The notes below the pieces were generated by a model. It was not told where the DNA came from. It searched no databases and was given only the letters and a program-made list of their open reading frames with translations. A stretch of DNA of 64,000 bases from Henriciella sp. (GTDB lineage Bacteria > Pseudomonadota > Alphaproteobacteria > Caulobacterales > Hyphomonadaceae), in contig NZ_JAPYPG010000010.1 of NCBI RefSeq assembly GCF_029937755.1, forward strand, positions 1 through 64,000, in the 5' to 3' direction. Made by a program: the position numbers and the translations under genes. Below, piece by piece: positions 1 through 64,000 of the stretch; the stretch's first letter is position 1, and each line of letters begins with the position of its first letter.

Positions 1-62
1 TCGCCATCCGCGAAGGCGGCCGCACCGTCGGCGCCGGCGTCGTCTCCAGCGTCAAGGAATAG
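1..62 (+). CDS. tuf: Elongation factor Tu, C-terminal end (partial)
   Basis: Only the last 19 codons are inside the window, in frame from base 3 and ending at TAG 60-62. The residues AIREGGRTVGAGVV are the hallmark C-terminal strand of EF-Tu domain 3. EF-Tu delivers aminoacyl-tRNA to the ribosome. Its place upstream of the S10 operon is the usual str-S10 order. The match is short but distinctive. Confidence 0.93.
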   Translation, partial: AIREGGRTVGAGVVSSVKE

Positions 63-70
63 GACATACG

Positions 71-93
71 CTCAGGGCTGATGCAGCCCTGAG
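71..93. repeat. Perfect 9-bp inverted repeat after tuf
   Basis: CTCAGGGCT (71-79), loop GATGC, AGCCCTGAG (85-93). It starts 8 bases after the tuf stop and has no T-run. It may stabilise the tuf mRNA 3' end ahead of the true terminator at 128-162. Confidence 0.5.
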
Positions 94-127
94 CCCGATC
101 CATCGCGCCAGCGGGGATCAAGACATC

Positions 128-162
128 AAAGGGCCGCTCCAGATGGGGCGGCCCTTTTTTTA
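128..162 (+). terminator. Rho-independent terminator of the tuf operon
   Basis: Ten-base stem (131-140 with 145-154, one T-G pair), loop AGAT, followed by a run of T from 155 to 161. It lies between tuf and the convergent cytidine deaminase, whose stop codon is at 160-162, so tuf transcripts would stop before running antisense through that gene. Confidence 0.85.
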
Positions 163-627
163 TTTGAGGGAGAAGCTGGAAGGCAGAAGTTCGGCAACCG
201 TCATCACAGCGCGGATGCCCTCCGGGCCAGCCAGGCTTACCTTCACATCCGGCCCGGCAAACTCGGCGAGTTTCTGACGGCAGCCGCCGCAGGGCGCCAC
301 GGGTGTGTCGGCGTCGGCATAGACCAGGACTTCGAGAATCGCCTTGTCGCCGGCGGCCACCATGGACGTAATTGCGCCGCCTTCCGCGCAGATGCCTTCC
401 GGGAAGGAGGCGTTCTCGACATTGCAGCCGACATGGATGCCTGACTTCGAGCGCACCGCGGCGCCGACCCGGAAACCGGAATAGGGCGCATGGGCATTTT
501 CGCGGACGGCGCGGGCGGCTTCGAACAGGTCCTGGCTCAAGGATAATCTGCCTTGTTGGGGGCTGACGGCACCCTTCATACCACCGATTGTGAGGGCCGC
601 CATACGGGGCAACTGCGCTTTCTGCAT
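160..627 (-). CDS. cdd: Cytidine deaminase
   Basis: Zn-dependent hydrolytic deamination of cytidine and deoxycytidine to uridine and deoxyuridine in pyrimidine salvage. Numbered from the longest reading (155 aa), the zinc site is C80-A-E82 (ICAEGG) and PCGGC at 112-116, followed by RQK; the APYSGFRVGAAV substrate loop is at 47-58. These are the signatures of the small homotetrameric class. The start is unsure: ATG at 627, 603 or 579 are all in frame, none has a clear Shine-Dalgarno, and the conserved part begins near residue 32, so the true protein may be about 139 aa. It sits alone and antisense between tuf and rpsJ, genes that are normally adjacent. Confidence 0.9.
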   Translation of the reverse strand: MQKAQLPRMAALTIGGMKGAVSPQQGRLSLSQDLFEAARAVRENAHAPYSGFRVGAAVRSKSGIHVGCNVENASFPEGICAEGGAITSMVAAGDKAILEVLVYADADTPVAPCGGCRQKLAEFAGPDVKVSLAGPEGIRAVMTVAELLPSSFSLK

Positions 628-655
628 GTTGCTGCAAAGAATCCGTCATGCAGTG

Positions 656-699
656 TTGACGAGCCCCCCACAATCTCATACACCGCGCCCTTCGAAGGG
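656..699 (+). promoter_or_regulatory. Candidate S10 operon promoter and palindrome
   Basis: TTGACG at 656-661 followed, after 17 bases, by TACACC at 679-684; the -10 is weak. Just downstream is a perfect 12-base palindrome, CCCTTCGAAGGG (688-699), near the expected start site. This would leave an rpsJ leader of roughly 125 bases. The rest of 628-815 shows no gene. Inferred from position and the -35 match only. Confidence 0.4.
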
Positions 700-815
700 T
701 CGGCTGTGCCTCGGGCAAACGCTTCCCACCGAACTAGACAATTCAGCCGATTGCGTCCGGGCGCTTCTAAGCGTGCGCCTTGGCGCGACATTTCATGTGG
801 ACGGGATACCGTACG

Positions 816-1136
816 ATGGACAAACAAAATATCCGGATCAGGTTGAAAGCGTTCGACCACCGCGCCCTCGACATGTCGGCGAAAGAGATCGTTTCCACCG
901 CGAAGCGCACTGGCGCTGATGTTCGCGGTCCGATCCCGCTGCCGACCCGCATCGAGCGTTTCACGGTCAACCGCTCGCCGCACATCGACAAGAAATCCCG
1001 CGACCAGTTCGAGATCCGTACGCACAAGCGTATTCTCGACATCGTGGATCCGACCCCGCAGACCGTCGACGCTCTGATGAAGCTCGACCTCTCGGCCGGC
1101 GTCGGCATCGAAATCAAACTTGAGGGAGCGCGCTAA
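816..1136 (+). CDS. rpsJ: 30S ribosomal protein S10 (uS10)
   Basis: First gene of the S10 operon. S10 binds the 3' major domain of 16S rRNA in the small-subunit head and, with NusB, acts in antitermination. The product is 106 aa. The start [13 protein letters not shown] at 816 matches the family; an upstream in-frame extension to 780 is not conserved. The motif [16 protein letters not shown] is typical. It ends LEGAR, a few residues longer than the usual IKL end. Only one base separates it from rplC. Confidence 0.98.
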
Positions 1137-1137
1137 A

Positions 1138-1935
1138 ATGGCCCTTCCGGCAGAGCGTACAGGCGTCATTGCCAAGAAACTCGGCATGACCCGCATCTTC
1201 AACGAGGATGGCCGCCACGTTCCTGTGACGGTCCTCTCGCTTGATGGCTGCCAGGTTGTCGGCCTTCGCACCGATGAGGATCGCGAAGTCACCGTCAATC
1301 GCGGCAAGAAAAAAGAGAAGACCAAGGTTACCCGCAATGATGGCTACAAGGCCGTCGTGATGGGGGCCGGTGAGGCGAAAGCCAAGCGCACCGCGAAAGC
1401 CCAGCGCGAAGCCTTCGCCAAGGCTGGTGTCGCGCCGAAGCGGAAGCTCGTCGAGTTCCGCACCAAGGGCGAGACGCTGCCGGAAGTTGGCGCGGAAGTC
1501 CTGGCTGACCATTTTGTCGCCGGGCAGCGCGTTGACGTTGCTGGCGTGACCCTCGGCCACGGTTTCTCCGGCGCCATGAAGCGCTGGAACTTCGGCGGCC
1601 TGCGGGCCACCCACGGTGTGTCCATCTCCCACCGTGCCCACGGTTCCACTGGCCAGTGCCAGGATCCGGGCAAGGTCTTCAAGGGCAAGAAAATGGCCGG
1701 CCATTATGGCTCCGAGCGCGTGACCGTCCAGAACCTGGAAATCGTCCGCACCGATGCCGAGCGTGGTCTGATCCTGGTCAAGGGTGCGATCCCCGGCCAT
1801 GACGGCGCTTATGTCGAAGTCCGCGACGCGGTGAAGACGGCACGTCATGCCGATGCACCGGTTGAGGGCTCGTTCCGTGGCAAGAATGGCGACGCGAAAG
1901 CCGCAGACGCCGAGAATGCGGAGGCTGGTGAATAA
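1138..1935 (+). CDS. rplC: 50S ribosomal protein L3 (uL3)
   Basis: Early-assembling large-subunit protein near the peptidyl transferase centre. Start [17 protein letters not shown] at 1138, with GAGGGAG upstream inside the end of rpsJ. The product is 265 aa, longer than the 209 aa of E. coli. It has the charged insertion near residues 65-105 seen in alphaproteobacterial and mitochondrial-type L3, and an Ala/Asp-rich tail after residue about 245. The conserved core [14 protein letters not shown] and [16 protein letters not shown] is intact. Its stop shares one base with the rplD start. Confidence 0.97.
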
Positions 1936-2573
1936 TGGAACTCGCAGTCAAGACACTTGATAACAAGGCTGCCGGCAAGGCGACGGTTGATCCGGCGATC
2001 TTCGGCCTGGAAGACATCCGGTCCGACCTGCTGCACCGCACGGTTCGCTGGCAGCTGGCCAAGCGCCAGGCCGGTACGCACAAGACCCAGCGCCGTGACG
2101 AAGTTTCCGTCACGACCAAGAAGTATATCCGCCAGAAGGGCTCCGGCGGCGCCCGTCACGGTGCCCGTAATGCCGGTATCTTTGTCGGTGGTGCTGTGGC
2201 CCACGGCCCGCGTGTCCGCAGCCACGCGCACGATCTTCCCAAGAAGGTCCGCAAGCTGGCGCTGGCGCATGCGCTTTCGGCCAAGGTCAAGGAAGGCTCG
2301 CTCATCGTCCTGAACGAAGCGAAGCTGGACGAAGCCAAGACGAAAGAGCTTTCAGTCAAGTTCAAGGCGCTCGGTGTCGAGAATGCCCTGATCATCGGTG
2401 GCGCGGAAGTCGACGCGAATTTCGCCAAGGCAGCCCGCAACATTCCGAATATCGACGTCCTGCCGGTTGCCGGCCTGAACGTTTACGACATCCTGCGTCG
2501 CAAGCAGCTCGTCATCACGAAAGATGCCCTTGAGGCTATCGGTGCGCGCTTCGATGCCAAGGAAGGGAAGTAA
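1935..2573 (+). CDS. rplD: 50S ribosomal protein L4 (uL4)
   Basis: Binds 23S rRNA domain I and, in some bacteria, represses its own operon. The product is 212 aa. The exit-tunnel loop is present: [14 protein letters not shown]-like sequence, here [16 protein letters not shown] at about residues 66-81. Translation is coupled to rplC (TAATG overlap), and rplW follows after three bases. No sign of disruption. Confidence 0.97.
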
Positions 2574-2576
2574 TCC

Positions 2577-2876
2577 ATGGCTGACGTGAAAGCACATCAT
2601 TACGACTCTCTTCTGCAGCCGGTGATCACCGAGAAATCGACGCTGCTGTCGGAAGAAAACAAGATCGTTTTCGAGGTTCCGCTGACCGCCAACAAGGCGG
2701 ACGTCAAGGAAGCTGTCGAAGCGCTGTTCAAGGTCGACGTGACCAAGGTCAATACGATCAAGGTCAAGGGCAAGACCAAGCGCTTCCGCGGCAAGCTTGG
2801 CCAGCGCTCCGATTACAAGAAGGCGATCGTCACCCTTAAGGACGGTCAGTCCGTCGACATCACGACCGGACTGTAG
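2577..2876 (+). CDS. rplW: 50S ribosomal protein L23 (uL23)
   Basis: Lies at the polypeptide exit of the large subunit and docks trigger factor and SRP. The product is 99 aa, normal length. The family signature [15 protein letters not shown] is at about 15-29, and the C-terminal rRNA-binding part [18 protein letters not shown] follows. Start ATG 2577, three bases after the rplD stop. Confidence 0.97.
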
Positions 2877-2885
2877 GAGAGGATC

Positions 2886-3716
2886 ATGGCACTTAAGACT
2901 TTCAATCCTACTTCGCCCGGCCAGCGCCAGCTTGTCATCGTCGACAAATCAGAGCTGCACAAGGGGCGCCCGGTCAAGTCGCTGACCGAAGGCCTGAGCA
3001 AGTCCGGCGGCCGGAACAATCGCGGCCGTGTAACGGTCCGTGGCATCGGTGGCGGCGCCAAGCGCCTGTATCGCAAGATCGATTTCAAGCGTAACCGCTG
3101 GGACGTTCCTGCGACTGTCGAGCGCCTGGAATACGATCCGAACCGCACGGCCTTCATCGCGCTCATCAAGTATGAGGATGGCCAGCAGTCCTACATCATC
3201 GCGCCGCAGCGTCTGGCAGTCGGTGACAAGGTCGTCACGTCGAAGACCGCAGACATCAAGCCGGGTAACGTCCTGCCGCTGAAGAACATTCCGGTCGGCA
3301 CGATTGTCCATAATGTCGAGCTGAAGCCGCAGAAGGGTGCCCAGATGGCGCGCTCTGCCGGGACCTATGTCCAGATCGTCGGCCGTGACGCGGGCTATGC
3401 CCAGATCAAACTGTCCTCCGGCGAGCTTCGCATGGTTCCGGACAGCTGCCTGGCAGCCGTTGGTGCCGTGTCGAACCCGGACAATATGAACAAGGTGCTC
3501 TCCAAGGCGGGCCGGTCCCGTTATCTTGGCAAGCGCCCGAAGGTTCGCGGTGTCGCGATGAACCCGGTCGACCACCCGCACGGTGGTGGTGAGGGCAAAT
3601 CGTCCGGCGGCCGTCACCCTGTGACGCCGTGGGGTCGCAAGACCCGTGGTCCGAAAACCCGCAAGACGAAGGCTTCGGATCGTCTGATCATCCGTCGCCG
3701 TAATTCGAAGCGCTAG
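2886..3716 (+). CDS. rplB: 50S ribosomal protein L2 (uL2)
   Basis: Largest primary rRNA-binding protein of the 50S subunit, needed for subunit joining and peptidyl transfer. The product is 276 aa, normal length. The C-terminal motif [18 protein letters not shown], with the key histidine near the peptidyl transferase centre, is intact. GGAGAGG precedes the ATG at 2886. Nine bases separate it from rplW. Confidence 0.98.
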
Positions 3717-3729
3717 GGAGCGAAGAGAG

Positions 3730-4008
3730 ATGCCACGTTCCGTCTGGAAAGGCCCGTTTGTCGATGGCTACCTGCTCAAGAAAGCAGAGAAAGCCCACGC
3801 ATCCGAGCGCCGCGAAGTCATCAAGACCTGGTCGCGCCGGTCTACCATCATGCCGCAATTCGTTGGCCTGAACTTTCAGGTTCACAACGGCAACAAGTTC
3901 GTGCCGGTCCTCATCAGTGAGGAAATGGTCGGTCACAAGTTCGGCGAGTTTGCGCCGACGCGGACCTACTATGGCCACGGCGCCGACAAGAAAGCGAAGA
4001 GGAAGTAA
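3730..4008 (+). CDS. rpsS: 30S ribosomal protein S19 (uS19)
   Basis: Small-subunit head protein that contacts S13 and the A-site tRNA region. The product is 92 aa, with the signature [18 protein letters not shown] at the start and the conserved [16 protein letters not shown] near residue 70. The GGGAGCGAAGAGAG stretch before the ATG provides the ribosome binding site. Confidence 0.98.
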
Positions 4009-4011
4009 GCC

Positions 4012-4401
4012 ATGGGTAAGGCAAAGAATCCTCCAAAGCAGGCGTCCAACGAGTCGCGCGCTGTCCTGCGCATGTACCGTTCCAGCCCGCAGAAGCTGAA
4101 CCTCCTGGCTCAGCAGATCCGCGGTCTGCCGGTTCAGAAGGCGATGGACGAGATGAAATTCTCGCGCAAGCGCGCTGCCCAGGATGTCTACAAGACGCTC
4201 TATTCGGCCATGTCGAATGCCGAGAACAATCATGGTCTCGACATTGACAGCCTGGTCGTCGCTGAAGCGCATGTCGGCAAGAACCTGGTCATGAAGCGTA
4301 TCCGCGCTCGTGCTCGTGGCCGCGCCGCGCGCATCATGAAACCTTTCTCGCAGCTGACCATCGTGCTGCGTGACTCCTCAGTTGAAGCGGAGGCCGCATA
4401 A
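4012..4401 (+). CDS. rplV: 50S ribosomal protein L22 (uL22)
   Basis: Its long beta hairpin lines the exit tunnel beside L4. The product is 129 aa. The family pattern [16 protein letters not shown] is near residues 23-38, and the hairpin [18 protein letters not shown] is near 98-115. It overlaps rpsC by one base (TAATG), implying coupled translation. Confidence 0.97.
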
Positions 4402-5135
4402 TGGGCCAGAAGATCAATCCCGTTGGGTTCCGTCTCGGTGTCAACCGGACTTGGGACAGCCGCTGGTATGCGGACACGGCTGATTACGGCCGTCTTGTCC
4501 ACGAGGACCTGAAGATCCGCAAGACGATCAAGGACCAGCTGAAGCAGGCCGGTATTTCGCGCATCGTCATCGAGCGTCCGCACAAGAAGTGCATTGTCAC
4601 GATCCACACTGCCCGTCCGGGCCTTGTGATCGGCAAGAAGGGCGCCGACATCGAAGTGCTTCGCAAGAAGCTTTCGAAGATGACGGAAGACGAGGTTCGC
4701 GTGAACCTGGTCGAGATCCGCAAGCCGGAAATCGACGCCACGCTCGTCGCCGAAGACATTGCCCGCCAGCTTGAACGCCGCGGCTCTTTCCGCCGCGCCA
4801 TGAAGCGTGCAATCCAGAACTCGATGCGCCTTGGCGCACTCGGTGTTCGCGTGATGGTTGCCGGCCGCCTTGGTGGCGCCGAGATCGCGCGTACCGAGCA
4901 GTATGCAGAGGGCTCCGTTCCGCTGCACACGCTGCGCGCCGACATCGACTATGGCACCGCCGAAGCAGAGACGACCTACGGCATCATTGGCGTGAAGGTC
5001 TGGATCTACAAAGGCGAGATCATGGAGCACGACCCGATGGCACAGGACCGCAAGGCGGAAGATTCCGGCCAGGCCCGTGCCCGTTCGACCAACCAGCGCG
5101 GCCCGGCTTCCGGTCCGCAAGGCGCAGGAGCGTAA
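4401..5135 (+). CDS. rpsC: 30S ribosomal protein S3 (uS3)
   Basis: Forms part of the mRNA entry channel and its helicase activity. The product is 244 aa. N-terminal [12 protein letters not shown], a KH type-2 domain with [14 protein letters not shown] near residues 72-85, and the C-terminal domain with [12 protein letters not shown] are all present. A short Gln/Ala/Gly-rich tail follows. rplP starts three bases after its stop. Confidence 0.98.
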
Positions 5136-5138
5136 CCG

Positions 5139-5555
5139 ATGCTGCAGCCGAAACGCACCAAATACCGTAAGGCCTTCAAGGGCCGGATCACGGGCAACGC
5201 CAAGGGCGGCTACACGCTGTCCTTCGGCAGCTACGGTCTCAAGGCTCTCGAGCCGGAGCGCGTCACCGCGCGCCAGATCGAGGCGACCCGCCGTGCCGTG
5301 ACCCGCGAGATGAAGCGCCAGGGCAAAGTGTGGATCCGCGTCTTCCCGGACACCCCGGTGTCTGCGAAGCCGATCGAGGTTCGCATGGGTAAGGGCAAGG
5401 GTTCGGTCGACCGTTGGGTCGCCCGCGTTGCCCCCGGCCGTATCCTTTTCGAGATCGACGGTGTTCCGGATGCCGTGGCCCTCGAGGCGCTTCGCCTCGG
5501 TGCCGCCAAGCTTCCGATCAAGACCAAGATCGTCAAGCGCATTGAGGGGATCTAG
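5139..5555 (+). CDS. rplP: 50S ribosomal protein L16 (uL16)
   Basis: Sits near the A-site and helps organise the 50S central protuberance base. The product is 138 aa, normal length. [16 protein letters not shown] at the start and [15 protein letters not shown] near residues 85-99 are diagnostic. In between are the conserved basic segments. Two bases separate it from rpmC. Confidence 0.98.
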
Positions 5556-5557
5556 TC

Positions 5558-5761
5558 ATGAACATCACTGATCTGCGTTCGAAGAGTGCCGACCAGCTGC
5601 GCGACCAGCTCAAGCAGCTGAAGAAGGAACAGTTCAACCTCCGTTTCCAGCAGGCCACCGGCCAGCTGGAGAAAACGGCCCGCGTCAAGGAAGTCCGCCG
5701 CGATATCGCGCGCGTGAAGACCCTCCTTGCCGAGCAGGCCAAGACGGAAGCCGAGGCGTAG
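5558..5761 (+). CDS. rpmC: 50S ribosomal protein L29 (uL29)
   Basis: Small two-helix protein beside L23 at the exit tunnel. The product is 67 aa. The pattern [24 protein letters not shown] is read in the first 30 residues, and [12 protein letters not shown] marks the second helix. Normal length and position. Confidence 0.96.
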
Positions 5762-5771
5762 GAGAGAAGAT

Positions 5772-6017
5772 ATGCCGAAACGCGTAATGGAAGGCGTCGT
5801 GGTTTCCACCAAGCAGGACAAGACGGCTGTGGTCCGTATCGACCGCACCTTCCTGCATCCTGTTCTGAAGAAGATCGTGCGCCGCTCGAAGAAGTATCAC
5901 GCCCATGACGAGACCAATTCGGCCGTCGAAGGGCAGCGTATCACCATTCAGGAGTGCCCCCCGCGCTCCAAGCTGAAGACCTGGGAAGTTGTGCCGGGCG
6001 ATGGAGCTGACGCATGA
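5772..6017 (+). CDS. rpsQ: 30S ribosomal protein S17 (uS17)
   Basis: OB-fold primary 16S rRNA binder needed early in 30S assembly. The product is 81 aa from the start [12 protein letters not shown] at 5772, preceded by GGAGAG; an upstream extension in frame to 5727 overlaps rpmC and is not conserved. Conserved core: [15 protein letters not shown] and YHAHDE. Its last four bases overlap rplN (ATGA). Confidence 0.96.
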
Positions 6018-6382
6018 TCCAGATGCAATCAAACCTCCGCGTCGCCGACAATTCCGGCGCCCGCCGCGTCCAGTGCATCAAGGTACTGGGTGGTGCAGGC
6101 CGCCGCTATGCGTCTGTTGGTGACATCATCGTGGTCTCGATCAAGGAAGCGATTCCGACCGGCCGCGTGAAGAAGGGCGATGTGCGCCGGGCAGTCGTGG
6201 TCCGCATCGCGAAAGATATTACCCGCCCCGATGGCTCCGTCATCCGTTTTGACACCAATGCCGCTGTGCTGGTGAACAATACCGGCGAGCCGATCGGAAC
6301 CCGGATCTTCGGCCCGGTTCCGCGCGAACTTCGCGCCAAGAACCACATGAAGATCGTCTCACTGGCTCCGGAGGTGCTGTAA
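6014..6382 (+). CDS. rplN: 50S ribosomal protein L14 (uL14)
   Basis: Interface protein that forms inter-subunit bridges and binds the silencing factor RsfS in many bacteria. The product is 122 aa. [18 protein letters not shown] and [19 protein letters not shown] are the family hallmarks. Overlaps rpsQ by four bases; rplX begins two bases downstream. Confidence 0.98.
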
Positions 6383-6384
6383 CC

Positions 6385-6702
6385 ATGGCTGCCAAGGTGA
6401 AAAAAGGTGACCGCGTCGTCATCACGGCCGGCCGGAACAAGGGTGCCACAGGCGAAGTCCTGAAGGTTATCCCGGCTGACTCCCGTGTTGTCGTGCAGGG
6501 TGTGAACGTCGTGAAGCGCCATCAAAAGCCGGGTCAGATGGATCCGGGCGGCATCAAGACGTTCGAAGCTCCGGTCCATGTCTCCAATGTGGCGATCATG
6601 GATCCGCGTGACGGCAAGCCGACCCGTGTCGGTTTCAAGGTAGACGAGCATGGGCGCAAGACGCGCTATGCCAAACGTTCTGGCGAGTCGATCGATGTCT
6701 GA
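6385..6702 (+). CDS. rplX: 50S ribosomal protein L24 (uL24)
   Basis: Assembly initiator of the 50S subunit, with a KOW motif at residues about 5-30 ([16 protein letters not shown]). The product is 105 aa. [18 protein letters not shown] is conserved, as is the C-terminal [10 protein letters not shown]. The end of the gene overlaps rplE by eight bases. Confidence 0.97.
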
Positions 6703-7249
6703 GAATTATGAACCCCGCCTCAAGGCGAAGTACAAGAAAGAGATCCGGACCAAGCTGCAGGAGGAGTTCAACTACTCCAACGACATGCAGGTCCCGAAGC
6801 TCGACAAGGTCGTGATCAACATGGGTGTTGGCGAAGCTGTCGCTGACTCCAAGAAGATCAAGACGGCCCTGGCAGAGCTGGAGCGGATTTCCGGCCAGAA
6901 GCCGGTGCCGACCAAGGCCCGCAAGTCCATCGCCGGCTTCAAGCTGCGCGAAGGCATGATCATCGGTGCCAAGGTCACGCTCCGCCGCGACCGTATGTAT
7001 GAGTTTCTCGATCGTCTGACCACGATGGCCCTGCCGCGTGTTAAGGACTTCCGGGGTCTGAACGGCAAGAGTTTCGATGGCCGTGGCAACTACGCCATGG
7101 GTCTCAAGGAGCAGATCGTGTTCCCGGAGATCAACTATGACGACATCGAAGACATTCGCGGTATGGACATCATTGTCTGCACCACCGCCAAGACGAACGA
7201 AGAAGCCAGGGCACTGCTTTCGCATTGCGGCTTCCCGTTCAGGAACTAG
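6695..7249 (+). CDS. rplE: 50S ribosomal protein L5 (uL5)
   Basis: Binds 5S rRNA and contacts the P-site tRNA in the central protuberance. The product is 184 aa from [13 protein letters not shown] at 6695; a longer in-frame reading from 6650 lies inside rplX and is unlikely. Conserved parts include [12 protein letters not shown] and [18 protein letters not shown]. Ends in FPFRN as expected. Confidence 0.97.
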
Positions 7250-7268
7250 CGCTTGAGGACGAAACGAA

Positions 7269-7574
7269 ATGGCTAAGAAAAGCGCAATTGAGAAGAACGA
7301 AAAGCGTCGCCGGATGGTCGCACAGTATGCGGCTCGCCGGGCGAAGCTCAAAGCGATGGCGATGGATGAGGATCTGCCGCTGGAACAGCGTTTCCAGGCA
7401 CGCCTCAAACTCGCCGAGCTGCCGCGCAATTCCGCGCCCAGCCGTATTCGCAATCGCTGTGAGGTGACCGGGCGTCCGCGTGGTTACTATCGCAAGATGA
7501 AAATGTCGCGCATTGCGCTTCGTGAACTCGGCTCTCTCGGCATGGTGCCGGGGCTTGTAAAGTCGAGCTGGTAG
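7269..7574 (+). CDS. rpsN: 30S ribosomal protein S14 (uS14, zinc-free form)
   Basis: Small-subunit head protein. The 101-aa length and the lack of paired CxxC motifs mark the long, zinc-independent form common in alphaproteobacteria. Residues [14 protein letters not shown] and [16 protein letters not shown] sequence ([16 protein letters not shown]) are typical. Nineteen bases after rplE. Confidence 0.97.
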
Positions 7575-7589
7575 GAAAGGAGGACCAGG

Positions 7590-7985
7590 ATGAATATATC
7601 GGATCCCCTTGGCGATCTCCTGACCCGTATCCGCAATGCGCAGATGCGTGGCATGACCAAAGTCGTCTCGCCGTCGTCGAAACTGCGCATTCGTGTGCTC
7701 GACGTACTGCAGAGCGAAGGCTTCATCCGTGGGTACACGGAAGTCGAGAAAGACGGCCATCGCAATGTCGAGATTGAGCTTAAATATTTTGACGGTACGC
7801 CGGTCATCTCCGAGATCCGCCGGGTCTCGAAGCCGGGCCGCCGTGTCTACTCGTCGGTGAATGATCTGCCGCTGGTCCGTAACGGACTGGGTATCTCCAT
7901 TCTCTCCACGTCCAAGGGTGTCATCTCTGATGCCGTGGCGCGGAATGAGAATGTGGGCGGCGAAGTTCTCTGCCGGGTATTCTAG
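7590..7985 (+). CDS. rpsH: 30S ribosomal protein S8 (uS8)
   Basis: Primary 16S binder; in enterobacteria it also represses the spc operon, which is not shown here. The product is 131 aa. [18 protein letters not shown] at the start and [22 protein letters not shown] at the end are diagnostic. GGAAAGGAGG precedes the start, a strong ribosome binding site. Confidence 0.97.
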
Positions 7986-8002
7986 GACGAGGATGAACTG
8001 AC

Positions 8003-8614
8003 ATGTCCCGTATTGGAAAACTGCCCATTCCGGTCCCGAACGGCACAACCGTGTCCGTCGAGGGAAACAAGGTCCAGGCCAAAGGCCCGAAAGGCGAACT
8101 CGCCTTTGTCGTCTCCGAGATGGTTACCGCCACGCTCGAAGACGGCGAGCTGTCGATCATGCCGCGCAAGGATTACGTCGAAGAGGCGAATGAGCGCATC
8201 AAGGCAAATGACGAGAAGGGCAAGAAGAAGATGACCTTCGCCGAGGCTCTGGATCCGAAGGTGCGCACCCAGTGGGGCACCGCACGGGCCAATGCCGCGA
8301 ACGTTGTTCTCGGTGCCACCAACGGCTTTTCGAAGTCACTGGAGCTCGTCGGCGTCGGCTATCGTGCGCAGATGCAGGGTTCGGACCTGAAGCTTTCGCT
8401 CGGCTATTCGCACGACGTGATCTTCAAGGCTCCGGAAGGCATCAAGATCGAGACCCCGAAGCCGACTGAAATCACCGTTTCCGGTGCTGACAAGCAGGCT
8501 GTCGGACAGGCTGCCGCCGAGATCCGCCAGTTCCGCAAGCCGGAGCCCTTCAAGGGCAAGGGTGTGCGCTATGTCGGCGAATATGTCCGCCGCAAGGAAG
8601 GCAAGAAGAAGTAA
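8003..8614 (+). CDS. rplF: 50S ribosomal protein L6 (uL6) with an internal insertion
   Basis: Two-domain 50S protein near the factor-binding centre. The product is 203 aa, against about 177 in most bacteria. The excess is a charged, Lys/Glu-rich segment at residues about 58-86, between the first domain strand (IMPRKD) and the conserved QWGTARA. The rest is normal: VGVGYRAQ and the C-terminal [14 protein letters not shown]. The insertion is in frame and its codon use looks like the rest of the gene, so it is a lineage trait and not an error. Confidence 0.96.
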
Positions 8615-8619
8615 CCGCC

Positions 8620-8982
8620 ATGAAGACGACACGCGAAAAGACACTCCGCCGCGCCCAGCGCGTTCGTGCCAAGCTCCGCAAGGTTGCCGAAGGCAAGCCG
8701 CGCCTGTCGGTTGCGCGCTCGCACAAGAATATCTCGGCGCAGATCATCGACGACGAGAAGGGCATCACTGTCGCTTCCGCCTCGACGCTGGAGCAAGGCC
8801 TGCGCGACAAGCTCAAGTCGACCAGCGACACCGGTGCTGCCCAGAAGATCGGTGAACTCATCGCCGAGCGCGCCAAGAAGGCGGGCGTCGACGACGTTGT
8901 CTTCGATCGCGGCGGCTACATGTTCCACGGCCGGGTGAAAGCCCTGGCAGACGCCGCCCGTGAGGGCGGCCTGAAGTTCTAG
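8620..8982 (+). CDS. rplR: 50S ribosomal protein L18 (uL18)
   Basis: Carries 5S rRNA to the large subunit with L5. The product is 120 aa. [18 protein letters not shown] and the C-terminal [19 protein letters not shown] are conserved. Five bases after rplF and nine before rpsE. Confidence 0.97.
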
Positions 8983-8991
8983 GAGTCCGAT

Positions 8992-9582
8992 ATGGCAGAC
9001 GAACAGGGCAGAGGTCGCGGCCGCGGACGCGGACGTAACGACCGCAACGATGAGCAAAGCGAGATTGTCGACAAGCTAGTCGGCATCAACCGCGTCGCCA
9101 AGACGGTGAAAGGCGGCAAGAACTTCGGTTTCGCTGCCCTCGTCGTGGTTGGTGACCAGAAGGGCCGTGCCGGCTTCGGCAAGGGCAAGGCCCGTGAGGT
9201 TCCGGAAGCGATCCGCAAGGCAACTGAAGACGCCAAGCGCAACATGGTTCGCGTCCCGCTTCGCGAAGGCCGCACGCTGCACCATGACGGCAAGGGCCGC
9301 TGGGGTGCCGGCAAGGTCATCCTGCGCGCAGCCCCTCCCGGTACCGGTGTGATTGCTGGTGGTCCGATGCGTGCTGTCATGGAAGTGCTGGGCATTCACG
9401 ATGTGGTCGGCAAGTCGACCGGTTCGTCGAACCCGTACAACATGGTTCGCGCAACTTTCGAGGCGCTCAAAGGCCAGGCGAGCCCGCGCTCGGTTGCGTC
9501 CAAGCGCGGCCTGAAGGTCCAGGACATTGTCGGTCGTCGCACCGATGGCGCGTCCGAGACCGGCATTTCCGAAACCGCCTGA
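8992..9582 (+). CDS. rpsE: 30S ribosomal protein S5 (uS5)
   Basis: Fidelity protein at the mRNA entry tunnel. The product is 196 aa, with an N-terminal Arg/Gly repeat (about residues 5-17), the S5 double-stranded RNA-binding fold including [14 protein letters not shown] and [13 protein letters not shown], and the C-terminal [19 protein letters not shown]. The RG-rich start is common in alphaproteobacteria. Confidence 0.97.
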
Positions 9583-9602
9583 TTGAGTGAAAGGACCTGA
9601 TG

Positions 9603-9797
9603 ATGGCGAAGAAGAAATCAGACACGATCAAGCTGCGCCAGACCGGCAGCCCGATCCGCCGCAAGCCGGCCCAGCGTGGTACGCTGGTCGGTCTCGGCCT
9701 GAACAAGATCGGCCGCGAAAGCGAGCTTAACGACACCCCGGCCGTGCGCGGCATGATTGCCAAGGTGTCTCATCTTATTGAAGTCGTAGAAGAGTAG
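9603..9797 (+). CDS. rpmD: 50S ribosomal protein L30 (uL30)
   Basis: Small 50S protein absent from some lineages. The product is 64 aa. [19 protein letters not shown] and [20 protein letters not shown] are diagnostic. Two adjacent ATG codons (9600 and 9603) are possible; 9603 puts AAGGA at normal spacing and matches the usual MAKKK start. Confidence 0.95.
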
Positions 9798-9841
9798 GCG
9801 TATAGGGGCGACCCTTTCGTACGCCAGTCAGGAATAGAGCG

Positions 9842-10321
9842 ATGAAACTCAACGAACTCTCTCCCAATGCGGGCTCGACCCATGATCGCCACCGCGTTGG
9901 CCGCGGCGTCGGCTCCGGCAAGGGCAAGACTGGCGGTCGTGGTGTCAAAGGCCAGAAGGCACGTTCGGGTGTTGCCCTGAACGGGTTCGAAGGCGGTCAG
10001 ATGCCGATCTATATGCGTCTGCCGAAGCGTGGCTTCAAAGCGCTGAACTCGAAGAATCATGCCTGGGTCAACCTGGGCCGCCTGACCAAGGCGATCGAGG
10101 CCGGCAAGCTGAAGGCCGACGACATCACCGAAGAGACGCTGGTTGCGTCCGGTGTGATCCGCCGCACGAAAGACGGTGTTCGCCTGCTTGCAAAGGGCGA
10201 TGCGCCGAAGAAGGCCAACATTACGGTGACGGGCGCCAGCAAGGCTGCTATCGAAGCCATCGAAAAAGCGGGTGGGAAGGTGACCGTGACGGGTCCGGCA
10301 ACTGCTGAAAAAGCAGAGTAA
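9842..10321 (+). CDS. rplO: 50S ribosomal protein L15 (uL15)
   Basis: Late-assembling 50S protein. The product is 159 aa. The glycine-rich N-terminus ([33 protein letters not shown]) and [17 protein letters not shown] are conserved. It is followed by an 86-base gap with a hairpin before secY. Confidence 0.97.
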
Positions 10322-10362
10322 GCCGCGGCTTTTTCGTCTAAACACCTTCACAAACAGGTTTT

Positions 10363-10390
10363 CGCCGCCAATGTTGGCGGCGATTTCTTT
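10363..10390 (+). terminator. Hairpin with T-rich tail between rplO and secY
   Basis: CGCCGCCA (10363-10370), loop ATGT, TGGCGGCG (10375-10382), followed by ATTTCTTTT. It looks like a weak intrinsic terminator or attenuator that could lower secY-adk expression relative to the ribosomal genes. The T-tract is interrupted, so full termination is doubtful. Confidence 0.5.
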
Positions 10391-10407
10391 TCCGGGAGGA
10401 GGGTCTC

Positions 10408-11769
10408 TTGGCCACAGCCGCTGAACAAATGGCGCGAAACATGAATTTCGGCACCTTCGCCAAGGCGAAGGACCTTCAGGCCCGAATTCTGTTCACGCTC
10501 TTCATTCTCGTTCTCTACCGTCTGGGTACGTTCATTCCCGTACCGGGCCTCGACGCCGAAGCCTTCTCACAATATTTCGCGCAGCAGTCCGGCGGGATGC
10601 TGGGCAGCCTCAACATGTTTGCAGGCGGTGCTGTTGAGCGGATGAGTGTCTTTGCGCTCAACGTCATGCCTTACATTACCGCGTCGATCATCGTGCAGAT
10701 GATGACCAGCGCGGTACCTTCACTTGAAAAGCTCAAGAAGGAAGGCGAGGCCGGACGCAAGCAGATCAACCAGTATACGCGCTACCTGACCGTGGGCTTT
10801 GCCTTCTTCCAGGGCTTCGGCATCTCCATGGGGCTGTCGAACTTCGCGCATGAGGGCCTTGCCTCCTGGTTCTTCATCCTGACCTGCGTCACGACCTTTG
10901 TCGGCGGCACCATGTTCCTGATGTGGATGGGTGAGCAGATCACCGCACGCGGCATCGGTAACGGCATCTCGCTGATCATCTTCGCCGGCATCATTGCCGA
11001 AATGCCGAAGGCGATCTTCAACCTGTTCGCCGGTGGCCGGGAGCAGGGCATCAATGTTGTGTTCGTGCTCGCCATTGTGCTGCTGGTCATTGCCATCCTG
11101 CTGTTCATTGTCTTCATCGAACGCTCCCAGCGCCGGATCCTGATCCAGTATCCGAAGCGCCAGGTCGGCAACCAGATGCAGCAGGGCCAGTCCTCCTTCC
11201 TGCCGCTGAAGATCAATACGTCCGGCGTCATCCCGCCGATCTTCGCGATCGCAATCCTGATGCTGCCGCTGACAGCGGTTGGTCTGGGCGGCGGCAGCAC
11301 CGTCGATCCGCAGGGCGGCGCGACCGATCCGGGCATCCTGCAATGGCTGGCGCTTCACTTCTCGCCGGGCAGCTGGACCTACATCGTCACCTATGGCGTG
11401 CTCGTCGCATTCTTCTGTTTCTTCTACACCTCCATCATGTTCAATCCGGAGGAGACAGCAGACAATCTGCGCAAGTATGGTGGCTTCGTTCCGGGCATTC
11501 GTCCCGGCAAGAACACCGCGGCCTATCTGGACTATGTCCTTACCCGGCTGACCACGATCGGTGCCGTCTATCTCGTCTTTGTCTGTCTGTTGCCGGAGGT
11601 TCTGCGGCGCTACGTCCCGGAAATTCCATTCTACATCGGTGGTACTTCGTTGCTTATCGTTGTATCCGTCACAATGGATACAGTGACACAGATCCAGTCC
11701 CAGCTGATCGCTCATCAGTATGAAGGGCTGATCAAGAAATCGCGGCTGGGAGGCAAGCGTAGACGATGA
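10408..11769 (+). CDS. secY: Protein translocase subunit SecY
   Basis: Channel subunit of the SecYEG translocon in the inner membrane. The product is 453 aa with about ten hydrophobic segments. The cytoplasmic loop ERSQRRILIQYPKRQ near residue 236 and the last loop with NPEETADNLRKYGGFVPGIRPGK are the SecA and ribosome contact regions. The start is TTG at 10408, eight bases after GGGAGGA; the resulting N-terminus (ATAAEQMARNMNFGTFAKA) agrees with alphaproteobacterial SecY, so TTG is better than the internal ATG at 10429. It overlaps adk by four bases. Confidence 0.97.
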   Translation: MATAAEQMARNMNFGTFAKAKDLQARILFTLFILVLYRLGTFIPVPGLDAEAFSQYFAQQSGGMLGSLNMFAGGAVERMSVFALNVMPYITASIIVQMMTSAVPSLEKLKKEGEAGRKQINQYTRYLTVGFAFFQGFGISMGLSNFAHEGLASWFFILTCVTTFVGGTMFLMWMGEQITARGIGNGISLIIFAGIIAEMPKAIFNLFAGGREQGINVVFVLAIVLLVIAILLFIVFIERSQRRILIQYPKRQVGNQMQQGQSSFLPLKINTSGVIPPIFAIAILMLPLTAVGLGGGSTVDPQGGATDPGILQWLALHFSPGSWTYIVTYGVLVAFFCFFYTSIMFNPEETADNLRKYGGFVPGIRPGKNTAAYLDYVLTRLTTIGAVYLVFVCLLPEVLRRYVPEIPFYIGGTSLLIVVSVTMDTVTQIQSQLIAHQYEGLIKKSRLGGKRRR

Positions 11770-12335
11770 ACCTGATACTTTTCGGTCCACCGGCCGCCGG
11801 CAAGGGGACGCAAGCCAAGCGTCTGGTCGAGCAGCATGGCTATATCCAGCTTTCGACCGGTGACATGCTTCGCGCAGCCCGCGCATCCGGATCCGAGCTT
11901 GGCAATCGTGTCGCCAAGATCATGGACGAGGGCGGCCTGGTCTCCGACGAGATCGTGATTGACCTGATCGACGAACAGCTGGCCGCCCACAAGGACGCGC
12001 CGGGTTTCATCTTCGACGGGTTCCCGCGTACGGTCGGCCAGGCGAAAGCGCTGGATGAACTGCTAGAAACGCGCGGCATGAAAGTGGATTGCGTGATCCG
12101 TCTCGTTGTCGACGAGACCCAGCTGATGGAGCGCGTGACCAAGCGCTTCGAGGAGCAGGGCCGCAAGGATGATAATCCGGCGACTTTTGCAGCCCGGCTC
12201 GAAAAGTATAATATGGATACAGCCCCGCTTCTTCCGTTCTATGCGGAGCGCGGAATCCTTCGCGAAGTCGATGGAATGGCGAGTATAGAAGAGGTAACGG
12301 AGGGCGTCGAACAGGCGCTGAAACAGACCGCATAA
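11766..12335 (+). CDS. adk: Adenylate kinase, short-lid form
   Basis: Catalyses ATP + AMP to 2 ADP in the cytoplasm. The product is 189 aa. P-loop GPPAAGKGT at 7-15, AMP-site TGDMLR at 31-36, DGFPRT at 84-89, and the [16 protein letters not shown] stretch near 143-158. The length and lack of the zinc-finger-like LID insertion mark the short form typical of alphaproteobacteria. Last gene of the spc-type operon; coupled to secY by an ATGA overlap. Confidence 0.97.
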
Positions 12336-12352
12336 AAGCCGCACTTCACCAG

Positions 12353-12380
12353 TTGACGCGGCGATTTGCACGTCTATAAC
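12353..12380 (+). promoter_or_regulatory. Strong promoter for rpsM-rpsK-rpoA-rplQ
   Basis: TTGACG at 12353-12358 and TATAAC at 12375-12380 with a 16-base spacer (CTATAAC fits the alphaproteobacterial -10). It lies in the 139-base gap between adk and rpsM and would give a leader of about 90 bases. Confidence 0.75.
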
Positions 12381-12474
12381 GACGCACTTCGTTAAGAGGT
12401 CGGGTTCGCGCGCGCGAGGCGTTGGTTTTCGTTTCGCGCCGAGCCCGTTTTCGGCAGTTTTAGGAGACAGGCCC

Positions 12475-12843
12475 GTGGCCCGTATTGCAGGCGTAAACAT
12501 TCCGACGAACAAGCGTGTCGAGATCGCGCTTCGTTATATTCACGGCATTGGCCCGGCCAAGGCCCGCGAAATCACCGAGAAGATCGGCATTGAACGGGAC
12601 CGTCGCGTCTCGGACCTTACCGACGCCGAGGTGATCCAGATTCGCGAAACCATCGACGGCGACTTTCTCGTCGAGGGCGACCTGCGCCGTGAAGTGTCGA
12701 TGAACATCAAGCGCCTGATGGATCTTGGCTGCTATCGTGGCCTGCGTCACCGCAAGCGCCTGCCGGTCCGTGGCCAGCGGACCCATACAAATGCCCGTAC
12801 CCGCAAGGGTCCGGCGAAACCCATCGCCGGCAAGAAGAAGTAG
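12475..12843 (+). CDS. rpsM: 30S ribosomal protein S13 (uS13)
   Basis: Head protein that touches the P-site tRNA and forms inter-subunit bridges. The product is 122 aa. It starts with GTG at 12475 after [28 protein letters not shown] and the C-terminal [15 protein letters not shown] are conserved. First gene of the alpha-type operon here, driven by the promoter at 12353. Confidence 0.97.
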
Positions 12844-12855
12844 GACCAGACCGAT

Positions 12856-13245
12856 ATGGCTCGTGATACGACCCGCGTTCGCCGCCGTGCCCGCAAGAAC
12901 ATCTCCTCAGGTGTCGCGCATGTGACGTCGAGCTTCAACAATACGATGGTGACCATCACCGACGCGCAGGGAAATGCAATTTCCTGGTCGTCCGCCGGGA
13001 CCATGGGCTTCAAGGGGTCGCGTAAGTCGACGCCTTATGCTGCCCAGGTTGCGGCTGAAGATGCCGCCAAGAAGGCCCAGGAGCATGGTCTCCAGACCAT
13101 CGAGGTGAATGTCCGTGGTCCGGGGTCCGGCCGTGAAAGCGCTCTTCGCGCCCTGCAGGCGGCTGGCCTGACGATCACGTCCATCCGCGACACGACCCCA
13201 ATTCCACACAATGGATGCCGCCCGCCGAAACGCCGCCGCGTCTAG
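12856..13245 (+). CDS. rpsK: 30S ribosomal protein S11 (uS11)
   Basis: Platform protein near the mRNA exit. The product is 129 aa, normal length. [22 protein letters not shown] and the C-terminal [18 protein letters not shown] are hallmark sequences. Twelve bases after rpsM. Confidence 0.98.
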
Positions 13246-13284
13246 GCTCAAGCCCCATCCATATATAGAGCAAGGAGGCCTTGA

Positions 13285-14325
13285 ATGGCCGATACCGCGA
13301 CCAGTGTGAATGACCGTAACTGGAAAGAACTGATCCGCCCGAACCGTCCGAAGGTCGAGGCAGGTCGTGATCCGCGCCGCCATGCCAAGCTCGTCATCGA
13401 GCCGCTGGAGCGCGGTTTTGGTACGACTCTCGGTAACGCGCTTCGCCGCGTGCTGCTCTCGTCGCTGCAAGGCGCCGCGATTACCGGTGTCTCCATCGAC
13501 GGCGTGGTGCACGAATTCTCGTCCATTCCGGGCGTCCGCGAAGACGTGACCACCATCGTGCTGAACCTGAAGCAGGTCGCCATCGACATGGTTTCGGATA
13601 CGCCGAAGCGCATGATCCTGAAGGCTGACGGCAAGGGCGAAGTGAAAGCCGGCCAGATCGAGACCTCGGGCGACGTGAAGATCCTCAACCCGGATCTCGT
13701 CATCTGTACGCTCGATGATGGCGCCTCGGTCCGCATGGAATTCACGGTTGCGACCGGCAAGGGCTATGTCCCGGCCGATCAGAGCCGTCCGGAAGATGCC
13801 CCGATCGGCTTCATCCCGGTCGATGCGATCTATTCGCCGGTTCGCCGCGTTGGCTACAGCGTGGAAGACACCCGCGAAGGCACCGTTCTGGACTATGACA
13901 AGCTGACGCTGACCGTCGAAACCGACGGCTCGATCACGCCGGAAGATTCCGTGGCATATGCCGCGCGTATCCTCCAGGACCAGCTGCAGCTCTTCATCAC
14001 CTTCGACGAGCCGGAAACCGAGACCTCCTCTTCCAGCGAAGAGACCGATCTCGGCTTCAACCCGGTCCTTCTCAAGAAGGTGGACGAGCTCGAACTGTCT
14101 GTCCGCTCGGCAAACTGCCTGAAGAACGACAACATCGTTTATATCGGCGACCTGATCCAGAAGTCGGAAGCGGAAATGCTCCGCACCCCGAACTTCGGCC
14201 GCAAGTCGCTGAACGAGATCAAGGAAGTGCTCGCTGGCATGGGGCTGCACCTCGGCATGGAAGTGCCGGACTGGCCGCCGGAAGACATCGAGGCACTTGC
14301 CAAGAAATACGACGACCACCTCTAA
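13285..14325 (+). CDS. rpoA: RNA polymerase alpha subunit
   Basis: Assembles the core enzyme and contacts activators and UP elements. The product is 346 aa: an N-terminal dimerisation domain ([20 protein letters not shown] near 33-52) and a C-terminal DNA-binding domain (about 265-335) with [16 protein letters not shown], including the arginine of the classical 265 determinant. GCAAGGAGGCC precedes the ATG. No rpsD lies between rpsK and rpoA, as usual in alphaproteobacteria. Confidence 0.98.
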
Positions 14326-14361
14326 AAGTCCGCCCGGGAGGGCGCGCAGGAGACCAAGTAA

Positions 14362-14784
14362 ATGGCCCACGGAATTGCACATCGCAAGCTGAACCGCACC
14401 TCGTCGCACCGCAAGGCGATGTTCGCGAATATGGCCGCTTCGCTGATCGAGCATGAGCAGATCGTGACGACCCTTCCCAAGGCGAAGGAGCTCAAGCCGA
14501 TCATGGACAAGCTGGTGACGCTGGCAAAGAAGGGCGATCTTCCGTCCCGCCGCCGTGCTATCGCGCAGGTCCGCAACAAGGAAGCGGTCCAGAAGCTCTT
14601 TGAAGTGTTCGGTGAGCGCTACAAGGACCGTAATGGCGGTTATACCCGCGTCCTGAAAGCCGGCTATCGCCATGGCGACAATGCTGCCGTGGCCGTGATC
14701 GAGCTGGTCGACCGCGACGAAGACGCCAAAGGTGCCAAGGACCGTGCCCGCCACGAGGCCGAACTCGAGGCGATGGAAGAATAG
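14362..14784 (+). CDS. rplQ: 50S ribosomal protein L17 (bL17)
   Basis: Large-subunit protein near the tunnel exit. The product is 140 aa with the signature [19 protein letters not shown] near residues 10-28 and [23 protein letters not shown] short acidic tail follows. Last gene of its operon; a clear terminator follows at 14810. Confidence 0.97.
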
Positions 14785-14809
14785 GTCTTCCGCCAGACGA
14801 ATTTGGAAA

Positions 14810-14839
14810 AGCCCCGTCAGAACTGGCGGGGCTTTTTTT
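14810..14839. terminator. Bidirectional terminator after rplQ
   Basis: AGCCCCGTCA (14810-14819), loop GAAC, TGGCGGGGCT (14824-14833), then a run of seven T; upstream AAAA gives U residues on the other strand. It serves rplQ and, from the other side, the convergent acyl-CoA dehydrogenase. Confidence 0.9.
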
Positions 14840-14843
14840 ATGT

Positions 14844-16052
14844 CTAAAGCCCGAGCTGTCCCTTTGACAGGATGTTACGCTGAATCTCGTTGGAGCCGGC
14901 GTATATGGAGCCGGCGCGGTCGTTGAGATATTTCGGCGCGACGGTGACAAGGCTGTCGGGGCCGACCAGCCCCTGATTGGAGGAGTGGCGCGTGACGACA
15001 GGCCCGCCCGGGCTTGTATGTTCCGGCTGGAAGGGCTGGACGTGCAAGCCGGCCAGGTCGAGCGCGATTTCGGTGACGCGCTGGCTGAGTTCGGTGCCTT
15101 TGATCTTCATCATCGACGCCTTGAGGCCGGGTGTGCCGCCGCTCGACAGCTCCGACATCATCATCAGCTCGGCGGCTTCCAGCGCTTCGGCTTCCATCTC
15201 TGTGGCCGCAATCGCCATGTTCAGGTCTGCATCCAGCCGGCCGAGCTCGGCCGCAGTGCGGCGCAGCGCGCCAAGCCGCTGCAGCAGGCGCGGGCCGTAG
15301 GACGAGCCGCCGCGCTCGAATTCGAGCAGGTATTTGGCAACCGTCCAGCCTTTGTCGACATCTCCGATCACGTTCGCCTTGGACACACGCACATCGTCGA
15401 AGAAGACGGCATTCTGGATATGCTCGCCCGACAGCATGATGATCGGGTCAACGGTGACACCGGGTGCCGTCATGTCGATCAGGAGGAAGGTGATGCCCTG
15501 CTGGGGCTTGCCGGAGGCGTCGGTGCGCACCAGGCAGAACATCATGTTCGCCTCATGGGCATGAGTCGTCCAGATCTTCGAGCCGTTGCAGATGAAGGCG
15601 TCGCCATCGTCTTCGGCCGACATGGTCAGCGCGGCGAGGTCGGACCCGGCGTGCGGCTCTGAATAGCCCTGGCACCAGAAATCCTCGCCCGACAGGATGC
15701 GGGGCAGGTAATGTGCCTTCTGCGCTTCGGAGCCATGTCCGATCAGGGCCGGCCCACACATGCCGATGCCCATGGGCGAGAGCGGCGGCGCGCCCGCCTT
15801 GGCCATTTCGAGATCAAAGATGTAATGCTGCGCGACCGACCAGTCGCACCCGCCATGTTCCACCGGCCATGAGGGCGCCGCCCAGCCCTTCTCCAGCAGG
15901 ATGGCCTGCCATTCGAGCGCGATGGGTTTCTCGGCATAGACGCTTGTCATGCGCGCGGCGTAGCGCTTCAGATCCTGCGTCAGCGCGTCGTCCAGAAAGC
16001 TCCGGACCTCGTCGCGAAAGGCTTCCTCGGCAGGGCTGAAGGTCAGTTGCAT
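14844..16052 (-). CDS. Acyl-CoA dehydrogenase family protein
   Basis: FAD-dependent alpha,beta-dehydrogenation of an acyl-CoA thioester. The product is 402 aa from ATG 16052, which has GTGGAG eight bases upstream; a 10-residue longer form from 16082 lacks a ribosome site. The N-terminal helical domain starts [18 protein letters not shown], the FAD-binding loop [15 protein letters not shown] is near residues 128-142, and the C-terminal [19 protein letters not shown] is the family end. The substrate cannot be read; the sequence resembles the large-substrate (steroid or branched-chain side chain) group more than short-chain enzymes. Convergent with rplQ. Confidence 0.92.
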
Positions 16053-16122
16053 CGATGGCTCCACGGCTAAGCTTGATGCCATGATGGAGCGAGCCGTAGA
16101 GGCTTCAACCCATGCCCGCGGG

Positions 16123-16851
16123 TCACCCTGACCAATGGGCCTTCAGGGCTCCCGTAACGTCGTCGGTGCATTCAACGATCGACCAATGTCCGCAATTTCC
16201 GAGGAGCTCCAGTGTCGCGCCGGTGCGCTTGCAGAACGTCTCTGCCGTCTCGTCGGAGGTGTAGGGGTCGCTGCCGCCCCAGATGACGAGGCCGCGCGGG
16301 TGCACCTTGTCGATGTCGCTGTCCCAGCTTGCGCCGACTTTCATGCCGGAGCGGTAAAGCTTCAGGATGGCCCGCCGGCTTTCCCGCTTCCAGTGAACGG
16401 CTTCATGGGCAGCCAGGCCTTCCGACATGCGCTGGCGGACAAGCGCCTTCTCGAGGTCGCTCGGGGGCGAAATCGCCATCAGGAACTCACCGAGCAGAGG
16501 GGTTGCCCAGAGGTGTGCGATGAGCGGCCACGGGTCGTTCGGGTCGGGTACGGCGTTAGCGGCGGTCCAGCTACGGATAAGGTCAGGTCTGAGGCAGGCG
16601 GCGCGTACCACGAACAGGCCACCCCAATCATGGCCAACGAGGTCGATGGGACCGTCACGCTCGAAGGCGGCCTCCATTTCTGCGATCAACCAGTCCACAT
16701 AGGCGTCAGGCGTGCCGGCGAAATCCATTGGCGCTGGCGTTGCGAGTCCAGGCAAGGCCGGACACATGGCGGTTTCTGAGAGGCCGAGGGCCTCCACGAG
16801 CGGTGACCACACGATCGGTGTGTCGGGTATGCCGTGAACAAAAAGTTTCAC
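16123..16851 (-). CDS. Alpha/beta hydrolase (haloalkane dehalogenase-like), copy 1
   Basis: The product is about 242 aa with a GHDWGG nucleophile elbow near residue 74 (Asp nucleophile of the dehalogenase/epoxide hydrolase type), an oxyanion HGIPDTP near residue 7, a later acid in GGSDPYTS, and a catalytic His in GHWS near the C-terminus. The GTG at 16851 is preferred because it gives MKLFVHG, matching its neighbour; a TTG one codon upstream is also possible. It is a clear tandem paralogue of the gene at 16897-17625, with the same order of motifs and a gap of only 45 bases. Substrate unknown. Confidence 0.85.
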   Translation of the reverse strand: MKLFVHGIPDTPIVWSPLVEALGLSETAMCPALPGLATPAPMDFAGTPDAYVDWLIAEMEAAFERDGPIDLVGHDWGGLFVVRAACLRPDLIRSWTAANAVPDPNDPWPLIAHLWATPLLGEFLMAISPPSDLEKALVRQRMSEGLAAHEAVHWKRESRRAILKLYRSGMKVGASWDSDIDKVHPRGLVIWGGSDPYTSDETAETFCKRTGATLELLGNCGHWSIVECTDDVTGALKAHWSG

Positions 16852-16896
16852 CAATCCGCCCTCACGTGCGGCGCGCGTTGCAGAGCTGGGCCCGCT

Positions 16897-17625
16897 TCAA
16901 GCCCAGTGGCTCCGAAGCAAGTCGGCGAACTTGCCTGCTCTCTCAACGACGGACCAGTGCCCTGTGTTCCCGCAACGGTGGAGGGGTACGCCGGTATGCT
17001 GGCAAAACCGCTCGGCCGTCTCGACCGGCACGAACGGGTCGTCATCGCCCCAGAAGACCATGCCCCTGTCGGGCAGCCGGTCGAGGTCCTTCGCCCACTC
17101 GGACGCGACATGTTTCGCCGAACGGTAGAGCTTCAGGATCGAGGATTTCATCGACCTGTCCCAGTGCTGGGCTTCAATTTCACCGATCTCCCTCGGCACA
17201 CCCGATTGCACGAAAGCTTCGGTCAGGCGCTTGCGGCTTGTGAGCGCCATGAACAGTTCGCCAAGAAGGGGTGTCTGGAATATCCGGGCGGTGCGATGCC
17301 ACTTGTAGTCTTGCTCCGGCAGGGCGTTCGACACGGCCCAGCTGCGCACAAGGTCCGGTCTCAAGCATGCCGCGCGGACGACCAGGAGCGCGCCCCAGTC
17401 ATGCCCGACAAGGTCGACCTCGCCGTGCCTGGCGTGTTCGGTTTCGATAATACCGACCAGCCAGTCAGCATAAGCCTCCTTGGTGCAGTCGAAGCCATCG
17501 GGGACCGGAACGGAGAAGCCGGGCAGGGCGGGGCAGAGGGTTTCGCCGGCATCCTTGCCAAGCTCGCCAAGCAGCGGCTCCCACATGGCCGGCGTGTCCG
17601 GCACGCCGTGCACGAAGATTTTCAT
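16897..17625 (-). CDS. Alpha/beta hydrolase (haloalkane dehalogenase-like), copy 2
   Basis: The product is 242 aa. It shares the architecture of the next gene: MKIFVHGVPDTP start, GHDWGALLVVRAACLRPDL elbow with an Asp nucleophile near residue 75, GDDDPFVPVETAERFC acid region and GHWSVVE with the catalytic His. GGAGGAG stands before the ATG. Together the pair looks like a recent tandem duplication that has diverged. Epoxide hydrolase or haloalkane dehalogenase activity are both possible; the halide-stabilising residues cannot be assigned by eye. Confidence 0.87.
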   Translation of the reverse strand: MKIFVHGVPDTPAMWEPLLGELGKDAGETLCPALPGFSVPVPDGFDCTKEAYADWLVGIIETEHARHGEVDLVGHDWGALLVVRAACLRPDLVRSWAVSNALPEQDYKWHRTARIFQTPLLGELFMALTSRKRLTEAFVQSGVPREIGEIEAQHWDRSMKSSILKLYRSAKHVASEWAKDLDRLPDRGMVFWGDDDPFVPVETAERFCQHTGVPLHRCGNTGHWSVVERAGKFADLLRSHWA

Positions 17626-17762
17626 GATGTTGCTCCTCCCGGTGCGCGACCATATGCCATCACGCTTCTGCGCTCAATCAGGCCAGCTTCCGTTCCGGCA
17701 AGCTTGCCCTGATCGGGGCTCTGTTGGCATGGTGTCGCAAAACCCCAGTGGAGGACAGGTTC

Positions 17763-18761
17763 ATGAAGACAGCCATCACCGAGATGTTCGGAATCGAGCA
17801 CCCGATTGTTCAGGGCGGGATGCACTATGTCGGCTTCGCGGAAATGGCGGCGGCGGTCTCCAATGCCGGCGGCCTCGGCATCATCACCGCGCTGACCCAG
17901 AAGACGCCTGAAGATCTCGCCAATGAGATCGCGCGCTGCAAGGACATGACGGACAAGCCGTTCGGCGTGAACATCACTTTCCTGCCGTCCACCACGCCGC
18001 CTGACTATCCGGGCATCGTGAAGGCCGTCATCGACGGTGGCGTGAAGGTGGTCGAGACAGCCGGCAATAATCCGCAAGCGGTCCTGCCCCATCTCAAGGA
18101 TGCCGGCATCAAGGTTATCCACAAGTGCACCGCAGTCCGTCACGCCCTGAAGGCGCAATCCATCGGATGTGACGCCGTCAGCGTCGACGGGTTCGAATGT
18201 GGTGGCCACCCGGGCGAGGATGATGTGCCGAACATGATCCTCCTGCCGCGCGCGGCCGACGAGCTGGAAATTCCGTTCGTCTCCTCAGGCGGCCAGGCCG
18301 ATGGCCGCAGCCTCGTGGCGTCACTCGCCATGGGGGCCGCCGGCATGAACATGGGCACGCGTTTCATCGCAACGAAGGAAGCGCCGGTGCACCAGAACGT
18401 CAAAGACGCCATTGTGGCGGCGACCGAACTCGACACGCGTCTCGTGATGCGTCCGCTGCGCAATACCGAGCGCGTGCTCAACAATGCCGGCGTCGAGCGC
18501 CTTCTCGAGAAGGAAAAGAAGCTCGGCTCGGACATCAAGTTCGAGGACATCATCGAGGAAGTCGCTGGCGTCTATCCGAAGATCATGGTCGAGGGCGAAA
18601 TGGATGCGGGCGCCTGGTCCTGCGGCATGGTAGCGGGTCTCATCCATGACATCCCGACCTGCCAGGAGCTGATCGACCGGATCATGAACGAGGCACACGA
18701 GATCATCGAGACCCGCCTGCGCGGCTTCCTCGGCACGCGGGAAGCGGTTGCGGCCGAATAG
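17763..18761 (+). CDS. Nitronate monooxygenase family protein
   Basis: FMN-dependent TIM-barrel enzyme that oxidises alkyl nitronates; relatives include FabK enoyl reductases. The product is 332 aa from ATG 17763, which has GGAGGACAGG upstream. HPIVQGGMHYVGFAEMAAAVSNAGGLG near the N-terminus, KPFGVNITFLPS, a glycine-rich phosphate site SSGGQADGRSLVASLAMGA and MGTRFIATKEAPVH are typical. It diverges from the hydrolase pair at 17625; the 137-base gap may hold both promoters. Confidence 0.88.
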   Translation: MKTAITEMFGIEHPIVQGGMHYVGFAEMAAAVSNAGGLGIITALTQKTPEDLANEIARCKDMTDKPFGVNITFLPSTTPPDYPGIVKAVIDGGVKVVETAGNNPQAVLPHLKDAGIKVIHKCTAVRHALKAQSIGCDAVSVDGFECGGHPGEDDVPNMILLPRAADELEIPFVSSGGQADGRSLVASLAMGAAGMNMGTRFIATKEAPVHQNVKDAIVAATELDTRLVMRPLRNTERVLNNAGVERLLEKEKKLGSDIKFEDIIEEVAGVYPKIMVEGEMDAGAWSCGMVAGLIHDIPTCQELIDRIMNEAHEIIETRLRGFLGTREAVAAE

Positions 18762-18803
18762 GCGGCACGGCATACATCTCTGAAACTTGGCTGGAGGGCG
18801 CTT

Positions 18804-19241
18804 ATGCGTAATGGATTGATTGGTTTTACGCTGGGCGCCGCCTTGCTTGGCAGTGCTTGTACACCCGGTGAGACTGGCGGCATGTCCGCTCAGGACACCT
18901 GCGGACAGATGCTGTCAGGCGACCCGGAGATCGAGGCCGACCTCGCAGAGTTCGATGCGACGGTGGATGACTACTGCGCGTGCTTCGCGACGACGCTTGA
19001 GTCGCAGACCGAGGAAGACCGCGATGCGATCATGAAGGTCGTCAGCACGATTGCTGAACTTCGTACCGAGCGGAATATCGGACTCGAGGCTGCCGCAGAG
19101 CTTCTGGAAGAAGTGGCTGAGGGCCGGAATACGAATGAGTCCATCGATATTAGCGGGAGCGCCTTCGAGACTGCCGGCAGGTTCGTGGACGGGATCCGCA
19201 ACGATCTCCGGGATAATGACGGGCAGTGCCCGGCGAGCTAG
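18804..19241 (+). CDS. Putative lipoprotein, unknown function
   Basis: The product is 145 aa with a signal peptide ending in the lipobox LGSAC (Cys at about 19), so it is probably anchored in an envelope membrane. The mature part is acidic, with a Cys pair DDYCACF near residues 52-58 plus further Cys at about 33 and 142 that could form disulfides, and two predicted helices. TGGAGGGC precedes the ATG. I do not recognise the family. Convergent with rnhA, four bases apart. Confidence 0.75.
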   Translation: MRNGLIGFTLGAALLGSACTPGETGGMSAQDTCGQMLSGDPEIEADLAEFDATVDDYCACFATTLESQTEEDRDAIMKVVSTIAELRTERNIGLEAAAELLEEVAEGRNTNESIDISGSAFETAGRFVDGIRNDLRDNDGQCPAS

Positions 19242-19244
19242 GCG

Positions 19245-19691
19245 CTAGTCCCTGACACGCGCTTCGACGGCGCCGAGCCGGGCCAGCTCGTCGGCGCGTT
19301 CGTTGCCTTCGTCGCCGTCATGGCCTTTCACCCAGCGCCAGTCGACGTCATGGCGTGCGCAAGCCTCCTCAAGCGCTTGCCACAAATCCTTGTTCTTGAC
19401 CGGCTTTTTCGACGCGGTTTTCCAGCCATTGCGCTTCCAGCCATGGATCCACTTGGTCAGTCCGTCCTTCACATAAGTGGAATCGGTGTGCAGGCGGACT
19501 TTCGACGGCTTCTTGAGGGCTTTCAGCGCCTCGATCGCGGCCATCAGTTCCATGCGGTTGTTCGTGGTCGCGGCTTCGCCACCATATAGTTCCTTGCAGT
19601 GGTCGCCGGCCCGCATCACCGCGCCCCAGCCACCGGGACCGGGATTGCCGCTGCAGGCGCCATCCGTCCAGATTTCAATCAACTTCGACAT
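19245..19691 (-). CDS. rnhA: Ribonuclease HI
   Basis: Degrades the RNA strand of RNA-DNA hybrids during replication and R-loop removal. The product is 148 aa from ATG 19691. The four catalytic acids are present: D10 ([14 protein letters not shown]), E48 (NNRMELMAA), D70 (HTDSTYV) and D134 (NERADELA), with His124 in [10 protein letters not shown]. The reading frame stays open upstream of 19691 but overlaps the neighbouring membrane-protein gene in another frame and is not conserved RNase H sequence. In many alphaproteobacteria rnhA follows thrB; here a membrane-protein gene sits between them. Confidence 0.96.
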
Positions 19692-19735
19692 GACAGACCG
19701 GTTCGCTCGCTTCGCCCGGTCCGTCAAGACGGGTG

Positions 19736-20320
19736 TCAGAAGACATCTGTGGCAAGATCGCTGATCTGCTGCTTCGGACGCACGATGGCGAGGAAGAGCG
19801 ATGCGCAGACGAGGCCTGCCAGCGCCCCGATCAGGCCGCCGGTCAGGAGCGCTCCGAAGAAGCCATCCTGCTGCATCGACGCTCCAAAGAAGCCGGTCGT
19901 TCCGCCGACCAGAAGCGCGCCCCAGATCGCGCCCCAACGGTAATAGGGGGCAGTCCGGGTGATCCCGCGCTTGGGAAACCGCCCGATGGACAGCGCCAGG
20001 ACAAGCCATGTGACGGGGATGACGATGAAGAACAGGTACCAGTTGAACGCTGCCATCATCACCGCCACAAAGGCGCCCATCATGAAGCCGCCACGCTCGG
20101 CGAACTGGGCTGGCTGGGCGCCGGCCAGGGATGTCAGCGTGGAAAATACAAAGGCCAGCATGGCCGCGATCAGGGCCACGCATATACAGGCGCAGATTCC
20201 GCACAGGAAGCAGGCCAGCGCCACGCGCTTTATCCTGGGCTTCTCGTCACCGGCTGCATAGTCGCGGACGGGGTTCGTCCCCGCATAATACACCGTGCCG
20301 TTCGGTCCGAAGTCGACCAT
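19736..20320 (-). CDS. Multi-pass membrane protein, unknown function
   Basis: The product is 194 aa from ATG 20320, with GGAGGGACAAGA upstream; the longer open frame to 20569 runs into thrB and is rejected. A soluble N-terminus of about 30 residues ([17 protein letters not shown]) is followed by about five hydrophobic segments, the last two rich in glycine. No family recognised. It lies between rnhA and thrB on the same strand. Confidence 0.75.
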
Positions 20321-20412
20321 TCTTGTCCCTCCACCGCGAGGCAGAATGCCACCTGTCAGGAGAAATGGAAACGCTTCAATCGGGCGCATGGAAGGCCCTG
20401 AGCGGGCAAGAA

Positions 20413-21378
20413 TCAGGCGCCGTAGCTCGCCGCTGACACCGCCTTGCGGTGGAAGGCGAGGCGCGCGGAATAGTCGAGCGGGTTCTTCGGCTTCACCAGC
20501 GCGTCGGCAGGCGTGTCGGTCCAGTCGACCAGCCGTGTCAGGAAGAAGCGCAGCGCCGCGCCCCGGCACAGCAGCGGCAGGAATTCGCGCTCGGCCGGCT
20601 CAAGCGCGCGAACGGACTCATAGCCCGCAATGAGGGCAGCGCCCTTCGAATAGTTGAACTCGCTGCCTTCCTCGAAGGCCCAGGCATTGAGGCAGACGGC
20701 GAGGTCATAGGCGAGCGCGTCGGTGCAGGCGAAGTAGAAATCGATGGCGCCGGAGAAGTCATCGCCGATGAAGAAGGCGTTGTCGGGGAAGAGATCGGCA
20801 TGGATGGTGCCGCGCGGCAGGTCGAGGCTGTGAGGTTTGGCCCGGCCGATTTCCGCGAGGTCTTCAGTGACGAGTGCGGCGAGCCCCGGTTGCAGCCCTT
20901 CCGCGGTCTCCTCCCGCCCATGCCACAGCTTTGGCCAGCTGGCCGGCCCCAGCGCGTTGGGGCGGGTCTGCTCGAAATCCCCCAGCGCGGCATGCATCAA
21001 AGCGAGGTTCTCACCCATCGAGCGGCATTGCGCGGGATTGGGCCGGGCAGGCGACAGCCCGTCGAGAAAGGAGACGATGACGGCGGGGCGGCCTTCCAGC
21101 TCACGCAGGACGTTACCTTCCCTGTCGGCAATAGGGGCCGGGCAGGGGAAGGCCTTCTCGGCCAGATGCTGCTTCACCGCCATGAAATAGGGCAGGTCCT
21201 TCGGATCGGCCCGGCGCTCGAACAGGGTCAGGATATACCGGCCCGTCTCGGTCTCGAGATAGTAGTTCGAGTTTTCGACGCCTTCGGCAATACCCTTGAA
21301 GGCGCGTGCCTTCCCGAGCGAATAATCGCTCAGGAAGGCCGCAAGCTTGTCGTCGCTGACACTCGTATAGACCGCCAT
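20413..21378 (-). CDS. thrB: Homoserine kinase (type II, APH fold)
   Basis: Phosphorylates L-homoserine with ATP in threonine synthesis. The product is 321 aa. This is the aminoglycoside-phosphotransferase-like ThrB of alphaproteobacteria and pseudomonads, not the GHMP type: FKGIAEGVENSNYYLET near 27-43, and the catalytic loop HADLFPDN at 193-200 with GAIDFYFACTDALAYDLAV as the metal motif. Same strand as the membrane protein and rnhA genes, suggesting a joint transcript. Confidence 0.94.
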   Translation of the reverse strand: MAVYTSVSDDKLAAFLSDYSLGKARAFKGIAEGVENSNYYLETETGRYILTLFERRADPKDLPYFMAVKQHLAEKAFPCPAPIADREGNVLRELEGRPAVIVSFLDGLSPARPNPAQCRSMGENLALMHAALGDFEQTRPNALGPASWPKLWHGREETAEGLQPGLAALVTEDLAEIGRAKPHSLDLPRGTIHADLFPDNAFFIGDDFSGAIDFYFACTDALAYDLAVCLNAWAFEEGSEFNYSKGAALIAGYESVRALEPAEREFLPLLCRGAALRFFLTRLVDWTDTPADALVKPKNPLDYSARLAFHRKAVSAASYGA

Positions 21379-21387
21379 GTGACGGCT

Positions 21388-22872
21388 TTATTCGCCACGG
21401 CCGATCATGTCACGCAGCAAGGTTTTGCCGGCCAGGAGATAGTGCAGCGCCGCCCACGCATAGAGCGAACAGAAGGCAATGATGGACCAGCGCAGGCCTT
21501 CGCTGTTTGCGCTGTTGCAGGCTGCGACCGCTGCGGTCGACAGCTCCGTTGTCACCTTGCAGGTTTCAAGGGACAGGTTGAGATCGTTTCCGGCCAGGAA
21601 CATGCCTTTCAGGAAGGTCGACAGGATGCCGATGAGCGGCGGACCGAGCCCGTAGCCGAGCAGGTTCACGATGAAGAGCGTGATCGCCACCGAGGTTGCC
21701 CTCATGCGGCTGTCCACCACGCCGCCGACGATCGCGTACATCGGGCCGAGATAGAAATAGTGCAGCGTTGCAGCGGCCATGAGTGGCGGCAGGGCGAGCC
21801 AGACCGTCGGCGCAAGAAACCCGAGGGCATAGAGCGGGACGGAAACGATCATGCCCAGCGCGGGCATCCACGACAGGGCCTTCGGATGGCGATGCGCCAG
21901 CCGGTCTGCGAGATAGCCTGAGGAGAAGACGCCGAGCGCCGCCATCAGGCCAATGATCACACCGAACAGGACCGCAGCCGTCTGGAGGTCCAGACCATGT
22001 GTCCTGACCAGGAAGGATGTCGTGAACTGGGCAACGCCATAACCGACAAAGGAGGCAATTGTCGCGCCGGCAACGATGTGCCAGAAGGTCGGTTTCTTGG
22101 AGAGGACCTTGAAGACCTCACCCATGCTGGAGCGTTCAAGATGTTGCAGTTCTGGCGGATCGCTGTAGCCCCGTGGCGGTTCCTTGATCGTCATTCTCAC
22201 GACGATGGCGAGGATCACGCCGGGAAAGCCGACGAGAATGAAGGCCACACGCCACCCTTCCACATTCTGCCAGTCGGCAAGGCCCAGCGCCCAGGTCCAG
22301 CCCCAGGCTTCAAACATGGCTGCCAGCGATGGTCCGTCCAGATTGCCGACGATGAAGCCTGCGAAAATAGCGGCAAACATGCCGCCCAGAGGCACGCCAA
22401 GGGCATAGATGGAGACCGCCGTCGCACGGCTCGAGGGTTTGAAATAGTCTGCAAGGAGGGACTGAGCGGGGGGCGTGCAACCGGCTTCACCGACACTGAC
22501 ACCGACCCTGAACAGGAACAGGACCATAAAGGATACCGCGACACCGCAAAGCGCCGTCATGAGGCTCCATACGAAGACCGAGATGGCAATGATCCAGACG
22601 CGGTGGAAGCGCTCCGCCATCCGGGCAATCGGGATGCCGAGCATTGTGTAGAGAATGGCGAAAGCCGGACCGCCCAACAGGCCCATCTGCCAGTCCTCGA
22701 CCTGGAAGCTTTCCTTGATCGGCTCGGTCAGGATGTTGATGATCGAGCGGTCGATGAAATTGAAGATGTAGACCAGAAGGAGCGCGCCAAGCACGAAGCC
22801 GCGATAGCCTTTGGTGCCATAGCCTTCATTTGGCTCAGTAATACTTCCGGCAGTCGAATCGACTGTCGCCAT
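21388..22872 (-). CDS. MFS transporter, spinster-like, copy 1
   Basis: The product is 494 aa with about 12 membrane segments. The N-terminal FNFIDRSIINILTEPIKES, the loop 2-3 region GIPIARMAERFHRVWI and GVGEAGCTPPAQSLLADYFKPSSRA (read in parts) match the spinster-type MFS group, which in these bacteria is often encoded near lipid or aromatic catabolism genes. Substrate unknown. GGGAGG precedes the ATG. It is a tandem paralogue of the gene at 23049 with a terminator between them. Confidence 0.9.
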   Translation of the reverse strand: MATVDSTAGSITEPNEGYGTKGYRGFVLGALLLVYIFNFIDRSIINILTEPIKESFQVEDWQMGLLGGPAFAILYTMLGIPIARMAERFHRVWIIAISVFVWSLMTALCGVAVSFMVLFLFRVGVSVGEAGCTPPAQSLLADYFKPSSRATAVSIYALGVPLGGMFAAIFAGFIVGNLDGPSLAAMFEAWGWTWALGLADWQNVEGWRVAFILVGFPGVILAIVVRMTIKEPPRGYSDPPELQHLERSSMGEVFKVLSKKPTFWHIVAGATIASFVGYGVAQFTTSFLVRTHGLDLQTAAVLFGVIIGLMAALGVFSSGYLADRLAHRHPKALSWMPALGMIVSVPLYALGFLAPTVWLALPPLMAAATLHYFYLGPMYAIVGGVVDSRMRATSVAITLFIVNLLGYGLGPPLIGILSTFLKGMFLAGNDLNLSLETCKVTTELSTAAVAACNSANSEGLRWSIIAFCSLYAWAALHYLLAGKTLLRDMIGRGE

Positions 22873-22988
22873 TGTGGCCTCCCTTTACCTCCGGTGCGGA
22901 CAGCTTCCTGAAGAAGTGCCCGTTTTATCGTTCGGATCAGGATTGCAAATCGGAATAGCCGAGACCAGACCAAATCGACGTTTCGCCG

Positions 22989-23041
22989 AAAAAACTTCAC
23001 CTGTGAAGCATCGGCCCGGCCAGAGACACCTGGCCGGGCCG
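22989..23041 (-). terminator. Double-hairpin terminator after MFS copy 2
   Basis: Reading leftward, an 11-base perfect stem (23012-23022 with 23031-23041) is followed by a 6-base stem (22995-23000 with 23003-23008) and then six T on the minus strand (A at 22989-22994). It would insulate the downstream MFS copy from the upstream one. Confidence 0.8.
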
Positions 23042-23048
23042 GACTGTC

Positions 23049-24560
23049 CTAAAGGTGCATGCCAGCGGCCGGTACATCGCCCCGGTAGCGGTCGCGCCCG
23101 AAGGAGACCGCAGCCATGAAGTAGGAGGCCGCCGCCAGGATCATGAACAGCACGGTGGCCGCCATGGAGTAACGCAGCCCGTTTGCATAAGCGCGGCAGA
23201 GCTCAGGGCCCGTCTCGCCAAGCGAGGTCGGATCCGTGCTGCACAGGCGGGGGTTGAAGTCCGCAGCCATGCTCGACAGGCCGGCATTGTTGATCTCCAT
23301 GCCCATGAAGAAGTCACTCATTGCGCCGACGAAGAGCGGGCCGATACCGTTACCGATAAGGCTGACGATGAGCAGCAGCACGGAAATCGTGGTCGCTCTC
23401 GATTTCGGGCTGACGATGGCTGTGCCGACGGTGTATTGCGCGCCGAGATAGGCATAGTGCGCAATCGCCGCAACGATCCAGAGCGCGAAGGCCATCGACA
23501 GGGTCGGGGCGAAGAAGGCAGCGATATAGAACGGCACCGAGATCAGCAGGCCGACGCCCGGCAGCCACGCAGCCACTCGCGGAAAACGTCCCTCAAGCCG
23601 TTCCGACAGGAAGCCGCCAAGGAAGGTCCCGCCGGCAGCAACAGCAGCCAGTGGCGCGCCGTAGAGGACCGCTGCATCGCGGACGCCGATACCGTGGACA
23701 CGCTGCAGGAAGGGCGCCTGGAAGTTGATCAGGCCATAGCCGACAAAGGCGACGAGGGCGGCCCCCAGCGAGAGCCACCAGAAGGTCGGCTTCTTGCCGA
23801 ACTCCCTGAAGGCGTCGAAGAAGCCCGCCTTCGCGGTGCTGTCGAGCGCAGGTGGGTCGGAATAGCCCCGCGGCGGCTCCTTGATGGTCAGAAGCAGGAT
23901 CAGCGCAACCAGCACGCCGGGCAGGCCAACCACGACGAAGGCGATTCGCCAGCCGCCGACGGTCGACCAGTCCATTCCGGGGAAGAGGCCGCCAAGGCCG
24001 AGCGTCCCAAGCCAGGCACCGAAGTCCTCGCCCTGGATACCGGCAATCAGGCCGCCGAAAAGCTGGGCGAGGACGCCGCCAATGGTGACGCCCATGGAGT
24101 AGATGCCAAGCGCGCCTGCCCGACTTCGGGGCGGGTAATAGTCGGTAATGAGGGAATTGGCGGGCGGCGTGCAGCCAGCCTCGCCCACAGCCACGCCGAC
24201 GCGGAAGATGAGGAGCCAGATAAACCCGCTTGCGACACCGCAGAGCGCGGTCATGACAGACCAGATAATGATGCAGAGCGCGATGATCAGGACACGGTTT
24301 GCCCGGTCGGCCCACATTGCGATCGGAATGCCCATCAGGGCATAGAAGAGCGCGAAGGGCGGTCCCGACAGGAGGCCCCACTGGGTATCGTTCAGTCCGA
24401 ACTCGTTGATGATCGGCTGGGCCACGACCGAAATCAGCGTGCGGTCGATGAAGTTCAGCGTGTAGACCAGCATCAGCGAGATCAGGACGTAGGACCGGTA
24501 GCCCTTCGTTCCGAAGCCCGTGATGTGGCCAGGTTCCTGCGCGGCCGTGGTATCGCTCAT
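23049..24560 (-). CDS. MFS transporter, spinster-like, copy 2
   Basis: The product is 503 aa with about 12 membrane segments. It has the same signature order as copy 1: LNFIDRTLISVVAQPIINEF, GIPIAMWADRANRVLI, GVAVGEAGCTPPANSL and EPPRGYSDPP in the central loop. GGGAGGAG precedes the start. The two copies look roughly half identical by eye, so the duplication is old. The nearby cyclase-family gene (24666) may hint at an organic acid or aromatic substrate, but that is only inference. Confidence 0.9.
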   Translation of the reverse strand: MSDTTAAQEPGHITGFGTKGYRSYVLISLMLVYTLNFIDRTLISVVAQPIINEFGLNDTQWGLLSGPPFALFYALMGIPIAMWADRANRVLIIALCIIIWSVMTALCGVASGFIWLLIFRVGVAVGEAGCTPPANSLITDYYPPRSRAGALGIYSMGVTIGGVLAQLFGGLIAGIQGEDFGAWLGTLGLGGLFPGMDWSTVGGWRIAFVVVGLPGVLVALILLLTIKEPPRGYSDPPALDSTAKAGFFDAFREFGKKPTFWWLSLGAALVAFVGYGLINFQAPFLQRVHGIGVRDAAVLYGAPLAAVAAGGTFLGGFLSERLEGRFPRVAAWLPGVGLLISVPFYIAAFFAPTLSMAFALWIVAAIAHYAYLGAQYTVGTAIVSPKSRATTISVLLLIVSLIGNGIGPLFVGAMSDFFMGMEINNAGLSSMAADFNPRLCSTDPTSLGETGPELCRAYANGLRYSMAATVLFMILAAASYFMAAVSFGRDRYRGDVPAAGMHL

Positions 24561-24665
24561 TGAATCTCTCCTCCCGAGCGTCTCTATCCCCGACGCTTCT
24601 CGGTCAGTGTTGTTGACTAGCGCGAAGCCGCTTGCAACCCCCGCCTAGTGTCACGTCCCGATGCA

Positions 24666-25604
24666 TCAACGGATGGCGACGGGATTGATGATCGCCTGCA
24701 CCGTGCCTTCCAGCTTGGGAACACCGAGCGAGAAGAAGAATTCCGTGACGTTGTCAGCAGCCAGTTCCGAAGTCACCATGTTTTCAAGCAGGTAGACGCC
24801 GTTCTTCGCGAGCAGGGTCAGATGAACGTCGAACGGCCGGTCTGCCGCCTCAAAGGGAATCACCTCGACCGCCCATGTATCGGCGCCCACGGCCACAACG
24901 CCGAGATCCGCGAGGTACTGCGCCCCCTCGACGCCGAGCCCCGGCTCGGTCTGTTTGAGGCCTTCAGCGTCCGCAGTCGCGGCCATGTAGCCGGTGTGAA
25001 AGAGGACCACATCGCCGGCTTCGATCTCGACTCCCGCCGCTTCCATGGCGGCATCGATCTCTTCTCGGTTGAAGGCTGTGCCATCCGGGACGGGGTCGGC
25101 GCCAACCACTTTCGTCATGTCGAGCAGGACGCCGCGCGTGGCAATCGGGGGCAGGGCATGAGTGCCGAACTGCGTCAGCCCGGCCGGCGTGACGAAGTCG
25201 GCGACGGGCACGCCATTATAGTATTGATGGTTGATGCCCATATGGCCGAGGCCGTCGATCTGGCTGCCGATGCCGACCCAGACATCGACGATGTCATCAT
25301 TGCCGGTCGCCTTGTTGGCCCCCAGCGGCGTGCCGGATCCGTCGGAAAGCTGCAGCACGGTGACATCGTATTCACGTGGGCCATAGGCCGGCGTGTCGCG
25401 GCCGGTCACCATGCCAAGCGAATAGGTCTTGCCCGTTGTGATGAGCTTGGCGGCCTCCGCAGTCTTTTCTGCCGAAAGTTCATTCACCGCGCCAAGGCGG
25501 TCGTCAGCGCCATACTGGGATGGATACCAGCTCTCGGTTTCCTGAGCGCCAGCGGCGCATACAGCCAGCAGGGCAGCGCCTGTCGCGATCATCAGTCGTT
25601 TCAT
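24666..25604 (-). CDS. Secreted cyclase family protein (kynurenine formamidase-like)
   Basis: The product is 312 aa with a signal peptide ending AAGA near residue 20, so it acts in the periplasm or outside. The cyclase/formamidase fold is indicated by SQIDGLGHMGINHQYYNG near 114-131, with D117, H121 and H126 as likely metal ligands, a VLLDM strand and DVVLFHTGY. The consensus HxGTHxD is modified to QIDGLGH. Relatives hydrolyse amides or lactones; the substrate here is unknown. CGGGAGGAAA lies before the ATG. Same strand as the MFS pair. Confidence 0.82.
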   Translation of the reverse strand: MKRLMIATGAALLAVCAAGAQETESWYPSQYGADDRLGAVNELSAEKTAEAAKLITTGKTYSLGMVTGRDTPAYGPREYDVTVLQLSDGSGTPLGANKATGNDDIVDVWVGIGSQIDGLGHMGINHQYYNGVPVADFVTPAGLTQFGTHALPPIATRGVLLDMTKVVGADPVPDGTAFNREEIDAAMEAAGVEIEAGDVVLFHTGYMAATADAEGLKQTEPGLGVEGAQYLADLGVVAVGADTWAVEVIPFEAADRPFDVHLTLLAKNGVYLLENMVTSELAADNVTEFFFSLGVPKLEGTVQAIINPVAIR

Positions 25605-25866
25605 TTTTTCCTCCCGTCCCGTCTGTTTGGGCGACTGTGCGCCGAGGCGGGTGGACGTGTCCAGCGCTTCTTCCTGGGCAGGTCACTGCATGATCGTTTG
25701 CAACCGGTGCGAAAAGCATGTACGTAGACAATTCGAATTTGGCCGGACGATCAGGCAGGACCACCGCGATAGCGGTCAGACGCTCAGAATTTTCCCAAAA
25801 AAGACGAACTCCAGACGCGCAATGTCGCGCGCTTGGCCACAAATTGTGCACTGAAAGGAAATTCTG

Positions 25867-26076
25867 ATGAATTCTGGCACCGTGAAATTTTACAACGACC
25901 AAAAAGGCTTTGGCTTTATCGCTCCGGACGATGGCGGCAACGACGTGTTCGTTCACGCCACCGCGCTCGAGCGTTCGGGCATGACCGCCCTGCGCGAAGG
26001 CCAGAAGGTCTCCTTCGACACCGCTGTTGATCAGCGTAGCGGCAAGACTGCCGTCAACACGATCGAAGCCGCCTAA
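25867..26076 (+). CDS. cspA: Cold shock protein (CspA family)
   Basis: OB-fold single-stranded RNA/DNA-binding chaperone. The product is 69 aa with RNP1 KGFGFI at 13-18 and RNP2 VFVHA at 27-31. AAAGGAAAT precedes the ATG. The gap of 262 bases to the divergent cyclase gene leaves room for the long structured leader typical of this family; I see no clear promoter there, only a weak TTGCAA near 25697. A strong terminator follows at 26115. Confidence 0.95.
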
Positions 26077-26112
26077 GGCTGGCCGGCTGCTTCGGCAGCC
26101 AGCAGATTGTAG

Positions 26113-26144
26113 AAAAGCCGCCTTCGCGAGAAGGCGGCTTTTTT
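26113..26144. terminator. Bidirectional terminator after cold shock gene
   Basis: AAGCCGCCTT (26115-26124), loop CGCGAG, AAGGCGGCTT (26131-26140), flanked by A-run and T-run. It ends the csp transcript and the convergent GST transcript. Confidence 0.92.
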
Positions 26145-26163
26145 CATTTTGGCGGAAGAAAGT

Positions 26164-27138
26164 TTAGCCGCGGCCGTGCGGGGCCTCCCAGTCCATGACC
26201 GGACCGGCTGGAACGATACGGGTCGGGTTCACCATGTCGTGGCTTTCATAATAGTGACGCTGGGCGTGTTTCGCGTTCACGGTCTCGGCAATGCCGGGCC
26301 ACTGATAAAGGTCGCGGGCATAGGGCCAGAGGTGCTCATAAGCTGCCAGGCGGCGGATATTGCACTTGAAGTGGCCATGATAGACCAGGTCGAACCGATA
26401 GAGCGTCGTCCACAGCCGCCAGTCAGCCTCGGTCGGCGTGTCGCCTGTCAGGAAACGTGAGCGCGACAGCTTGTCGTCCAGCCAGTCGAGCGACTCGAAC
26501 AGCGGGTAGACGGCCTCTTCATATGCCTGCTGCGATGTCGCGAAGCCGGATTTGTAAACGCCATTATTTACAGTGTGGTAGACGCGTTCGTTGATCTCGT
26601 CGATCTCGGCACGCTTGTCTTCCGGATAGTAATCACCTTCCTTCGCGCCGACCCCGTCGAAGGCGGAATTGAACATGCGGATGATGTCGGCGGACTCGTT
26701 GGAGACAATGGTCTCCTTTTCCTTGTCCCAGATCGTCGGCACCGTAACGCGGCCGGTATAGTGCGGGTCGGCCTTGAGGTAGACTTCATAGAAGAATTCC
26801 GAGCCGAACAGCTTGTCCTCGACAATACCGTCCGGATCCTTCTGGAAGGTCCAGCCATTCTCGCCCATGAACCAGTGTGTCACGGAGACATCGATCATGT
26901 CTTCGAGGCCCTTGAGCTTGCGGAAGATCAGCGCCCGGTGAGCCCAGGGGCAGGCGTAGGAGACATAGAGATGATAGCGGCCCGGTTCGGCCTTGAAGCC
27001 GCCTTCGCCGCTCGGGCCCGGCGAGCCGTCGGCGGTAATCCAGTTGCGAAACTGGCTTTCAGAGCGCACGAACTTGCCACCCTGCGCGTCGGTGTCATAC
27101 CACTTGTCCTGCCAGATGCCGTTATTGAGTAGGCCCAT
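26164..27138 (-). CDS. Xi-class glutathione S-transferase (glutathionyl-hydroquinone reductase)
   Basis: Reduces glutathionyl-hydroquinones with GSH through a catalytic cysteine. The product is 324 aa, the family length. The active site is C63-P-W-A-H-R, followed by the typical THWFMGENGWTF segment, TVPTIWDKEKETIVSNES in the thioredoxin domain, and the alpha-helical domain with RFLTGDTPTEADWRLWTTL. Convergent with the cold shock gene. Confidence 0.93.
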   Translation of the reverse strand: MGLLNNGIWQDKWYDTDAQGGKFVRSESQFRNWITADGSPGPSGEGGFKAEPGRYHLYVSYACPWAHRALIFRKLKGLEDMIDVSVTHWFMGENGWTFQKDPDGIVEDKLFGSEFFYEVYLKADPHYTGRVTVPTIWDKEKETIVSNESADIIRMFNSAFDGVGAKEGDYYPEDKRAEIDEINERVYHTVNNGVYKSGFATSQQAYEEAVYPLFESLDWLDDKLSRSRFLTGDTPTEADWRLWTTLYRFDLVYHGHFKCNIRRLAAYEHLWPYARDLYQWPGIAETVNAKHAQRHYYESHDMVNPTRIVPAGPVMDWEAPHGRG

Positions 27139-27281
27139 GATACGTCTGTCGCTCCTATGTCTGAATGCTGACAGACCAACTAGGAGGCCGGGCGCACCGT
27201 TCCAGCGCGAAGGCGGGATAAGGCCTATTCAGCCCGCGAATAGGCGCATGAAAAGGCGATCCGGTGAGCCACTGGGGAGGG

Positions 27282-29198
27282 TCAGGATTTCGGGCGTTTG
27301 GCCTTCGGGCGCTTTGGCGGGCTCATCCCCGATGGCCCGGTGCGGTGCTGATGCTTTTTAGGTTTTGACCGCTTCGGGGTTTCCCGGGGCCTGTTCTCAA
27401 GCTCGGACGGTGGTGTCGGCCGGGGTTTGCGGGGCTTGTCCTCGGGCGACCATTCGGCCCGGTGCGGCTTGGGCTTCTTCTTCTTTTTCGGCGCATCTGC
27501 AGAAGGTGCAGCGGCGCTTTTCTGGCCGGAATAGGCTGACCGGCCGGGCGGCTGGTCGCCCTCGCGCCAGGCCGTGATCGACTTTTCGAGCCGGCCTTCG
27601 GCGCCGATCGTGGCGAAGAAGGGCTCCACACTGTCGGGCTTCAGTTCGACGCGGCTATGGGCCTCCTCGATCCGGATTGCGCCGATCTGGCTGCGGTCGA
27701 GCCCGCCGGACTTGCACAGCATGGGCAGCAGCCAGCGCGGCTCGGCGCCGGACTTGCGGCCCACTGAAAGATTGATCCACACGCCGTTCTCGAAATCGTC
27801 GCGCGGTGCGCGGGGCTCTCTCGGGCCGCGCTGTTCCTGCGGCTTGCGGCGGCCATCGCGCTGTCCGCCCTGGCCACGGTCCTCGGGTACTGGCATGAGG
27901 TCTTCCGGCGCCGACCGTTTCGCGCGGTGCAGGGCAACAAAGGCGGCGGCGACCTGTTCGGCGCCGTGAATGTCGATCAGGGCCTTCGCCATCTCGCTGT
28001 CGGCGGTTGAGACCGGTTCGCTCAGCGAAGGGTGGTTGAGCAGGCGCTCATCGTCGCGGCGCTGGATGTCATCGGCGCCCGGCGCATCGCCCCAGCTGGC
28101 TTCCACCTTCGCATCGCCGAGCAACCGTTCGATGCGGCGGCGCGCCTTGAACGGCACGATCAGGACGCTGATCCCCTTGCGCCCGGCCCGGCCCGTGCGG
28201 CCGCTGCGATGCAGGAGGCTTTCCTGATTGGTCGGCAGGTCGGCATGGATGACGAGGTCAAGATCGGGCAGGTCGAGACCGCGCGCGGCAACATCGGTTG
28301 CGACGCAGACATTCGCCCGGCCATCGCGCAGCGCCTGAAGCGCATGTGTGCGTTCGGTCTGGCTGAGTTCGCCCGACAGCGCGACAACGCTCAGGCCGCG
28401 ATTGTGGAAGCGGGCCAGAAGATGGTTCACATTCGCCCGCGTCTTGCAGAAGACGAGCGCATTCTTCGCCTCGTGGAAGCGCAGGACGTTGATGATCGCA
28501 TTCTCGGTATCGACCGGGGCCACGACATGCGCGCGATATTCGATATCGGCATGGTGGCTAGTGGCCGAGATGGTGTTGACGCGCACGGCGTCGCGCTGGA
28601 AATTTGCGGCCAGTCTCGCGATCGGCTTCGACACGGTTGCCGAGAAGAGCAGGGTGCGTCGGCCTTCGGGCGCGGCCTTGAGGATGGTTTCGAGTTCCTC
28701 GCGAAAACCGAGGTTCAGCATCTCGTCGGCTTCGTCGAGGACGACCACCCGGATGTCGTCGAGCACAAGTCCGCCGCGATTGATGTGATCGACCAGCCGT
28801 CCCGGCGTGCCGACGACGATGTGGGCGCCGCGTGCAAGGGAGCGGCGCTCTTCGCGGGGATCCATACCCCCGACACAGGAGACGACCGACGCGCCGGCCT
28901 CGGCATAGAGCCACTGGAGTTCGCGGTGGACCTGCACGGCAAGCTCACGGGTTGGCGCGACGACCAGCGCCAGCGGGGAACCTGCACGGCCCAAGCGTTC
29001 CGCACCATCCAGCAGGGACGGCGCCGTTGCGATCCCGAACGCGACCGTCTTGCCGGAGCCTGTCTGCGCGGAGACGAGAAGGTCCTGTCCTTCCAGCTCC
29101 GGGTCGAGCATCGCGGTTTGCACGGGGGTGAGGCTGTCATAGCCACGCGCGGCGAGGGCCTGGCCCAAAGCGGGCGCAACAGCTGGGTGGTCGGTCAT
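27282..29198 (-). CDS. DEAD-box ATP-dependent RNA helicase
   Basis: ATP-driven RNA remodelling, probably in ribosome assembly or cold growth. The product is 638 aa. Q motif SLTPVQTAML near 22, motif I AQTGSGKT at 44-51, motif II DEAD at 155-158, SAT motif, and motif VI HRSGRTGRAGRKG. After residue about 480 there is a DbpA-type RNA-binding domain (GVWINLSVGRKSG, LPMLCKSGGLDRSQIGAIRI) and a Lys/Pro/Arg-rich tail. The layout resembles DeaD/CsdA. Which rRNA region it acts on cannot be read. Confidence 0.93.
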   Translation of the reverse strand: MTDHPAVAPALGQALAARGYDSLTPVQTAMLDPELEGQDLLVSAQTGSGKTVAFGIATAPSLLDGAERLGRAGSPLALVVAPTRELAVQVHRELQWLYAEAGASVVSCVGGMDPREERRSLARGAHIVVGTPGRLVDHINRGGLVLDDIRVVVLDEADEMLNLGFREELETILKAAPEGRRTLLFSATVSKPIARLAANFQRDAVRVNTISATSHHADIEYRAHVVAPVDTENAIINVLRFHEAKNALVFCKTRANVNHLLARFHNRGLSVVALSGELSQTERTHALQALRDGRANVCVATDVAARGLDLPDLDLVIHADLPTNQESLLHRSGRTGRAGRKGISVLIVPFKARRRIERLLGDAKVEASWGDAPGADDIQRRDDERLLNHPSLSEPVSTADSEMAKALIDIHGAEQVAAAFVALHRAKRSAPEDLMPVPEDRGQGGQRDGRRKPQEQRGPREPRAPRDDFENGVWINLSVGRKSGAEPRWLLPMLCKSGGLDRSQIGAIRIEEAHSRVELKPDSVEPFFATIGAEGRLEKSITAWREGDQPPGRSAYSGQKSAAAPSADAPKKKKKPKPHRAEWSPEDKPRKPRPTPPSELENRPRETPKRSKPKKHQHRTGPSGMSPPKRPKAKRPKS

Positions 29199-29345
29199 GG
29201 TCGGGCTTTCGGATCGTTTTGGCCGCTCAAACCAGGCGGCCTGACAGCGTGTATGAGGCCGAATGCCTGAACCCTGTCGAAGCGGGTCACATAATGGGAT
29301 TTACCGCGTTTGGCTATGACCCCCGTCACCTACGGCTGATGAATC

Positions 29346-30080
29346 TCAGATCAGGCCCTGAGCCCGGAAGCTGAGCACGCCGGAGCGGGCGGCGATGAGG
29401 TGGTCATGCACGGTGATCTCGAGAGCATCGAGCGCGTCCATGATCTCGCGTGTCATGTCGATATCGGCTCGCGACGGTGTCGGATCACCAGACGGATGAT
29501 TGTGGACAAGGATCAGGCTGCAGGCTTGCAGCTCCAGCGCCCGCCGGGCGATCTCACGTGGATAGACCGGCGCGTGATCGACAGTGCCGTGGCCGAGCGT
29601 TTCGTCGGTGATGAGCTGGTTCTTGCGATCAAGGAACAGCACCCGGAACTGTTCGCGGCCTTCGTGCTGGAGCTCACGCTTCACATAGTCCTGCAGGGCT
29701 GTCCAGCTGGAGATGACCGTGCGGGCCTTCAGGGTTTCCCGCGTGGCACGCGCGCCAATTTCGGCGGTCGCCTTGAGGTAGGCGGCGACGGTCTCGCCCA
29801 CGCCGGCAACCTTGGTGAGGTCGGCCGGGCGGGCCGCGAGCACGCCACTCAGAGAGCCGAAGCGGGCCAGAAGCGCCTTGGCAATCGGCTTGACGTCCCG
29901 GCGCGGAATGAAAGCGAAGAGGAGTGTTTCCAGAAGCTCATAATCTTCCAGCGCATTCGCGCCCCGGTCGATGAGCTTTGTTCGCAACCGGTCACGATGG
30001 CCCTGCCAGTGCGGCTTGGGCGCGGAGACCGGGCGGGCCGTCCCGAAACCGGGCAAGGGGGCTTCTTCTACCTGTCGCAT
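29346..30080 (-). CDS. radC: RadC family JAB-domain protein
   Basis: The product is 244 aa from ATG 30080; a TTG start 57 bases earlier is also open but would reach into the divergent promoter area. An N-terminal helix-hairpin-helix region (LTKVAGVGETVAAYL) is followed by the JAMM/MPN metal site HNHPSGDPTPSRAD at about 193-206. RadC is called a DNA repair protein by tradition, but its biochemical role is unsettled. Confidence 0.9.
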   Translation of the reverse strand: MRQVEEAPLPGFGTARPVSAPKPHWQGHRDRLRTKLIDRGANALEDYELLETLLFAFIPRRDVKPIAKALLARFGSLSGVLAARPADLTKVAGVGETVAAYLKATAEIGARATRETLKARTVISSWTALQDYVKRELQHEGREQFRVLFLDRKNQLITDETLGHGTVDHAPVYPREIARRALELQACSLILVHNHPSGDPTPSRADIDMTREIMDALDALEITVHDHLIAARSGVLSFRAQGLI

Positions 30081-30197
30081 GCGTTTCCCCAACCTGCTGA
30101 CCGTTCCTTTTATGTTCCAGGAAATCGGTGCGGTCAAGCTTGCCAGTTTTGAAGCGTTGTGGAAGCTTTCCGGACTCTATGGTGGAGGGAATAGATA

Positions 30198-30803
30198 ATG
30201 TTGAAAAGTATTCTTGTGTCGGGGGCCATGATGGGCCTTGCAGCAGGCGCTCACGCGCATGAAGATGGGGGCGCTGACCATGCGTCGGATCATCCGGACA
30301 AGGTCGTGTCGGCGGATACGGGCGCCAGCGTGGAAAACCCGTTTCACCCTGTCCGCCTCCTGCTGGCAAATGATGAGTCCGCCGGATCGGTTACCATCTA
30401 CGAATTCCTGCTGCCGCCGCAGAGCCCCGGCTCTCCACCGCATACGCATACGCAGGAAGACGAGTATTTCTATGTTCTGGAGGGGTCGCTCGACATCCTC
30501 TCCGGCGGTGAAGTAAAACGTCTTCAGCCGGGCGACTTCGCGGCGCTAAACCGCGGCCATGCGCATATGTTCTGGAACGGGTCGGACACCGACACCAAGC
30601 TGCTCATGATGACGACAGGCAGCTCGTTCGAAGCCTTCATGGAAGGCGTGAGCCCGCGTCTCGCTGAACAAAAGCCGGGGTCACCAGCCGAGGCCGGTGC
30701 CGTGATTGGCCAGCTTGCCGCTGAGCATGGTATCGAGATTTCGATGGAAACGATGCCGGAAGAGGCGGCACCGTATTATGCGCCGCCTGCCGAGGGTGAC
30801 TAG
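30198..30803 (+). CDS. Secreted cupin-domain protein
   Basis: The product is 201 aa with a signal peptide (MLKSILVSGAMMGLAAGAHA). A cupin_2 barrel follows: PHTHTQEDEYFYVLEGSL holds the motif 1 His and Glu ligands near 81-92, and PGDFAALNRGHAHMFWN is motif 2. The metal and substrate are unknown. Just after the signal there is a His-rich stretch, HEDGGADHASDH. It diverges from radC. Confidence 0.82.
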   Translation: MLKSILVSGAMMGLAAGAHAHEDGGADHASDHPDKVVSADTGASVENPFHPVRLLLANDESAGSVTIYEFLLPPQSPGSPPHTHTQEDEYFYVLEGSLDILSGGEVKRLQPGDFAALNRGHAHMFWNGSDTDTKLLMMTTGSSFEAFMEGVSPRLAEQKPGSPAEAGAVIGQLAAEHGIEISMETMPEEAAPYYAPPAEGD

Positions 30804-30806
30804 GCG

Positions 30807-31628
30807 CTAGAGCTTCACCGTATGGGGTTTGTGCCAGCCTTTCGGGGAGGCGGTGAAAATCTCCACGCCGTCCTTCGTCACGCCAACCGAATGCTCATAC
30901 TGGGCTGAAAGCTGGCGGTCGCGTGTCACGGCCGTCCAGCCGTCCGGCAGGATGGCGGCGTCCTTGCGGCCGATATTCAGCATCGGTTCGATGGTGAAGA
31001 ACATGCCGGGCTTCAGCTCAGGGCCGGTGCCGGCCCGCGCCGAGTGAACGACGTTCGGTTCATCGTGGAAGAGCTGGCCGAGCCCGTGGCCGCAGAAATC
31101 CTCCACGACGGACAGGCGGTTTTTGGCCGCGACGGAGGAGATGGCCGCGCCGATGTCACCAAAGCGGTTGCCGGGTTTGACGGCAGCGATACCGGCCATC
31201 AGGGCGTCATAGGTGACGTCCATCAGCCGCTCAGCCTTCCGCTTCGGATTGCCAGCAGCGTACATGCGGGAATGGTCGCCATGCCAGCCATCGACGATCA
31301 GCGTCACGTCGATATTGGCGATGTCGCCATCCTTGAGCGGCCGGTCGCCGGGAATGCCGTGGCAGATCACATGGTTGAGCGAAATGCATGAGGCATGGCG
31401 ATAGCCGCGATAGCCGATCGTCGCCGACTGGGCGCCATGATCGAACACGAATTCGCGGATAAGGTCATCGAGATGCGAGGTCGTCACGCCGGGCTTCACC
31501 TCAGGCACCAGCATGTCGAGGCATTCGGCCACTAGCTTGCCTGCGCGGCGCATGCCTTCAAACCCTTCTTCGTCATGGATCCGGATTTCTCCGGTGCGCA
31601 TGGGCAGGATCAGGTCGGCTTCAGTCAT
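30807..31628 (-). CDS. map: Methionine aminopeptidase, type I
   Basis: Removes the initiator methionine from new proteins. The product is 273 aa. Dimetal ligands are visible: NIDVTLIVDGWHGDHSRM (two Asp), FCGHGLGQLFHDEP (His), FFTIEPM (Glu) and AQYEHSVGV (Glu). Type I, with no insertion. Convergent with the cupin gene, only three bases apart. Confidence 0.95.
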   Translation of the reverse strand: MTEADLILPMRTGEIRIHDEEGFEGMRRAGKLVAECLDMLVPEVKPGVTTSHLDDLIREFVFDHGAQSATIGYRGYRHASCISLNHVICHGIPGDRPLKDGDIANIDVTLIVDGWHGDHSRMYAAGNPKRKAERLMDVTYDALMAGIAAVKPGNRFGDIGAAISSVAAKNRLSVVEDFCGHGLGQLFHDEPNVVHSARAGTGPELKPGMFFTIEPMLNIGRKDAAILPDGWTAVTRDRQLSAQYEHSVGVTKDGVEIFTASPKGWHKPHTVKL

Positions 31629-31736
31629 ATCGTCTCGAATGTCCGCTCAAAGTGAAGGGGCGTCGGTGCCCCACTTTCGCGCAATATGGCAGCGTTTGGC
31701 CCCGGATTCCACAGGGCCCGCTGCTCAGGCGCGCAG

Positions 31737-31955
31737 TTATTGCTGTTTGCGCGTTTCTTTTTCAGCCTCTTCGGCTTTTGCGGCGAGTTTGTCCTGGTCT
31801 TCGGCATACTGGTCGGGCGCTTCATACTCCTCGCGGATCGCTTCTTCGCGAATGGCGCGGGCCTTGGGCGATTTCAGACGGGGCATGATTACGGCCCAGG
31901 CGAGGATGCCGAGCAGGACAAGGGCACCAATTCCGTACAGGATTTCAGGGGGCAT
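31737..31955 (-). CDS. Small single-pass membrane protein
   Basis: The product is 72 aa from ATG 31955 (AAGGACCC upstream). One hydrophobic helix (EILYGIGALVLLGILAWAVI) is followed by a charged, Glu/Lys/Ala-rich cytoplasmic tail likely to form a coiled coil. No family recognised. It diverges from the TauD gene. Confidence 0.65.
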   Translation of the reverse strand: MPPEILYGIGALVLLGILAWAVIMPRLKSPKARAIREEAIREEYEAPDQYAEDQDKLAAKAEEAEKETRKQQ

Positions 31956-32089
31956 GAGAGGGTCCTTTGCTATACGGAAAACCAATGTGCGGCGGGCGCG
32001 AGCGTTCCGGTTCGCGCGCATGCTCTTCTCGAAATGGGCGGTCCGGCGTAAGCTGCTCTCATAAGAACAAGACCTTGGGAGGATATTGC

Positions 32090-32950
32090 ATGAACGTACA
32101 TGTCGGCGCGGAGGCCTTTGCGCGCTTTGAAGCCAGGCCGCTTACCCCGCGCATCGGTGCCGAGCTCTACGGCGTGGATCTCAGCCAGAACCTCGACGAC
32201 GCGTTGATCGCCGACATCCGCGACGCCCTCCTCAAATACAAGGTCATCTTCTTCCGCGACCAGCAGATTACCGCGGAACAGCACATCGCTTTTGCCCGCC
32301 GCTTCGGGGACCTGGAAATCCATCCGGCAACGCCGAAGGGTCAGGAAAATCCCGAAATCCTGCGCATCACGCATAATGCCAAGAACAAGGGCCAGGAAAA
32401 TTTCTGGCACTCCGACGTCACCTGGCGCGAAGAGCCGTCGCTCGGCTCAATCCTGCGCGCGATCGACCTTCCGGCGGTCGGTGGGGACACGCTCTTTTCG
32501 GACATGGTCGCCGCCTATGAGGGCCTGTCGGACAAGATGAAGGCGTTTTGCTGCGGCCTGACGGCAGTCCACGATATCGCGCGGGTTTTCGCACGCCGGC
32601 TCGGCAAGGATCCGAAAGAGCTGCACGAGAAATTCCCGCCCATGGAGCATCCGGTCATCCGGACCCATCCTGAGACGGGCGAACGGCTGATTTACGTCAA
32701 CACTGCCTTCACCAGCCACATCAAGGACCTTTCGCGTGAGGAAAGCGACTGGCTGCTCAAGCACCTTTATGCGCAGGCCAATCTGCCGGAATACCAGTGC
32801 CGGTTCCGCTGGGCGCCGGGCTCGATGGCCTTCTGGGACAACCGCGCCTGCCAGCACTATGCCGCCAGCGACTACTGGCCGAACGTCCGCGTCATGGAGC
32901 GCGTCACCATCGCGGGCGACCGGCCGTATTTCGAGCCGCAAGATAATTGA
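32090..32950 (+). CDS. TauD/TfdA family Fe(II)/2-oxoglutarate dioxygenase
   Basis: Oxidative attack on a small organic substrate with 2-oxoglutarate as co-substrate. The product is 286 aa from ATG 32090, preceded by TTGGGAGGA. The facial triad is H107-S-D109 and H256 (CQHYAASDYW); Arg271 in MERV would bind 2-oxoglutarate. The N-terminus (LTPRIGAELYGVDLS) and length fit taurine dioxygenase, but the substrate cannot be told from sulfonates, chlorophenoxy acids or others. Confidence 0.9.
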   Translation: MNVHVGAEAFARFEARPLTPRIGAELYGVDLSQNLDDALIADIRDALLKYKVIFFRDQQITAEQHIAFARRFGDLEIHPATPKGQENPEILRITHNAKNKGQENFWHSDVTWREEPSLGSILRAIDLPAVGGDTLFSDMVAAYEGLSDKMKAFCCGLTAVHDIARVFARRLGKDPKELHEKFPPMEHPVIRTHPETGERLIYVNTAFTSHIKDLSREESDWLLKHLYAQANLPEYQCRFRWAPGSMAFWDNRACQHYAASDYWPNVRVMERVTIAGDRPYFEPQDN

Positions 32951-32960
32951 TGCAAAAATA

Positions 32961-32990
32961 TTGACACAAATAGCATTGATGCAGTATTAG
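32961..32990 (+). promoter_or_regulatory. Promoter just upstream of satD-like gene
   Basis: TTGACA (32961-32966), 18 bases, TATTAG (32985-32990). The expected start of transcription falls on or next to the ATG at 32997, so the mRNA would be leaderless. A direct repeat ATTGATGCA occurs at 32946-32954 and 32975-32983, bracketing the -35. Confidence 0.6.
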
Positions 32991-32996
32991 TGCACT

Positions 32997-33626
32997 ATGC
33001 GATGCTATATTTTCATGGGCGATGTCACCGGAAGCCGGAAACTATCGTCGGCAAAGGTACAAGCGAGCCTTGAGACGCTCACGGCCCGTGCGAACGAACG
33101 GTTCGCTAGCCTGCTGCTGTCTCCGCTCACCGTCACGCTCGGCGACGAATTTCAGGGGGTTGCTGACAGTGCCGACACGCTGGTGCGGCTGGCTTTCTGG
33201 TTTCAGGAACAGATCCTGGCCGACCGTCTCTCCATACAGATGCATTACAGCATGGTGGAAGGCGAGATCGATACACCGATCAATCACGACATCGCCCATG
33301 GCATGCTGGGAGAAGGCCTGTCACGGGCGCGTGAAATGCTGGTGCGCAAGGACCGCTCGCGTCCGCGCTACCAGATCGATCTCGAGGATGCGGAAAGAAC
33401 CGCCGTTATCCGGCAGCTCTTCGCCATCATGGAAGATCTTGAGGACCGCTGGAATGGCAAGGATTTCGACTACATTCTTGCGCTCCTGTCGCATGAGAGC
33501 GATGCAGAGGTGGCAGAAATGTTCGGCAAGGACCGGTCGCAGGTCTACAAACGCCGGCGGACCTTGCTGACGGATTCCTATGCCAGGGCCCGGTCGGTAA
33601 TACGACAGGTCATTGCGCTCGATTGA
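32997..33626 (+). CDS. SatD family protein
   Basis: The product is 209 aa. The N-terminal FMGDVTGSRKLS and VTLGDEFQGVADSADT are the SatD family pattern. The C-terminus (VAEMFGKDRSQVYKRRRTLL) reads as a helix-turn-helix, so it may bind DNA. No Shine-Dalgarno precedes the ATG, and a promoter ends seven bases upstream, suggesting leaderless translation. The next gene encodes a membrane protein 26 bases on; SatD genes are often paired with a membrane protein gene. Function is not established. Confidence 0.8.
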   Translation: MRCYIFMGDVTGSRKLSSAKVQASLETLTARANERFASLLLSPLTVTLGDEFQGVADSADTLVRLAFWFQEQILADRLSIQMHYSMVEGEIDTPINHDIAHGMLGEGLSRAREMLVRKDRSRPRYQIDLEDAERTAVIRQLFAIMEDLEDRWNGKDFDYILALLSHESDAEVAEMFGKDRSQVYKRRRTLLTDSYARARSVIRQVIALD

Positions 33627-33652
33627 ACTGCTATGGAGGGGCTGCAGGCAGA

Positions 33653-34105
33653 ATGACGGAACCGACCAGTGAAGCGCTGTCCTATATCCTCACCTGGTTC
33701 GGTGTCTTCATCATCGGCGAAGCGGTGGCCTCGATTGTGTTTGGCTTCATCCGGGCCATTCATGCGCGCCAGAAATTCCGGCTGCAGCGGCATGCCTATC
33801 ACAGGGAAAGCCGGGCCGGCCCGGTCTTTGTGCTGCACATGGATATCGACTGGATGAAAGGACTGCTTGAGCGGACCGTCATGTCGATCGGCCTGCTTGC
33901 GGGCTTTGTCCATGTCCTGACCTTTTTCGGCGCGCTGAAAATCGCCACCGGGCTCAATCAGCGCGCGGCTGAAAAGGATGCGCCCACGCATGGCTGGAGC
34001 ATGGACTACTTCCTCGTCGGAAATCTCGTCTCGGCCCTCTTCGCCATCCTCTACGTTCTGGTCGTGAGGCTGGTGCAGCCATGCGTGCTGAGCCTGCTTG
34101 CCTAG
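33653..34105 (+). CDS. Membrane protein paired with satD-like gene
   Basis: The product is 150 aa from ATG 33653 (GGAGGGG upstream). Three hydrophobic segments at about residues 8-30, 78-100 and 120-145, with a basic loop FIRAIHARQKFRLQRHAYHRES after the first (read in parts). Likely co-transcribed with the SatD-like gene. Its stop overlaps the stop of the convergent OsmC gene within CTAG. Confidence 0.72.
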   Translation: MTEPTSEALSYILTWFGVFIIGEAVASIVFGFIRAIHARQKFRLQRHAYHRESRAGPVFVLHMDIDWMKGLLERTVMSIGLLAGFVHVLTFFGALKIATGLNQRAAEKDAPTHGWSMDYFLVGNLVSALFAILYVLVVRLVQPCVLSLLA

Positions 34106-34536
34106 ACAAGCTTTGCATCGAGCGTGATTTCGATCGCCCCAAGGGCTTTCGAGATCGGGCAGTTCGCCTTCGCATCGTTTGCCAGCTCCAGGAATTTCGC
34201 TTCCTCGATGCCGGGGACCTTGCCGGTGAGCGTCAGCGCAGAGGACTTCACCTCGAAGCCGCCTTCGATCTGCTCGACGGTAACAACGGCCCTGGCTTCC
34301 AGATTCTCCGCCGGTGTGCCGTTCTCGGCGAGGGCATGGGACAGCGCCATGGCGAAGCAGCCCGCATGTGAGGCACCGAGCAGTTCTTCCGGATTGGTGC
34401 CGGACTTGCCGCTTTCATCCTCGAAACGTGACTTGAAACTGTAGCCGTGGCTGGAAAGGGCGCCGCTCTGGGTATCGAGCGTGCCTTTACCGTCCGCGAG
34501 GGCGCCGGACCAGTTGGCGGTTGCATGGCGTTTCAT
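34102..34536 (-). CDS. osmC: OsmC family peroxiredoxin
   Basis: Thiol-dependent reduction of organic hydroperoxides. The product is 144 aa. Catalytic cysteines are C60 (LLGASHAGCFAMALSHAL) and C126 (NCPISKAL), the spacing of the OsmC subfamily; the start MKRHATANWSG also fits OsmC better than Ohr. Convergent with the satD-linked membrane gene, overlapping four bases. Confidence 0.92.
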   Translation of the reverse strand: MKRHATANWSGALADGKGTLDTQSGALSSHGYSFKSRFEDESGKSGTNPEELLGASHAGCFAMALSHALAENGTPAENLEARAVVTVEQIEGGFEVKSSALTLTGKVPGIEEAKFLELANDAKANCPISKALGAIEITLDAKLV

Positions 34537-34700
34537 GGGAAATCTCCTTCGATCAGGATTGAGGGCTCCGGGCAGGCCTTAGGTTGCCCGACATGACAGC
34601 AAGCGGCGCTGGCGGAAAATCGTTCCCTGAAAGGTGCTTGCCGGTCCTGTCGTGTGCGGCCACAGTATCGGCAGAATCCGAAGCATGAGGGGAGGCTCAT

Positions 34701-36053
34701 TTGCTCAAATCCACATCGTCACTGATCGCTGCCGCAGTCCTGCTGGCGTCTTGCGCCGCCAACGAGGCGGCAACCGCCCTGCCGGAGACCTGGCCACCGC
34801 TGGGCGGCGAGCAGCCCGCGAGCACCGGCGCTTTCGATCCTGCAGGGCTGGAGGCGCTGTCAGCTGCCATGCAGGGCTATGTGGACGATGGCCATGTCAT
34901 CGGCATGCAGACGCTACTGGTGAAGGATGGCAAGGTCATCCAGCACGGGTCGTATGGTGTCATGGATGTCGAGACCGCTGCGCCGGTGAGCGACGATACA
35001 ATCTACCGTATCTATTCCATGACCAAGCCGATTACCGGCGTCGCGCTGATGCAGCTCCATGAAGAGGGCAAGTTCGAACTCGATGATCCGGTCACCGACT
35101 ACATTCCGGAATTCGAGACCCTGAAGGTCCTCGCTGGAGAGAATGAGGACGGCTCGCCGAAACTCGTCGACATGGAGCGTCCGCCCACGATGCGCGAACT
35201 GATGACCCATACGGCGGGCTTTGCGTATGGTCTCGGCGGTGGAGACTATGTCAATCAGCAGTATCGCGAGCAGGGCGTGCTTGCCTCGCCGGACATGCAG
35301 ACCTTCATCGACAAGGTTGCTGCCATCCCGCTGCTCTTCCAGCCGGGCGAGCGATGGTACTATTCGGCCGCTGTCGATGTGCAGGGCTACCTGGTCGAGA
35401 AATTCTCCGGGATGAGCTTTGGCGACTATCTGGACGCCAACGTCTTTGATCCGCTGAATATGGACGATACCGGCTTCTACGTGCCGGAGGAGGACTATCA
35501 GCGCCTGGCAGACCTGACGGTCTACAATCAGGAAGAGGGGAAATTCGTGCCTATGCCGACCTCCCCGGAAACACAGAGTCCTTCGACGACACCATTTCTT
35601 TTCAGAAAGGACACCATTTCCTTCGAATCCGGCGGTGGCGGTCTGGTCTCGACACTCGATGACTATGCGCGCTTCAGCCAGATGATGCTGAACAAGGGGG
35701 AGCTGAGCGGCAAGCGCATCCTCGAGCCTGAAACGGTTGAACTGATGACCACGAACCAGCTGCCCGAAGGCGTCGGCATCGGCTTTGATGGCACCAATCG
35801 CAACCGAGAGGAGGGCGAACGTCACAAGTTCGGTCTCGATTTCGGTCTGATCTCAGATCCGGAAGCGATGAACAGCCCTGCCGGCACCGGCACCTATTAT
35901 TGGGGCGGGGCCGCCGGCACATGGTTCTGGATCGACCCTGAAAACAATCTCTTCTTCATCGGGATGATCCAGCGCTTCGGCGCGTTCCCGGGTGAAGAGG
36001 CAGATTTCCGGGGCAGGTCGGGCGAACTCGTCTACGAAGCGCTTGAAGAATAG
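34701..36053 (+). CDS. Serine hydrolase lipoprotein (class C beta-lactamase fold)
   Basis: The product is 450 aa starting at TTG 34701, with GGGGAGG upstream. The lipobox LLASC places the lipid-carrying Cys at residue 18. The active site is S106-M-T-K109, and a Y220-Y-S-A motif stands in for YxN; GGGGLVSTLDDYARF is the typical downstream region. Such proteins are esterases or D-amino-acid peptidases; lactam resistance is not implied. Confidence 0.88.
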   Translation: MLKSTSSLIAAAVLLASCAANEAATALPETWPPLGGEQPASTGAFDPAGLEALSAAMQGYVDDGHVIGMQTLLVKDGKVIQHGSYGVMDVETAAPVSDDTIYRIYSMTKPITGVALMQLHEEGKFELDDPVTDYIPEFETLKVLAGENEDGSPKLVDMERPPTMRELMTHTAGFAYGLGGGDYVNQQYREQGVLASPDMQTFIDKVAAIPLLFQPGERWYYSAAVDVQGYLVEKFSGMSFGDYLDANVFDPLNMDDTGFYVPEEDYQRLADLTVYNQEEGKFVPMPTSPETQSPSTTPFLFRKDTISFESGGGGLVSTLDDYARFSQMMLNKGELSGKRILEPETVELMTTNQLPEGVGIGFDGTNRNREEGERHKFGLDFGLISDPEAMNSPAGTGTYYWGGAAGTWFWIDPENNLFFIGMIQRFGAFPGEEADFRGRSGELVYEALEE

Positions 36054-36077
36054 ACAGAGGCGTATCACTCTGCGGCG

Positions 36078-36851
36078 ATGACAAACGCTCCCCTTACTGC
36101 TGCCATCTGCCTCATCGGCGACGAGCTTCTCTCGGGCCGCACCCGCGACATCAATGTCCAGCATATTGCCGGCTTTCTCGGCCCCTACGGTATCCCGGTC
36201 GAGGAAGTCCGCATCGTTCCGGATGTGCAGGCGCGCATCGTTGAGGCCGTGAACGCCCTGCGTGAGCGCTATACCTACGTCTTCACCACAGGCGGGATCG
36301 GTCCGACGCATGACGATATCACCGCAGATGCCATCGCGGCGGCCTTCGGTGTCGGTATCGGCAAGCATCCTGAAGTGATGGCGATGCTGCAGGCGCGCTA
36401 TGACGAGATGGGCACCGAGTTTACCGAGCCGCGCCAGCGCATGGCGCGCATCCCTGATGGCGCAAGCCTTGTCGACAATCCCGTCTCCGGCGCGCCCGGT
36501 TTCCAGATGGAGAATGTTTTCACCCTGGCCGGTGTGCCCTCCATTGTTCAGGGCATGCTGCAGAGCATCGGCCCACGACTGGAGCGTGGCGTTCCGGTGC
36601 GCAGCCTGACCGTCCGCTCCGCCGGCCTGCGCGAGGGCGACGTGGCCGAGAAACTGTCGGCCCTGAATGGCGAGCTCGAAGGGGTCAATCTCGGCTCCTA
36701 TCCCTGGTTCCGGTCAGTCACCGATCATGGCGTTGCACTGATCGCGCGATCGACGGATCCCGACAAGCTCAGGGAGGCTGGCGAGAAGCTTGTCGCGCTT
36801 GTCAGCGAGGTTGGCCGCGAGAGCGAGCTTATTGAAGGAGAGCCATCATGA
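36078..36851 (+). CDS. CinA-type molybdopterin-binding domain protein
   Basis: The product is 257 aa, matching only the N-terminal MoCF_biosynth domain of CinA (GDELLSGRTRDINVQ near 14-28, TTGGIGPTHDDIT near 73-85). The C-terminal NMN deamidase domain of full CinA is missing. Such short forms are often annotated as competence/damage-inducible protein A or as ADP-ribose pyrophosphatase-type enzymes. No Shine-Dalgarno is evident. It overlaps the next gene by four bases. Confidence 0.85.
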   Translation: MTNAPLTAAICLIGDELLSGRTRDINVQHIAGFLGPYGIPVEEVRIVPDVQARIVEAVNALRERYTYVFTTGGIGPTHDDITADAIAAAFGVGIGKHPEVMAMLQARYDEMGTEFTEPRQRMARIPDGASLVDNPVSGAPGFQMENVFTLAGVPSIVQGMLQSIGPRLERGVPVRSLTVRSAGLREGDVAEKLSALNGELEGVNLGSYPWFRSVTDHGVALIARSTDPDKLREAGEKLVALVSEVGRESELIEGEPS

Positions 36852-37357
36852 CACCGCTCATCCGGTCACTGACCACGCTGCCGGTCATCATCGGCAGTTT
36901 CATCCTGATGGTCGTGATCGGAATGAGCTTCGCGCCCGTCCAGTCTGCCATCGACGGCCCGCTGCTCGACATGATCTGGACGGGAGACGCCGCCAGGGCG
37001 CGGCTGAACGAGATGACCGAGGTCCAGAAGACCGCGCACTTCTGGGGGACGATCCTCAATGACACGGCCTATCCGCTCGCCTATGGCGCCTTCTTTGCCG
37101 GTCTCGCCGGGCGGTTTGCGCCGCCGCGTGTCACTGGCCTCGTCATGCTGCCGGCCCTGATGACCGTCATCGCCGATCTCGCCGAGAATACCGTTCAGGC
37201 CCTTGCCCTGACCGGCCAGCCCGGCCTGCTGACACTGAAGACGGTGCTCACGCCGCTCAAGTTCGGCCTGTTCCTGACAGCCGCCATCCTTGCGCTGGTG
37301 CTCGCGATCGCCGCGTTTGTGCGCTGGATCATGCGCCGGCGAGGGCCGTCTCGGTAG
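36848..37357 (+). CDS. Membrane protein, unknown function
   Basis: The product is 169 aa with about four hydrophobic segments (residues 10-32, 70-90, 95-120, 132-160) and a basic C-terminus RWIMRRRGPSR. Coupled to the CinA-type gene by an ATGA overlap and AAGGAGAG upstream. Its 3' end overlaps the convergent oxidoreductase gene by 29 bases. Family not recognised. Confidence 0.75.
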   Translation: MTPLIRSLTTLPVIIGSFILMVVIGMSFAPVQSAIDGPLLDMIWTGDAARARLNEMTEVQKTAHFWGTILNDTAYPLAYGAFFAGLAGRFAPPRVTGLVMLPALMTVIADLAENTVQALALTGQPGLLTLKTVLTPLKFGLFLTAAILALVLAIAAFVRWIMRRRGPSR

Positions 37358-39029
37358 CGGCCTGAGCCTCGGCGATGGCGCGATGGATGTCGCTCACCAC
37401 AACGGAACCTTCGCCGACACTTGAGGCCACACGCTTGACCGATCCGATCCGCACGTCGCCCACCGCATAGACGCGTGGCCAGCTCGTCTCGTAACGCGTC
37501 GGCATCCGCTCCAGCGACCAGCCCGCGCGCACAAGATCGATATTGGCAAGGTCGGTGCCGGTCTTCACGAAGCCTTTCTCGTCGCAGCTCATATGCTGCG
37601 GCAGCCAGTCGGTGAAGGGCGCCGCCCCGATGAAGAGAAAGACAAAGGGCGTTTCGCAACGCTCCGAGGTCCCGTTCGCGCCATTGCGGAAGGTTGTCCC
37701 GACAAGGCGGTCGGATATCGGGTCAGCGCCATCGATACCGTGCAGCGCCTCGATTTCCGTTGACGGGTGGAGATGGATGTTCGGCGTCTCCTCCAGACGC
37801 CGGACGAGATATTCCGACATGGTCTCGCGAATGTCGGGGCGGCGATAGAGGAGGTGCACGGTCCTGGCCGTCTGGCTGAGGAAGACGGCGCCCTGGCCGG
37901 CAGAGTTGCCGGCGCCGACAATGGCGACTTCCTGTCCGCCGCACAGCTGCGCCTCCATCGGTGTGGCGCCATAATAGATACCCCGGCCTTCGAAGCGGTC
38001 GAGATTGGGGATGGGCAGGCGGCGGTATTGCGCGCCCGTCGCGATCACCACAGCCCGCCCGCAGATTTTCCGGCCATCTTTCAGGCTGACGCAATAGCCG
38101 TCGTCATCCGGCTCAAGCGACATGGCGTGCGCTGGGGCCGCGATCCGCGCACCGAATTTCTGCGCCTGGATGGCGGCCCGCGCGGCGAGTTCGCGGCCCG
38201 ATACGCCCATCGGGAAGCCGAGATAATTCTCGATCTTGGAGGAGGTGCCCGCCTGCCCACCGGGGCCGTCAGTGTCGAGCGTGATAACGCTCAGCCCTTC
38301 GGAGGCGGCATAGACCGAGGCGGCGAGCCCGGCCGGCCCGGCGCCGACCACGATGACATCCACAGCGCTGCCGTCGGGCAGAAGGTCTAGCCCGAAGGCT
38401 TCCGACAGCTCCTCCACGCTCGGCCGCGACATGATGCGAGACCGTCCGCGAATGACCACGGGCAGGGTGGCCTCGTCGATTTCGCGGGCATCCATGATCC
38501 GGCGGGCCAGCGGGTCTCTCGCCGGGTCGAGCCATTTGTGCGGCACCATGTGTTTCGACAGCAGGTCGCGCGCGGCGAAGACATCGCGGTCATGCGCGTC
38601 ACCGATGACGATAACGGAACCGTGGTGGGCGTCCTGTGCAAAGGCGCGCCGCGCCGTCAGCGTGCGCACGAAGACGTCGGAAATGGCGGAGTTCTCGACC
38701 AGCAGGCGCTGGAATGCGCTGTGCCGAATGTGCAGCACATCGCCTTCCTCGCCCATTTCCACGCGAGACAGCGAGGCCTGTCCGGTCAGCACCGTAATGT
38801 CTCCGGCAAACTGGCCACGCTCCATCCAGCCAGCGCGCTTGTCGCCTTCAGCGGTTTCGATGAAGATGTTGGTATGGCCTGACAGCGTGATCAGGCAGTC
38901 CACGCCGGCATCACCTTCCTGGACGAGCAAGTCGCCGGGCCGGTGGTGCCGGATCTCGCCATAGGGTTTCAGCTGTTCGAGCTGGGCGTCACTGAAGGTG
39001 AAATTCACATCGGCAGGCGGCTTGGTCAT
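37329..39029 (-). CDS. cNMP-binding domain / thioredoxin reductase-like fusion
   Basis: The product is 566 aa in three parts. Residues about 10-125 form a cyclic-nucleotide-type effector domain (PGDLLVQEGDAGVDCLITLSG-like, read in parts, then FAGDITVLTG). Residues about 135-215 look like a thioredoxin/glutaredoxin-type fold without a CxxC. Residues 224-560 are a thioredoxin reductase-like flavoprotein: FAD site VVGAGPAGLAAS at 227-238, NADPH site IVGAGNSAGQGA near 370, and YAVGDVR near the end. The redox CxxC expected before the NADPH motif is replaced by YYGATPMEAQLCGG. This resembles ferredoxin-NADP or ligand-regulated reductases more than true thioredoxin reductase. Confidence 0.88.
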   Translation of the reverse strand: MTKPPADVNFTFSDAQLEQLKPYGEIRHHRPGDLLVQEGDAGVDCLITLSGHTNIFIETAEGDKRAGWMERGQFAGDITVLTGQASLSRVEMGEEGDVLHIRHSAFQRLLVENSAISDVFVRTLTARRAFAQDAHHGSVIVIGDAHDRDVFAARDLLSKHMVPHKWLDPARDPLARRIMDAREIDEATLPVVIRGRSRIMSRPSVEELSEAFGLDLLPDGSAVDVIVVGAGPAGLAASVYAASEGLSVITLDTDGPGGQAGTSSKIENYLGFPMGVSGRELAARAAIQAQKFGARIAAPAHAMSLEPDDDGYCVSLKDGRKICGRAVVIATGAQYRRLPIPNLDRFEGRGIYYGATPMEAQLCGGQEVAIVGAGNSAGQGAVFLSQTARTVHLLYRRPDIRETMSEYLVRRLEETPNIHLHPSTEIEALHGIDGADPISDRLVGTTFRNGANGTSERCETPFVFLFIGAAPFTDWLPQHMSCDEKGFVKTGTDLANIDLVRAGWSLERMPTRYETSWPRVYAVGDVRIGSVKRVASSVGEGSVVVSDIHRAIAEAQAATETALAGA

Positions 39030-39108
39030 GGATTGCCTCTTGGATGACGCTACGCCAGCAGGCTAAGTCTGGCGCATCTGAAAATAGGTCTGCTGCCGGA
39101 GGAAAGCC

Positions 39109-39882
39109 ATGTCTGATCCAATCGTCCTCGTCGAAAAGGACGGCCCTGTCGCCGTCGTGACGCTGAACCGCCCCGATGCCCTGAATGCGCTCAGCCGCGA
39201 TTTGCGCCGGGAGATCGTGAAAACTTTCCAGGCGCTCGCAAAGGATGACGATGTCCGCGCTGTCGTGCTGACCGGTGCCGGACGGGCCTTCACCGCAGGC
39301 GTGGACCTGAAGGAAGCAGGCCAGACCGGCTTCGCGCTCGGCGCCGATGGCGGCGACATCGATCTCGCCAAGGGGCTGGAAGCCTTTCCCTGGCCGATCA
39401 TCGGCGCGATCAACGGCTTTGCCATCACAGGCGGTTTCGAGCTTGCGCTGATGTGTGACGTGTTGCTGGCCTCGGAGAATGCCAAGTTTGCCGATACCCA
39501 TGCCCGCGTCGGCATCATGCCCGGCTGGGGGCTCAGCCAGAAGCTGTCGCGCCTCATCGGTATCAGCCGGGCCAAGGAACTCTCTCTGACCGGCAACTTC
39601 CTCGATGCCGAGACCGCTGAGCGCTGGGGCCTGGTCAATCGTGTCTATGCGGCTGACGAGCTGGTGCCGGCCGCCATCAAGATGGGTCACGATATGGCGA
39701 GCTGCATTCCGGACATGCTGAAGAAGTACAAGAAGGTCATCGATGACGGGTTTGACGTGCCCTTTGGCGAGGCGATGGACCTTGAGATCAAGCGCTCTGC
39801 AGAGCATGCCGCGAGCGTCACGGCGGAAAGCGTCGAGGAAGCGCGCAAGGCGGTCACCCAGCGTGGCCGCGGCCAAAATTAG
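39109..39882 (+). CDS. Enoyl-CoA hydratase/isomerase (crotonase family)
   Basis: Hydration or isomerisation of enoyl-CoA esters. The product is 257 aa. NRPDALNALSRDL near 19-31, the oxyanion stretch GAGRAFTAGVDLKEAG near 56-71, and AINGFAITGGFELALMCD near 102-119 carry the two backbone NH positions; the Glu expected near 120-140 is in the ADTHARVGIMPGWG region. GGAGGAAAGCC precedes the ATG. It may work with the thiolase at 40927 in beta-oxidation. Confidence 0.9.
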   Translation: MSDPIVLVEKDGPVAVVTLNRPDALNALSRDLRREIVKTFQALAKDDDVRAVVLTGAGRAFTAGVDLKEAGQTGFALGADGGDIDLAKGLEAFPWPIIGAINGFAITGGFELALMCDVLLASENAKFADTHARVGIMPGWGLSQKLSRLIGISRAKELSLTGNFLDAETAERWGLVNRVYAADELVPAAIKMGHDMASCIPDMLKKYKKVIDDGFDVPFGEAMDLEIKRSAEHAASVTAESVEEARKAVTQRGRGQN

Positions 39883-39889
39883 CAATCGG

Positions 39890-39926
39890 TCACGAACGGC
39901 AACCCGTCCGTGAGGTTTTGCGTTTA
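39890..39926 (+). terminator. Terminator after the crotonase gene
   Basis: Ten-base stem with one mismatch (39890-39899 with 39904-39913), loop CAAC, then GGTTTTGCGTTT. T-tract is interrupted, so moderate strength. Confidence 0.6.
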
Positions 39927-39952
39927 ACCCGTGAAACCTCATGGAGCCTGCT

Positions 39953-40285
39953 ATGAAGCACCCTCAATTCCTCGCCATCGCTGCAGCTGCCGCGCTTTCA
40001 ATGCCCGCCAGCGCGCAGATCGCCACCAGCAATGAGGATGGTGCAACAGGCGCCTACACCTCTGACGTGGAGTCCTCCTACACCTCGGAAGGCCGGTATG
40101 GCCCGAGGACCGCGATCGATGACCTGCGCGCCGGTGTCGACAAGGACAGGGAACAGATGGAGCGCGTCCGCCAGCGGCAGCTGAGCGAGCGCTCCAAGCC
40201 CGAGACAGACATTGAGCCCCTGATATTCGGGCCCCAGCCCGAAGCGGCCCCGGAAGACACCGACGCGGACCCCGAGACCGACTAG
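39953..40285 (+). CDS. Small secreted protein, unknown function
   Basis: The product is 110 aa from ATG 39953 (GGAG at 39943). Signal peptide MKHPQFLAIAAAAALSMPASA, then an acidic and Ser/Tyr/Thr-rich region (DVESSYTSEGRYGPR), a basic helix (DKDREQMERVRQRQLSE) and a Pro/Glu/Asp-rich tail. No known domain. It is followed by another small secreted-protein gene. Confidence 0.65.
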   Translation: MKHPQFLAIAAAAALSMPASAQIATSNEDGATGAYTSDVESSYTSEGRYGPRTAIDDLRAGVDKDREQMERVRQRQLSERSKPETDIEPLIFGPQPEAAPEDTDADPETD

Positions 40286-40304
40286 GCACGGAACTGCCTC
40301 ATCC

Positions 40305-40347
40305 GGTCTCCGTTGATCTGGCAACAGATTTACAGACAACGGAGACC
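40305..40347 (+). promoter_or_regulatory. Hairpin that covers the ribosome binding site of the next gene
   Basis: Perfect 11-base inverted repeat: GGTCTCCGTTG (40305-40315) and CAACGGAGACC (40337-40347), with a nested ATCTG/CAGAT pair in the 21-base loop (40316-40320, 40325-40329). The right arm contains the GGAG (40341-40344) that serves the TTG start at 40352. In RNA the site would be paired and hidden. There is no T-run, so it is not a terminator. Confidence 0.65.
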
Positions 40348-40351
40348 GCAT

Positions 40352-40840
40352 TTGAGACAGAACGTCCTGCTATGCGTCACAGCGTTTGCCCTTGCGCCGG
40401 GGGCGGTTGCCCAGACGGCGAATACCTATGCCTATGCCAGCGACTATGAGGTCGCCAGCTGGCCGGTCGAAGACCGCGTCCGGCCTGAGCCGCGTGATCC
40501 GAATAAACTTCAGACGAACAGTGAACTCCTCGGTGGCCCCGTGCCCCAGGTCGAACGCCACCAGATAAGGAACGGCGAAGACAATAATGTTCGCGTCGTC
40601 ATGACGGATGCCACGCGAGCGCGTGTAAACGCTTCGAATGCGGGCGGCCTGCCGGGCCGTGAAGTTGAAAACCGGCTGGGCACCTCGCTCGGCCGGATCG
40701 CCGTCGCCGAGCGTGACCGGGCAGGGGGTATCAGCACGATCTGGGTGCAGCCGCCCTTCCGCGAGACTGGCGAGTTGCGTCAGGTCGATGTGCGCTCCGT
40801 TACGCTGCGGAATGGCCGCGTGATTGTCGAAACCCGCTAG
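40352..40840 (+). CDS. Small exported protein, unknown function
   Basis: The product is 162 aa. The TTG at 40352 is preferred: GGAG lies seven bases upstream and translation then begins with a signal peptide (RQNVLLCVTAFALAPGAVAQ). A longer frame from TTG 40313 would start inside the hairpin and bury the signal. The mature part has charged, Arg-rich segments and ends QVDVRSVTLRNGRVIVETR, a possible beta-rich C-terminus. Family not recognised. Confidence 0.68.
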   Translation: MRQNVLLCVTAFALAPGAVAQTANTYAYASDYEVASWPVEDRVRPEPRDPNKLQTNSELLGGPVPQVERHQIRNGEDNNVRVVMTDATRARVNASNAGGLPGREVENRLGTSLGRIAVAERDRAGGISTIWVQPPFRETGELRQVDVRSVTLRNGRVIVETR

Positions 40841-40926
40841 GGAAAGGCCGTCTGCGGCGAGATTGCACTTGTCAGCCAAGGCCAGATTGAGTGTAACGCA
40901 CTCCAATAAACAAGGGAGTGCCTGCC

Positions 40927-42138
40927 ATGAGAGACGTCGTCATTTGTTCCCCGCTTCGCACAGCCGTTGGCGGCTTTGGCGGCAGTTTCCGCGATGTTCA
41001 GGCGCCTGATCTCGCCTCCCATATCGTCAAGGCGCTGATGGAAAAGACGAAGCTTCCCGCAGAAGCCGTCGAGGACAGCGTGTTCGCGCAGTGCTATCCG
41101 TCCATGGAAGGTCCGGCGCTTGGCCGCATGGTCGCCCTGGATGCAGGGCTGACCACAGGGACGGCTGGCATCCAGATCGACCGGCGCTGCGGCTCCGGCC
41201 TGCAGGCGGTCATCTACGCCATCATGCAGATCGCGACCGGCGCCAGCGACGTGATGATCGCAGGCGGCGCTGAAAGCATGTCGAACGCGCCCTTCTTCTC
41301 GAACCATATGCGCTGGCAGATCAAGGGTGACGGGCTGATGCTGCATGATGCGCTCACGCGTGGGCGCTATACCGCCGGCGGCAAGAACCATCCTGTTCCG
41401 GGCGGCATGATCGAGACTGCAGAAAATCTCCGCAAGGAGTATCAGATCAGCCGCGAAGCCCAGGATGAGTTCGCCTACAACTCCCACATGAAGGCGGCGG
41501 CCGCGCAGAAGAGCGGCAAGTTCGCCGAAGAAATCGTCCCCTTCACGATCAAGGGCCGGAAGGGCGACACAGTCGTGTCCGAGGACGAGCATATCCGTCC
41601 TGATTCCAGCCTCGAAAAGCTTTCCAGCCTGCGTGCGATCTTCGGCAAGAAGGACGCGGAAGCCACTGTCACGGCAGGCAATGCTTCCGGCCAGAATGAT
41701 GGCGCGGCCGCCTGCATCGTCTGCACGCGCGAGGCAGCAGAGAAATACGGCCTGAAACCGCTGGCCCGGCTCGTCTCCTGGTCGGTCGCGGGCGTTGGCC
41801 CGGAAGTCATGGGCATCGGCCCCGTCCCCTCAAGCCAGAAAGCGATGGATCGCGCCGGGCTGAAGCTCGCCGATATCGATGTCATTGAGCTGAACGAAGC
41901 CTTCGCCGCGCAGGTACTCGCTTGCACCAAGGCGCTCGGCTTTGAGGACGGCGACTATGAGCGCCTCAACCCGAACGGCTCCGGCATTTCGCTCGGACAT
42001 CCCGTCGGCTGTACCGGCGTGCGCATCCTGACGACCATGCTCAATGAAATGGAGCGCCGGGAAGCGCGTTACGGTCTGGAGACGATGTGTATCGGTGGCG
42101 GCCAGGGCCTCGCCGCGATCTTCGAACGGGTCGCGTAG
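40927..42138 (+). CDS. Acetyl-CoA acetyltransferase / thiolase
   Basis: Thiolytic cleavage or condensation of acyl-CoA. The product is 403 aa from ATG 40927 (AAGGGAG upstream). Nucleophile C88 in DRRCGSGLQAV, ELNEAFAAQVLA near 318-329, GISLGHPVGCTGVR with the second catalytic Cys near 363-376. Both degradative and biosynthetic roles are possible; the neighbouring crotonase suggests fatty acid or branched-chain degradation. Confidence 0.94.
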   Translation: MRDVVICSPLRTAVGGFGGSFRDVQAPDLASHIVKALMEKTKLPAEAVEDSVFAQCYPSMEGPALGRMVALDAGLTTGTAGIQIDRRCGSGLQAVIYAIMQIATGASDVMIAGGAESMSNAPFFSNHMRWQIKGDGLMLHDALTRGRYTAGGKNHPVPGGMIETAENLRKEYQISREAQDEFAYNSHMKAAAAQKSGKFAEEIVPFTIKGRKGDTVVSEDEHIRPDSSLEKLSSLRAIFGKKDAEATVTAGNASGQNDGAAACIVCTREAAEKYGLKPLARLVSWSVAGVGPEVMGIGPVPSSQKAMDRAGLKLADIDVIELNEAFAAQVLACTKALGFEDGDYERLNPNGSGISLGHPVGCTGVRILTTMLNEMERREARYGLETMCIGGGQGLAAIFERVA

Positions 42139-42206
42139 AAGGCTGGCGCTTCTTCTTGCGGGCAGCGTCCAAGCTGCATATGAGGCAAGGGGCGGTCATG
42201 CCGTCA

Positions 42207-42251
42207 GCGGGCGTGGCGAAATTGGTAAACGCAAGGGACTTAAAATCCCTT
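42207..42251 (+). pseudogene. tRNA-Leu(UAA), 5' half only (prophage integration site)
   Basis: GCGGGCG acceptor strand, D-arm GGCGAAATTGGTAAACGC, and the anticodon stem-loop AGGGA-CTTAAAA-TCCCT (42234-42250, anticodon TAA) are intact. After 42251 the sequence turns into the phage region: no variable arm, no TTCGA loop and no CGCCCGC to close the acceptor stem are found. The integrase gene ends 17 bases downstream. The gene is therefore cut at the anticodon stem-loop; a whole copy may be rebuilt at the far prophage end, outside the window. Confidence 0.85.
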
Positions 42252-42267
42252 AGAAGCTTTGCCCAAA

Positions 42268-43347
42268 TCATTGTTTTCTTGCCTTTTTTCTGCTCTTGCT
42301 TGTGACCGCTTCGGGACTATTGGGGGACAGGCCGTCAAGAGCGGCCCTCAGATCGTCCTCGCTAGCATTGGCGTATCGCACTGTCGACTGGATGCTTGCG
42401 TGTCCGAGCAAGCGCTGTGCCAGCTTTAGGTTGCCGGTCTTGCGAAGCATCGTCGTGCCGGCATGGTGGCGAGCGCCGTGGATCACGCGGGGCATATCCA
42501 GCCCGGCATCCTTCGCCGCCTTGCGCAGCCGGTAGTCGAGTGAGCCGAAACTGATGGCCTGGTCGCCTTCATGCCAGATGTATTCCAGCTTGAGCGCGGT
42601 CGCTCGCGAGGCCATTGCCGCCATGATGCGCGCGTCTTCATCCCTGAGCGGCAGAAGCAGGGCCTCATCGTGCTTGCGGTACTTTCCGGGGATGGTCAGC
42701 CGCTTGGCCTCTCCATCGACGTCAGCGGGCCTTATTTTCAATTCGCTGCGGCGGAGGCCGTAGGTGAGCAGAAGGTGAAGCGCGAACCGGGCGACCGGAT
42801 CGAGGGCGGATTTCCATGCGGCCATCTGCCTCTGGCTGTATTCGCGGTGCTGCGGCTTCGGTTCCGAAAGCCTGAGCGAACGCCAGTCGATCTCCGGCAT
42901 GCCCTTGGCCTTCCATACCTTACGGGCGCGGTTGAGCAGGGGTCTTAATGTTGTGTCGATCAGATCCCGGTTGACGGTGGTGTTCGATGGCCTGCGGCCC
43001 TTGTGATTGAGCCCGCGGCGCTTTGCGATCGCTTCCACGATATCGGGCGCGTCGATCTCTCTCAGAAGCTTGTGCGGGCCGACGCAGGCGAGCATCATGG
43101 CGAGGCGGCGTTCAACGGTCTTTGCGTCCCGCTTGTCCTGGCCGACTTCATCCCAATACCGGGACGCGGCCATGTCGAGGGTCATCTCTCCCGCGTCCTT
43201 GCCAATGCCGGTAGCGGCTTCAAGTCGTCTCTGTCGCTCCACGGCTTCGGCTGACCGTTTCGTGTCCTGCCCCGTCGAGCCGTAGTAACGCCGCCCTTTG
43301 AGGACGAAGTCATAGTGGAAGAATCGGCCTTTCCGGTAGACTGACAT
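42268..43347 (-). CDS. int: Tyrosine-type phage integrase
   Basis: Site-specific recombinase that joins attP and attB, here in tRNA-Leu. The product is 359 aa: an N-terminal arm-type domain (MSVYRKGRFFHYDFVLKGRR), a core-binding SAM-like domain (about 55-145) and a catalytic domain with R199 (YGLRRSEL), H290-G-A-R293, H316 (LLGHAS) and nucleophile Y325 (TVRYAN). AGAGGGC precedes the ATG at 43347. The reading frame of the excisionase gene overlaps its first 166 bases. Confidence 0.95.
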   Translation of the reverse strand: MSVYRKGRFFHYDFVLKGRRYYGSTGQDTKRSAEAVERQRRLEAATGIGKDAGEMTLDMAASRYWDEVGQDKRDAKTVERRLAMMLACVGPHKLLREIDAPDIVEAIAKRRGLNHKGRRPSNTTVNRDLIDTTLRPLLNRARKVWKAKGMPEIDWRSLRLSEPKPQHREYSQRQMAAWKSALDPVARFALHLLLTYGLRRSELKIRPADVDGEAKRLTIPGKYRKHDEALLLPLRDEDARIMAAMASRATALKLEYIWHEGDQAISFGSLDYRLRKAAKDAGLDMPRVIHGARHHAGTTMLRKTGNLKLAQRLLGHASIQSTVRYANASEDDLRAALDGLSPNSPEAVTSKSRKKARKQ

Positions 43348-43544
43348 TTTGCCCTCTCGATATAGTCCAGCACGTCAGACAGGCTGAACCGATAATCCCG
43401 GCCCTCCCTGATGGCGGGCAGCATACCGGCTTGCACGCGGTTTCTGACCGTCTTCGGATCTCTGCCCAGCATCTCGGCCACCTCATGCGTGGAAAGCAAG
43501 GGGGTGCGAGAAAATCTCTGCCCGGATGCCACCCGTCCTGTCAT
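43182..43544 (-). CDS. xis: Excisionase / helix-turn-helix DNA-binding protein
   Basis: The product is 120 aa from ATG 43544 (CAAGGACC upstream). Residues 15-65 form a MerR/excisionase-type HTH (LLSTHEVAEMLGRDPKTVRN, VLDYIER). After residue about 66 the frame overlaps the integrase gene for 166 bases and reads Ser/Thr/Arg-rich sequence with low complexity, so the tail may carry no function. It likely bends DNA and controls excision direction. Confidence 0.8.
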   Translation of the reverse strand: MTGRVASGQRFSRTPLLSTHEVAEMLGRDPKTVRNRVQAGMLPAIREGRDYRFSLSDVLDYIERAKCQSTGKADSSTMTSSSKGGVTTARRGRTRNGQPKPWSDRDDLKPLPALARTRER

Positions 43545-43696
43545 GGGCGGTCCTTGGGGGTGGGGCTCTGCGTTGTTTGCGTACGGCATTTGCGCTCCGG
43601 GAACTTCCCGGGTTGCACGAACTCCAGACACACGCGGCAATACTTGCCATTGCCGACGATGACCCAATCATGTTTTGGATTGTCTGGTGGCCCCAT
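43541..43696 (-). CDS. Small phage protein with CxxC motif
   Basis: A 51-aa product from ATG 43696, which has a strong GGAGGGGAG upstream; its stop overlaps the excisionase start (ATGA). The sequence contains KYCRVCLEFVQPGKFPERKC, a zinc-knuckle-like set of three Cys. Family not known. Confidence 0.65.
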   Translation of the reverse strand: MGPPDNPKHDWVIVGNGKYCRVCLEFVQPGKFPERKCRTQTTQSPTPKDRP

Positions 43697-43697
43697 A

Positions 43698-44168
43698 TCA
43701 CTCCCCTCCATCCGATAGAGAAGCTGCGCGGCGGGGCTTGGCGATGCCGTCAGGAAATTCAGCCAGCAACGATTTGCTCTTTGGAAGGTCGCCTATTTCG
43801 CGGTAATGTGTCGGCTCGGAGAACGTCGGAAGTGATGTCTCGTTTTCATCGCCAGACAGCAACCATTTTCCGTTGTCGTAATAAGCGGTCCACGCTTCAC
43901 CGACTGACCAGTAAGGCGGCCCATCCCAGCCATCATTGACGCAGACAAGCCAAGTGTCACCATTCTTCGCTGTTTCATCAATCTCCCGCCACCCAGCGGG
44001 GATGAGAGAGGCGGAGCGGAGACGGCGGGCGGCTTCGAGCATAACGTTTGACACCCTGTCCCATTCGATCAGCGAGAGTCCCAGCGGGACGTTTGCAAGC
44101 CGTTCTGTGATGTGCTCCACATGTTCCGCCAGCGCTTCCGCGCTCAATTCCTTCAAAATATCAGTCAT
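43698..44168 (-). CDS. Phage protein, DUF551-like
   Basis: The product is 156 aa from ATG 44168 (GGGAGAG upstream). An N-terminal helical part (KELSAEALAEHVEHITERLA) leads to a C-terminal module PAGWREIDETAKNGDTWLVC, then YWSVGEAWTAYYDNGKWLLS and PTHYREIGDLP, which follows the pattern of DUF551-type phage proteins. Role unknown. It overlaps the HNH gene by four bases. Confidence 0.65.
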   Translation of the reverse strand: MTDILKELSAEALAEHVEHITERLANVPLGLSLIEWDRVSNVMLEAARRLRSASLIPAGWREIDETAKNGDTWLVCVNDGWDGPPYWSVGEAWTAYYDNGKWLLSGDENETSLPTFSEPTHYREIGDLPKSKSLLAEFPDGIAKPRRAASLSDGGE

Positions 44169-44731
44169 GAAGCTCTCCCGTGGTTGGGGTGAAAGTTGTG
44201 CCGATGCTCTGCGCCTTTGCGCGCTTTGATGGCGTCGGTTTTGTTTGGGAATGAGCCGATATGCTGGCGGCGACAATTGACTTGAATGAACGCTATCCAG
44301 CGGCCATTTCGCTTGTCGTGATAAACGCCGGGATGGCCGGACTTATTATTTGCCTGAAGCTTACTGTTTTTTCGGTTATCGGCTTTAGTAACCGATCTTA
44401 AGTTGGCCCAGCGGTTGTCCGTCCTGTTGCCGTTTATGTGGTCGACTTCGTGCTCAGGCCAATCGCCTGTCATCATGCAAAAAATGACGCGGTGCGCTTT
44501 GTAGGCTTTGTTGAAAACAAGGCCTAGATGATAGCCGTCATCACTTATTCGCCTGAAAGTTTCTTGGCCGCAGAACCTTTTGTTCCAGCTATCGGCTTTG
44601 CCCCGGCTGCTTCCGTATTTGCATAATTTAAATAGCCACGCAGGCCGCTCTCTCCAGTACAGCTTGCCCGTATCTGAATCATATCGCAGCAGGCGGTTTA
44701 GTAGTTTGGAGGAAGGAAGCTTTCTAGTCAT
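44165..44731 (-). CDS. HNH endonuclease with AP2-type DNA-binding domain
   Basis: The product is 188 aa from ATG 44731. The HNH core EHEVDHINGNRTDNRWANLR (residues about 105-124) is followed by an AP2-like module (SGHPGVYHDKRNGRWIAFI, IGSFPNKTDAIKARK). This is the build of free-standing phage homing endonucleases. The gene is visibly richer in A+T than its neighbours, which suggests separate arrival by homing. Confidence 0.88.
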   Translation of the reverse strand: MTRKLPSSKLLNRLLRYDSDTGKLYWRERPAWLFKLCKYGSSRGKADSWNKRFCGQETFRRISDDGYHLGLVFNKAYKAHRVIFCMMTGDWPEHEVDHINGNRTDNRWANLRSVTKADNRKNSKLQANNKSGHPGVYHDKRNGRWIAFIQVNCRRQHIGSFPNKTDAIKARKGAEHRHNFHPNHGRAS

Positions 44732-44984
44732 TTTCAACCTCCACCAAACGCCCGCTTCGATAGGCGTTGACGAGGGCGACGATGAAGGAGGCGTCCGCGT
44801 CGTAGGTTGGGCTTGACAGAAACGTATCAGCCAATCGTCGCTCAACCGCGTTGCCGAACACCGTATTACCTTCAAACGTGCCGATCGTGCTTCCTTTGAT
44901 CCATGAGTCGTTCTTGGGGTCTGTGCAGACAATCCAGTCACCCTGTGCAGCAGCCGCACTCAGTTCTTCCAGCTTACTCGTCAT
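44724..44984 (-). CDS. Small phage protein, unknown
   Basis: The product is 86 aa from ATG 44984; the longer form to 45014 overlaps the next gene more deeply. Sequence reads as a compact alpha/beta protein (GDWIVCTDPKNDSWIKGS, ADASFIVALVNAYRSGRL). No family recognised. It overlaps its neighbours by 8 and 11 bases. Confidence 0.6.
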   Translation of the reverse strand: MTSKLEELSAAAAQGDWIVCTDPKNDSWIKGSTIGTFEGNTVFGNAVERRLADTFLSSPTYDADASFIVALVNAYRSGRLVEVEND

Positions 44985-45210
44985 TGGGAGTTTCCTTTGA
45001 GGGTTCCAGATCATTTTCGTCCAGCTGGTCGATCAGGTCTTCAATCGCTACACTGGCAAGCATGGCGGCCGCCTTGACGTAAGCTTGCGTGGCCCGCTCG
45101 TCCTTGAATGTCGGAGACCAATCCTTGTGTGACTTGAAGCCTTTGCAGAGGATCGATCTGGCGTCGTTCATCATTTCGTAAGCGCGATAGATGGCGTGCG
45201 GGTCACTCAT
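44974..45210 (-). CDS. Small phage protein, unknown
   Basis: The product is 78 aa, mostly helical and acidic at the C-terminus (EDLIDQLDENDLEPSKE). Its start overlaps the stop of the HNH gene upstream by four bases, placing it firmly in the operon. Function unknown. Confidence 0.6.
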   Translation of the reverse strand: MSDPHAIYRAYEMMNDARSILCKGFKSHKDWSPTFKDERATQAYVKAAAMLASVAIEDLIDQLDENDLEPSKETPNDE

Positions 45211-45632
45211 CTCTCAAATCCCTTGCTTGCTAGTTTCCGGCCCTTGGGCCATTCCGGTTTGCGATAAAAGCGATTGTCCTTCGACAGCCCCGACACCTTC
45301 GGCTTTGGGATGGAGCCGTGGCCGCGCTCTCGCAGGCGCTTCTGCTGGCCGGTCTTGCCCTGCCTGCGCCGGATCTTCGCCTGCACAGGCTTCTCGCCAG
45401 CCGTCTTGACCTTGGCGCATGGATCGGTGACGTAGAGTGCCCGGTTGTCGAGGTCGTTTGATCCGCCTTCGAACAGTGCCAGGATATGCTCGTCCGTGAT
45501 CGCGCGCGGCGTCTGGAAGTCGAGCTTGCGCCCGCATCCGCATCCGCACTTGCCTTCCTGCCGGAGCGCCAGCATTGCGAACTGGTGCTTGGTCAGGGGT
45601 TTGCGAGGTTCGGCTGGTAGGGGGCGGGTCAT
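45207..45632 (-). CDS. HNH-type nuclease-like phage protein
   Basis: The product is 141 aa from ATG 45632 (GGGAGGAC about ten bases upstream). It has a Cys cluster GKCGCGCGRKLDF near residues 27-39, then TDEHILALFEGGSNDLDN, which fits an HNH fold with an H-N pair and a zinc site, and a basic C-terminus (KIRRRQGKTGQQKRLRERG). In phages such proteins may act at packaging or as nickases. Overlaps both neighbours by four bases. Confidence 0.7.
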   Translation of the reverse strand: MTRPLPAEPRKPLTKHQFAMLALRQEGKCGCGCGRKLDFQTPRAITDEHILALFEGGSNDLDNRALYVTDPCAKVKTAGEKPVQAKIRRRQGKTGQQKRLRERGHGSIPKPKVSGLSKDNRFYRKPEWPKGRKLASKGFER

Positions 45633-45829
45633 GCTGCGCTGTCCTCCCAATGCTCGAAGTACACAGTGAAGCCGGTTTTCACCTTTTTGATCGAAGCTTT
45701 GATGCCGTAGTTATGAATGCCGCAGATGCTTCCCGTGGCCGGATCATGCTGCTGAACCCACCATGCGATCTGGTCGTAGGCCCAGCGCGCCGCGAATGCT
45801 GACGGGCAGTTGTTCAGGATAATCTTCAT
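45629..45829 (-). CDS. Small phage protein, unknown
   Basis: The product is 66 aa from ATG 45829, which overlaps the TGA of the preceding gene by one base and has GGATGGGGAG upstream. The sequence (AARWAYDQIAWWVQQHDPAT, GFTVYFEHWED) is aromatic-rich. Function unknown. Confidence 0.55.
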   Translation of the reverse strand: MKIILNNCPSAFAARWAYDQIAWWVQQHDPATGSICGIHNYGIKASIKKVKTGFTVYFEHWEDSAA

Positions 45830-46047
45830 CACTCCCCATCCTTCTGAAAGACTGGGGTGGGGGCGGAGCGTTCAACACGACCAGCACAATCGCTGCATGG
45901 CTGGCAATGACCGCCAGTATACCCGCACGCAGTGCCCGGCTTTGAGTGGTAGGCGCTAAAAACTGGCCGAACCGGAATAGCCAAGGGGCAGTTTCCCGCG
46001 TGATATAGTACGCTTCTTCCCTCTGTGTCTGTGACGGTGTGGGTCAT
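45829..46047 (-). CDS. Small phage protein with Cys motifs
   Basis: The product is 72 aa with His-Cys and CxxC elements (YHAGNCPLAI, ACGYTGGHCQPCSDCAGR) that suggest zinc binding. It starts within the stop of the DUF1643 gene (ATGA). Function unknown. Confidence 0.55.
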   Translation of the reverse strand: MTHTVTDTEGRSVLYHAGNCPLAIPVRPVFSAYHSKPGTACGYTGGHCQPCSDCAGRVERSAPTPVFQKDGE

Positions 46048-46589
46048 GAGTTGGCGCCCTTCAGAATAAACGGTTCAACAGGTGTCTCGGATTTCAAATA
46101 AAGAGGGTGCCGAGGGTGCCCATCCTTGGACATGCCGAGACAGTACAGGTCTCGCCCGTGCATGGCGGCAATGAACTTCTCAGCCTGCGGTATGGCGCGG
46201 CGGTCAGCGCCCCACGCGCAGATGATGGTCGCGCTGGATTTCTTGAGGGCCTGCCAGTGTTCGAGATTGTCAGGACCTTCAGGATCGTCCATCTTGAACA
46301 GGTCGGCGGGCTTGGTTGCTCGCCCGGCAAACAGGTTCATCACGCAGATTTCGTCATAGTCATCGCGCCGCGCAAAGCCGACACACCGACGGATTGTCGG
46401 GTCGTCCTCGTAAGCATCGGCAGTTGACGGATTCAACATCACGAAGGCCATCACGCGAGGGGGCGTGTACCAAGCTAAAGCCATGCTCTCCAAAGGCATT
46501 GGTTCCCGCATGATCCGCCCAAGCCGGTAGCGGTAAGTGCCGCAGTCCGACAAAGTGGCCACGCGCCGGATATCTTGTGTCTCGCTCAT
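46044..46589 (-). CDS. DUF1643 domain protein
   Basis: The product is 181 aa. The signature VMLNPSTADAYEDDPTIRRC near 51-70 and the central VMNLFAGRATKP and AWGADRRA are the DUF1643 pattern, common in phages and mobile elements. No enzymatic role has been established. It belongs to the leftward operon. Confidence 0.85.
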   Translation of the reverse strand: MSETQDIRRVATLSDCGTYRYRLGRIMREPMPLESMALAWYTPPRVMAFVMLNPSTADAYEDDPTIRRCVGFARRDDYDEICVMNLFAGRATKPADLFKMDDPEGPDNLEHWQALKKSSATIICAWGADRRAIPQAEKFIAAMHGRDLYCLGMSKDGHPRHPLYLKSETPVEPFILKGANS

Positions 46590-46622
46590 ACCTTCATCCT
46601 TCCTGGGTGTCTGTGAACTTGG

Positions 46623-46952
46623 TCATCCGATCCTCGCAGTCGCGCGCGCGTTGCTTTGCTCTGTGCGCCACGCCTCGATGATGGCGGATGCTGCCGACCG
46701 TCGGTCACGCTTAGAATAGTCCATCTCGGCCAGCTCTTTCTTGGCGGCGAGGTGGTTCTCATAATCGGGGTGTGCGCGTGCCCAGGCCTCTTTCGCGGCT
46801 GCGGACTTCTCACCACTCTGAGCCATCAGCTTCGCCAGAACGACCTTATCCAGATCGGCCATGTGCTCGTGAGCGGCGCGGGCCTTCGCGGACTCGTTGT
46901 GCCTGTCGATGAGAATTTCCATCGCCCATTCGAGTTGCTTCTCGGTGATCAT
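46623..46952 (-). CDS. Phage protein, charged coiled-coil, unknown
   Basis: The product is 109 aa, almost wholly helical and charged (EKQLEWAMEILIDRHNESAK, AAAKEAWARAHPDYENHLAA). It overlaps the YqaJ gene by four bases, which suggests a role linked to recombination, for example an accessory to the nuclease. That is inference. Confidence 0.6.
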   Translation of the reverse strand: MITEKQLEWAMEILIDRHNESAKARAAHEHMADLDKVVLAKLMAQSGEKSAAAKEAWARAHPDYENHLAAKKELAEMDYSKRDRRSAASAIIEAWRTEQSNARATARIG

Positions 46953-47578
46953 GCTGCAGCCTCCGCATCCATCATCCCGCGAAGCTCGGCTTCGGTGGCG
47001 GCGACTTCCTCCAGGAACTCCTCGACGGCTGCCTCTGTCTCGGCAATGAACTTGTCATCACGGGGAACGCGCTTCACGCTGATCTGAAGCTCTGGCGGTA
47101 AACGCGGATCGAAGGATGCGAAGTCGCACCACTCCCGATTGGTGCACGCCATTTGCCACTGCATCTGCGTGAGGTATTCATCCTTGATGGATCGGGTTCG
47201 CAGGAAATCGACATGCTGGGCGGTGTTTGGACATTTGATTTCCAGCAGCCCGGTATCCATCACAAGGCCGTCAGGCGATGCGTGGGTGCCCTTGATGTGC
47301 GGGTGCCGGACCAAGCCCTCTTCCTGAACCGCGATGTTGCGCAGAAAGGTGTAGGCAGCCCGCGCCTGTGACTCGGTGTCCTTGCCCCACTGCATGGCGG
47401 TGCTGGTGAACGTCTCGGTCGGTTCGCCCGTCAGGCGCTCCGCAACAAGCTGAAAGAGCGTGTCTTTCCGGGTCGCCGCGTAACCGCCGCTCTTGATCGT
47501 CTTGATAGCCCCGTGCACCTGAGACGCCCCGAGGGAGCCGGCACGCGCGCGGAGCCATTCATCGCTCCCCTGGATCAT
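46949..47578 (-). CDS. YqaJ-type viral recombinase (lambda exonuclease-like)
   Basis: 5'-3' double-strand exonuclease of phage homologous recombination. The product is 209 aa from ATG 47578. GSDEWLRARAGSLGASQV near 4-21 is the N-terminal family mark, and the catalytic set is E69, D103 (SPDGLVM) and E113-I-K115 (LLEIKCP). It pairs with the ERF annealing gene just upstream (four-base overlap), a classical exonuclease-annealase couple. Confidence 0.9.
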   Translation of the reverse strand: MIQGSDEWLRARAGSLGASQVHGAIKTIKSGGYAATRKDTLFQLVAERLTGEPTETFTSTAMQWGKDTESQARAAYTFLRNIAVQEEGLVRHPHIKGTHASPDGLVMDTGLLEIKCPNTAQHVDFLRTRSIKDEYLTQMQWQMACTNREWCDFASFDPRLPPELQISVKRVPRDDKFIAETEAAVEEFLEEVAATEAELRGMMDAEAAA

Positions 47579-48315
47579 TGCTCCGACCCCTTCTGCTTGG
47601 CGAGATAGACAAGCCACTGACGGGCGGTCTCGAACTCCTTGGCCGTCAGGTCGGCAAGCTCCTCGATCTGCGTGCCCTTGCTGTTCAGGAAGTCGATGAA
47701 GTCGGGCTCATTGCGTCCGGCCTTCACGAGCCCTTGGCGAAGCTCCTGGACCTGCTTGGCGGAGATGGCAGATTGCGGAACATTGCCGTCATTGTCTTCG
47801 CCAGCCACACGAATGCCGAGAAGGGCGCAGGCCGTGTAGCGCTTGCCGTAGCTGACGGCCGACGCGACCGCCTGCAGGTCGTTCTTGCTGCCTGACTTGT
47901 CTGGCGGCAGAGGCAGGTCCGTACTGTCGGAGTGCCCGTCACGATGGCGAAGGATGCAGGTCACGATAACCTGACCGTTCTCCACGCGCGTCTTGTGCGA
48001 TATCGAGAAGCCGTAACGAGACGTGACAGGCAGAACCTTGTCCTGAATGTCCTCCCACTTGGCATAGGCGCCGTGGTGAGACGTGCCTTTTTTCTCAATT
48101 GCTGGCAGATTTGGCTGCATTTCCGCGAAGGCGTCAGAGAAGGTTGTTTCGGCCTGCCGCGCTTGCATCTTTTCGTGCATCGCGTAGAGCCGCTCCATCT
48201 TCTCGACATCGACTTCAGGGTTCGTCGCGGCCCGCTCGATCATTGAGACGAAAGCCGTTGCTTCCTCCCGAACCGCTACTTCATTCTTCTTTTCGATCAT
48301 TGCGCTATCGGGCAT
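47575..48315 (-). CDS. erf: ERF family single-strand annealing protein
   Basis: The product is 246 aa from ATG 48315, preceded by AAAGGAGAAG. The ERF core shows AEMQPNLPAIEKKGTSHHGAYAKWEDI near 70-96 (read in parts) and VASAVSYGKRYTACALLGI near 150-168. ERF proteins anneal single strands and support phage genome circularisation. Works with the neighbouring YqaJ exonuclease. Confidence 0.9.
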   Translation of the reverse strand: MPDSAMIEKKNEVAVREEATAFVSMIERAATNPEVDVEKMERLYAMHEKMQARQAETTFSDAFAEMQPNLPAIEKKGTSHHGAYAKWEDIQDKVLPVTSRYGFSISHKTRVENGQVIVTCILRHRDGHSDSTDLPLPPDKSGSKNDLQAVASAVSYGKRYTACALLGIRVAGEDNDGNVPQSAISAKQVQELRQGLVKAGRNEPDFIDFLNSKGTQIEELADLTAKEFETARQWLVYLAKQKGSEQ

Positions 48316-48655
48316 TGTCTTCTCCTTTGAGGGTGGCGCGGTAGGCTTCACGGGCGCGGCGGAAAATGCCGATGCTGAAGTCCGGATCGGGCATTGGCCA
48401 ATGGTCGGGCATCTCATCAAACTTCCGATAGCCAAGCTCTGTCGTCTCGTACCTCTGGGCGTACCGGGTGCGCTCGTATTCGAACTTTGCGGCGATCGGT
48501 CCCAAGGCCTCTTCCATCGCGTCTGCTTGTGCTAGACGGTCGATTATGGCGGGGAGCGACTCCATCACGGTATTTGATGCGCAGTCGGCCTCATCGTCGT
48601 CGCCAAGCTGCCAAGCGCGATGCACCTTCTTCAGCCTATCAATGTCCAGTGTCAT
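48305..48655 (-). CDS. Phage protein, unknown
   Basis: The product is 116 aa with a helical N-terminal half (DRLKKVHRAWQLGDDDEADC) and a C-terminal stretch with several aromatic residues (PDHWPMPDPDFSIGIFRR). It overlaps the ERF gene by 11 bases and the next gene by four. Function unknown. Confidence 0.6.
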   Translation of the reverse strand: MTLDIDRLKKVHRAWQLGDDDEADCASNTVMESLPAIIDRLAQADAMEEALGPIAAKFEYERTRYAQRYETTELGYRKFDEMPDHWPMPDPDFSIGIFRRAREAYRATLKGEDNAR

Positions 48656-48912
48656 GACTGGCCTCCTGCAATCTGAGCCGCTTCCTTGCGGGCCAGCATT
48701 TCAGCGACTTCCAGCCGGTCGCGTTCGTCCAGGTGAGCCTCCGCAATCGCGGTGTGCTCTGCCATGCGGCGGCGGATATCCATGATCTTGATGTTGATCC
48801 GGTTGGCCTCGCGAATGCGTTCGGCGTGGCGTTCGGTTTCCCGCTCGCGGACCATCTGCGCTCTTGGGCAGGATGGCTCATGGCGGGAAAGGCGGGTGTG
48901 TAACTCAATCAT
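48652..48912 (-). CDS. Small helical phage protein, unknown
   Basis: The product is 86 aa, strongly charged and predicted as one or two long helices (RERETERHAERIREANRIN, AEHTAIAEAHLDERDRLEV), possibly a coiled coil. Embedded in the operon by short overlaps on both sides. Function unknown. Confidence 0.58.
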   Translation of the reverse strand: MIELHTRLSRHEPSCPRAQMVRERETERHAERIREANRINIKIMDIRRRMAEHTAIAEAHLDERDRLEVAEMLARKEAAQIAGGQS

Positions 48913-49090
48913 CGAGTTGCTCCATCAGGTCTTCGATAGCCTCGGCTTCGGTCGCGCCGTAGCCGCATGGCGTATCCATGTCGTGGGTTCGGTCGTCGTA
49001 GGCGCACCAGTCGAAGCTGCGCCAAGGGACGGGCGGGGGGTCGTAGTGGGTGACGATCTTCGGCTCATGGGCGGGGGTGGAGGGGGTCAT
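48905..49090 (-). CDS. Small phage protein with FDWCAYDD motif
   Basis: The product is 61 aa from ATG 49090, which overlaps the stop of the preceding gene (ATGA); another ATG lies nine bases earlier. The sequence VPWRSFDWCAYDD followed by CGYGATEAEAIEDLMEQLDD has the same layout as the protein at 50233-50460, so they form a small paralogous family. Function unknown. Confidence 0.6.
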   Translation of the reverse strand: MTPSTPAHEPKIVTHYDPPPVPWRSFDWCAYDDRTHDMDTPCGYGATEAEAIEDLMEQLDD

Positions 49091-49566
49091 CGGTTCCATC
49101 CCGGAGTCTCAAGTTCTTTGCGCAGAGCCGGAGCGCACAAGTCGCAACTGCGGTTCGCAAATGCCACGCGCTCTGTTTCGACGCCCTCTGCCCAGCAAAC
49201 GCTACATCGTTGCGTGGCGGCCTTAATGGCTTCGAACGAATAGATTTCAGGGATATCGATAACGAGGCCATCCGGACCCCATCCGCAGATTTCAGGGCAC
49301 CCTCTTGGGCTTCCTTCCTCGTCAACCCGACACAATCCAGATATGATGAAGCCATCGCGATACGCTCGCCAAGCCCGCTCAACAGGCTCGTGACCGTAGG
49401 TCGGCAACACTTGCCAGCCGTCATCTGCCAATGCGTGACGATATGCGTGAACAGCCGCCATAAGGGGCTTTCGGTCGTTTGTTACAGCCTCCCAAGCCTC
49501 TCGTCTTCGGGTTCGAATCGCCTCTTTAAGGCGCGGCGAATCTGCCATCCAATCCTTGCGCGTCAT
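49087..49566 (-). CDS. Phage protein with paired CxxC, unknown
   Basis: The product is 159 aa. The C-terminal CSVCWAEGVETER and CDLCAPALR place two CxxC pairs about 20 residues apart, a likely zinc ribbon. The N-terminal half is helical (KEAIRTRRREAWEAVTND). Function unknown; coupled to both neighbours by four-base overlaps. Confidence 0.62.
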   Translation of the reverse strand: MTRKDWMADSPRLKEAIRTRRREAWEAVTNDRKPLMAAVHAYRHALADDGWQVLPTYGHEPVERAWRAYRDGFIISGLCRVDEEGSPRGCPEICGWGPDGLVIDIPEIYSFEAIKAATQRCSVCWAEGVETERVAFANRSCDLCAPALRKELETPGWNR

Positions 49567-49943
49567 CCCTTCACCCCTTCCGCATCATCCCCGCCAAAGC
49601 GGGCGGGCGCCTCCAGTTCAGCGCGAGCGTCTGCCGCATCGCGTCCAGTGAATGTCTCGATAAGCGAGAGGGCGGTGATCAGCTGGCGCCGGACAATCTC
49701 TCGGCGACCGTCCAGACCGCCGACCTTGGCGGCGTGATAGACCGGGCTGTCAGGGCCGTGCTCTTTCGGCTCGTAAGGCTCCAGATACTCCCCGGCATGC
49801 TCAATCTGGCGGACCAGATATTGAATGCGGGTCTGCAGTTCGTAGGCGTAGGCTTCCAGGGCCTCGCGTGGGAGCTGCTCAAGCTCCGTCATCGGCAGGC
49901 TGTCGAGACGGGTGCGAGCGGTGAGGGTGACGGCGACTGTCAT
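49563..49943 (-). CDS. Phage protein, unknown
   Basis: The product is 126 aa, mainly helical (LEAYAYELQTRIQYLVRQIE). The first residues MTVAVTLTARTRLDSL resemble the start of the next gene's product (MPCAVTLTERADQL), hinting at a shared N-terminal element. Function unknown. Confidence 0.6.
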   Translation of the reverse strand: MTVAVTLTARTRLDSLPMTELEQLPREALEAYAYELQTRIQYLVRQIEHAGEYLEPYEPKEHGPDSPVYHAAKVGGLDGRREIVRRQLITALSLIETFTGRDAADARAELEAPARFGGDDAEGVKG

Positions 49944-50233
49944 GCTGTCCTCCGGTGCATTTCATCTCGAAAGTTGTGTCCGCATCGCAGGCAGGTGTCG
50001 GGGTCTTCGCCGCGCCCGTCATGAACGTGCGAGATACCTCTCCACAGCGCTTGTTGAATGGCGTCTTCCGGCTCGTAGCGATCAATGGCCTTGCAGACCG
50101 CCTCGACCAGAAACGACTCTTGAGAACTCGGCACACCGGCCAGAAAAAGCAGGTCTGCGAAGGCATCAGCGAACGTCTCTTGCGCTTCGCGCAGCTGGTC
50201 GGCTCGTTCGGTGAGGGTGACGGCGCAGGGCAT
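49940..50233 (-). CDS. Phage protein with CxxC, unknown
   Basis: The product is 97 aa from ATG 50233, which overlaps the TAA of the preceding gene by one base. A helical N-terminal half (QLREAQETFADAFADLLF) and a C-terminal CLRCGHNFRDEMH, a possible half zinc finger. Function unknown. Confidence 0.6.
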   Translation of the reverse strand: MPCAVTLTERADQLREAQETFADAFADLLFLAGVPSSQESFLVEAVCKAIDRYEPEDAIQQALWRGISHVHDGRGEDPDTCLRCGHNFRDEMHRRTA

Positions 50234-50460
50234 TAGGCGGCTCCTTTCGAAATGGAGCGGCGAGGCTGGGTAACGCTTACGGTCCAATCTTCCTCGTGGA
50301 AGAAATCCGGATCATTGGCGAGCGCTTCAGCGACGGCCTCCGTGGGCGTTCCGCCAAAGCCAAGGTAGCCGCGCTCCTCGTCGCCTTCGATAAACGCGCC
50401 CCAATCAAAACGGCGATCCGGGATTGGCGGGTTCAGGTATTCGAGAGCAAGCTTTTGCAT
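50233..50460 (-). CDS. Small phage protein with FDWGAF motif
   Basis: The product is 75 aa. PIPDRRFDWGAFIEGDEERG followed by GFGGTPTEAVAEALANDP aligns by eye with the 61-aa protein at 48905 (RSFDW-A-...-GYGATEAEAIEDL). The ATG directly abuts the preceding stop. Function unknown. Confidence 0.6.
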   Translation of the reverse strand: MQKLALEYLNPPIPDRRFDWGAFIEGDEERGYLGFGGTPTEAVAEALANDPDFFHEEDWTVSVTQPRRSISKGAA

Positions 50461-50754
50461 TTACGCCACCACCTTTCCGGCGATGCCATGCGCCGCAGCC
50501 GTGACCTTCTCGTCAGCCAGAGCGTCGTACATGACATCCATGTCGGTGAACTCATCCACGATGGACTCGCGGTAGGCTTCGATGACTTGCGGGATCAGAT
50601 CGCGCTGGTTTGCCCGGATCAGGGTTGCGGCCAGATCGGCGGCAACGTTGAAACAGGCGAAGGCGTATTCAGCATCATTGCGGGCGGCGTGGTGCGCAGC
50701 CTCGACATTGGCGCGGGTCTCTTCTTCGCGGCGCTCTCGGATGGATAGTGGCAT
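50461..50754 (-). CDS. First gene of the leftward phage operon, unknown
   Basis: The product is 97 aa from ATG 50754 (GGGAGAGA upstream). Helical throughout (RERREEETRANVEAAHHAAR, LAATLIRANQRDLIPQVIEA). It is the first gene after promoter PL and its operator, the position that early regulators such as lambda N or Kil occupy. Function unknown. Confidence 0.62.
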   Translation of the reverse strand: MPLSIRERREEETRANVEAAHHAARNDAEYAFACFNVAADLAATLIRANQRDLIPQVIEAYRESIVDEFTDMDVMYDALADEKVTAAAHGIAGKVVA

Positions 50755-50780
50755 GGGTCTCTCCCGTTTCGATGGAGAGA

Positions 50781-50809
50781 GTTGTGTCACCAAAATGGTT
50801 ACACGTCAA
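50781..50809 (-). promoter_or_regulatory. Candidate leftward early promoter (PL)
   Basis: On the minus strand TTGACG (50809-50804), 17 bases, CACAAC (50786-50781). The operator at 50786-50802 fills the spacer. The -10 is weak, but the arrangement mirrors the Cro-side promoter at 52350. Confidence 0.55.
50786..50802. promoter_or_regulatory. Phage operator, left cluster, site 1
   Basis: GTCACCA-AAA-TGGTTAC: one mismatch from the 7-3-7 palindrome GTCACCA-N3-TGGTGAC. Located inside the spacer of the leftward promoter, so a bound repressor would block it. Confidence 0.75.
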
Positions 50810-50815
50810 TAGGGC

Positions 50816-50832
50816 TTCACCAAAAAAGTAAC
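50816..50832. promoter_or_regulatory. Phage operator, left cluster, site 2
   Basis: TTCACCA-AAA-AAGTAAC, a weaker copy of the operator with a good left half. It overlaps site 3 by five bases (GTAAC). Confidence 0.55.
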
Positions 50833-50844
50833 CGGAATGGTGAC
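50828..50844. promoter_or_regulatory. Phage operator, left cluster, site 3
   Basis: GTAACCG-GAA-TGGTGAC, with a perfect right half. It covers the -35 of the rightward promoter at 50840-50868. Confidence 0.65.
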
Positions 50845-50868
50845 GTTCGGCGCGCGCCCTGCTATCCT
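50840..50868 (+). promoter_or_regulatory. Candidate promoter for the 50897 gene
   Basis: GTGACG (50840-50845), 17 bases, TATCCT (50863-50868), about 28 bases before the ATG. Its -35 overlaps operator site 3. Confidence 0.4.
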
Positions 50869-50896
50869 CTCCGTCTCAACGGAAAGGGATCAGGCG

Positions 50897-51205
50897 ATGC
50901 GGAAACAGGCGAAGATGGCGACGACGCCGTTTGGCGAGGGGCCGCTATCTCGCGCCCCAGGGGATGCGCCGGGTGGCGCGCTATGGCGCGATACGGTCAC
51001 AGGTTTGCTGCACATGTTCCACGCGGGTGCGTGGCATGCGTTGCCGGAAGATCAGATGGAGGGTGCGGCAGTCACGGATGAAATGCTGTCTGCGGGCCGA
51101 ACCGAGGCAATATCTATCGACCCGCGCGACGGGCTGACGAGTGAAGACCTGATCAGGATTTATAGAGCCATGCGGACTCTAGAGCCGCTCGATAATGTCG
51201 ACTAG
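50897..51205 (+). CDS. Phage protein in the immunity region, unknown
   Basis: The product is 102 aa from ATG 50897 (GGAAAGGGATCAGG upstream). It begins MRKQAKMATTPFGEGP; a middle part (LWRDTVTGLLHMFHAGAWHA) is rich in Trp and His, and the C-terminus (GLTSEDLIRIYRAMRTLE) is helical. It is transcribed away from the leftward operon under the left operator cluster and collides with the HEPN-like gene, overlapping its 3' end by 53 bases. Family not recognised. Confidence 0.6.
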   Translation: MRKQAKMATTPFGEGPLSRAPGDAPGGALWRDTVTGLLHMFHAGAWHALPEDQMEGAAVTDEMLSAGRTEAISIDPRDGLTSEDLIRIYRAMRTLEPLDNVD

Positions 51206-51674
51206 CCGACGCAGAGCCAGCCAGTCCGGCCAGCTCGTCATCGTTTTCAGTCATCAGGATGGTCATGATGGCGGCGAGGTCTTCTCGCATTGCGTCAAGA
51301 TTTGCGATGGAGACCGAATGTTCTTTTAGCGGTTTACCGAAGGTCACGGTCCATTTTGAGGCGACCATATTCCCTTTGGCATCAGTATAGGTTCCGTGAT
51401 GCAGGGCGGCGTTCCGGGCGGCTGTGATGGCCTCAAGCTGCTTGAGGGTACTACCCAAGGGAGCAGGCAGCGGCTGGCTCCTGTTGCTGTAAAGCCGCCT
51501 GATCGTGTCGATGGTCGCATTGGCCCCAAGCGCGCCAAAGATCGCGGCGGCGGCGGTCGGGTCCAATCCGGTCCGCTTCATCAGGAAATAGAAGGCCGCG
51601 TATTCGGCATGGGCGAAGCTATCGACCATGCGCCCCAACGCAGCGAAATATTGATCATCGTGCTTGCCGCTCAC
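51153..51674 (-). CDS. HEPN-motif protein, candidate superinfection defence gene
   Basis: The product is 173 aa, almost all helical. It contains R87-N-A-A-L-H92 (ITAARNAALHHG), the RX4H motif of HEPN ribonucleases, including the polar residue after Arg. It lies next to the repressor on the same strand, so it could be made in the lysogen, as many prophage exclusion genes are. Toxin or abortive-infection activity is inferred from the motif and place only; a structural helical protein is the alternative. Confidence 0.65.
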   Translation of the reverse strand: MSGKHDDQYFAALGRMVDSFAHAEYAAFYFLMKRTGLDPTAAAAIFGALGANATIDTIRRLYSNRSQPLPAPLGSTLKQLEAITAARNAALHHGTYTDAKGNMVASKWTVTFGKPLKEHSVSIANLDAMREDLAAIMTILMTENDDELAGLAGSASASRHYRAALESAWLYKS

Positions 51675-51690
51675 CCCAGCGCCCTCCCGA

Positions 51691-52296
51691 TCACATGCTT
51701 AGAATAGATTTGCGAACTCGACCTAGCACCGAAGGCGACTGGCCTTCCCTCACGAAGATGGGCTGGTGAGCGTCGTTCACTGAGACTGGCTCGAACCGCT
51801 CAGGGTCCGGGCGGAAACGTTTGTAGGTGGCGTTTCCATCCTCGTCTGCGATCACATAGCAGGCATTCGGGACAAGAGCCTTCTCACGCAGATTCACGAA
51901 GATGACGCTCTCGGGCGGGGAAATGCGATCCATCGAGTCGCCCTGAACCCTGAGAGCTATCCATTCGCCGGTGGCCGACAAGTCCGGGGCTGTCACGCGG
52001 GGCGCGTCTGCGAGCGTGTCGACACTCATCTCTGAAAGCTTTGATGCACTGACCCATGAGATTAGGGGTGCGGACACTATGCCGCCGCCATCCTCATAAA
52101 GGACTTCAGAAACCGGGACTCGAAGGTAGCCAGCGATCTTTGCGGCCACGTCCGGAGGGATCTTCCGCGTCTGCTTTACCCAGCGGCCAACATTCTGACG
52201 ACTCGTGTTCAGAGCCCGCGCGAGCTCGGCCTGGCTAGTGCCGCGCCGTTCAATCAGCCCCGCGAGACCGTTGGTGAATTTACCCTCAACATCCAT
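51691..52296 (-). CDS. Phage repressor, HTH plus S24 peptidase-like domain
   Basis: CI/LexA-type lysogeny repressor. The product is 201 aa from ATG 52296; longer frames run through the operators. HTH at about 21-41 (SQAELARALNTSRQNVGRWV). The S24 domain has the Ser-Lys pair S121 (QGDSMDR) and K159 (NATYKRF). A standard Ala-Gly or Cys-Gly cleavage dipeptide is not obvious in the linker (EDGGGIVSAPLISW), so induction by self-cleavage is uncertain. It faces the Cro-like gene across three operator-like sites. Confidence 0.92.
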   Translation of the reverse strand: MDVEGKFTNGLAGLIERRGTSQAELARALNTSRQNVGRWVKQTRKIPPDVAAKIAGYLRVPVSEVLYEDGGGIVSAPLISWVSASKLSEMSVDTLADAPRVTAPDLSATGEWIALRVQGDSMDRISPPESVIFVNLREKALVPNACYVIADEDGNATYKRFRPDPERFEPVSVNDAHQPIFVREGQSPSVLGRVRKSILSM

Positions 52297-52308
52297 AGGC
52301 CATATGCT

Positions 52309-52325
52309 GTCACCAATCAGGCTAC
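52309..52325. promoter_or_regulatory. Phage operator, right cluster, site 3 (weak)
   Basis: GTCACCA-ATC-AGGCTAC: perfect left half, poor right half. It lies 13 bases upstream of the repressor start codon and would suit autoregulation. Confidence 0.5.
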
Positions 52326-52332
52326 GTGACGA

Positions 52333-52349
52333 TCTTCCAAAGTGGTGAC
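52333..52349. promoter_or_regulatory. Phage operator, right cluster, site 2
   Basis: TCTTCCA-AAG-TGGTGAC, with a perfect right half. Eight bases from site 1, directly before the -35 of the Cro-side promoter. Confidence 0.6.
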
Positions 52350-52378
52350 TTGCATCGTCACCAGAATGGTGACATAAG
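52350..52378 (+). promoter_or_regulatory. Rightward early promoter (PR) for cro
   Basis: TTGCAT (52350-52355), 17 bases, CATAAG (52373-52378). The full palindromic operator exactly fills the spacer. Transcription would begin at about 52385, the first base of the cro ATG, so the mRNA may be leaderless. Confidence 0.65.
52357..52373. promoter_or_regulatory. Phage operator, right cluster, site 1 (perfect)
   Basis: GTCACCA-GAA-TGGTGAC, a perfect 7-base inverted repeat with a three-base centre. It defines the consensus used for the other sites. Confidence 0.85.
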
Positions 52379-52384
52379 GCGTGT

Positions 52385-52603
52385 ATGACACTCGCTGACT
52401 GGCTCACCAAGCACGACCTTTCGGATGCCGATTTTGCGGAGCGCATCGGCGTGAGCCGTCAAGCGCTGCATCGATACAAGACCGGCGACCGCCATCCGCG
52501 CACTACGATCATGGAAAAGATCGTTGAGCATACCGGAGGCGAAGTCACCGCGAACGATTTTTTTGAAGCCAAGCAGGCCCCCGCCGAGGCGGTGCAGCCA
52601 TGA
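52385..52603 (+). CDS. cro: Cro-like HTH protein
   Basis: The product is 72 aa, an almost bare Cro/C1-type HTH: DLSDADFAERIGVSRQALHRY at 11-31 (read as one helix-turn-helix), followed by TGDRHPRTTIMEKIVEHTGG. First gene of the rightward operon, divergent from the repressor and controlled by the shared operators. Likely antagonist of the repressor. Confidence 0.85.
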   Translation: MTLADWLTKHDLSDADFAERIGVSRQALHRYKTGDRHPRTTIMEKIVEHTGGEVTANDFFEAKQAPAEAVQP

Positions 52604-52785
52604 CGCTCGCTTTCCTCATTTCCCTGTACCTTACCATCGGTCTCTTCGACCTGATGGCCCGTGGTCTCTGGATCGGCATTGACGACAAGGGGGTTATTCC
52701 CGGCGTCGTCGCGACCGCCGCGATGTTCATCTACGCCGCGTTCTGGCCGGTGCGTCTGATCAAAAGCATTTGGGAGGCGCTGTAG
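52600..52785 (+). CDS. Small two-helix membrane protein
   Basis: The product is 61 aa with hydrophobic segments at about 3-22 (LAFLISLYLTIGLFDLMA) and 33-52 (IPGVVATAAMFIYAAFWPV). ATGA overlap with cro. Unknown; its early position suits a superinfection exclusion or host-takeover protein, by inference only. Confidence 0.6.
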   Translation: MTLAFLISLYLTIGLFDLMARGLWIGIDDKGVIPGVVATAAMFIYAAFWPVRLIKSIWEAL

Positions 52786-52789
52786 ACCC

Positions 52790-52897
52790 ATGCGCGCCGC
52801 CCGAGCCGTCCTCTCCTTCATTGTGCCGCTGCGTCTGCTTCCGCTGGAAGCGATCTGTGCGGCCATGCGCGACATTCGCGCGGGGAGGGGGCAATGA
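52790..52897 (+). CDS. Very small phage protein (35 aa), tentative
   Basis: ATG 52790 to TGA 52897, four bases after the preceding stop. The peptide has an amphipathic hydrophobic start (AVLSFIVPLRLLPLEAICAA) and a basic end. GGGAGG lies upstream in the previous gene. Supported only by spacing and position. Confidence 0.4.
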   Translation: MRAARAVLSFIVPLRLLPLEAICAAMRDIRAGRGQ

Positions 52898-53022
52898 ATA
52901 CCCCAAGCGGACACCTCCGCCAGAGTCCCCGCCGGGACAGGACTGGTGATACACGGGCGCCATGCCACAGCCGCCGTGACGGGGTTCGACATACGCATCG
53001 GCTTAATGGCGTCAATCCCGGC

Positions 53023-53406
53023 TCATTTTCCATTCGCGCACGCAGGCGTCCCGCTCCCTGTGCCGTTCGTGCGCGTGCGCCGGGGGGCGATGGTTTTGCC
53101 GTCCCCCGGCGCGTCCCTGTTTGCGCTTCGCTCGTGCGTCGTCCCCCCACCCAGCCTGGGCGAAGTGCAAGAGCCGGAGGCGGCAGTCCCCGCTGTCTCC
53201 GGCTCAGTAATGCCCGTGGGCGAGAGCCTCGAAAATTCGAGTTCACGGCAAGAGCCGGGCGAGGGGTCAACTCCCTTCTCGTCCGGCTCGCTTCTATCAT
53301 TCAGCGTGCGCTCGATTTCGACCCCGATGCGCAGCTGTCTTATCGCTTGTTCCAAGAGAGCCAGACCCTCGCTGTAGGCGGTTCTGGCTCTCGCATCTGT
53401 CGTCAT
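53023..53406 (-). CDS. Possible phage protein on the opposite strand (tentative)
   Basis: The product would be 127 aa. GGAG lies nine bases before ATG 53406, and the first 45 residues read as a plausible helical protein (ARTAYSEGLALLEQAIRQLR). The rest is Gly/Ser/Thr/Pro-rich and coincides with the hairpins. It would be transcribed against the rightward operon. Could be real, a short leader plus noise, or chance. Confidence 0.33.
   Translation of the reverse strand: MTTDARARTAYSEGLALLEQAIRQLRIGVEIERTLNDRSEPDEKGVDPSPGSCRELEFSRLSPTGITEPETAGTAASGSCTSPRLGGGTTHERSANRDAPGDGKTIAPRRTRTNGTGSGTPACANGK
53078..53111. repeat. Hairpin 1: 9-bp perfect arms
   Basis: CGCCGGGGG (53078-53086) and CCCCCGGCG (53103-53111) with a 16-base loop that holds four consecutive T. 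Confidence 0.6.
53171..53205. repeat. Hairpin 2: 9-bp perfect arms
   Basis: GAGCCGGAG (53171-53179) and CTCCGGCTC (53197-53205); further pairs within the loop (CGGCAG/CGCTG) lengthen the stem. Confidence 0.6.
53252..53289. repeat. Hairpin 3: 12-bp arms
   Basis: GAGCCGGGCGAG (53252-53263) and CTCGTCCGGCTC (53278-53289), one G-T pair; an inner GGGGT/ACTCC pair continues the stem. Confidence 0.6.
53356..53392. repeat. Hairpin 4: 10-bp perfect arms
   Basis: GAGAGCCAGA (53356-53365) and TCTGGCTCTC (53383-53392), 17-base loop. Confidence 0.6.
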
Positions 53407-53450
53407 GGCGGCTCCGTTTTCTCTGCCTCGTCTCCACGGAGGTCAATCTG

Positions 53451-53843
53451 ATGGAGACGACGATGCATTCCAATTCCGAAATCGGCGACACTTTGCTGAC
53501 CGAGATCGTTTCGCGCCGCTGGGCGCGTTTTCAGGCCGCAAGGTGGCCGTCAGGGGAAGTGCAGGCGGCAGACCTGCAGGCCCGCAAGGTGGTGGTCGAT
53601 ACCCGCACCGTGAGCGGCTGGCGCCAAGGCCAGCTGCCATCCAACAAACATAAACTTCAGCTGATCCGCGCTGGCTTCAAGTCAATGCTCGACCGGGCTT
53701 ACGAGCCTGCCGAAGCCGCCGGGCGCATGGCTGATCTGGAGGCCCAGGTTGAAACTCAGAAAGCCGCTGCCGCAGCAGCCGAGAGAGAGCTCGCCCTCAT
53801 TCGTAAAGCGCTGGCTGGCTTCAGCGATGATCTGGAGGGCTGA
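53451..53843 (+). CDS. Phage protein with coiled coil, possible DNA binding
   Basis: The product is 130 aa (ATG 53451, GGAGGTC upstream; a second ATG at 53463). The middle part (VVVDTRTVSGWRQGQLPSNK) looks like a HTH of the kind used to choose a response by dosage, and the C-terminus is a heptad-rich coiled coil (ADLEAQVETQKAAAAAAERE). Function unknown. Confidence 0.65.
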   Translation: METTMHSNSEIGDTLLTEIVSRRWARFQAARWPSGEVQAADLQARKVVVDTRTVSGWRQGQLPSNKHKLQLIRAGFKSMLDRAYEPAEAAGRMADLEAQVETQKAAAAAAERELALIRKALAGFSDDLEG

Positions 53844-53931
53844 GCGCAAGCTCGACCTCTCCAACCGTATTCGCCGCAGCGCTGAGCGCCTGATGGCCAG
53901 AGCAAGGGAGGTGCTGAAAGATGAGCGATAG
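53827..53931 (+). CDS. Very small basic phage protein (34 aa), tentative
   Basis: ATG 53827 to TAG 53931, overlapping the end of the preceding gene by 17 bases and the next start by 11. The peptide is a single charged helix (RRSAERLMARAREVLKDE). No clear ribosome site; listed because such overlaps are the rule in this operon. Confidence 0.35.
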   Translation: MIWRAERKLDLSNRIRRSAERLMARAREVLKDER

Positions 53932-54772
53932 TCTGAAACTCATTTCTGAGCTTGCGACCGGGCTCAACTCTGGTGATCCATCTGAGGACATCGGAACGCC
54001 GGGCCGTGTTGATCGTGTGTCGGTGTTGGATCTGATAATCGACACTCGCTATCAGCGCACGATTGAAGCGGCAGGTGCGCGGAATATTCGTCGTATTGTC
54101 GAGGGCTTTCGCTGGGAGAAGTTCGAGCCTCTCATTGTTGCCCCATCCCCGGACTGGCCCGGGAAATACGCAGTCATTGACGGCCAGCACCGGGCGCTTG
54201 CTGCGTGGCTTCATCCGGATATCAACACAGTGCCTGCCGTGGTTCATGAGTTGAACCCGCGCGAGCAGGCGCGCGCCTTCCGTGACGTGAACAAGAACAG
54301 GACCAAGATTGGGCCGCTGCACATCTATCGCGCAGGCCTGATTTCTGGTGATCCCTCCGCGATTGGCATTCAGGCCGTCACCAATGCGGCGAGTGTCGAG
54401 GTCGCGCGCTTCAACTTGTCCAAGGCCAACATGCAGCCTCACCAGCTTGTCTGCGTGAACGCAGTTGGCAAGGCGCTCAAGCGCTCCGGCTTCGAAGCCG
54501 TGTCCCGGGCGCTTCTTTGTCTACGTCGCGCCGCGAAAGGCTGTGACTGTTCTTTGATGTCAGCCTGGGCCGTTCAGGTTGTCTCGATATGCCTCGCCTC
54601 GCATCGGTCCATTTCGAATGATGCCATGGTTGATGTGCTTCAGTCGGTTGATCTGGACACAGAGGTTAAGGACCGGGCCGACGAGTTGGCGGAATCCTAC
54701 GCGAAGAAGATGGCCACCGGCGCTGATGTTCTTGCGCGGATGGTTCAGTCCGCAGGGGCGATTGCCGCATGA
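53921..54772 (+). CDS. ParB/sulfiredoxin-fold nuclease-like protein
   Basis: The product is 283 aa. An N-terminal ParB-like domain is visible: VLDLIIDTRYQRTIE near 36-50 and VIDGQHRALAAWLHPD near 86-101, followed by the box EQARAFRDVNKNRTKI. The C-terminal part is helical. This phage type (DUF6551-like) is thought to act on DNA; partition activity is not implied, as no ParA or site is seen. Confidence 0.82.
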   Translation: MSDSLKLISELATGLNSGDPSEDIGTPGRVDRVSVLDLIIDTRYQRTIEAAGARNIRRIVEGFRWEKFEPLIVAPSPDWPGKYAVIDGQHRALAAWLHPDINTVPAVVHELNPREQARAFRDVNKNRTKIGPLHIYRAGLISGDPSAIGIQAVTNAASVEVARFNLSKANMQPHQLVCVNAVGKALKRSGFEAVSRALLCLRRAAKGCDCSLMSAWAVQVVSICLASHRSISNDAMVDVLQSVDLDTEVKDRADELAESYAKKMATGADVLARMVQSAGAIAA

Positions 54773-55221
54773 GAGACGAACGCTTCTTCTGCCGGCACTG
54801 TGAAATGCAACGCCCGGGTCCACCGAAAATCATGCCGCCGGGGTCTATCCCCTTAACTGGCTGCGAGTCCTGCAAGACCGCCGCTCTCGCGCGCGGCCCG
54901 AATGCCAAGACCAACTTCCACGTTGAACGCAACCACAAGGCAGGCGGAACCTCTGCGCAAGCGGCACAGGCTGCTGCTGAGGGCGCACGTCTCGGAGACC
55001 TTCACCGCCGGATATGGAAGGCGCTGGCTGAGAAGCCGATGACGGCCGATGAGGTGGCCCGCGAACTCGGAATTGTCCTGAACACATCTAGGGCCAGGCT
55101 GTCGGACCTCAAGTCCGCTGGCTTTGTCGAGCCGACCGGAGAGCACCGCGAAACAGAAACGGGCCGCATGGCTGACGTTCTCCGCGCTGTCTCGAAGGCA
55201 GAGCAGGGGAGGGCTGCTTAG
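54769..55221 (+). CDS. Zinc-ribbon and winged-helix phage protein
   Basis: The product is 150 aa. An N-terminal CxxC pair set (FFCRHCEMQ, GCESCKTAA) about 24 residues apart forms a likely zinc ribbon, and the C-terminal half is a winged helix (PMTADEVARELGIVLNTSRA, RLSDLKSAGFVEP). Likely a transcription regulator of the rightward operon. Overlaps the ParB-like gene by four bases. Confidence 0.72.
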   Translation: MRDERFFCRHCEMQRPGPPKIMPPGSIPLTGCESCKTAALARGPNAKTNFHVERNHKAGGTSAQAAQAAAEGARLGDLHRRIWKALAEKPMTADEVARELGIVLNTSRARLSDLKSAGFVEPTGEHRETETGRMADVLRAVSKAEQGRAA

Positions 55222-55758
55222 ATGGGCAAGCGCTCTGACTTCGCTCGCCTCAAAGGCGACTTCTACCGCACACCAAAGGCTGCGGTTATTCCGCTTGTTC
55301 CGCACCTGCCTGAGCGGTTCCTTTACTCCGAGCCCTGCGCCGGTGATGGCTGTTTGATTGAACACCTTCGGGCACTGCATCAGCAGGGCTGGTGCGTTCA
55401 AAGTGACGACATCGATCCGAAGCATGATCGGGTTAATGAAAGGGACGCGCTGTCCCCGGACTGGTCTTTGTCGCCCGAAGCGGACTTGATCATCACGAAC
55501 CCGCCGTGGACCCGCGAAATCCTGCATCCGATGATCGAGCGCTTCTCTGCGCTTCGGCCAACATGGCTGCTGTTCGACGCCGACTGGATGCACACACATC
55601 AGGCCCGCCCATACCTCGCATTCTGCCGGAAGATCGTCTCTGTCGGTCGCGTCAAATGGATCGCGGACTCTCCGCACACCGGCAAGGATAACGCTGCCTG
55701 GTATCTCTTTGACCAGTCCAGCGAAGGCGCTGCCGAGTTCATCGGGAGGGCTGCCTGA
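55222..55758 (+). CDS. Small class I DNA methyltransferase-like protein
   Basis: The product is 178 aa. SAM motif I variant EPCAGDG at 37-43 and catalytic motif NPPW at 93-96, the pattern of N6-adenine or N4-cytosine methyltransferases. The N-terminal DFYRTPKAAV segment is typical of phage adenine methyltransferases. There is no room for a full target recognition domain, so specificity may be low or need a partner. No restriction enzyme gene is adjacent, so it is an orphan. Confidence 0.85.
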   Translation: MGKRSDFARLKGDFYRTPKAAVIPLVPHLPERFLYSEPCAGDGCLIEHLRALHQQGWCVQSDDIDPKHDRVNERDALSPDWSLSPEADLIITNPPWTREILHPMIERFSALRPTWLLFDADWMHTHQARPYLAFCRKIVSVGRVKWIADSPHTGKDNAAWYLFDQSSEGAAEFIGRAA

Positions 55759-55907
55759 TGACCCGCTCCGACAATCTCCGCCCCCTCTCCAAGCGCGCTG
55801 AAAAAGCCGCAAAGGCTATCGAGCGAAAGACACGCCGGGAGGAGCCGGGCGGACCGGATACGCCAGAAAGTGTACACGCCCCGACCCCGCTTAAGGAGGT
55901 GTCATGA
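55758..55907 (+). CDS. Small basic phage protein (49 aa)
   Basis: ATG 55758, overlapping the methyltransferase stop by one base; stop overlaps the next start by four. The peptide is a charged helix followed by a Pro-rich tail (EKAAKAIERKTRREEPGG). The AAGGAGGTG at its end is the ribosome site of the next gene. Function unknown. Confidence 0.55.
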   Translation: MTRSDNLRPLSKRAEKAAKAIERKTRREEPGGPDTPESVHAPTPLKEVS

Positions 55908-56206
55908 AAACCGAACTTGAACAAGCCGTGAGCCTTGTTGCTGGAGGCGCCACGTATGGCGATGCAGCGACACAGCTGGGGCTGACCAGAAACCAAGTTG
56001 CCGGCGCCTGCCACAGAGCAGGCTTCACGACCGGGAAAGGGCGCAGCCAAGGAAAGGGCAGGCCAGTGCCCGCTCGGATCGCGATGGCCCAAGAGGCTGT
56101 CAGGGCTCACCCTACACTTCGGGCGGCTGCCGATGCGCTGGGTATGTCCGCCTCCACGCTCAAAGACTGGCGCGATCGGTACTTCACGGTCGGAGCGTCA
56201 TCATGA
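55904..56206 (+). CDS. GcrA-like helix-turn-helix protein
   Basis: The product is 100 aa with two HTH-like parts: TYGDAATQLGLTRNQVAGACH near 17-37, which resembles the N-terminal HTH of the alphaproteobacterial cell-cycle regulator GcrA (RNAVIGKvhR-type), and RAAADALGMSASTLKDWRDR near 73-92. The RNA polymerase sigma-binding part of GcrA is not evident. Could be a phage transcription regulator. Confidence 0.62.
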   Translation: MKTELEQAVSLVAGGATYGDAATQLGLTRNQVAGACHRAGFTTGKGRSQGKGRPVPARIAMAQEAVRAHPTLRAAADALGMSASTLKDWRDRYFTVGASS

Positions 56207-56325
56207 ACCGCATCGAACACCCCTGGCACGTCCGCGTTGGCGCGGCCCTCTGCCTCGTCTCTGCAATCGCTGTCTTCGCCACTCTGGTGAAGCTGGTGAA
56301 CTGGATGCTGGGGATTGGGGGATGA
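56203..56325 (+). CDS. Small membrane protein (40 aa)
   Basis: ATG 56203, overlapping the preceding stop by four bases and the next start by four. One long hydrophobic helix (VGAALCLVSAIAVFATLVKL) and a glycine end. Function unknown. Confidence 0.55.
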   Translation: MNRIEHPWHVRVGAALCLVSAIAVFATLVKLVNWMLGIGG

Positions 56326-56696
56326 GGTTCCGCACGCTCCCCATCCCGCCGTCGGTCAATGGCATGTTCCCCGGCAAGGCCCGCCGCCACAAGTCCGCGG
56401 ACTACAAGGCATGGATCGAGCATGCCGGCTGGGTGCTGGAGACGGCGCGCATTCCCCCGGTGATCGGCCCGTTCGCCCTGCATATCCGCCTGCCGGTGAA
56501 GATGAGGGGCGATATCGGGAACCGCGAGAAAGCGATCAGCGATCTGCTCGTCAAGCACGGCGTCACCCCCGACGACTCCAAGACCTGGCGCATCACCATC
56601 GAACGCCACCCGAACGTACGCGACTGCTCATGCCAGTTCGCCCTTACCGAAATCGACCCCAACACTGGCGCTGAACGCGCCGAGGAGGCTGCGTGA
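56322..56696 (+). CDS. RusA-family Holliday junction resolvase
   Basis: Cleaves four-way junctions in phage recombination and before packaging. The product is 124 aa from ATG 56322; a longer open frame upstream is in another gene. LPIPPSVNGMFPGKARRHKS is the N-terminal mark, and RGDIGNREKAISDLLVKHG carries the acidic residues (D and N/D) of the RusA active site near 62-80. Confidence 0.85.
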   Translation: MRFRTLPIPPSVNGMFPGKARRHKSADYKAWIEHAGWVLETARIPPVIGPFALHIRLPVKMRGDIGNREKAISDLLVKHGVTPDDSKTWRITIERHPNVRDCSCQFALTEIDPNTGAERAEEAA

Positions 56697-57238
56697 AACC
56701 TACCGCTGAACAAATAGACGACATGGTCGACGCATTCGAAGAAGGCATGCTCCCTAACCTCGTAGAAGAATTTGAGGCTCAGCGGGTAGAGGGGCTTCGC
56801 GCCCTGCTGCACGAGTGCGAGAGCCCAATCGAATGCAAGCTCGCCTACGCACTGGCTGCCCAGCGCGGCAATCTCATGGAATATGATTGGGTCAGTGGCA
56901 AGAAGCGTAAATACTTCGCCGTTCTGCCCGCCGCCCTTCAGATAATTGCTCAATATCCGATTGGCCGGTTCCGCGTCGATTTCGCCATTAAGGCTCCGCT
57001 CTGGAACGGCCCGGCGCTCCAGGTTGCCATTGAGTGCGACGGGCATGACTTTCACGAGCGCACAAAGCAGCAGGCCGCACGAGACAGATCCAAGGATCGA
57101 CTACTGACCCAAAAAGGTTGGACCGTCCTGCGCTTCACTGGGTCCGAGATCCACAACAAGCCGGCCGAGTGCGCCAAGGACGTATCGAAAACCGTTGAGG
57201 CATTCCTGATCGACGACTGGAGGCGCGCCAATGGCTAA
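56693..57238 (+). CDS. DUF559/Vsr-like endonuclease
   Basis: The product is 181 aa with a GTG start overlapping the RusA stop. The PD-(D/E)XK-like core reads QYPIGRFRVDFAI near 83-95, VAIECDGHDFHERT near 107-120, then KDRLLTQKGWTVLRFTGSEI near 130-149. Such enzymes act as repair or mobile-element nucleases. Target unknown. Confidence 0.8.
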   Translation: MKPTAEQIDDMVDAFEEGMLPNLVEEFEAQRVEGLRALLHECESPIECKLAYALAAQRGNLMEYDWVSGKKRKYFAVLPAALQIIAQYPIGRFRVDFAIKAPLWNGPALQVAIECDGHDFHERTKQQAARDRSKDRLLTQKGWTVLRFTGSEIHNKPAECAKDVSKTVEAFLIDDWRRANG

Positions 57239-57950
57239 GCTTCCATACGTCCCGCTCTATCTCGATGCGTTCGGCAGTGCCGTCGCTCACCTTTCTCTGG
57301 AAGAAGAGGGCGCTTATTTCCGTCTCCTTCGTCTGTGCTGGGAAACCCCCGGATGTACGATCCCGACTGACCCGAAGTGGATCGCTCGCAAGTTGCGGGT
57401 GAACACGGAGGAATATCAGAACGCGGTCGTGCCGATCCTCAAGGAGTTTTTCAGCACACGTCGGGGCCGGTACTACCAGAAGCGCCTGCTGGCCGAATAC
57501 GTCAAAGCTAACGACAAAGTTCGGGCACGTTCGGAAGCAGGAAAAGCAGGTGCTGCCGCCAAGCATCGGAAAACAAAGAAAAAAGAGCCTGACAAACGCA
57601 GCGATTTGCCAAAGCAAACGCATGGCATACCAGAACCAGAAGGTTCTGGTAGAACCCTTACAGGTTCTACCATGAACCTACCGCCTGACGGCGCGCTTGC
57701 CTTGGAGAGGCTACGCGCCGCAGCGGTAACGGAGCACGCCGCGAGCGAAGTCGAAGGCCTCATAGGCTGCATCACCGCATGGGATGACGGGACGTTCCAC
57801 GTCACCGGCAAGTATGCGCAGGACCGCTTTTCCGAAAGCCTCTCTCGCGAACTTCGAGCCGAAGGGCTCACCCTGGCGATCGGATCGAGGAAGCCGAAGG
57901 CGGACAAGCCATCGCCCAAATTCACAGCAATCGAGGGAGGGAAATCATGA
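57231..57950 (+). CDS. DUF1376 phage replication protein
   Basis: The product is 239 aa. The DUF1376 N-terminus (YVPLYLDAFGSAVAHLSLEE and YFRLLRLCWETPGC) occurs in phage replication initiators. A basic linker at about 105-140 follows, then a C-terminal domain. The DNA for the linker (57630-57669) holds four copies of GGTTCT/AGAACC, a possible origin. Overlaps the DUF559-type gene by eight bases. Confidence 0.8.
   Translation: MAKLPYVPLYLDAFGSAVAHLSLEEEGAYFRLLRLCWETPGCTIPTDPKWIARKLRVNTEEYQNAVVPILKEFFSTRRGRYYQKRLLAEYVKANDKVRARSEAGKAGAAAKHRKTKKKEPDKRSDLPKQTHGIPEPEGSGRTLTGSTMNLPPDGALALERLRAAAVTEHAASEVEGLIGCITAWDDGTFHVTGKYAQDRFSESLSRELRAEGLTLAIGSRKPKADKPSPKFTAIEGGKS
57630..57669. repeat. Iteron-like repeats inside the replication gene
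   Basis: CCAGAACC-AGAA-GGTTCTGG (57630-57649), followed by TAGAACC-CTTACA-GGTTCTA (57650-57669): two perfect inverted repeats sharing the hexamer AGAACC. A fifth half-site, TGAACC, follows at 57673-57678. Iterons embedded in the initiator gene hinge are known from the lambda O gene. Confidence 0.6.
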
Positions 57951-58042
57951 CCCGCCGCATCGACTGGCCGGCCGTTCTGATCTGGCTCGCATACACCGCC
58001 ATTTTCATCGCGCTACTGACAGGAGGAGACACCAATGCCTGA
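57947..58042 (+). CDS. Small membrane protein (31 aa)
   Basis: ATG 57947 (GGGAGGGAAATC upstream), overlapping the replication gene by four bases and the next gene by eight. One transmembrane helix ([20 protein letters not shown]). Function unknown. Confidence 0.5.
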
Positions 58043-58409
58043 CGACCACAAAATGAGCCTTCAGGTGCCGGGCCAGGATCCGGTCCATTTCACCAGCAGC
58101 CAGCTTCATCAGGCCGCTGAAATGTTCGGCGATCAGGACTTCGGCACAAAGCCGCCCTTCGACCCGGATCGTCTGGCGCCGGCTGCGCGCGAAAAGCTGC
58201 GGCTGACCGTTGAGCGTATCGAGCGCCTCGAAGAGGAAAAGAAGGAAGTCGCCGACCAGATCAAGGATGTCTACGCCGAGGCAAAGGCCATGGGCTACTG
58301 CACGAAGACGCTGCGGTCTGTGGTGAAGCTTCGGAAGCAGGACCGCGACGAGCGCCAGGAAGCGGAGTCCCTGCTCGAAACCTACATGATCGCGCTGGGG
58401 GAAATCTGA
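58035..58409 (+). CDS. GapR-like nucleoid protein (DUF2312)
   Basis: GapR clamps overtwisted DNA and helps replication and the cell cycle in Caulobacter. The product is 124 aa. Residues 48-124 ([58 protein letters not shown]) match the whole GapR domain. An N-terminal extension of about 45 residues ([20 protein letters not shown]) is phage-specific. GACAGGAGGAGAC precedes the ATG. Followed at once by the DnaA-like gene. Confidence 0.9.
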
Positions 58410-58780
58410 TGGCCTTCGACATTCCCCAGACCCCGAAAGACCGCCTGCTATCCGAGGCCCTCGATGCGGCGTCGCTGTACTTCAGCCGGCCAAACGCATC
58501 TGGCGCGATAGCAGCCGAGCCGATCACGAAAGCCCGCGTCCTCGACCGCTGCAAGGCCCGCTACAACGTCTGGCCGCGTCAATGGTGCATGGCCTACATC
58601 CGCTGGAAATACCCGGAGATGAGCTATCCACGCATCGCCCGCATCTTCCGCATGAAGGACCACACCACCATCATGCATGCGAAGGAAGCGGCGAAGGAGA
58701 GATACCCCGACGCCATTTTCTGCCAGCCGGTTGATGAAGCCATCGGAGACCGTCTCGAAGCTCTGGGGCTGGCATCATGA
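58409..58780 (+). CDS. Standalone DnaA domain IV-like protein
   Basis: The product is 123 aa. Residues 71-91 (MSYPRIARIFRMKDHTTIMH) match the DnaA signature, which contacts the DnaA box; the preceding helices (VLDRCKARYNVWPRQWCMAY) fit the rest of domain IV. There is no AAA+ ATPase domain, so it could bind DnaA boxes but not melt DNA. Coupled to the GapR-like gene by a TGATG overlap. Confidence 0.88.
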   Translation: MAFDIPQTPKDRLLSEALDAASLYFSRPNASGAIAAEPITKARVLDRCKARYNVWPRQWCMAYIRWKYPEMSYPRIARIFRMKDHTTIMHAKEAAKERYPDAIFCQPVDEAIGDRLEALGLAS

Positions 58781-59010
58781 AGACACTTCACGGCCCGCAC
58801 ACTGGCATCATCCAGCCATGGACCCGGAATAGGGGAACCCCGCCAACCGGCTCCTGCCAGCGCACCATCATTGTCGAGGGCAAGGCGAAGGTCTGCGGCA
58901 AGACCTGCAAGGGCCAGCTCTGCGACGAGCACAAGGGCTCTACCGCTCCGCTTGCCGGGGCAGGGCGGTGGCCGGGCGGGAAGGCTCAATCGAAGACAGG
59001 GAGGTTTTGA
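58777..59010 (+). CDS. Small phage protein with Cys cluster
   Basis: The product is 77 aa with five Cys/His positions (SCQRTIIVEGKAKVCGKTCK, LCDEH) consistent with a small zinc-binding module, plus a Gly/Lys-rich tail. ATGA overlap with the DnaA-like gene. Function unknown. Confidence 0.58.
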   Translation: MKTLHGPHTGIIQPWTRNRGTPPTGSCQRTIIVEGKAKVCGKTCKGQLCDEHKGSTAPLAGAGRWPGGKAQSKTGRF

Positions 59011-59012
59011 AC

Positions 59013-59234
59013 ATGCATACAATGAAAGTGCATTTGCCAGACACGGCGTTCGCGCATCGCATGGGCTGGAAATACCACGTCCAGTGGTTCGATGCGGGCC
59101 GCCCGTGCTGGTATCGCCGCAGGACGCTAGCAGAGGCCTCCAGAGACTTTCACGACCTGATGGCGGAAGGTGCTTCCCCGTTCATCGTCGACGCCCTCAC
59201 GGGTGAACCGGTTAAAGCGGAGGCTGCTCGATGA
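59013..59234 (+). CDS. Small phage protein, unknown
   Basis: The product is 73 aa from ATG 59013 (AGGGAGG upstream); a second ATG lies three codons on. Sequence reads as alpha/beta (WKYHVQWFDAGRPCWYRRRT, LAEASRDFHDLMAEGASPF). Unknown. Confidence 0.58.
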   Translation: MHTMKVHLPDTAFAHRMGWKYHVQWFDAGRPCWYRRRTLAEASRDFHDLMAEGASPFIVDALTGEPVKAEAAR

Positions 59235-59428
59235 AGAGACACGGCGAAATCTCTATCCGGCAGTGGTGTGACGGTAAGTGGCGCAGGACTTTCCATACCG
59301 GGCCGGGCGGTCCTGATGGGCTGGCCTACGATCTCCACTCACCGGGATTTGAGATCCGCGAAGGTGCCGAAACGTACCGGTTCCAAGGAGAGGTTGCGAA
59401 ACGGCGTGAGCCGGTGGAGGCGGGATGA
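59231..59428 (+). CDS. Small phage protein, unknown
   Basis: The product is 65 aa, rich in aromatic and basic residues (SIRQWCDGKWRRTFHTGPGG). Four-base overlaps on both sides support its expression. Unknown. Confidence 0.55.
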   Translation: MKRHGEISIRQWCDGKWRRTFHTGPGGPDGLAYDLHSPGFEIREGAETYRFQGEVAKRREPVEAG

Positions 59429-59694
59429 TGGATGTGAAGGGACTTGCCGAACTTTGCCTCGCTGGCCCTCACGCCCTGCTCGTGATCCCGAAGCCGATAG
59501 CCTTCAAGCCGGGAGAGCGCATCAGGCTTGCCGGAAGGTCCGGGCCGCTTGGGCGCGTTCTCAATGTCAAAGAGAACGGCGACAGGCTCGATGTCTGCGC
59601 GAGCTTCGATTCCACTGAAATCCTGCGCTGGCTTGTCGGGAACGGGATGGTTCGGCTGGCGTCAAAACAAACGATTCACGGGGACGCACAATGA
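59425..59694 (+). CDS. Small phage protein, unknown
   Basis: The product is 89 aa. The central KPGERIRLAGRSGPLGRVLN and DRLDVCASFDSTEILRWL suggest a small beta-barrel followed by a helix. Unknown. Confidence 0.57.
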   Translation: MMDVKGLAELCLAGPHALLVIPKPIAFKPGERIRLAGRSGPLGRVLNVKENGDRLDVCASFDSTEILRWLVGNGMVRLASKQTIHGDAQ

Positions 59695-60236
59695 CCACAG
59701 CAACCCTACGGAGGCCCTCATTGGCCAAGAGACCCGGCAGAAAACGCAACCTCAAAGCCAAGCGCTATCCGAACGGCAGCGTCCACCGCCATGATGAGCG
59801 TGTCGGCCCGACGCCGGAGCTTGAAGCGCGGAGGAAGGCGTTGCTCGGATCGAAGAACGCCGCTGGTGAGACAGACTGCGTGCTCGATCACCTCGCATCG
59901 CCCGTCAGCCAGGTTCTCACGCAGAAGCAGGCCGAGGCGGGCAGGCGGTATGCGACGGCCCGTCTGCGCGCGCTCAGGGCGGCGGGCGTGTCTCCGGAAG
60001 CGAAGTCGCCTCGCATGGCTGAACGGATCGGCGGCTCACCGGCCCCGGCATGGGTTGGTGACGACGGCAAGGCGGCGCACTATTGGCGGAAGGCAAGACA
60101 GTGTGTTTTCGACTGTGGCGGCGACGTTCGGCGGATCATCGAGAAGGTCTGCATCGACAACTGCCACCCGAAAGCGCACGAGGTCCGCAGGCTTCGCATT
60201 GGCCTCGACGCGCTGGTGCGGATGTGGAGGATTTGA
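59691..60236 (+). CDS. Basic phage protein, possible late regulator
   Basis: The product is 181 aa, with a very basic N-terminus (LRRPSLAKRPGRKRNLKAKR) and a helical C-terminus (GGDVRRIIEKVCIDNCHPKA). Its place at the end of the early operon, just ahead of the terminase area, is that of late-gene antiterminators or regulators, but no family mark is seen. Confidence 0.6.
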   Translation: MTTATLRRPSLAKRPGRKRNLKAKRYPNGSVHRHDERVGPTPELEARRKALLGSKNAAGETDCVLDHLASPVSQVLTQKQAEAGRRYATARLRALRAAGVSPEAKSPRMAERIGGSPAPAWVGDDGKAAHYWRKARQCVFDCGGDVRRIIEKVCIDNCHPKAHEVRRLRIGLDALVRMWRI

Positions 60237-61240
60237 TGCCTGACGGTTTCCCTCCCGCTTCGCTCGACTGCACACGGCGCGCCCCTAAAACGGGATATAC
60301 CTCACCCGAAAAGGCCGACTACCGAGAGCGAGTATGGTCTGCGATTGGGAATGAGGCCGGTGTCTTTTTGACAGACCCGCGCGCCATGTGGCTGCTTTTA
60401 CCATCCCGTGAGGGCGCGGAGATCGAAGTCGCAATCCGGCACGGTATTCCAGAAGATCGCATCATTGCGATTGATGAGAATCCAGCGCTAATAGCTGTTT
60501 CGCACTGGCGGAAACGCTGGCCTCGCGTCAAGTATTTTGGATGTCCGGCGCGAGATGTTGGCAAAAAAATCGCCGATAGGGGATGGGTGCTTGCCGGAGC
60601 CAATCTTGACCTATGCTACAATTTTTCCGAAAGCCTGATTAACGAAGTCAATGCGTTCTTAGCCACAACACCGCGCTTTCATAACTTCTGTATTGCTGTG
60701 ACAATCATGAAAGGCAGAGAAGGAAGCGCGCTTGCTCGTTTCGTCAATGAAACCACATCGGAAGCCTTTAGCGAGTCTCGGATGGCGGCACTTTTTGACC
60801 AGAGTGCCCTTTGCAGCAGTCCGTGGAGCGTATTAGATCAGGGGAAATACCGCGCTAGCAAGACGGCTGCGATATGGGCAGTCTTGAGGGGGTGTCCAGA
60901 ACAGCACCCGCCATCGATTAGACCTTTGCTGGCAAAGATAGAGCGGCTCACAAGAAAGGCGGAGCGGATTGACCGTCTTGCCCGAGTATTGCGAGCTAGG
61001 GTCCAGAATGACATCGCTTTAAATCCCAGAAAAGCAGACCGGAAATACTCGCTTAGTCATCTTAGAAAAAGGGTGGATTTGCGCAACGCCGCCGTGCGGA
61101 CAATTGACATTAGGCAAGAGCATCTCAGCAGAGAGGTGTCAGAGGCTCTGCACTTGCATTGGTCCAGCACGGTAGGGGCGATCCCTGCGTGGCCATGGTT
61201 TTGGAAGCCGAAAGTATCGCACACTATGCGTAGTGTATAG
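60236..61240 (+). CDS. AT-rich cargo-type gene, Rossmann-like fold suspected
   Basis: The product is 334 aa from ATG 60236, sharing the A of the preceding TGA. Base content is clearly richer in A+T than its neighbours. Part of the sequence looks like a methyltransferase-type Rossmann core: HGIPEDRIIAIDENPALI near 80-97 (acidic end of strand 2), then GANLDLCYNFSESLINEVNA near 120-139. No SAM motif I or NPPY is certain. The C-terminal third is basic and helical (KIERLTRKAERIDRLARVLR). It may be a late arrival in the phage. Confidence 0.6.
   Translation: MPDGFPPASLDCTRRAPKTGYTSPEKADYRERVWSAIGNEAGVFLTDPRAMWLLLPSREGAEIEVAIRHGIPEDRIIAIDENPALIAVSHWRKRWPRVKYFGCPARDVGKKIADRGWVLAGANLDLCYNFSESLINEVNAFLATTPRFHNFCIAVTIMKGREGSALARFVNETTSEAFSESRMAALFDQSALCSSPWSVLDQGKYRASKTAAIWAVLRGCPEQHPPSIRPLLAKIERLTRKAERIDRLARVLRARVQNDIALNPRKADRKYSLSHLRKRVDLRNAAVRTIDIRQEHLSREVSEALHLHWSSTVGAIPAWPWFWKPKVSHTMRSV
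61221..61236. repeat. Short perfect inverted repeat at gene end
   Basis: ACACTA (61221-61226), TGCG, TAGTGT (61231-61236), overlapping the stop of the previous gene. No T-run; meaning unknown. Confidence 0.4.
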
Positions 61241-61329
61241 CCACCCCGCTATCCACAACCTCTAGCCCAACCCCCTTGACACACGAAACGAACACATAGA
61301 GAACCTGCATAAATTCAGTGTTCAGAAAT

Positions 61330-61361
61330 GCGCCTAGGGCTCACGCTCTCAGGCGCTTTTT
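61330..61361 (+). terminator. Terminator of the rightward early operon
   Basis: GCGCCT (61330-61335) and AGGCGC (61351-61356) followed by five T. The 15-base loop includes GAGC/GCTC pairing. It would end early transcription; read-through would need an antiterminator. Confidence 0.6.
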
Positions 61362-61376
61362 CGTATCTGCGGCAGC

Positions 61377-61730
61377 GTGTCGGATAGAAGCGGAAGCCGG
61401 GAAGCCAGTGACCGTCACGCAATGCCCGGCCCGCAGATAATGAGCAAGTCGCCCAGAAGCCCGAACTGTCACCGTATGGTGCGCGTTCCACCCAATCGGT
61501 TGGATAGGTCCATGGGCGCAGATACGTCGTCAGCGGTTATCCGCTGGCACCCCAGCACCCCGTTTAACGGCAGGCTGGGACTTGTAAGACGCAAGAGGGT
61601 GGAGTTGATCACCACCGGGCGGCGTCTATACGATGTGGCCCGGCAGCGCATCGCGAATACGAGCCTACCCGATTGGGCGCTACTGCCGGTCAATTTTCAG
61701 CGGGTACTCGCCACAGGTCAAATGCGATGA
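61377..61730 (+). CDS. Weakly supported phage protein (tentative)
   Basis: The 117-aa frame starts at GTG 61377; an internal ATG at 61476 is an alternative. The C-terminal half (VELITTGRRLYDVARQRIAN, LPDWALLPVNFQRVLATGQ) reads as protein-like, while the N-terminal half is Ser/Pro/Arg-rich. No clear ribosome site. Could be chance. Confidence 0.35.
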   Translation: MSDRSGSREASDRHAMPGPQIMSKSPRSPNCHRMVRVPPNRLDRSMGADTSSAVIRWHPSTPFNGRLGLVRRKRVELITTGRRLYDVARQRIANTSLPDWALLPVNFQRVLATGQMR

Positions 61731-61782
61731 CATAGGGCGGGCGAGCTAAGAGAATGCATGTGAGACTGCCCGCTCCCCCCTT

Positions 61783-61853
61783 CACCGCCCGGCGATCGAA
61801 CCGGCCGACACCCTCCCTCCTGTAGCGACCGTGGCTTCATGTGCCGGGCGGTG
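61783..61853. repeat. Long-range 11-bp perfect inverted repeat
   Basis: CACCGCCCGGC (61783-61793) and GCCGGGCGGTG (61843-61853), with 49 bases between. It lies about 430 bases before the terminase small subunit gene; it may be a structured RNA, a cos/pac element or a protein site. Confidence 0.55.
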
Positions 61854-61874
61854 ATGACCTGAAACGGAGAGCGT

Positions 61875-62189
61875 ATGCGAGAGAAGCGTAAGCTGGAAGA
61901 CTGGGATAACGGCGAAGACGTGTGGTTCGACCGCATTGAGATCCAGCACATCACTCAAACGCATACCGCATACATGCTCGCCAACGGCTGCCAGGGCCTT
62001 CTCACAGACCAGCTGTTCGACAGCTTCCATGACGCTTACGCCGAGTTGAAAAAGCAGAATGGCCCCGACGCAGACATCGATGAGCAAATCGTCCGCGTTG
62101 TAGTCTCGATCATCCCTGACAATGGCGACTACCGCTACGAAGATTTCAATGAGCGCGGTCGGCACAAATGGGGCAGTGACTCGCGTTGA
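61875..62189 (+). CDS. Phage protein, unknown
   Basis: The product is 104 aa from ATG 61875 (ACGGAGAGC upstream). Acidic, with aromatic residues (LEDWDNGEDVWFDRIEIQH) and a helical middle (LTDQLFDSFHDAYAELKKQN). Unknown; first gene before the terminase pair. Confidence 0.62.
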   Translation: MREKRKLEDWDNGEDVWFDRIEIQHITQTHTAYMLANGCQGLLTDQLFDSFHDAYAELKKQNGPDADIDEQIVRVVVSIIPDNGDYRYEDFNERGRHKWGSDSR

Positions 62190-62278
62190 AATATAAACCT
62201 GTGGCTTCTGGCTTCACGGGCTGAACACTCGCAAACCTACATCAAAGGGTGAAACATTAACGTTTCTCGATAAAGATC

Positions 62279-62725
62279 ATGGCCGAAGACGAGAAGAACA
62301 AGGGTGGCAGGCCGCGCCTGTATGACGACCCGGCCCTCTTCGAGGCCAAGGTCGAGCAATACTTCGATAAGTGCGACGACGCGGAAAAGCCTCGCATCCC
62401 GACTGTCGCAGGCCTCGCCTATGAGCTTGGTTTCGCCAGCCGCCAGAGCCTTCTCGACTACGAAAAGGATGAGCGGTTTTCTTGCGCCGTATCGCGGGCG
62501 AGACTTCGCATCGAGATGGACCGATCCGAGCGCCTGGTCTCGAAAGATCAATATACGCCCGGTCTGCCGATGGACCTTGCCAGCAATCACGGCTGGACCA
62601 CGGCCCGCACTGAGACGGATGCGAACGTCACGATAAAGGACGCTGCCCGGACCCTTGATGACAAGCTCAGTAAATACGCTGACGCCGCCTCAGATGCGTT
62701 CGCTCCTGAAGGAGCTGACGACTGA
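62279..62725 (+). CDS. terS: Phage terminase small subunit
   Basis: Recognises the phage genome for packaging. The product is 148 aa. GGRPRLYDDPALFEAKVEQY near 9-28 and PTVAGLAYELGFASRQSLLD near 41-60 (HTH) match terminase small subunits of the P22 gp3-like/DNA-packaging group. It overlaps the large subunit gene. No good ribosome site is seen before the ATG. Confidence 0.85.
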   Translation: MAEDEKNKGGRPRLYDDPALFEAKVEQYFDKCDDAEKPRIPTVAGLAYELGFASRQSLLDYEKDERFSCAVSRARLRIEMDRSERLVSKDQYTPGLPMDLASNHGWTTARTETDANVTIKDAARTLDDKLSKYADAASDAFAPEGADD

Positions 62726-63953
62726 GGAGAAGGCGGCGCTCAACTATCGCTGGGAGTTCTGGGCAAGGCCCGACCAGCTTGAGCCGTCCGGTGACTGGTG
62801 GACGGTCTGGCTCGCCCTTGCTGGACGCGGCTGGGGTAAGACCCGCTGCGGTGCCGAATGGGTGCGCCAGATCAAGAACGAGGTTGGCCGCATCGGCCTG
62901 ATCGCTCCGACCGCTGCCGATGCCCGTGATGTCATGGTCGAAGGCGAAAGCGGTATCATGGCGATCTCGCCGCCCTGGGACCGTCCATTGTTCGAGCCGT
63001 CCAAGCGCCGGCTGACATGGGATAACGGGGCCATGGCAACGCTGTATTCAGCGGATGAGCCTGACCGGCTTCGCGGGCCCCAGCACGCCGCACTCTGGTG
63101 TGATGAGCTGGCCGCATGGAAATACATGCAGGAAGCATGGGACATGGCGATGTTCGGGCTGCGGCTTGGTAATCGCCCGAAGGTCTGCGCGACGACGACG
63201 CCGCGACCACTGCCCCTGATCCGCGAATTGCTGAAGTCGAAAACGACCTGCGTCAGTCGCGGTCGGACATATGACAATCTGGCCAACCTTGCCCCGGCCT
63301 TCCGGGCGGCAGTGTTGGCGAAGTATGAGGGCACACGCCTCGGCCGCCAGGAACTGAACGCGGAAGTCCTGGACGATGTGCCGGGGGCGCTCTGGACCAG
63401 GCAGACAATCGAGGAAGCGCTGTGGCGCAATGACCTGCCGGACATGAAGCGGATCGTGGTTGCGGTCGACCCGTCCGGGGCTTCTGGAACCGATGGCGAG
63501 AAGGCAGATAGTATCGGGATCGTGGCCGCTGGCCTCGGTGTTGATGGTCTCGGCTACATTCTCGCTGACAGGACATGCGACCTTTCCCCGGCTGGCTGGG
63601 GGCGGCGCACGGTCGATACCTATAACGAGTTTGGCGCCGATCGCGTGGTTGCTGAGCGGAACTATGGCGGGGCCATGGTCGAGCACGTCATCCGCACCGT
63701 CGATAAGTCGGTGAGCTACAAGGAAGTGGTCGCCAGCCGGGGCAAGGTCATTCGGGCCGAGCCGGTTGCCGCCCTCTACGAACAAGGACGGGTCCGCCAT
63801 GTCGGCGGGCTGACTGAACTCGAAGACCAGATGTGCGCAATGACGAGCGACGGGTACATGGGCGATGGCTCTCCCGACAGGCTCGATGCTGCTGTCTGGG
63901 CGCTGAGCGACCTGATGCTTGGTGATGCACCTTATACGCTGGATTGGGTCTGA
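62694..63953 (+). CDS. terL: Phage terminase large subunit
   Basis: ATP-driven DNA packaging motor with a nuclease domain. The product is 419 aa from ATG 62694; an in-frame ATG at 62655 is also possible, and both overlap terS. Walker A GRGWGKT at 44-50, Walker B ALWCDE (D137, E138), motor motif CATTTPRP near 165-172, and the RNase H-like nuclease with VVAVDPSG (D259), VVAERNYGG and RLDAAVWAL near the end. Complete. Confidence 0.95.
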   Translation: MRSLLKELTTEEKAALNYRWEFWARPDQLEPSGDWWTVWLALAGRGWGKTRCGAEWVRQIKNEVGRIGLIAPTAADARDVMVEGESGIMAISPPWDRPLFEPSKRRLTWDNGAMATLYSADEPDRLRGPQHAALWCDELAAWKYMQEAWDMAMFGLRLGNRPKVCATTTPRPLPLIRELLKSKTTCVSRGRTYDNLANLAPAFRAAVLAKYEGTRLGRQELNAEVLDDVPGALWTRQTIEEALWRNDLPDMKRIVVAVDPSGASGTDGEKADSIGIVAAGLGVDGLGYILADRTCDLSPAGWGRRTVDTYNEFGADRVVAERNYGGAMVEHVIRTVDKSVSYKEVVASRGKVIRAEPVAALYEQGRVRHVGGLTELEDQMCAMTSDGYMGDGSPDRLDAAVWALSDLMLGDAPYTLDWV

Positions 63954-63954
63954 C

Positions 63955-64000
63955 ATGGGCTATGATATGATTGCCGCCGACAGCCTCCGCAGCTTCCAGA
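63955..64000 (+). CDS. Start of the next phage gene (probably portal), partial
   Basis: ATG 63955, one base after the terL stop, reads MGYDMIAADSLRSFQ to the window edge. In most phages the portal gene follows terL; nothing in these 15 residues proves it. Confidence 0.45.
   Translation, partial: MGYDMIAADSLRSFQ

Follow-up and report, generated by a model that had tools for sequence, protein, structure and literature searches.

The window, a 64,000-nucleotide stretch of a contig of the marine bacterium Henriciella sp., is filled at its end by a temperate prophage that begins at position 42268. The left end of the prophage is marked by a minus-strand ORF (42268..43347) that probably encodes a tyrosine-type integrase, assigned by eye from the sequence; a tRNA search found none. 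Further in, a plus-strand early operon encodes a ParB-like/DUF6551 protein (53921..54772; PF20188 30.3 bits, cut-off 26.8; PHROG 1033 2e-17), a putative minimal M.TaqI-type amino-methyltransferase catalytic domain (55222..55758), a 100-aa protein with two helix-turn-helix units (55904..56206), a RusA-type Holliday junction resolvase (56322..56696; PF05866 26.4 bits, cut-off 22.8; PHROG 34 1.5e-15, scored on the scanned frame 56295-56696), an MTES_1575/DUF559-type nuclease (56693..57238; PF18741 54.5 bits, cut-off 38.2), a DUF1376 protein of primosomal type (57231..57950; PF07120 66.9 bits, cut-off 30.1; PHROG 9327 'primosomal protein' 1.8e-21), an N-terminally extended GapR (58035..58409) and a stand-alone DnaA domain IV (58409..58780). 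The last three genes adjoin one another, with the start of dnaA-IV overlapping the stop of gapR, and they lie in an early operon beside replication-type genes. Gene positions proposed in a first-pass annotation were confirmed on the ORFs. Its description of a rightward operon held for GapR and DnaA-IV and had left out the ParB-like, RusA, MTES_1575/DUF559 and DUF1376 genes.

The GapR-like protein of that annotation is a member of the family (PF10073 106.9 bits, cut-off 22.6). It scored above the NCBI subfamily model NF010247 (107.9 bits vs 94) and below the cut-off of the NCBI Caulobacter-type GapR equivalog (96.9 bits vs 140), and is thus a GapR domain protein rather than the Caulobacter-type equivalog. 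It has the whole DNA-binding domain of GapR (UPF0335/DUF2312) from Caulobacter crescentus and relatives, with solved homologues 6cfy, 6ozx and 6jyk, but differs from these in being prophage-encoded and in having its own N-terminal extension of about 48 residues. The idea that this GapR is of host type was borne out: the phage and host cores are identical at 68 of 74 residues (92%), and in the tree the window's protein falls within the Henriciella host clade with support 97/98. Comparison at the eight DNA-contact positions drawn from a passage of PMC7498317 (34, 42, 49, 56, 59, 60, 63 and 66), together with the structural R65, revealed a single difference from the host, S for Q at position 60; K34, K42, K49, K56, K66 and R65 are kept, and R59 and K63 are those of the host. 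The dN/dS ratio was low, 0.105 against the host copy and 0.105 to 0.235 over GapR pairs, for short genes with few changes. GapR was present in 109 phage records. Mapping the phage label onto the tree required 6 changes, at least 4 of them forced by starred branches; 7 of 28 phage rows fell among the sampled hosts while the other 21 grouped apart.

The neighbouring 123-aa protein, likewise recognized at the outset, is a DnaA domain IV standing alone, as its sole Pfam match was PF08299 (39.1 bits, cut-off 31.5) and both the AAA+ domain and domain I are absent. Its AlphaFold2 model (pLDDT 88.6) resembled DnaA in all top six VIA rows, 1j1v being at Z 9.9 and the next, unrelated row at Z 5.4, and a Foldseek search with the model returned no E-value below 0.001. 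Since the tool warns that for helical models a Z under about 13 can reflect a common arrangement, it is the sequence match that carries weight for the identity. With E. coli DnaA domain IV (1j1v) the protein shares the predicted fold, a helix-turn-helix with the DHTT signature, the basic-loop residue and the box-contact positions; it differs from E. coli DnaA in lacking domains I-III, and therefore ATP binding, filament and helicase contacts. The DnaA-box contact residues are kept in the alignment, the R399-equivalent being K as in the host's DnaA. Among the matches listed, this position was R or K in 50 of 55 phage DnaA-IV proteins, P423 was P in 50 and S421 was S in 54, all three lying outside the selection made by the search pattern. 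That pattern itself included the D, H, T and R407-equivalents, and their 55/55 is partly due to selection. A dN/dS of 0.164 was obtained against the G010 copy, again for short genes with few changes. Stand-alone DnaA domain IV is widespread in phages (at least 79 viral records). The host carries one on its own chromosome, and a short DnaA-IV gene occurs in 36 of the 41 genomes of the host's order; among 72,556 plasmid records no match to the window protein was found at 1e-3.

Our leading interpretation, held tentatively and at somewhat less than even odds, is that of an early replication operon of a temperate Henriciella phage in which a host-derived GapR serves as topology helper alongside a DnaA-box-type binder and DUF1376. 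The gapR gene would be a functional copy acquired from the host lineage, and its product would bind overtwisted phage DNA and help the host type II topoisomerases clear positive supercoils during phage replication; GapR relaxation of positive supercoils is treated in PMC8360656. DnaA-IV would be a sequence-specific DNA-binding protein of the DnaA-box type that, together with the neighbouring DUF1376 protein, may start or limit phage replication through one or two sites that are weak or depart from the consensus. GapR or DnaA-IV also adjoins a DUF1376 or 'replisome organizer' gene in RHph_N28_2, ppBeUSDA76-2 and ctOK67. If this is true, phages are a natural source of variant forms of two proteins central to replication. 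One is a GapR that was acquired from hosts more than once by phages of a single host family, the other a free DnaA domain IV. Such repeated capture would point to positive-supercoil relief as a limiting factor in phage replication, and the role of DnaA domain IV without DnaA would become a directly testable question.

Several results weigh against this interpretation, namely the sparse binding sites, the gene neighbourhoods of DnaA-IV in other phages, its loose pairing with GapR and the 21 phage GapR rows outside the sampled hosts. No exact DnaA box was present in the prophage DNA examined (the window from 42268, and L047), no half-site clusters were found near the DnaA-IV gene, and positions 52000-62400 held no clear iterons, only families of short repeats with two or three members each. 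Across 70 further phage loci (1,077 kb), 3 exact boxes were observed vs 2.7 expected, and no cluster of at least three boxes in 400 bp was detected with one mismatch allowed; the same scan found 4 boxes in 400 bp at E. coli oriC. The relaxed box pattern was observed 23 times against 32.3 expected, but because permuted words vary as widely we claim no avoidance of boxes. A simple script gave a usable neighbour on each side of DnaA-IV for 50 of 71 distinct viral loci. Upstream these included HNH (5/50), C-5 methylase (2), GapR (1), GcrA (1) and DUF1376 (1), and downstream DUF1376 (3/50) and PF01555 methylase (2), with DnaB helicase and SSB as immediate neighbours in one case each. Replication genes are thus rarely directly beside DnaA-IV in other phages, and no family stood out. 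With the window's DUF1376 protein as query, 11 stretches of viral contigs were matched, none of which was confirmed.

Alternatively, and with perhaps one chance in a few, DnaA-IV is directed at the host. It would sit on the DnaA boxes of the host oriC and of DnaA-regulated promoters and, being unable to form the AAA+ filament for want of domains I-III, would hold back host initiation or shift DnaA-dependent transcription, while GapR keeps forks moving. The box-contact residues kept in the window and phage proteins favour such a decoy, as does the lack of a box cluster in the phages' own examined DNA. DnaA is moreover already described as a prophage target, though by a different route: the prophage gene product YfdR of E. 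coli CPS-53 (PMC4776307) acts on host initiation via DnaA; as described there, YfdR binds DnaA domains I-II and is no DnaA domain IV. Against this, the host genome has few copies of the exact box TTATCCACA (6 sites, none close together, vs 17 for the reversed word), and the gene lies in a temperate early operon alongside replication-type genes. Moreover, the host's own chromosomal stand-alone DnaA-IV implies that a domain of this kind can be carried without harm. Masking of host boxes, which the first-pass annotation had raised, is neither proven nor excluded by the missing box clusters near the DnaA-IV gene.

A slightly less probable alternative is a mosaic accident, common phage genes having become adjacent by chance with no joint role, and the independent spread of GapR, DnaA-IV and the methyltransferase, the last confirmed in 599 of 600 viral stretches among the matches listed, fits it. 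Among 86 pooled control loci, GapR and DnaA-IV were unassociated, occurring together in 1 (p 0.33, taxonomy uncontrolled) and, for the 51 control loci of at least 10 kb, in 0 (p 1.0). GapR was however commoner around DnaA-IV, among the matches listed, than in the controls (14/79 vs 4/86 loci, p 0.011, with host taxonomy and locus length uncontrolled). In each of these 14 loci it shared the strand of DnaA-IV, at a distance of 0.1 to 7.1 kb within the sequence examined. One further record, G145, with GapR 13 kb off on the opposite strand, brings the count to 15 of 79 DnaA-IV records among the matches listed, and conversely DnaA-IV was found in 3 of 13 GapR records. The two genes are only loosely associated elsewhere. 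A broader proposition, that alphaproteobacterial temperate phages repeatedly capture host gapR and combine it with a free DnaA-IV as a two-part host-to-phage replication switch, in which DnaA-IV would restrain host initiation from the host oriC and DnaA promoters and the captured GapR would sustain the phage forks, is unlikely, a little more so than the mosaic.

More doubtful still is that these proteins regulate transcription locally, with an early-to-late switch of the phage run by DnaA-IV and the HTH proteins and with GapR silencing or organising phage DNA in the manner of a nucleoid protein. The operon does encode many small DNA-binding proteins (ParB-like, winged HTH, two-HTH, GapR and DnaA-IV), and structural elements common to GapR and H-NS are described in PMC7373187, but no conserved operator was found among the short repeats of 52000-62400.

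The two remaining genes bear on the original proposal of a copied cell-cycle circuit. CcrM is a PF01555 (N6_N4_Mtase), beta-class enzyme, and the host genome has four PF01555 genes. The methyltransferase-like protein proved to be a catalytic domain (PHROG 799 E 4e-30) that fell under every Pfam cut-off and was not CcrM-like: its 178 aa gave no PF01555 match at E 1, and motif I precedes motif IV in the alignment. Across an alignment of 30 sequences that contains the window's own, NPPW was invariant and EPC.G largely so. Its model (pLDDT 89.7; M.TaqI Z 13.9) predicts a class I fold, which with the (N/D)PP(Y/F/W) motif points to an M.TaqI-type amino-methyltransferase; no separate target-recognition domain was seen in the protein, and a PDB sequence search gave no match at E 1. 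It is a common phage catalytic domain, probably of M.TaqI type and with putative activity. The supposed GcrA-like protein missed the cut-offs of PF07750 (17.1 bits vs 26.9) and of NCBIfam GcrA (14.5 vs 280) and matched HTH_28 instead (39.9 bits vs 25). Its first HTH unit resembles the N-terminal HTH of host GcrA (25 of 66 columns identical), in an alignment spanning only residues 8-69 of the latter (100 vs 160 aa). The C-terminal part of GcrA is absent; this remainder beyond the N-terminal HTH binds sigma-70. No relatives of the protein were found in 50,697 phage records at 1e-3.

Gene content of the sister prophages rules out a conserved four-gene cassette, as the set falls apart among them (DnaA-IV in 4/4, GapR in 3/4, methyltransferase in 2/4, HTH in 1/4, with G005 having DnaA-IV without GapR). 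A copied DnaA, GcrA, CcrM and GapR circuit is accordingly most improbable: two of its four parts are real, the first HTH resembles the GcrA N-terminus and other alphaproteobacterial phages carry GcrA and CcrM-like genes (PMC3556154, PMC9437464), yet the HTH protein and methyltransferase lie outside those families and the four genes do not stay together.

Genes for GcrA and CcrM-like proteins have been published from phages before, as the phiCbK GcrA homologue and the Sinorhizobium phage CcrM-like methyltransferases of those two reports. These phages resemble the present one in carrying host cell-cycle-type proteins but with other circuit proteins. No study analysing GapR or stand-alone DnaA-IV from a phage was found among the matches listed from the open-licence literature. 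For Sinorhizobium meliloti phiLM21-like prophages, a table in PMC12429752 includes a single COG0593 'DnaA', a single COG3750 UPF0335 and five GcrA genes, the GapR-family and DnaA genes being listed without analysis in that part of the paper. Bac_DnaA_C is mentioned in PMC6006769.

Two of the four proteins that the first-pass annotation had described as a phage copy of the host cell-cycle circuit were confirmed by the Pfam family scan, GapR (58035–58409) and a stand-alone DnaA domain IV (DnaA-IV, 58409–58780) both scoring above cut-off. The operon lies on contig C19 of the 3.78 Mb source genome, in a prophage delimited by eye that follows 42 kb of host genes, starts at a minus-strand integrase gene (42268–43347) and extends past the window end beyond terminase genes at 62279–63953. 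The genome also contains the host's own gapR, dnaA and gcrA as well as four PF01555 methyltransferase genes. Leftward early genes at 46949–48435 appeared by eye to be YqaJ nuclease- and ERF recombinase-like; such genes are likewise annotated in two Bradyrhizobium phages compared.

The name GcrA did not hold for the product of 55904–56206, which scored 17.1 bits against a GcrA cut-off of 26.9 in the Pfam scan, measured 100 aa vs 160 aa for host GcrA and aligned only with the first part of the latter (25 of 66 columns identical). Two putative HTH units are a better description. The methyltransferase-like protein (55222–55758) matched PHROG 799 and no Pfam family above its cut-off in the family scan. 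NPPW and most of EPCAGDG were conserved across 30 aligned sequences including that of the window. The nearest structures to its model (pLDDT 89.7) were a Listeria class I enzyme (Z 14.2) and M.TaqI (Z 13.9); the fold class is common, with 820 of the 1000 chains at Z 8 or above. Relatives were found in 40 phage records and, among viral stretches listed as matches, in 599 of 600. The protein is a predicted bare catalytic domain of a kind common in phages.

The window GapR is of host type. Its core shared 68 of 74 residues with host GapR, with 84% identity at the nucleotide level; identity to 15 other host GapRs (ten from the genus, five from the family) ranged from 60 to 90%. In a tree of 77 sequences and 75 alignment columns, in which many forks are open, it fell in a four-member clade (support 97/98) with the prophage GapR of Henriciella mobilis (G010) and the host GapRs of both genomes, a nesting from which we infer transfer from host to phage. 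The phage label required six changes on the tree, of which at least four are forced by starred branches. Seven of the 28 phage GapR rows (window, L010, L147, L149, L148, L150 and L153) lay among hosts of Hyphomonadaceae. As the remaining 21 form groups away from all sampled hosts, and these come from one order, the tree supports repeated gapR capture within this host family and not for phages at large. GapR dN/dS was 0.105 between the window phage and its own host, 0.115 between the G010 phage and that same host, and 0.235 between phages. All 120 genomes searched from the host's order contained GapR, 14 of these with multiple matches. NCBI taxonomy places Henriciella in Hyphomonadaceae, Hyphomonadales; the order counted here is that of the genome database used, presumably GTDB's Caulobacterales.

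The DnaA-IV protein is domain IV and nothing more. Foldseek with its AlphaFold2 model (56 sequences, pLDDT 88.6) returned no E-value below 0.001 (best 0.043); all top five Foldseek rows and all top six VIA rows were DnaA proteins. It aligned with host DnaA at 39.6% over 53 residues. Parts of PMC5742627 describe the minor groove as read by R399 of DnaA and the major groove by the 434–451 helix, T435M and R399A being defective in DnaA box binding. The search pattern contained the D433, H434, T435 and R407 equivalents, leaving only those of R399, S421 and P423 as unbiased contact positions. The DHT signature is not universal, since two of three DnaA-IV proteins found via GapR records, identical to each other, have DHS.

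The window DnaA-IV as query matched 2 of 50,697 phage records at 0.01, and a five-sequence profile matched at least 79 viral records. Of the 79 listed frames, taken mechanically, 69 measured 72–234 aa and nine 258–483 aa, one of the nine with a Walker-A-like string; one further frame was mis-framed. A second phage DnaA-IV matched 38 phage records, many resembling plain bacterial dnaA in contaminated records. Seven that were named and not plain dnaA were examined, an unannotated gut fragment being left out; GapR was present in the stretch read in four (RHph_N28_2, ppBeUSDA76-2, ppBjS10J-1 and ctOK67) and absent from it in two Microcystis phages and C72C1. Among 41 genomes from the host's order, 36 had short-frame PF08299 genes (≤258 aa, prophage copies included), those of G184, G188, G204 and G208 scoring only under cut-off and one in G211 having a stop in the frame. 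The source genome has such a gene outside the prophage (127 aa; C34:359353–359523, L007:8219–8602), adjoining genes that look sufE- and mucR-like by eye; pairwise comparison of its product with the phage DnaA-IV gave no match.

To assess conservation of the gene set, tblastn at 1e-3 was run on four sister prophages, one being that of the window, two in G010 and one in H. aquimarina (G005); same-genus genomes also included a Henriciella MAG (G027). DnaA-IV was found in 4/4, GapR in 3/4, the methyltransferase in 2/4 and the two-HTH protein in 1/4. Viral record L010 seems to belong to the same lineage as both G010 copies. A more distant locus, L046, had DnaA-IV at 32% without GapR. GapR exceeded the cut-off in 15 of the 79 listed DnaA-IV records (7/40 and 8/39), 14 times within the examined DNA around DnaA-IV and always on the same strand; in the remaining one, G145, it lay about 13 kb away on the opposite strand. 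Conversely, DnaA-IV occurred in 3 of 13 GapR records, once above cut-off, excluding the Henriciella record already counted. A control pool of 86 loci, picked by methyltransferase (80) or ERF (6), had GapR in 4, DnaA-IV in 8 and both in 1, without association (p 0.33), as was the case for its 51 loci of at least 10 kb (3, 7 and 0; p 1.0). The excess of GapR near DnaA-IV over this pool (14/79 vs 4/86, p 0.011) is weak because lengths and hosts differ between pools. In G193, another genome of the host's order, 6.1 kb separate a second gapR from a short DnaA-IV gene that scored below cut-off at 28.4 bits (C1:62842–63054 and 69175–69390), possibly as parts of an additional prophage carrying both.

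We tentatively favor a phage replication operon, in which host-type GapR and a predicted DnaA-box-type binder would serve phage replication next to the DUF1376 protein encoded upstream (57231–57950). Our confidence, initially just short of even, was lowered slightly because replication genes seldom directly flank DnaA-IV in other phages, and because 21 of the 28 phage GapRs stand apart. The most interesting rival, suggested in the first-pass annotation, is that DnaA-IV may mask host DnaA boxes. Exact boxes were absent from the prophage DNA examined, and 70 distinct loci (of 78 beyond L010) had 3 vs 2.7 expected, no clusters, and half-sites unclustered relative to permuted words. The same procedure recovered 4 boxes in 400 bp of E. 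coli oriC; it can overlook boxes that number only one or two or are weak, as well as different motifs and sites outside the sequence scanned. The 3.78 Mb source genome contains just 6 exact TTATCCACA sites, compared with 17 copies of the control, the same word reversed. The strict box may be avoided or unused in this host.

Phage-borne cell-cycle proteins are already known in kind. Passages of PMC3556154 describe GcrA in phiCbK-like phages, and passages of PMC9437464 describe CcrM analogues and CtrA sites in Sinorhizobium phages, and predicted DnaA sites in phage genomes without asymmetry; a prophage table in PMC12429752 includes DnaA and UPF0335 entries. The window prophage adds a new variant, the pair of GapR and free DnaA-IV. 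A common tail, HAPTPLKEVS or HAPTPLKDVS, ends different genes occupying one operon slot (window 55758–55907, L045:6983–7666 and L043:13125–13469) and is likely a shared mosaic junction.
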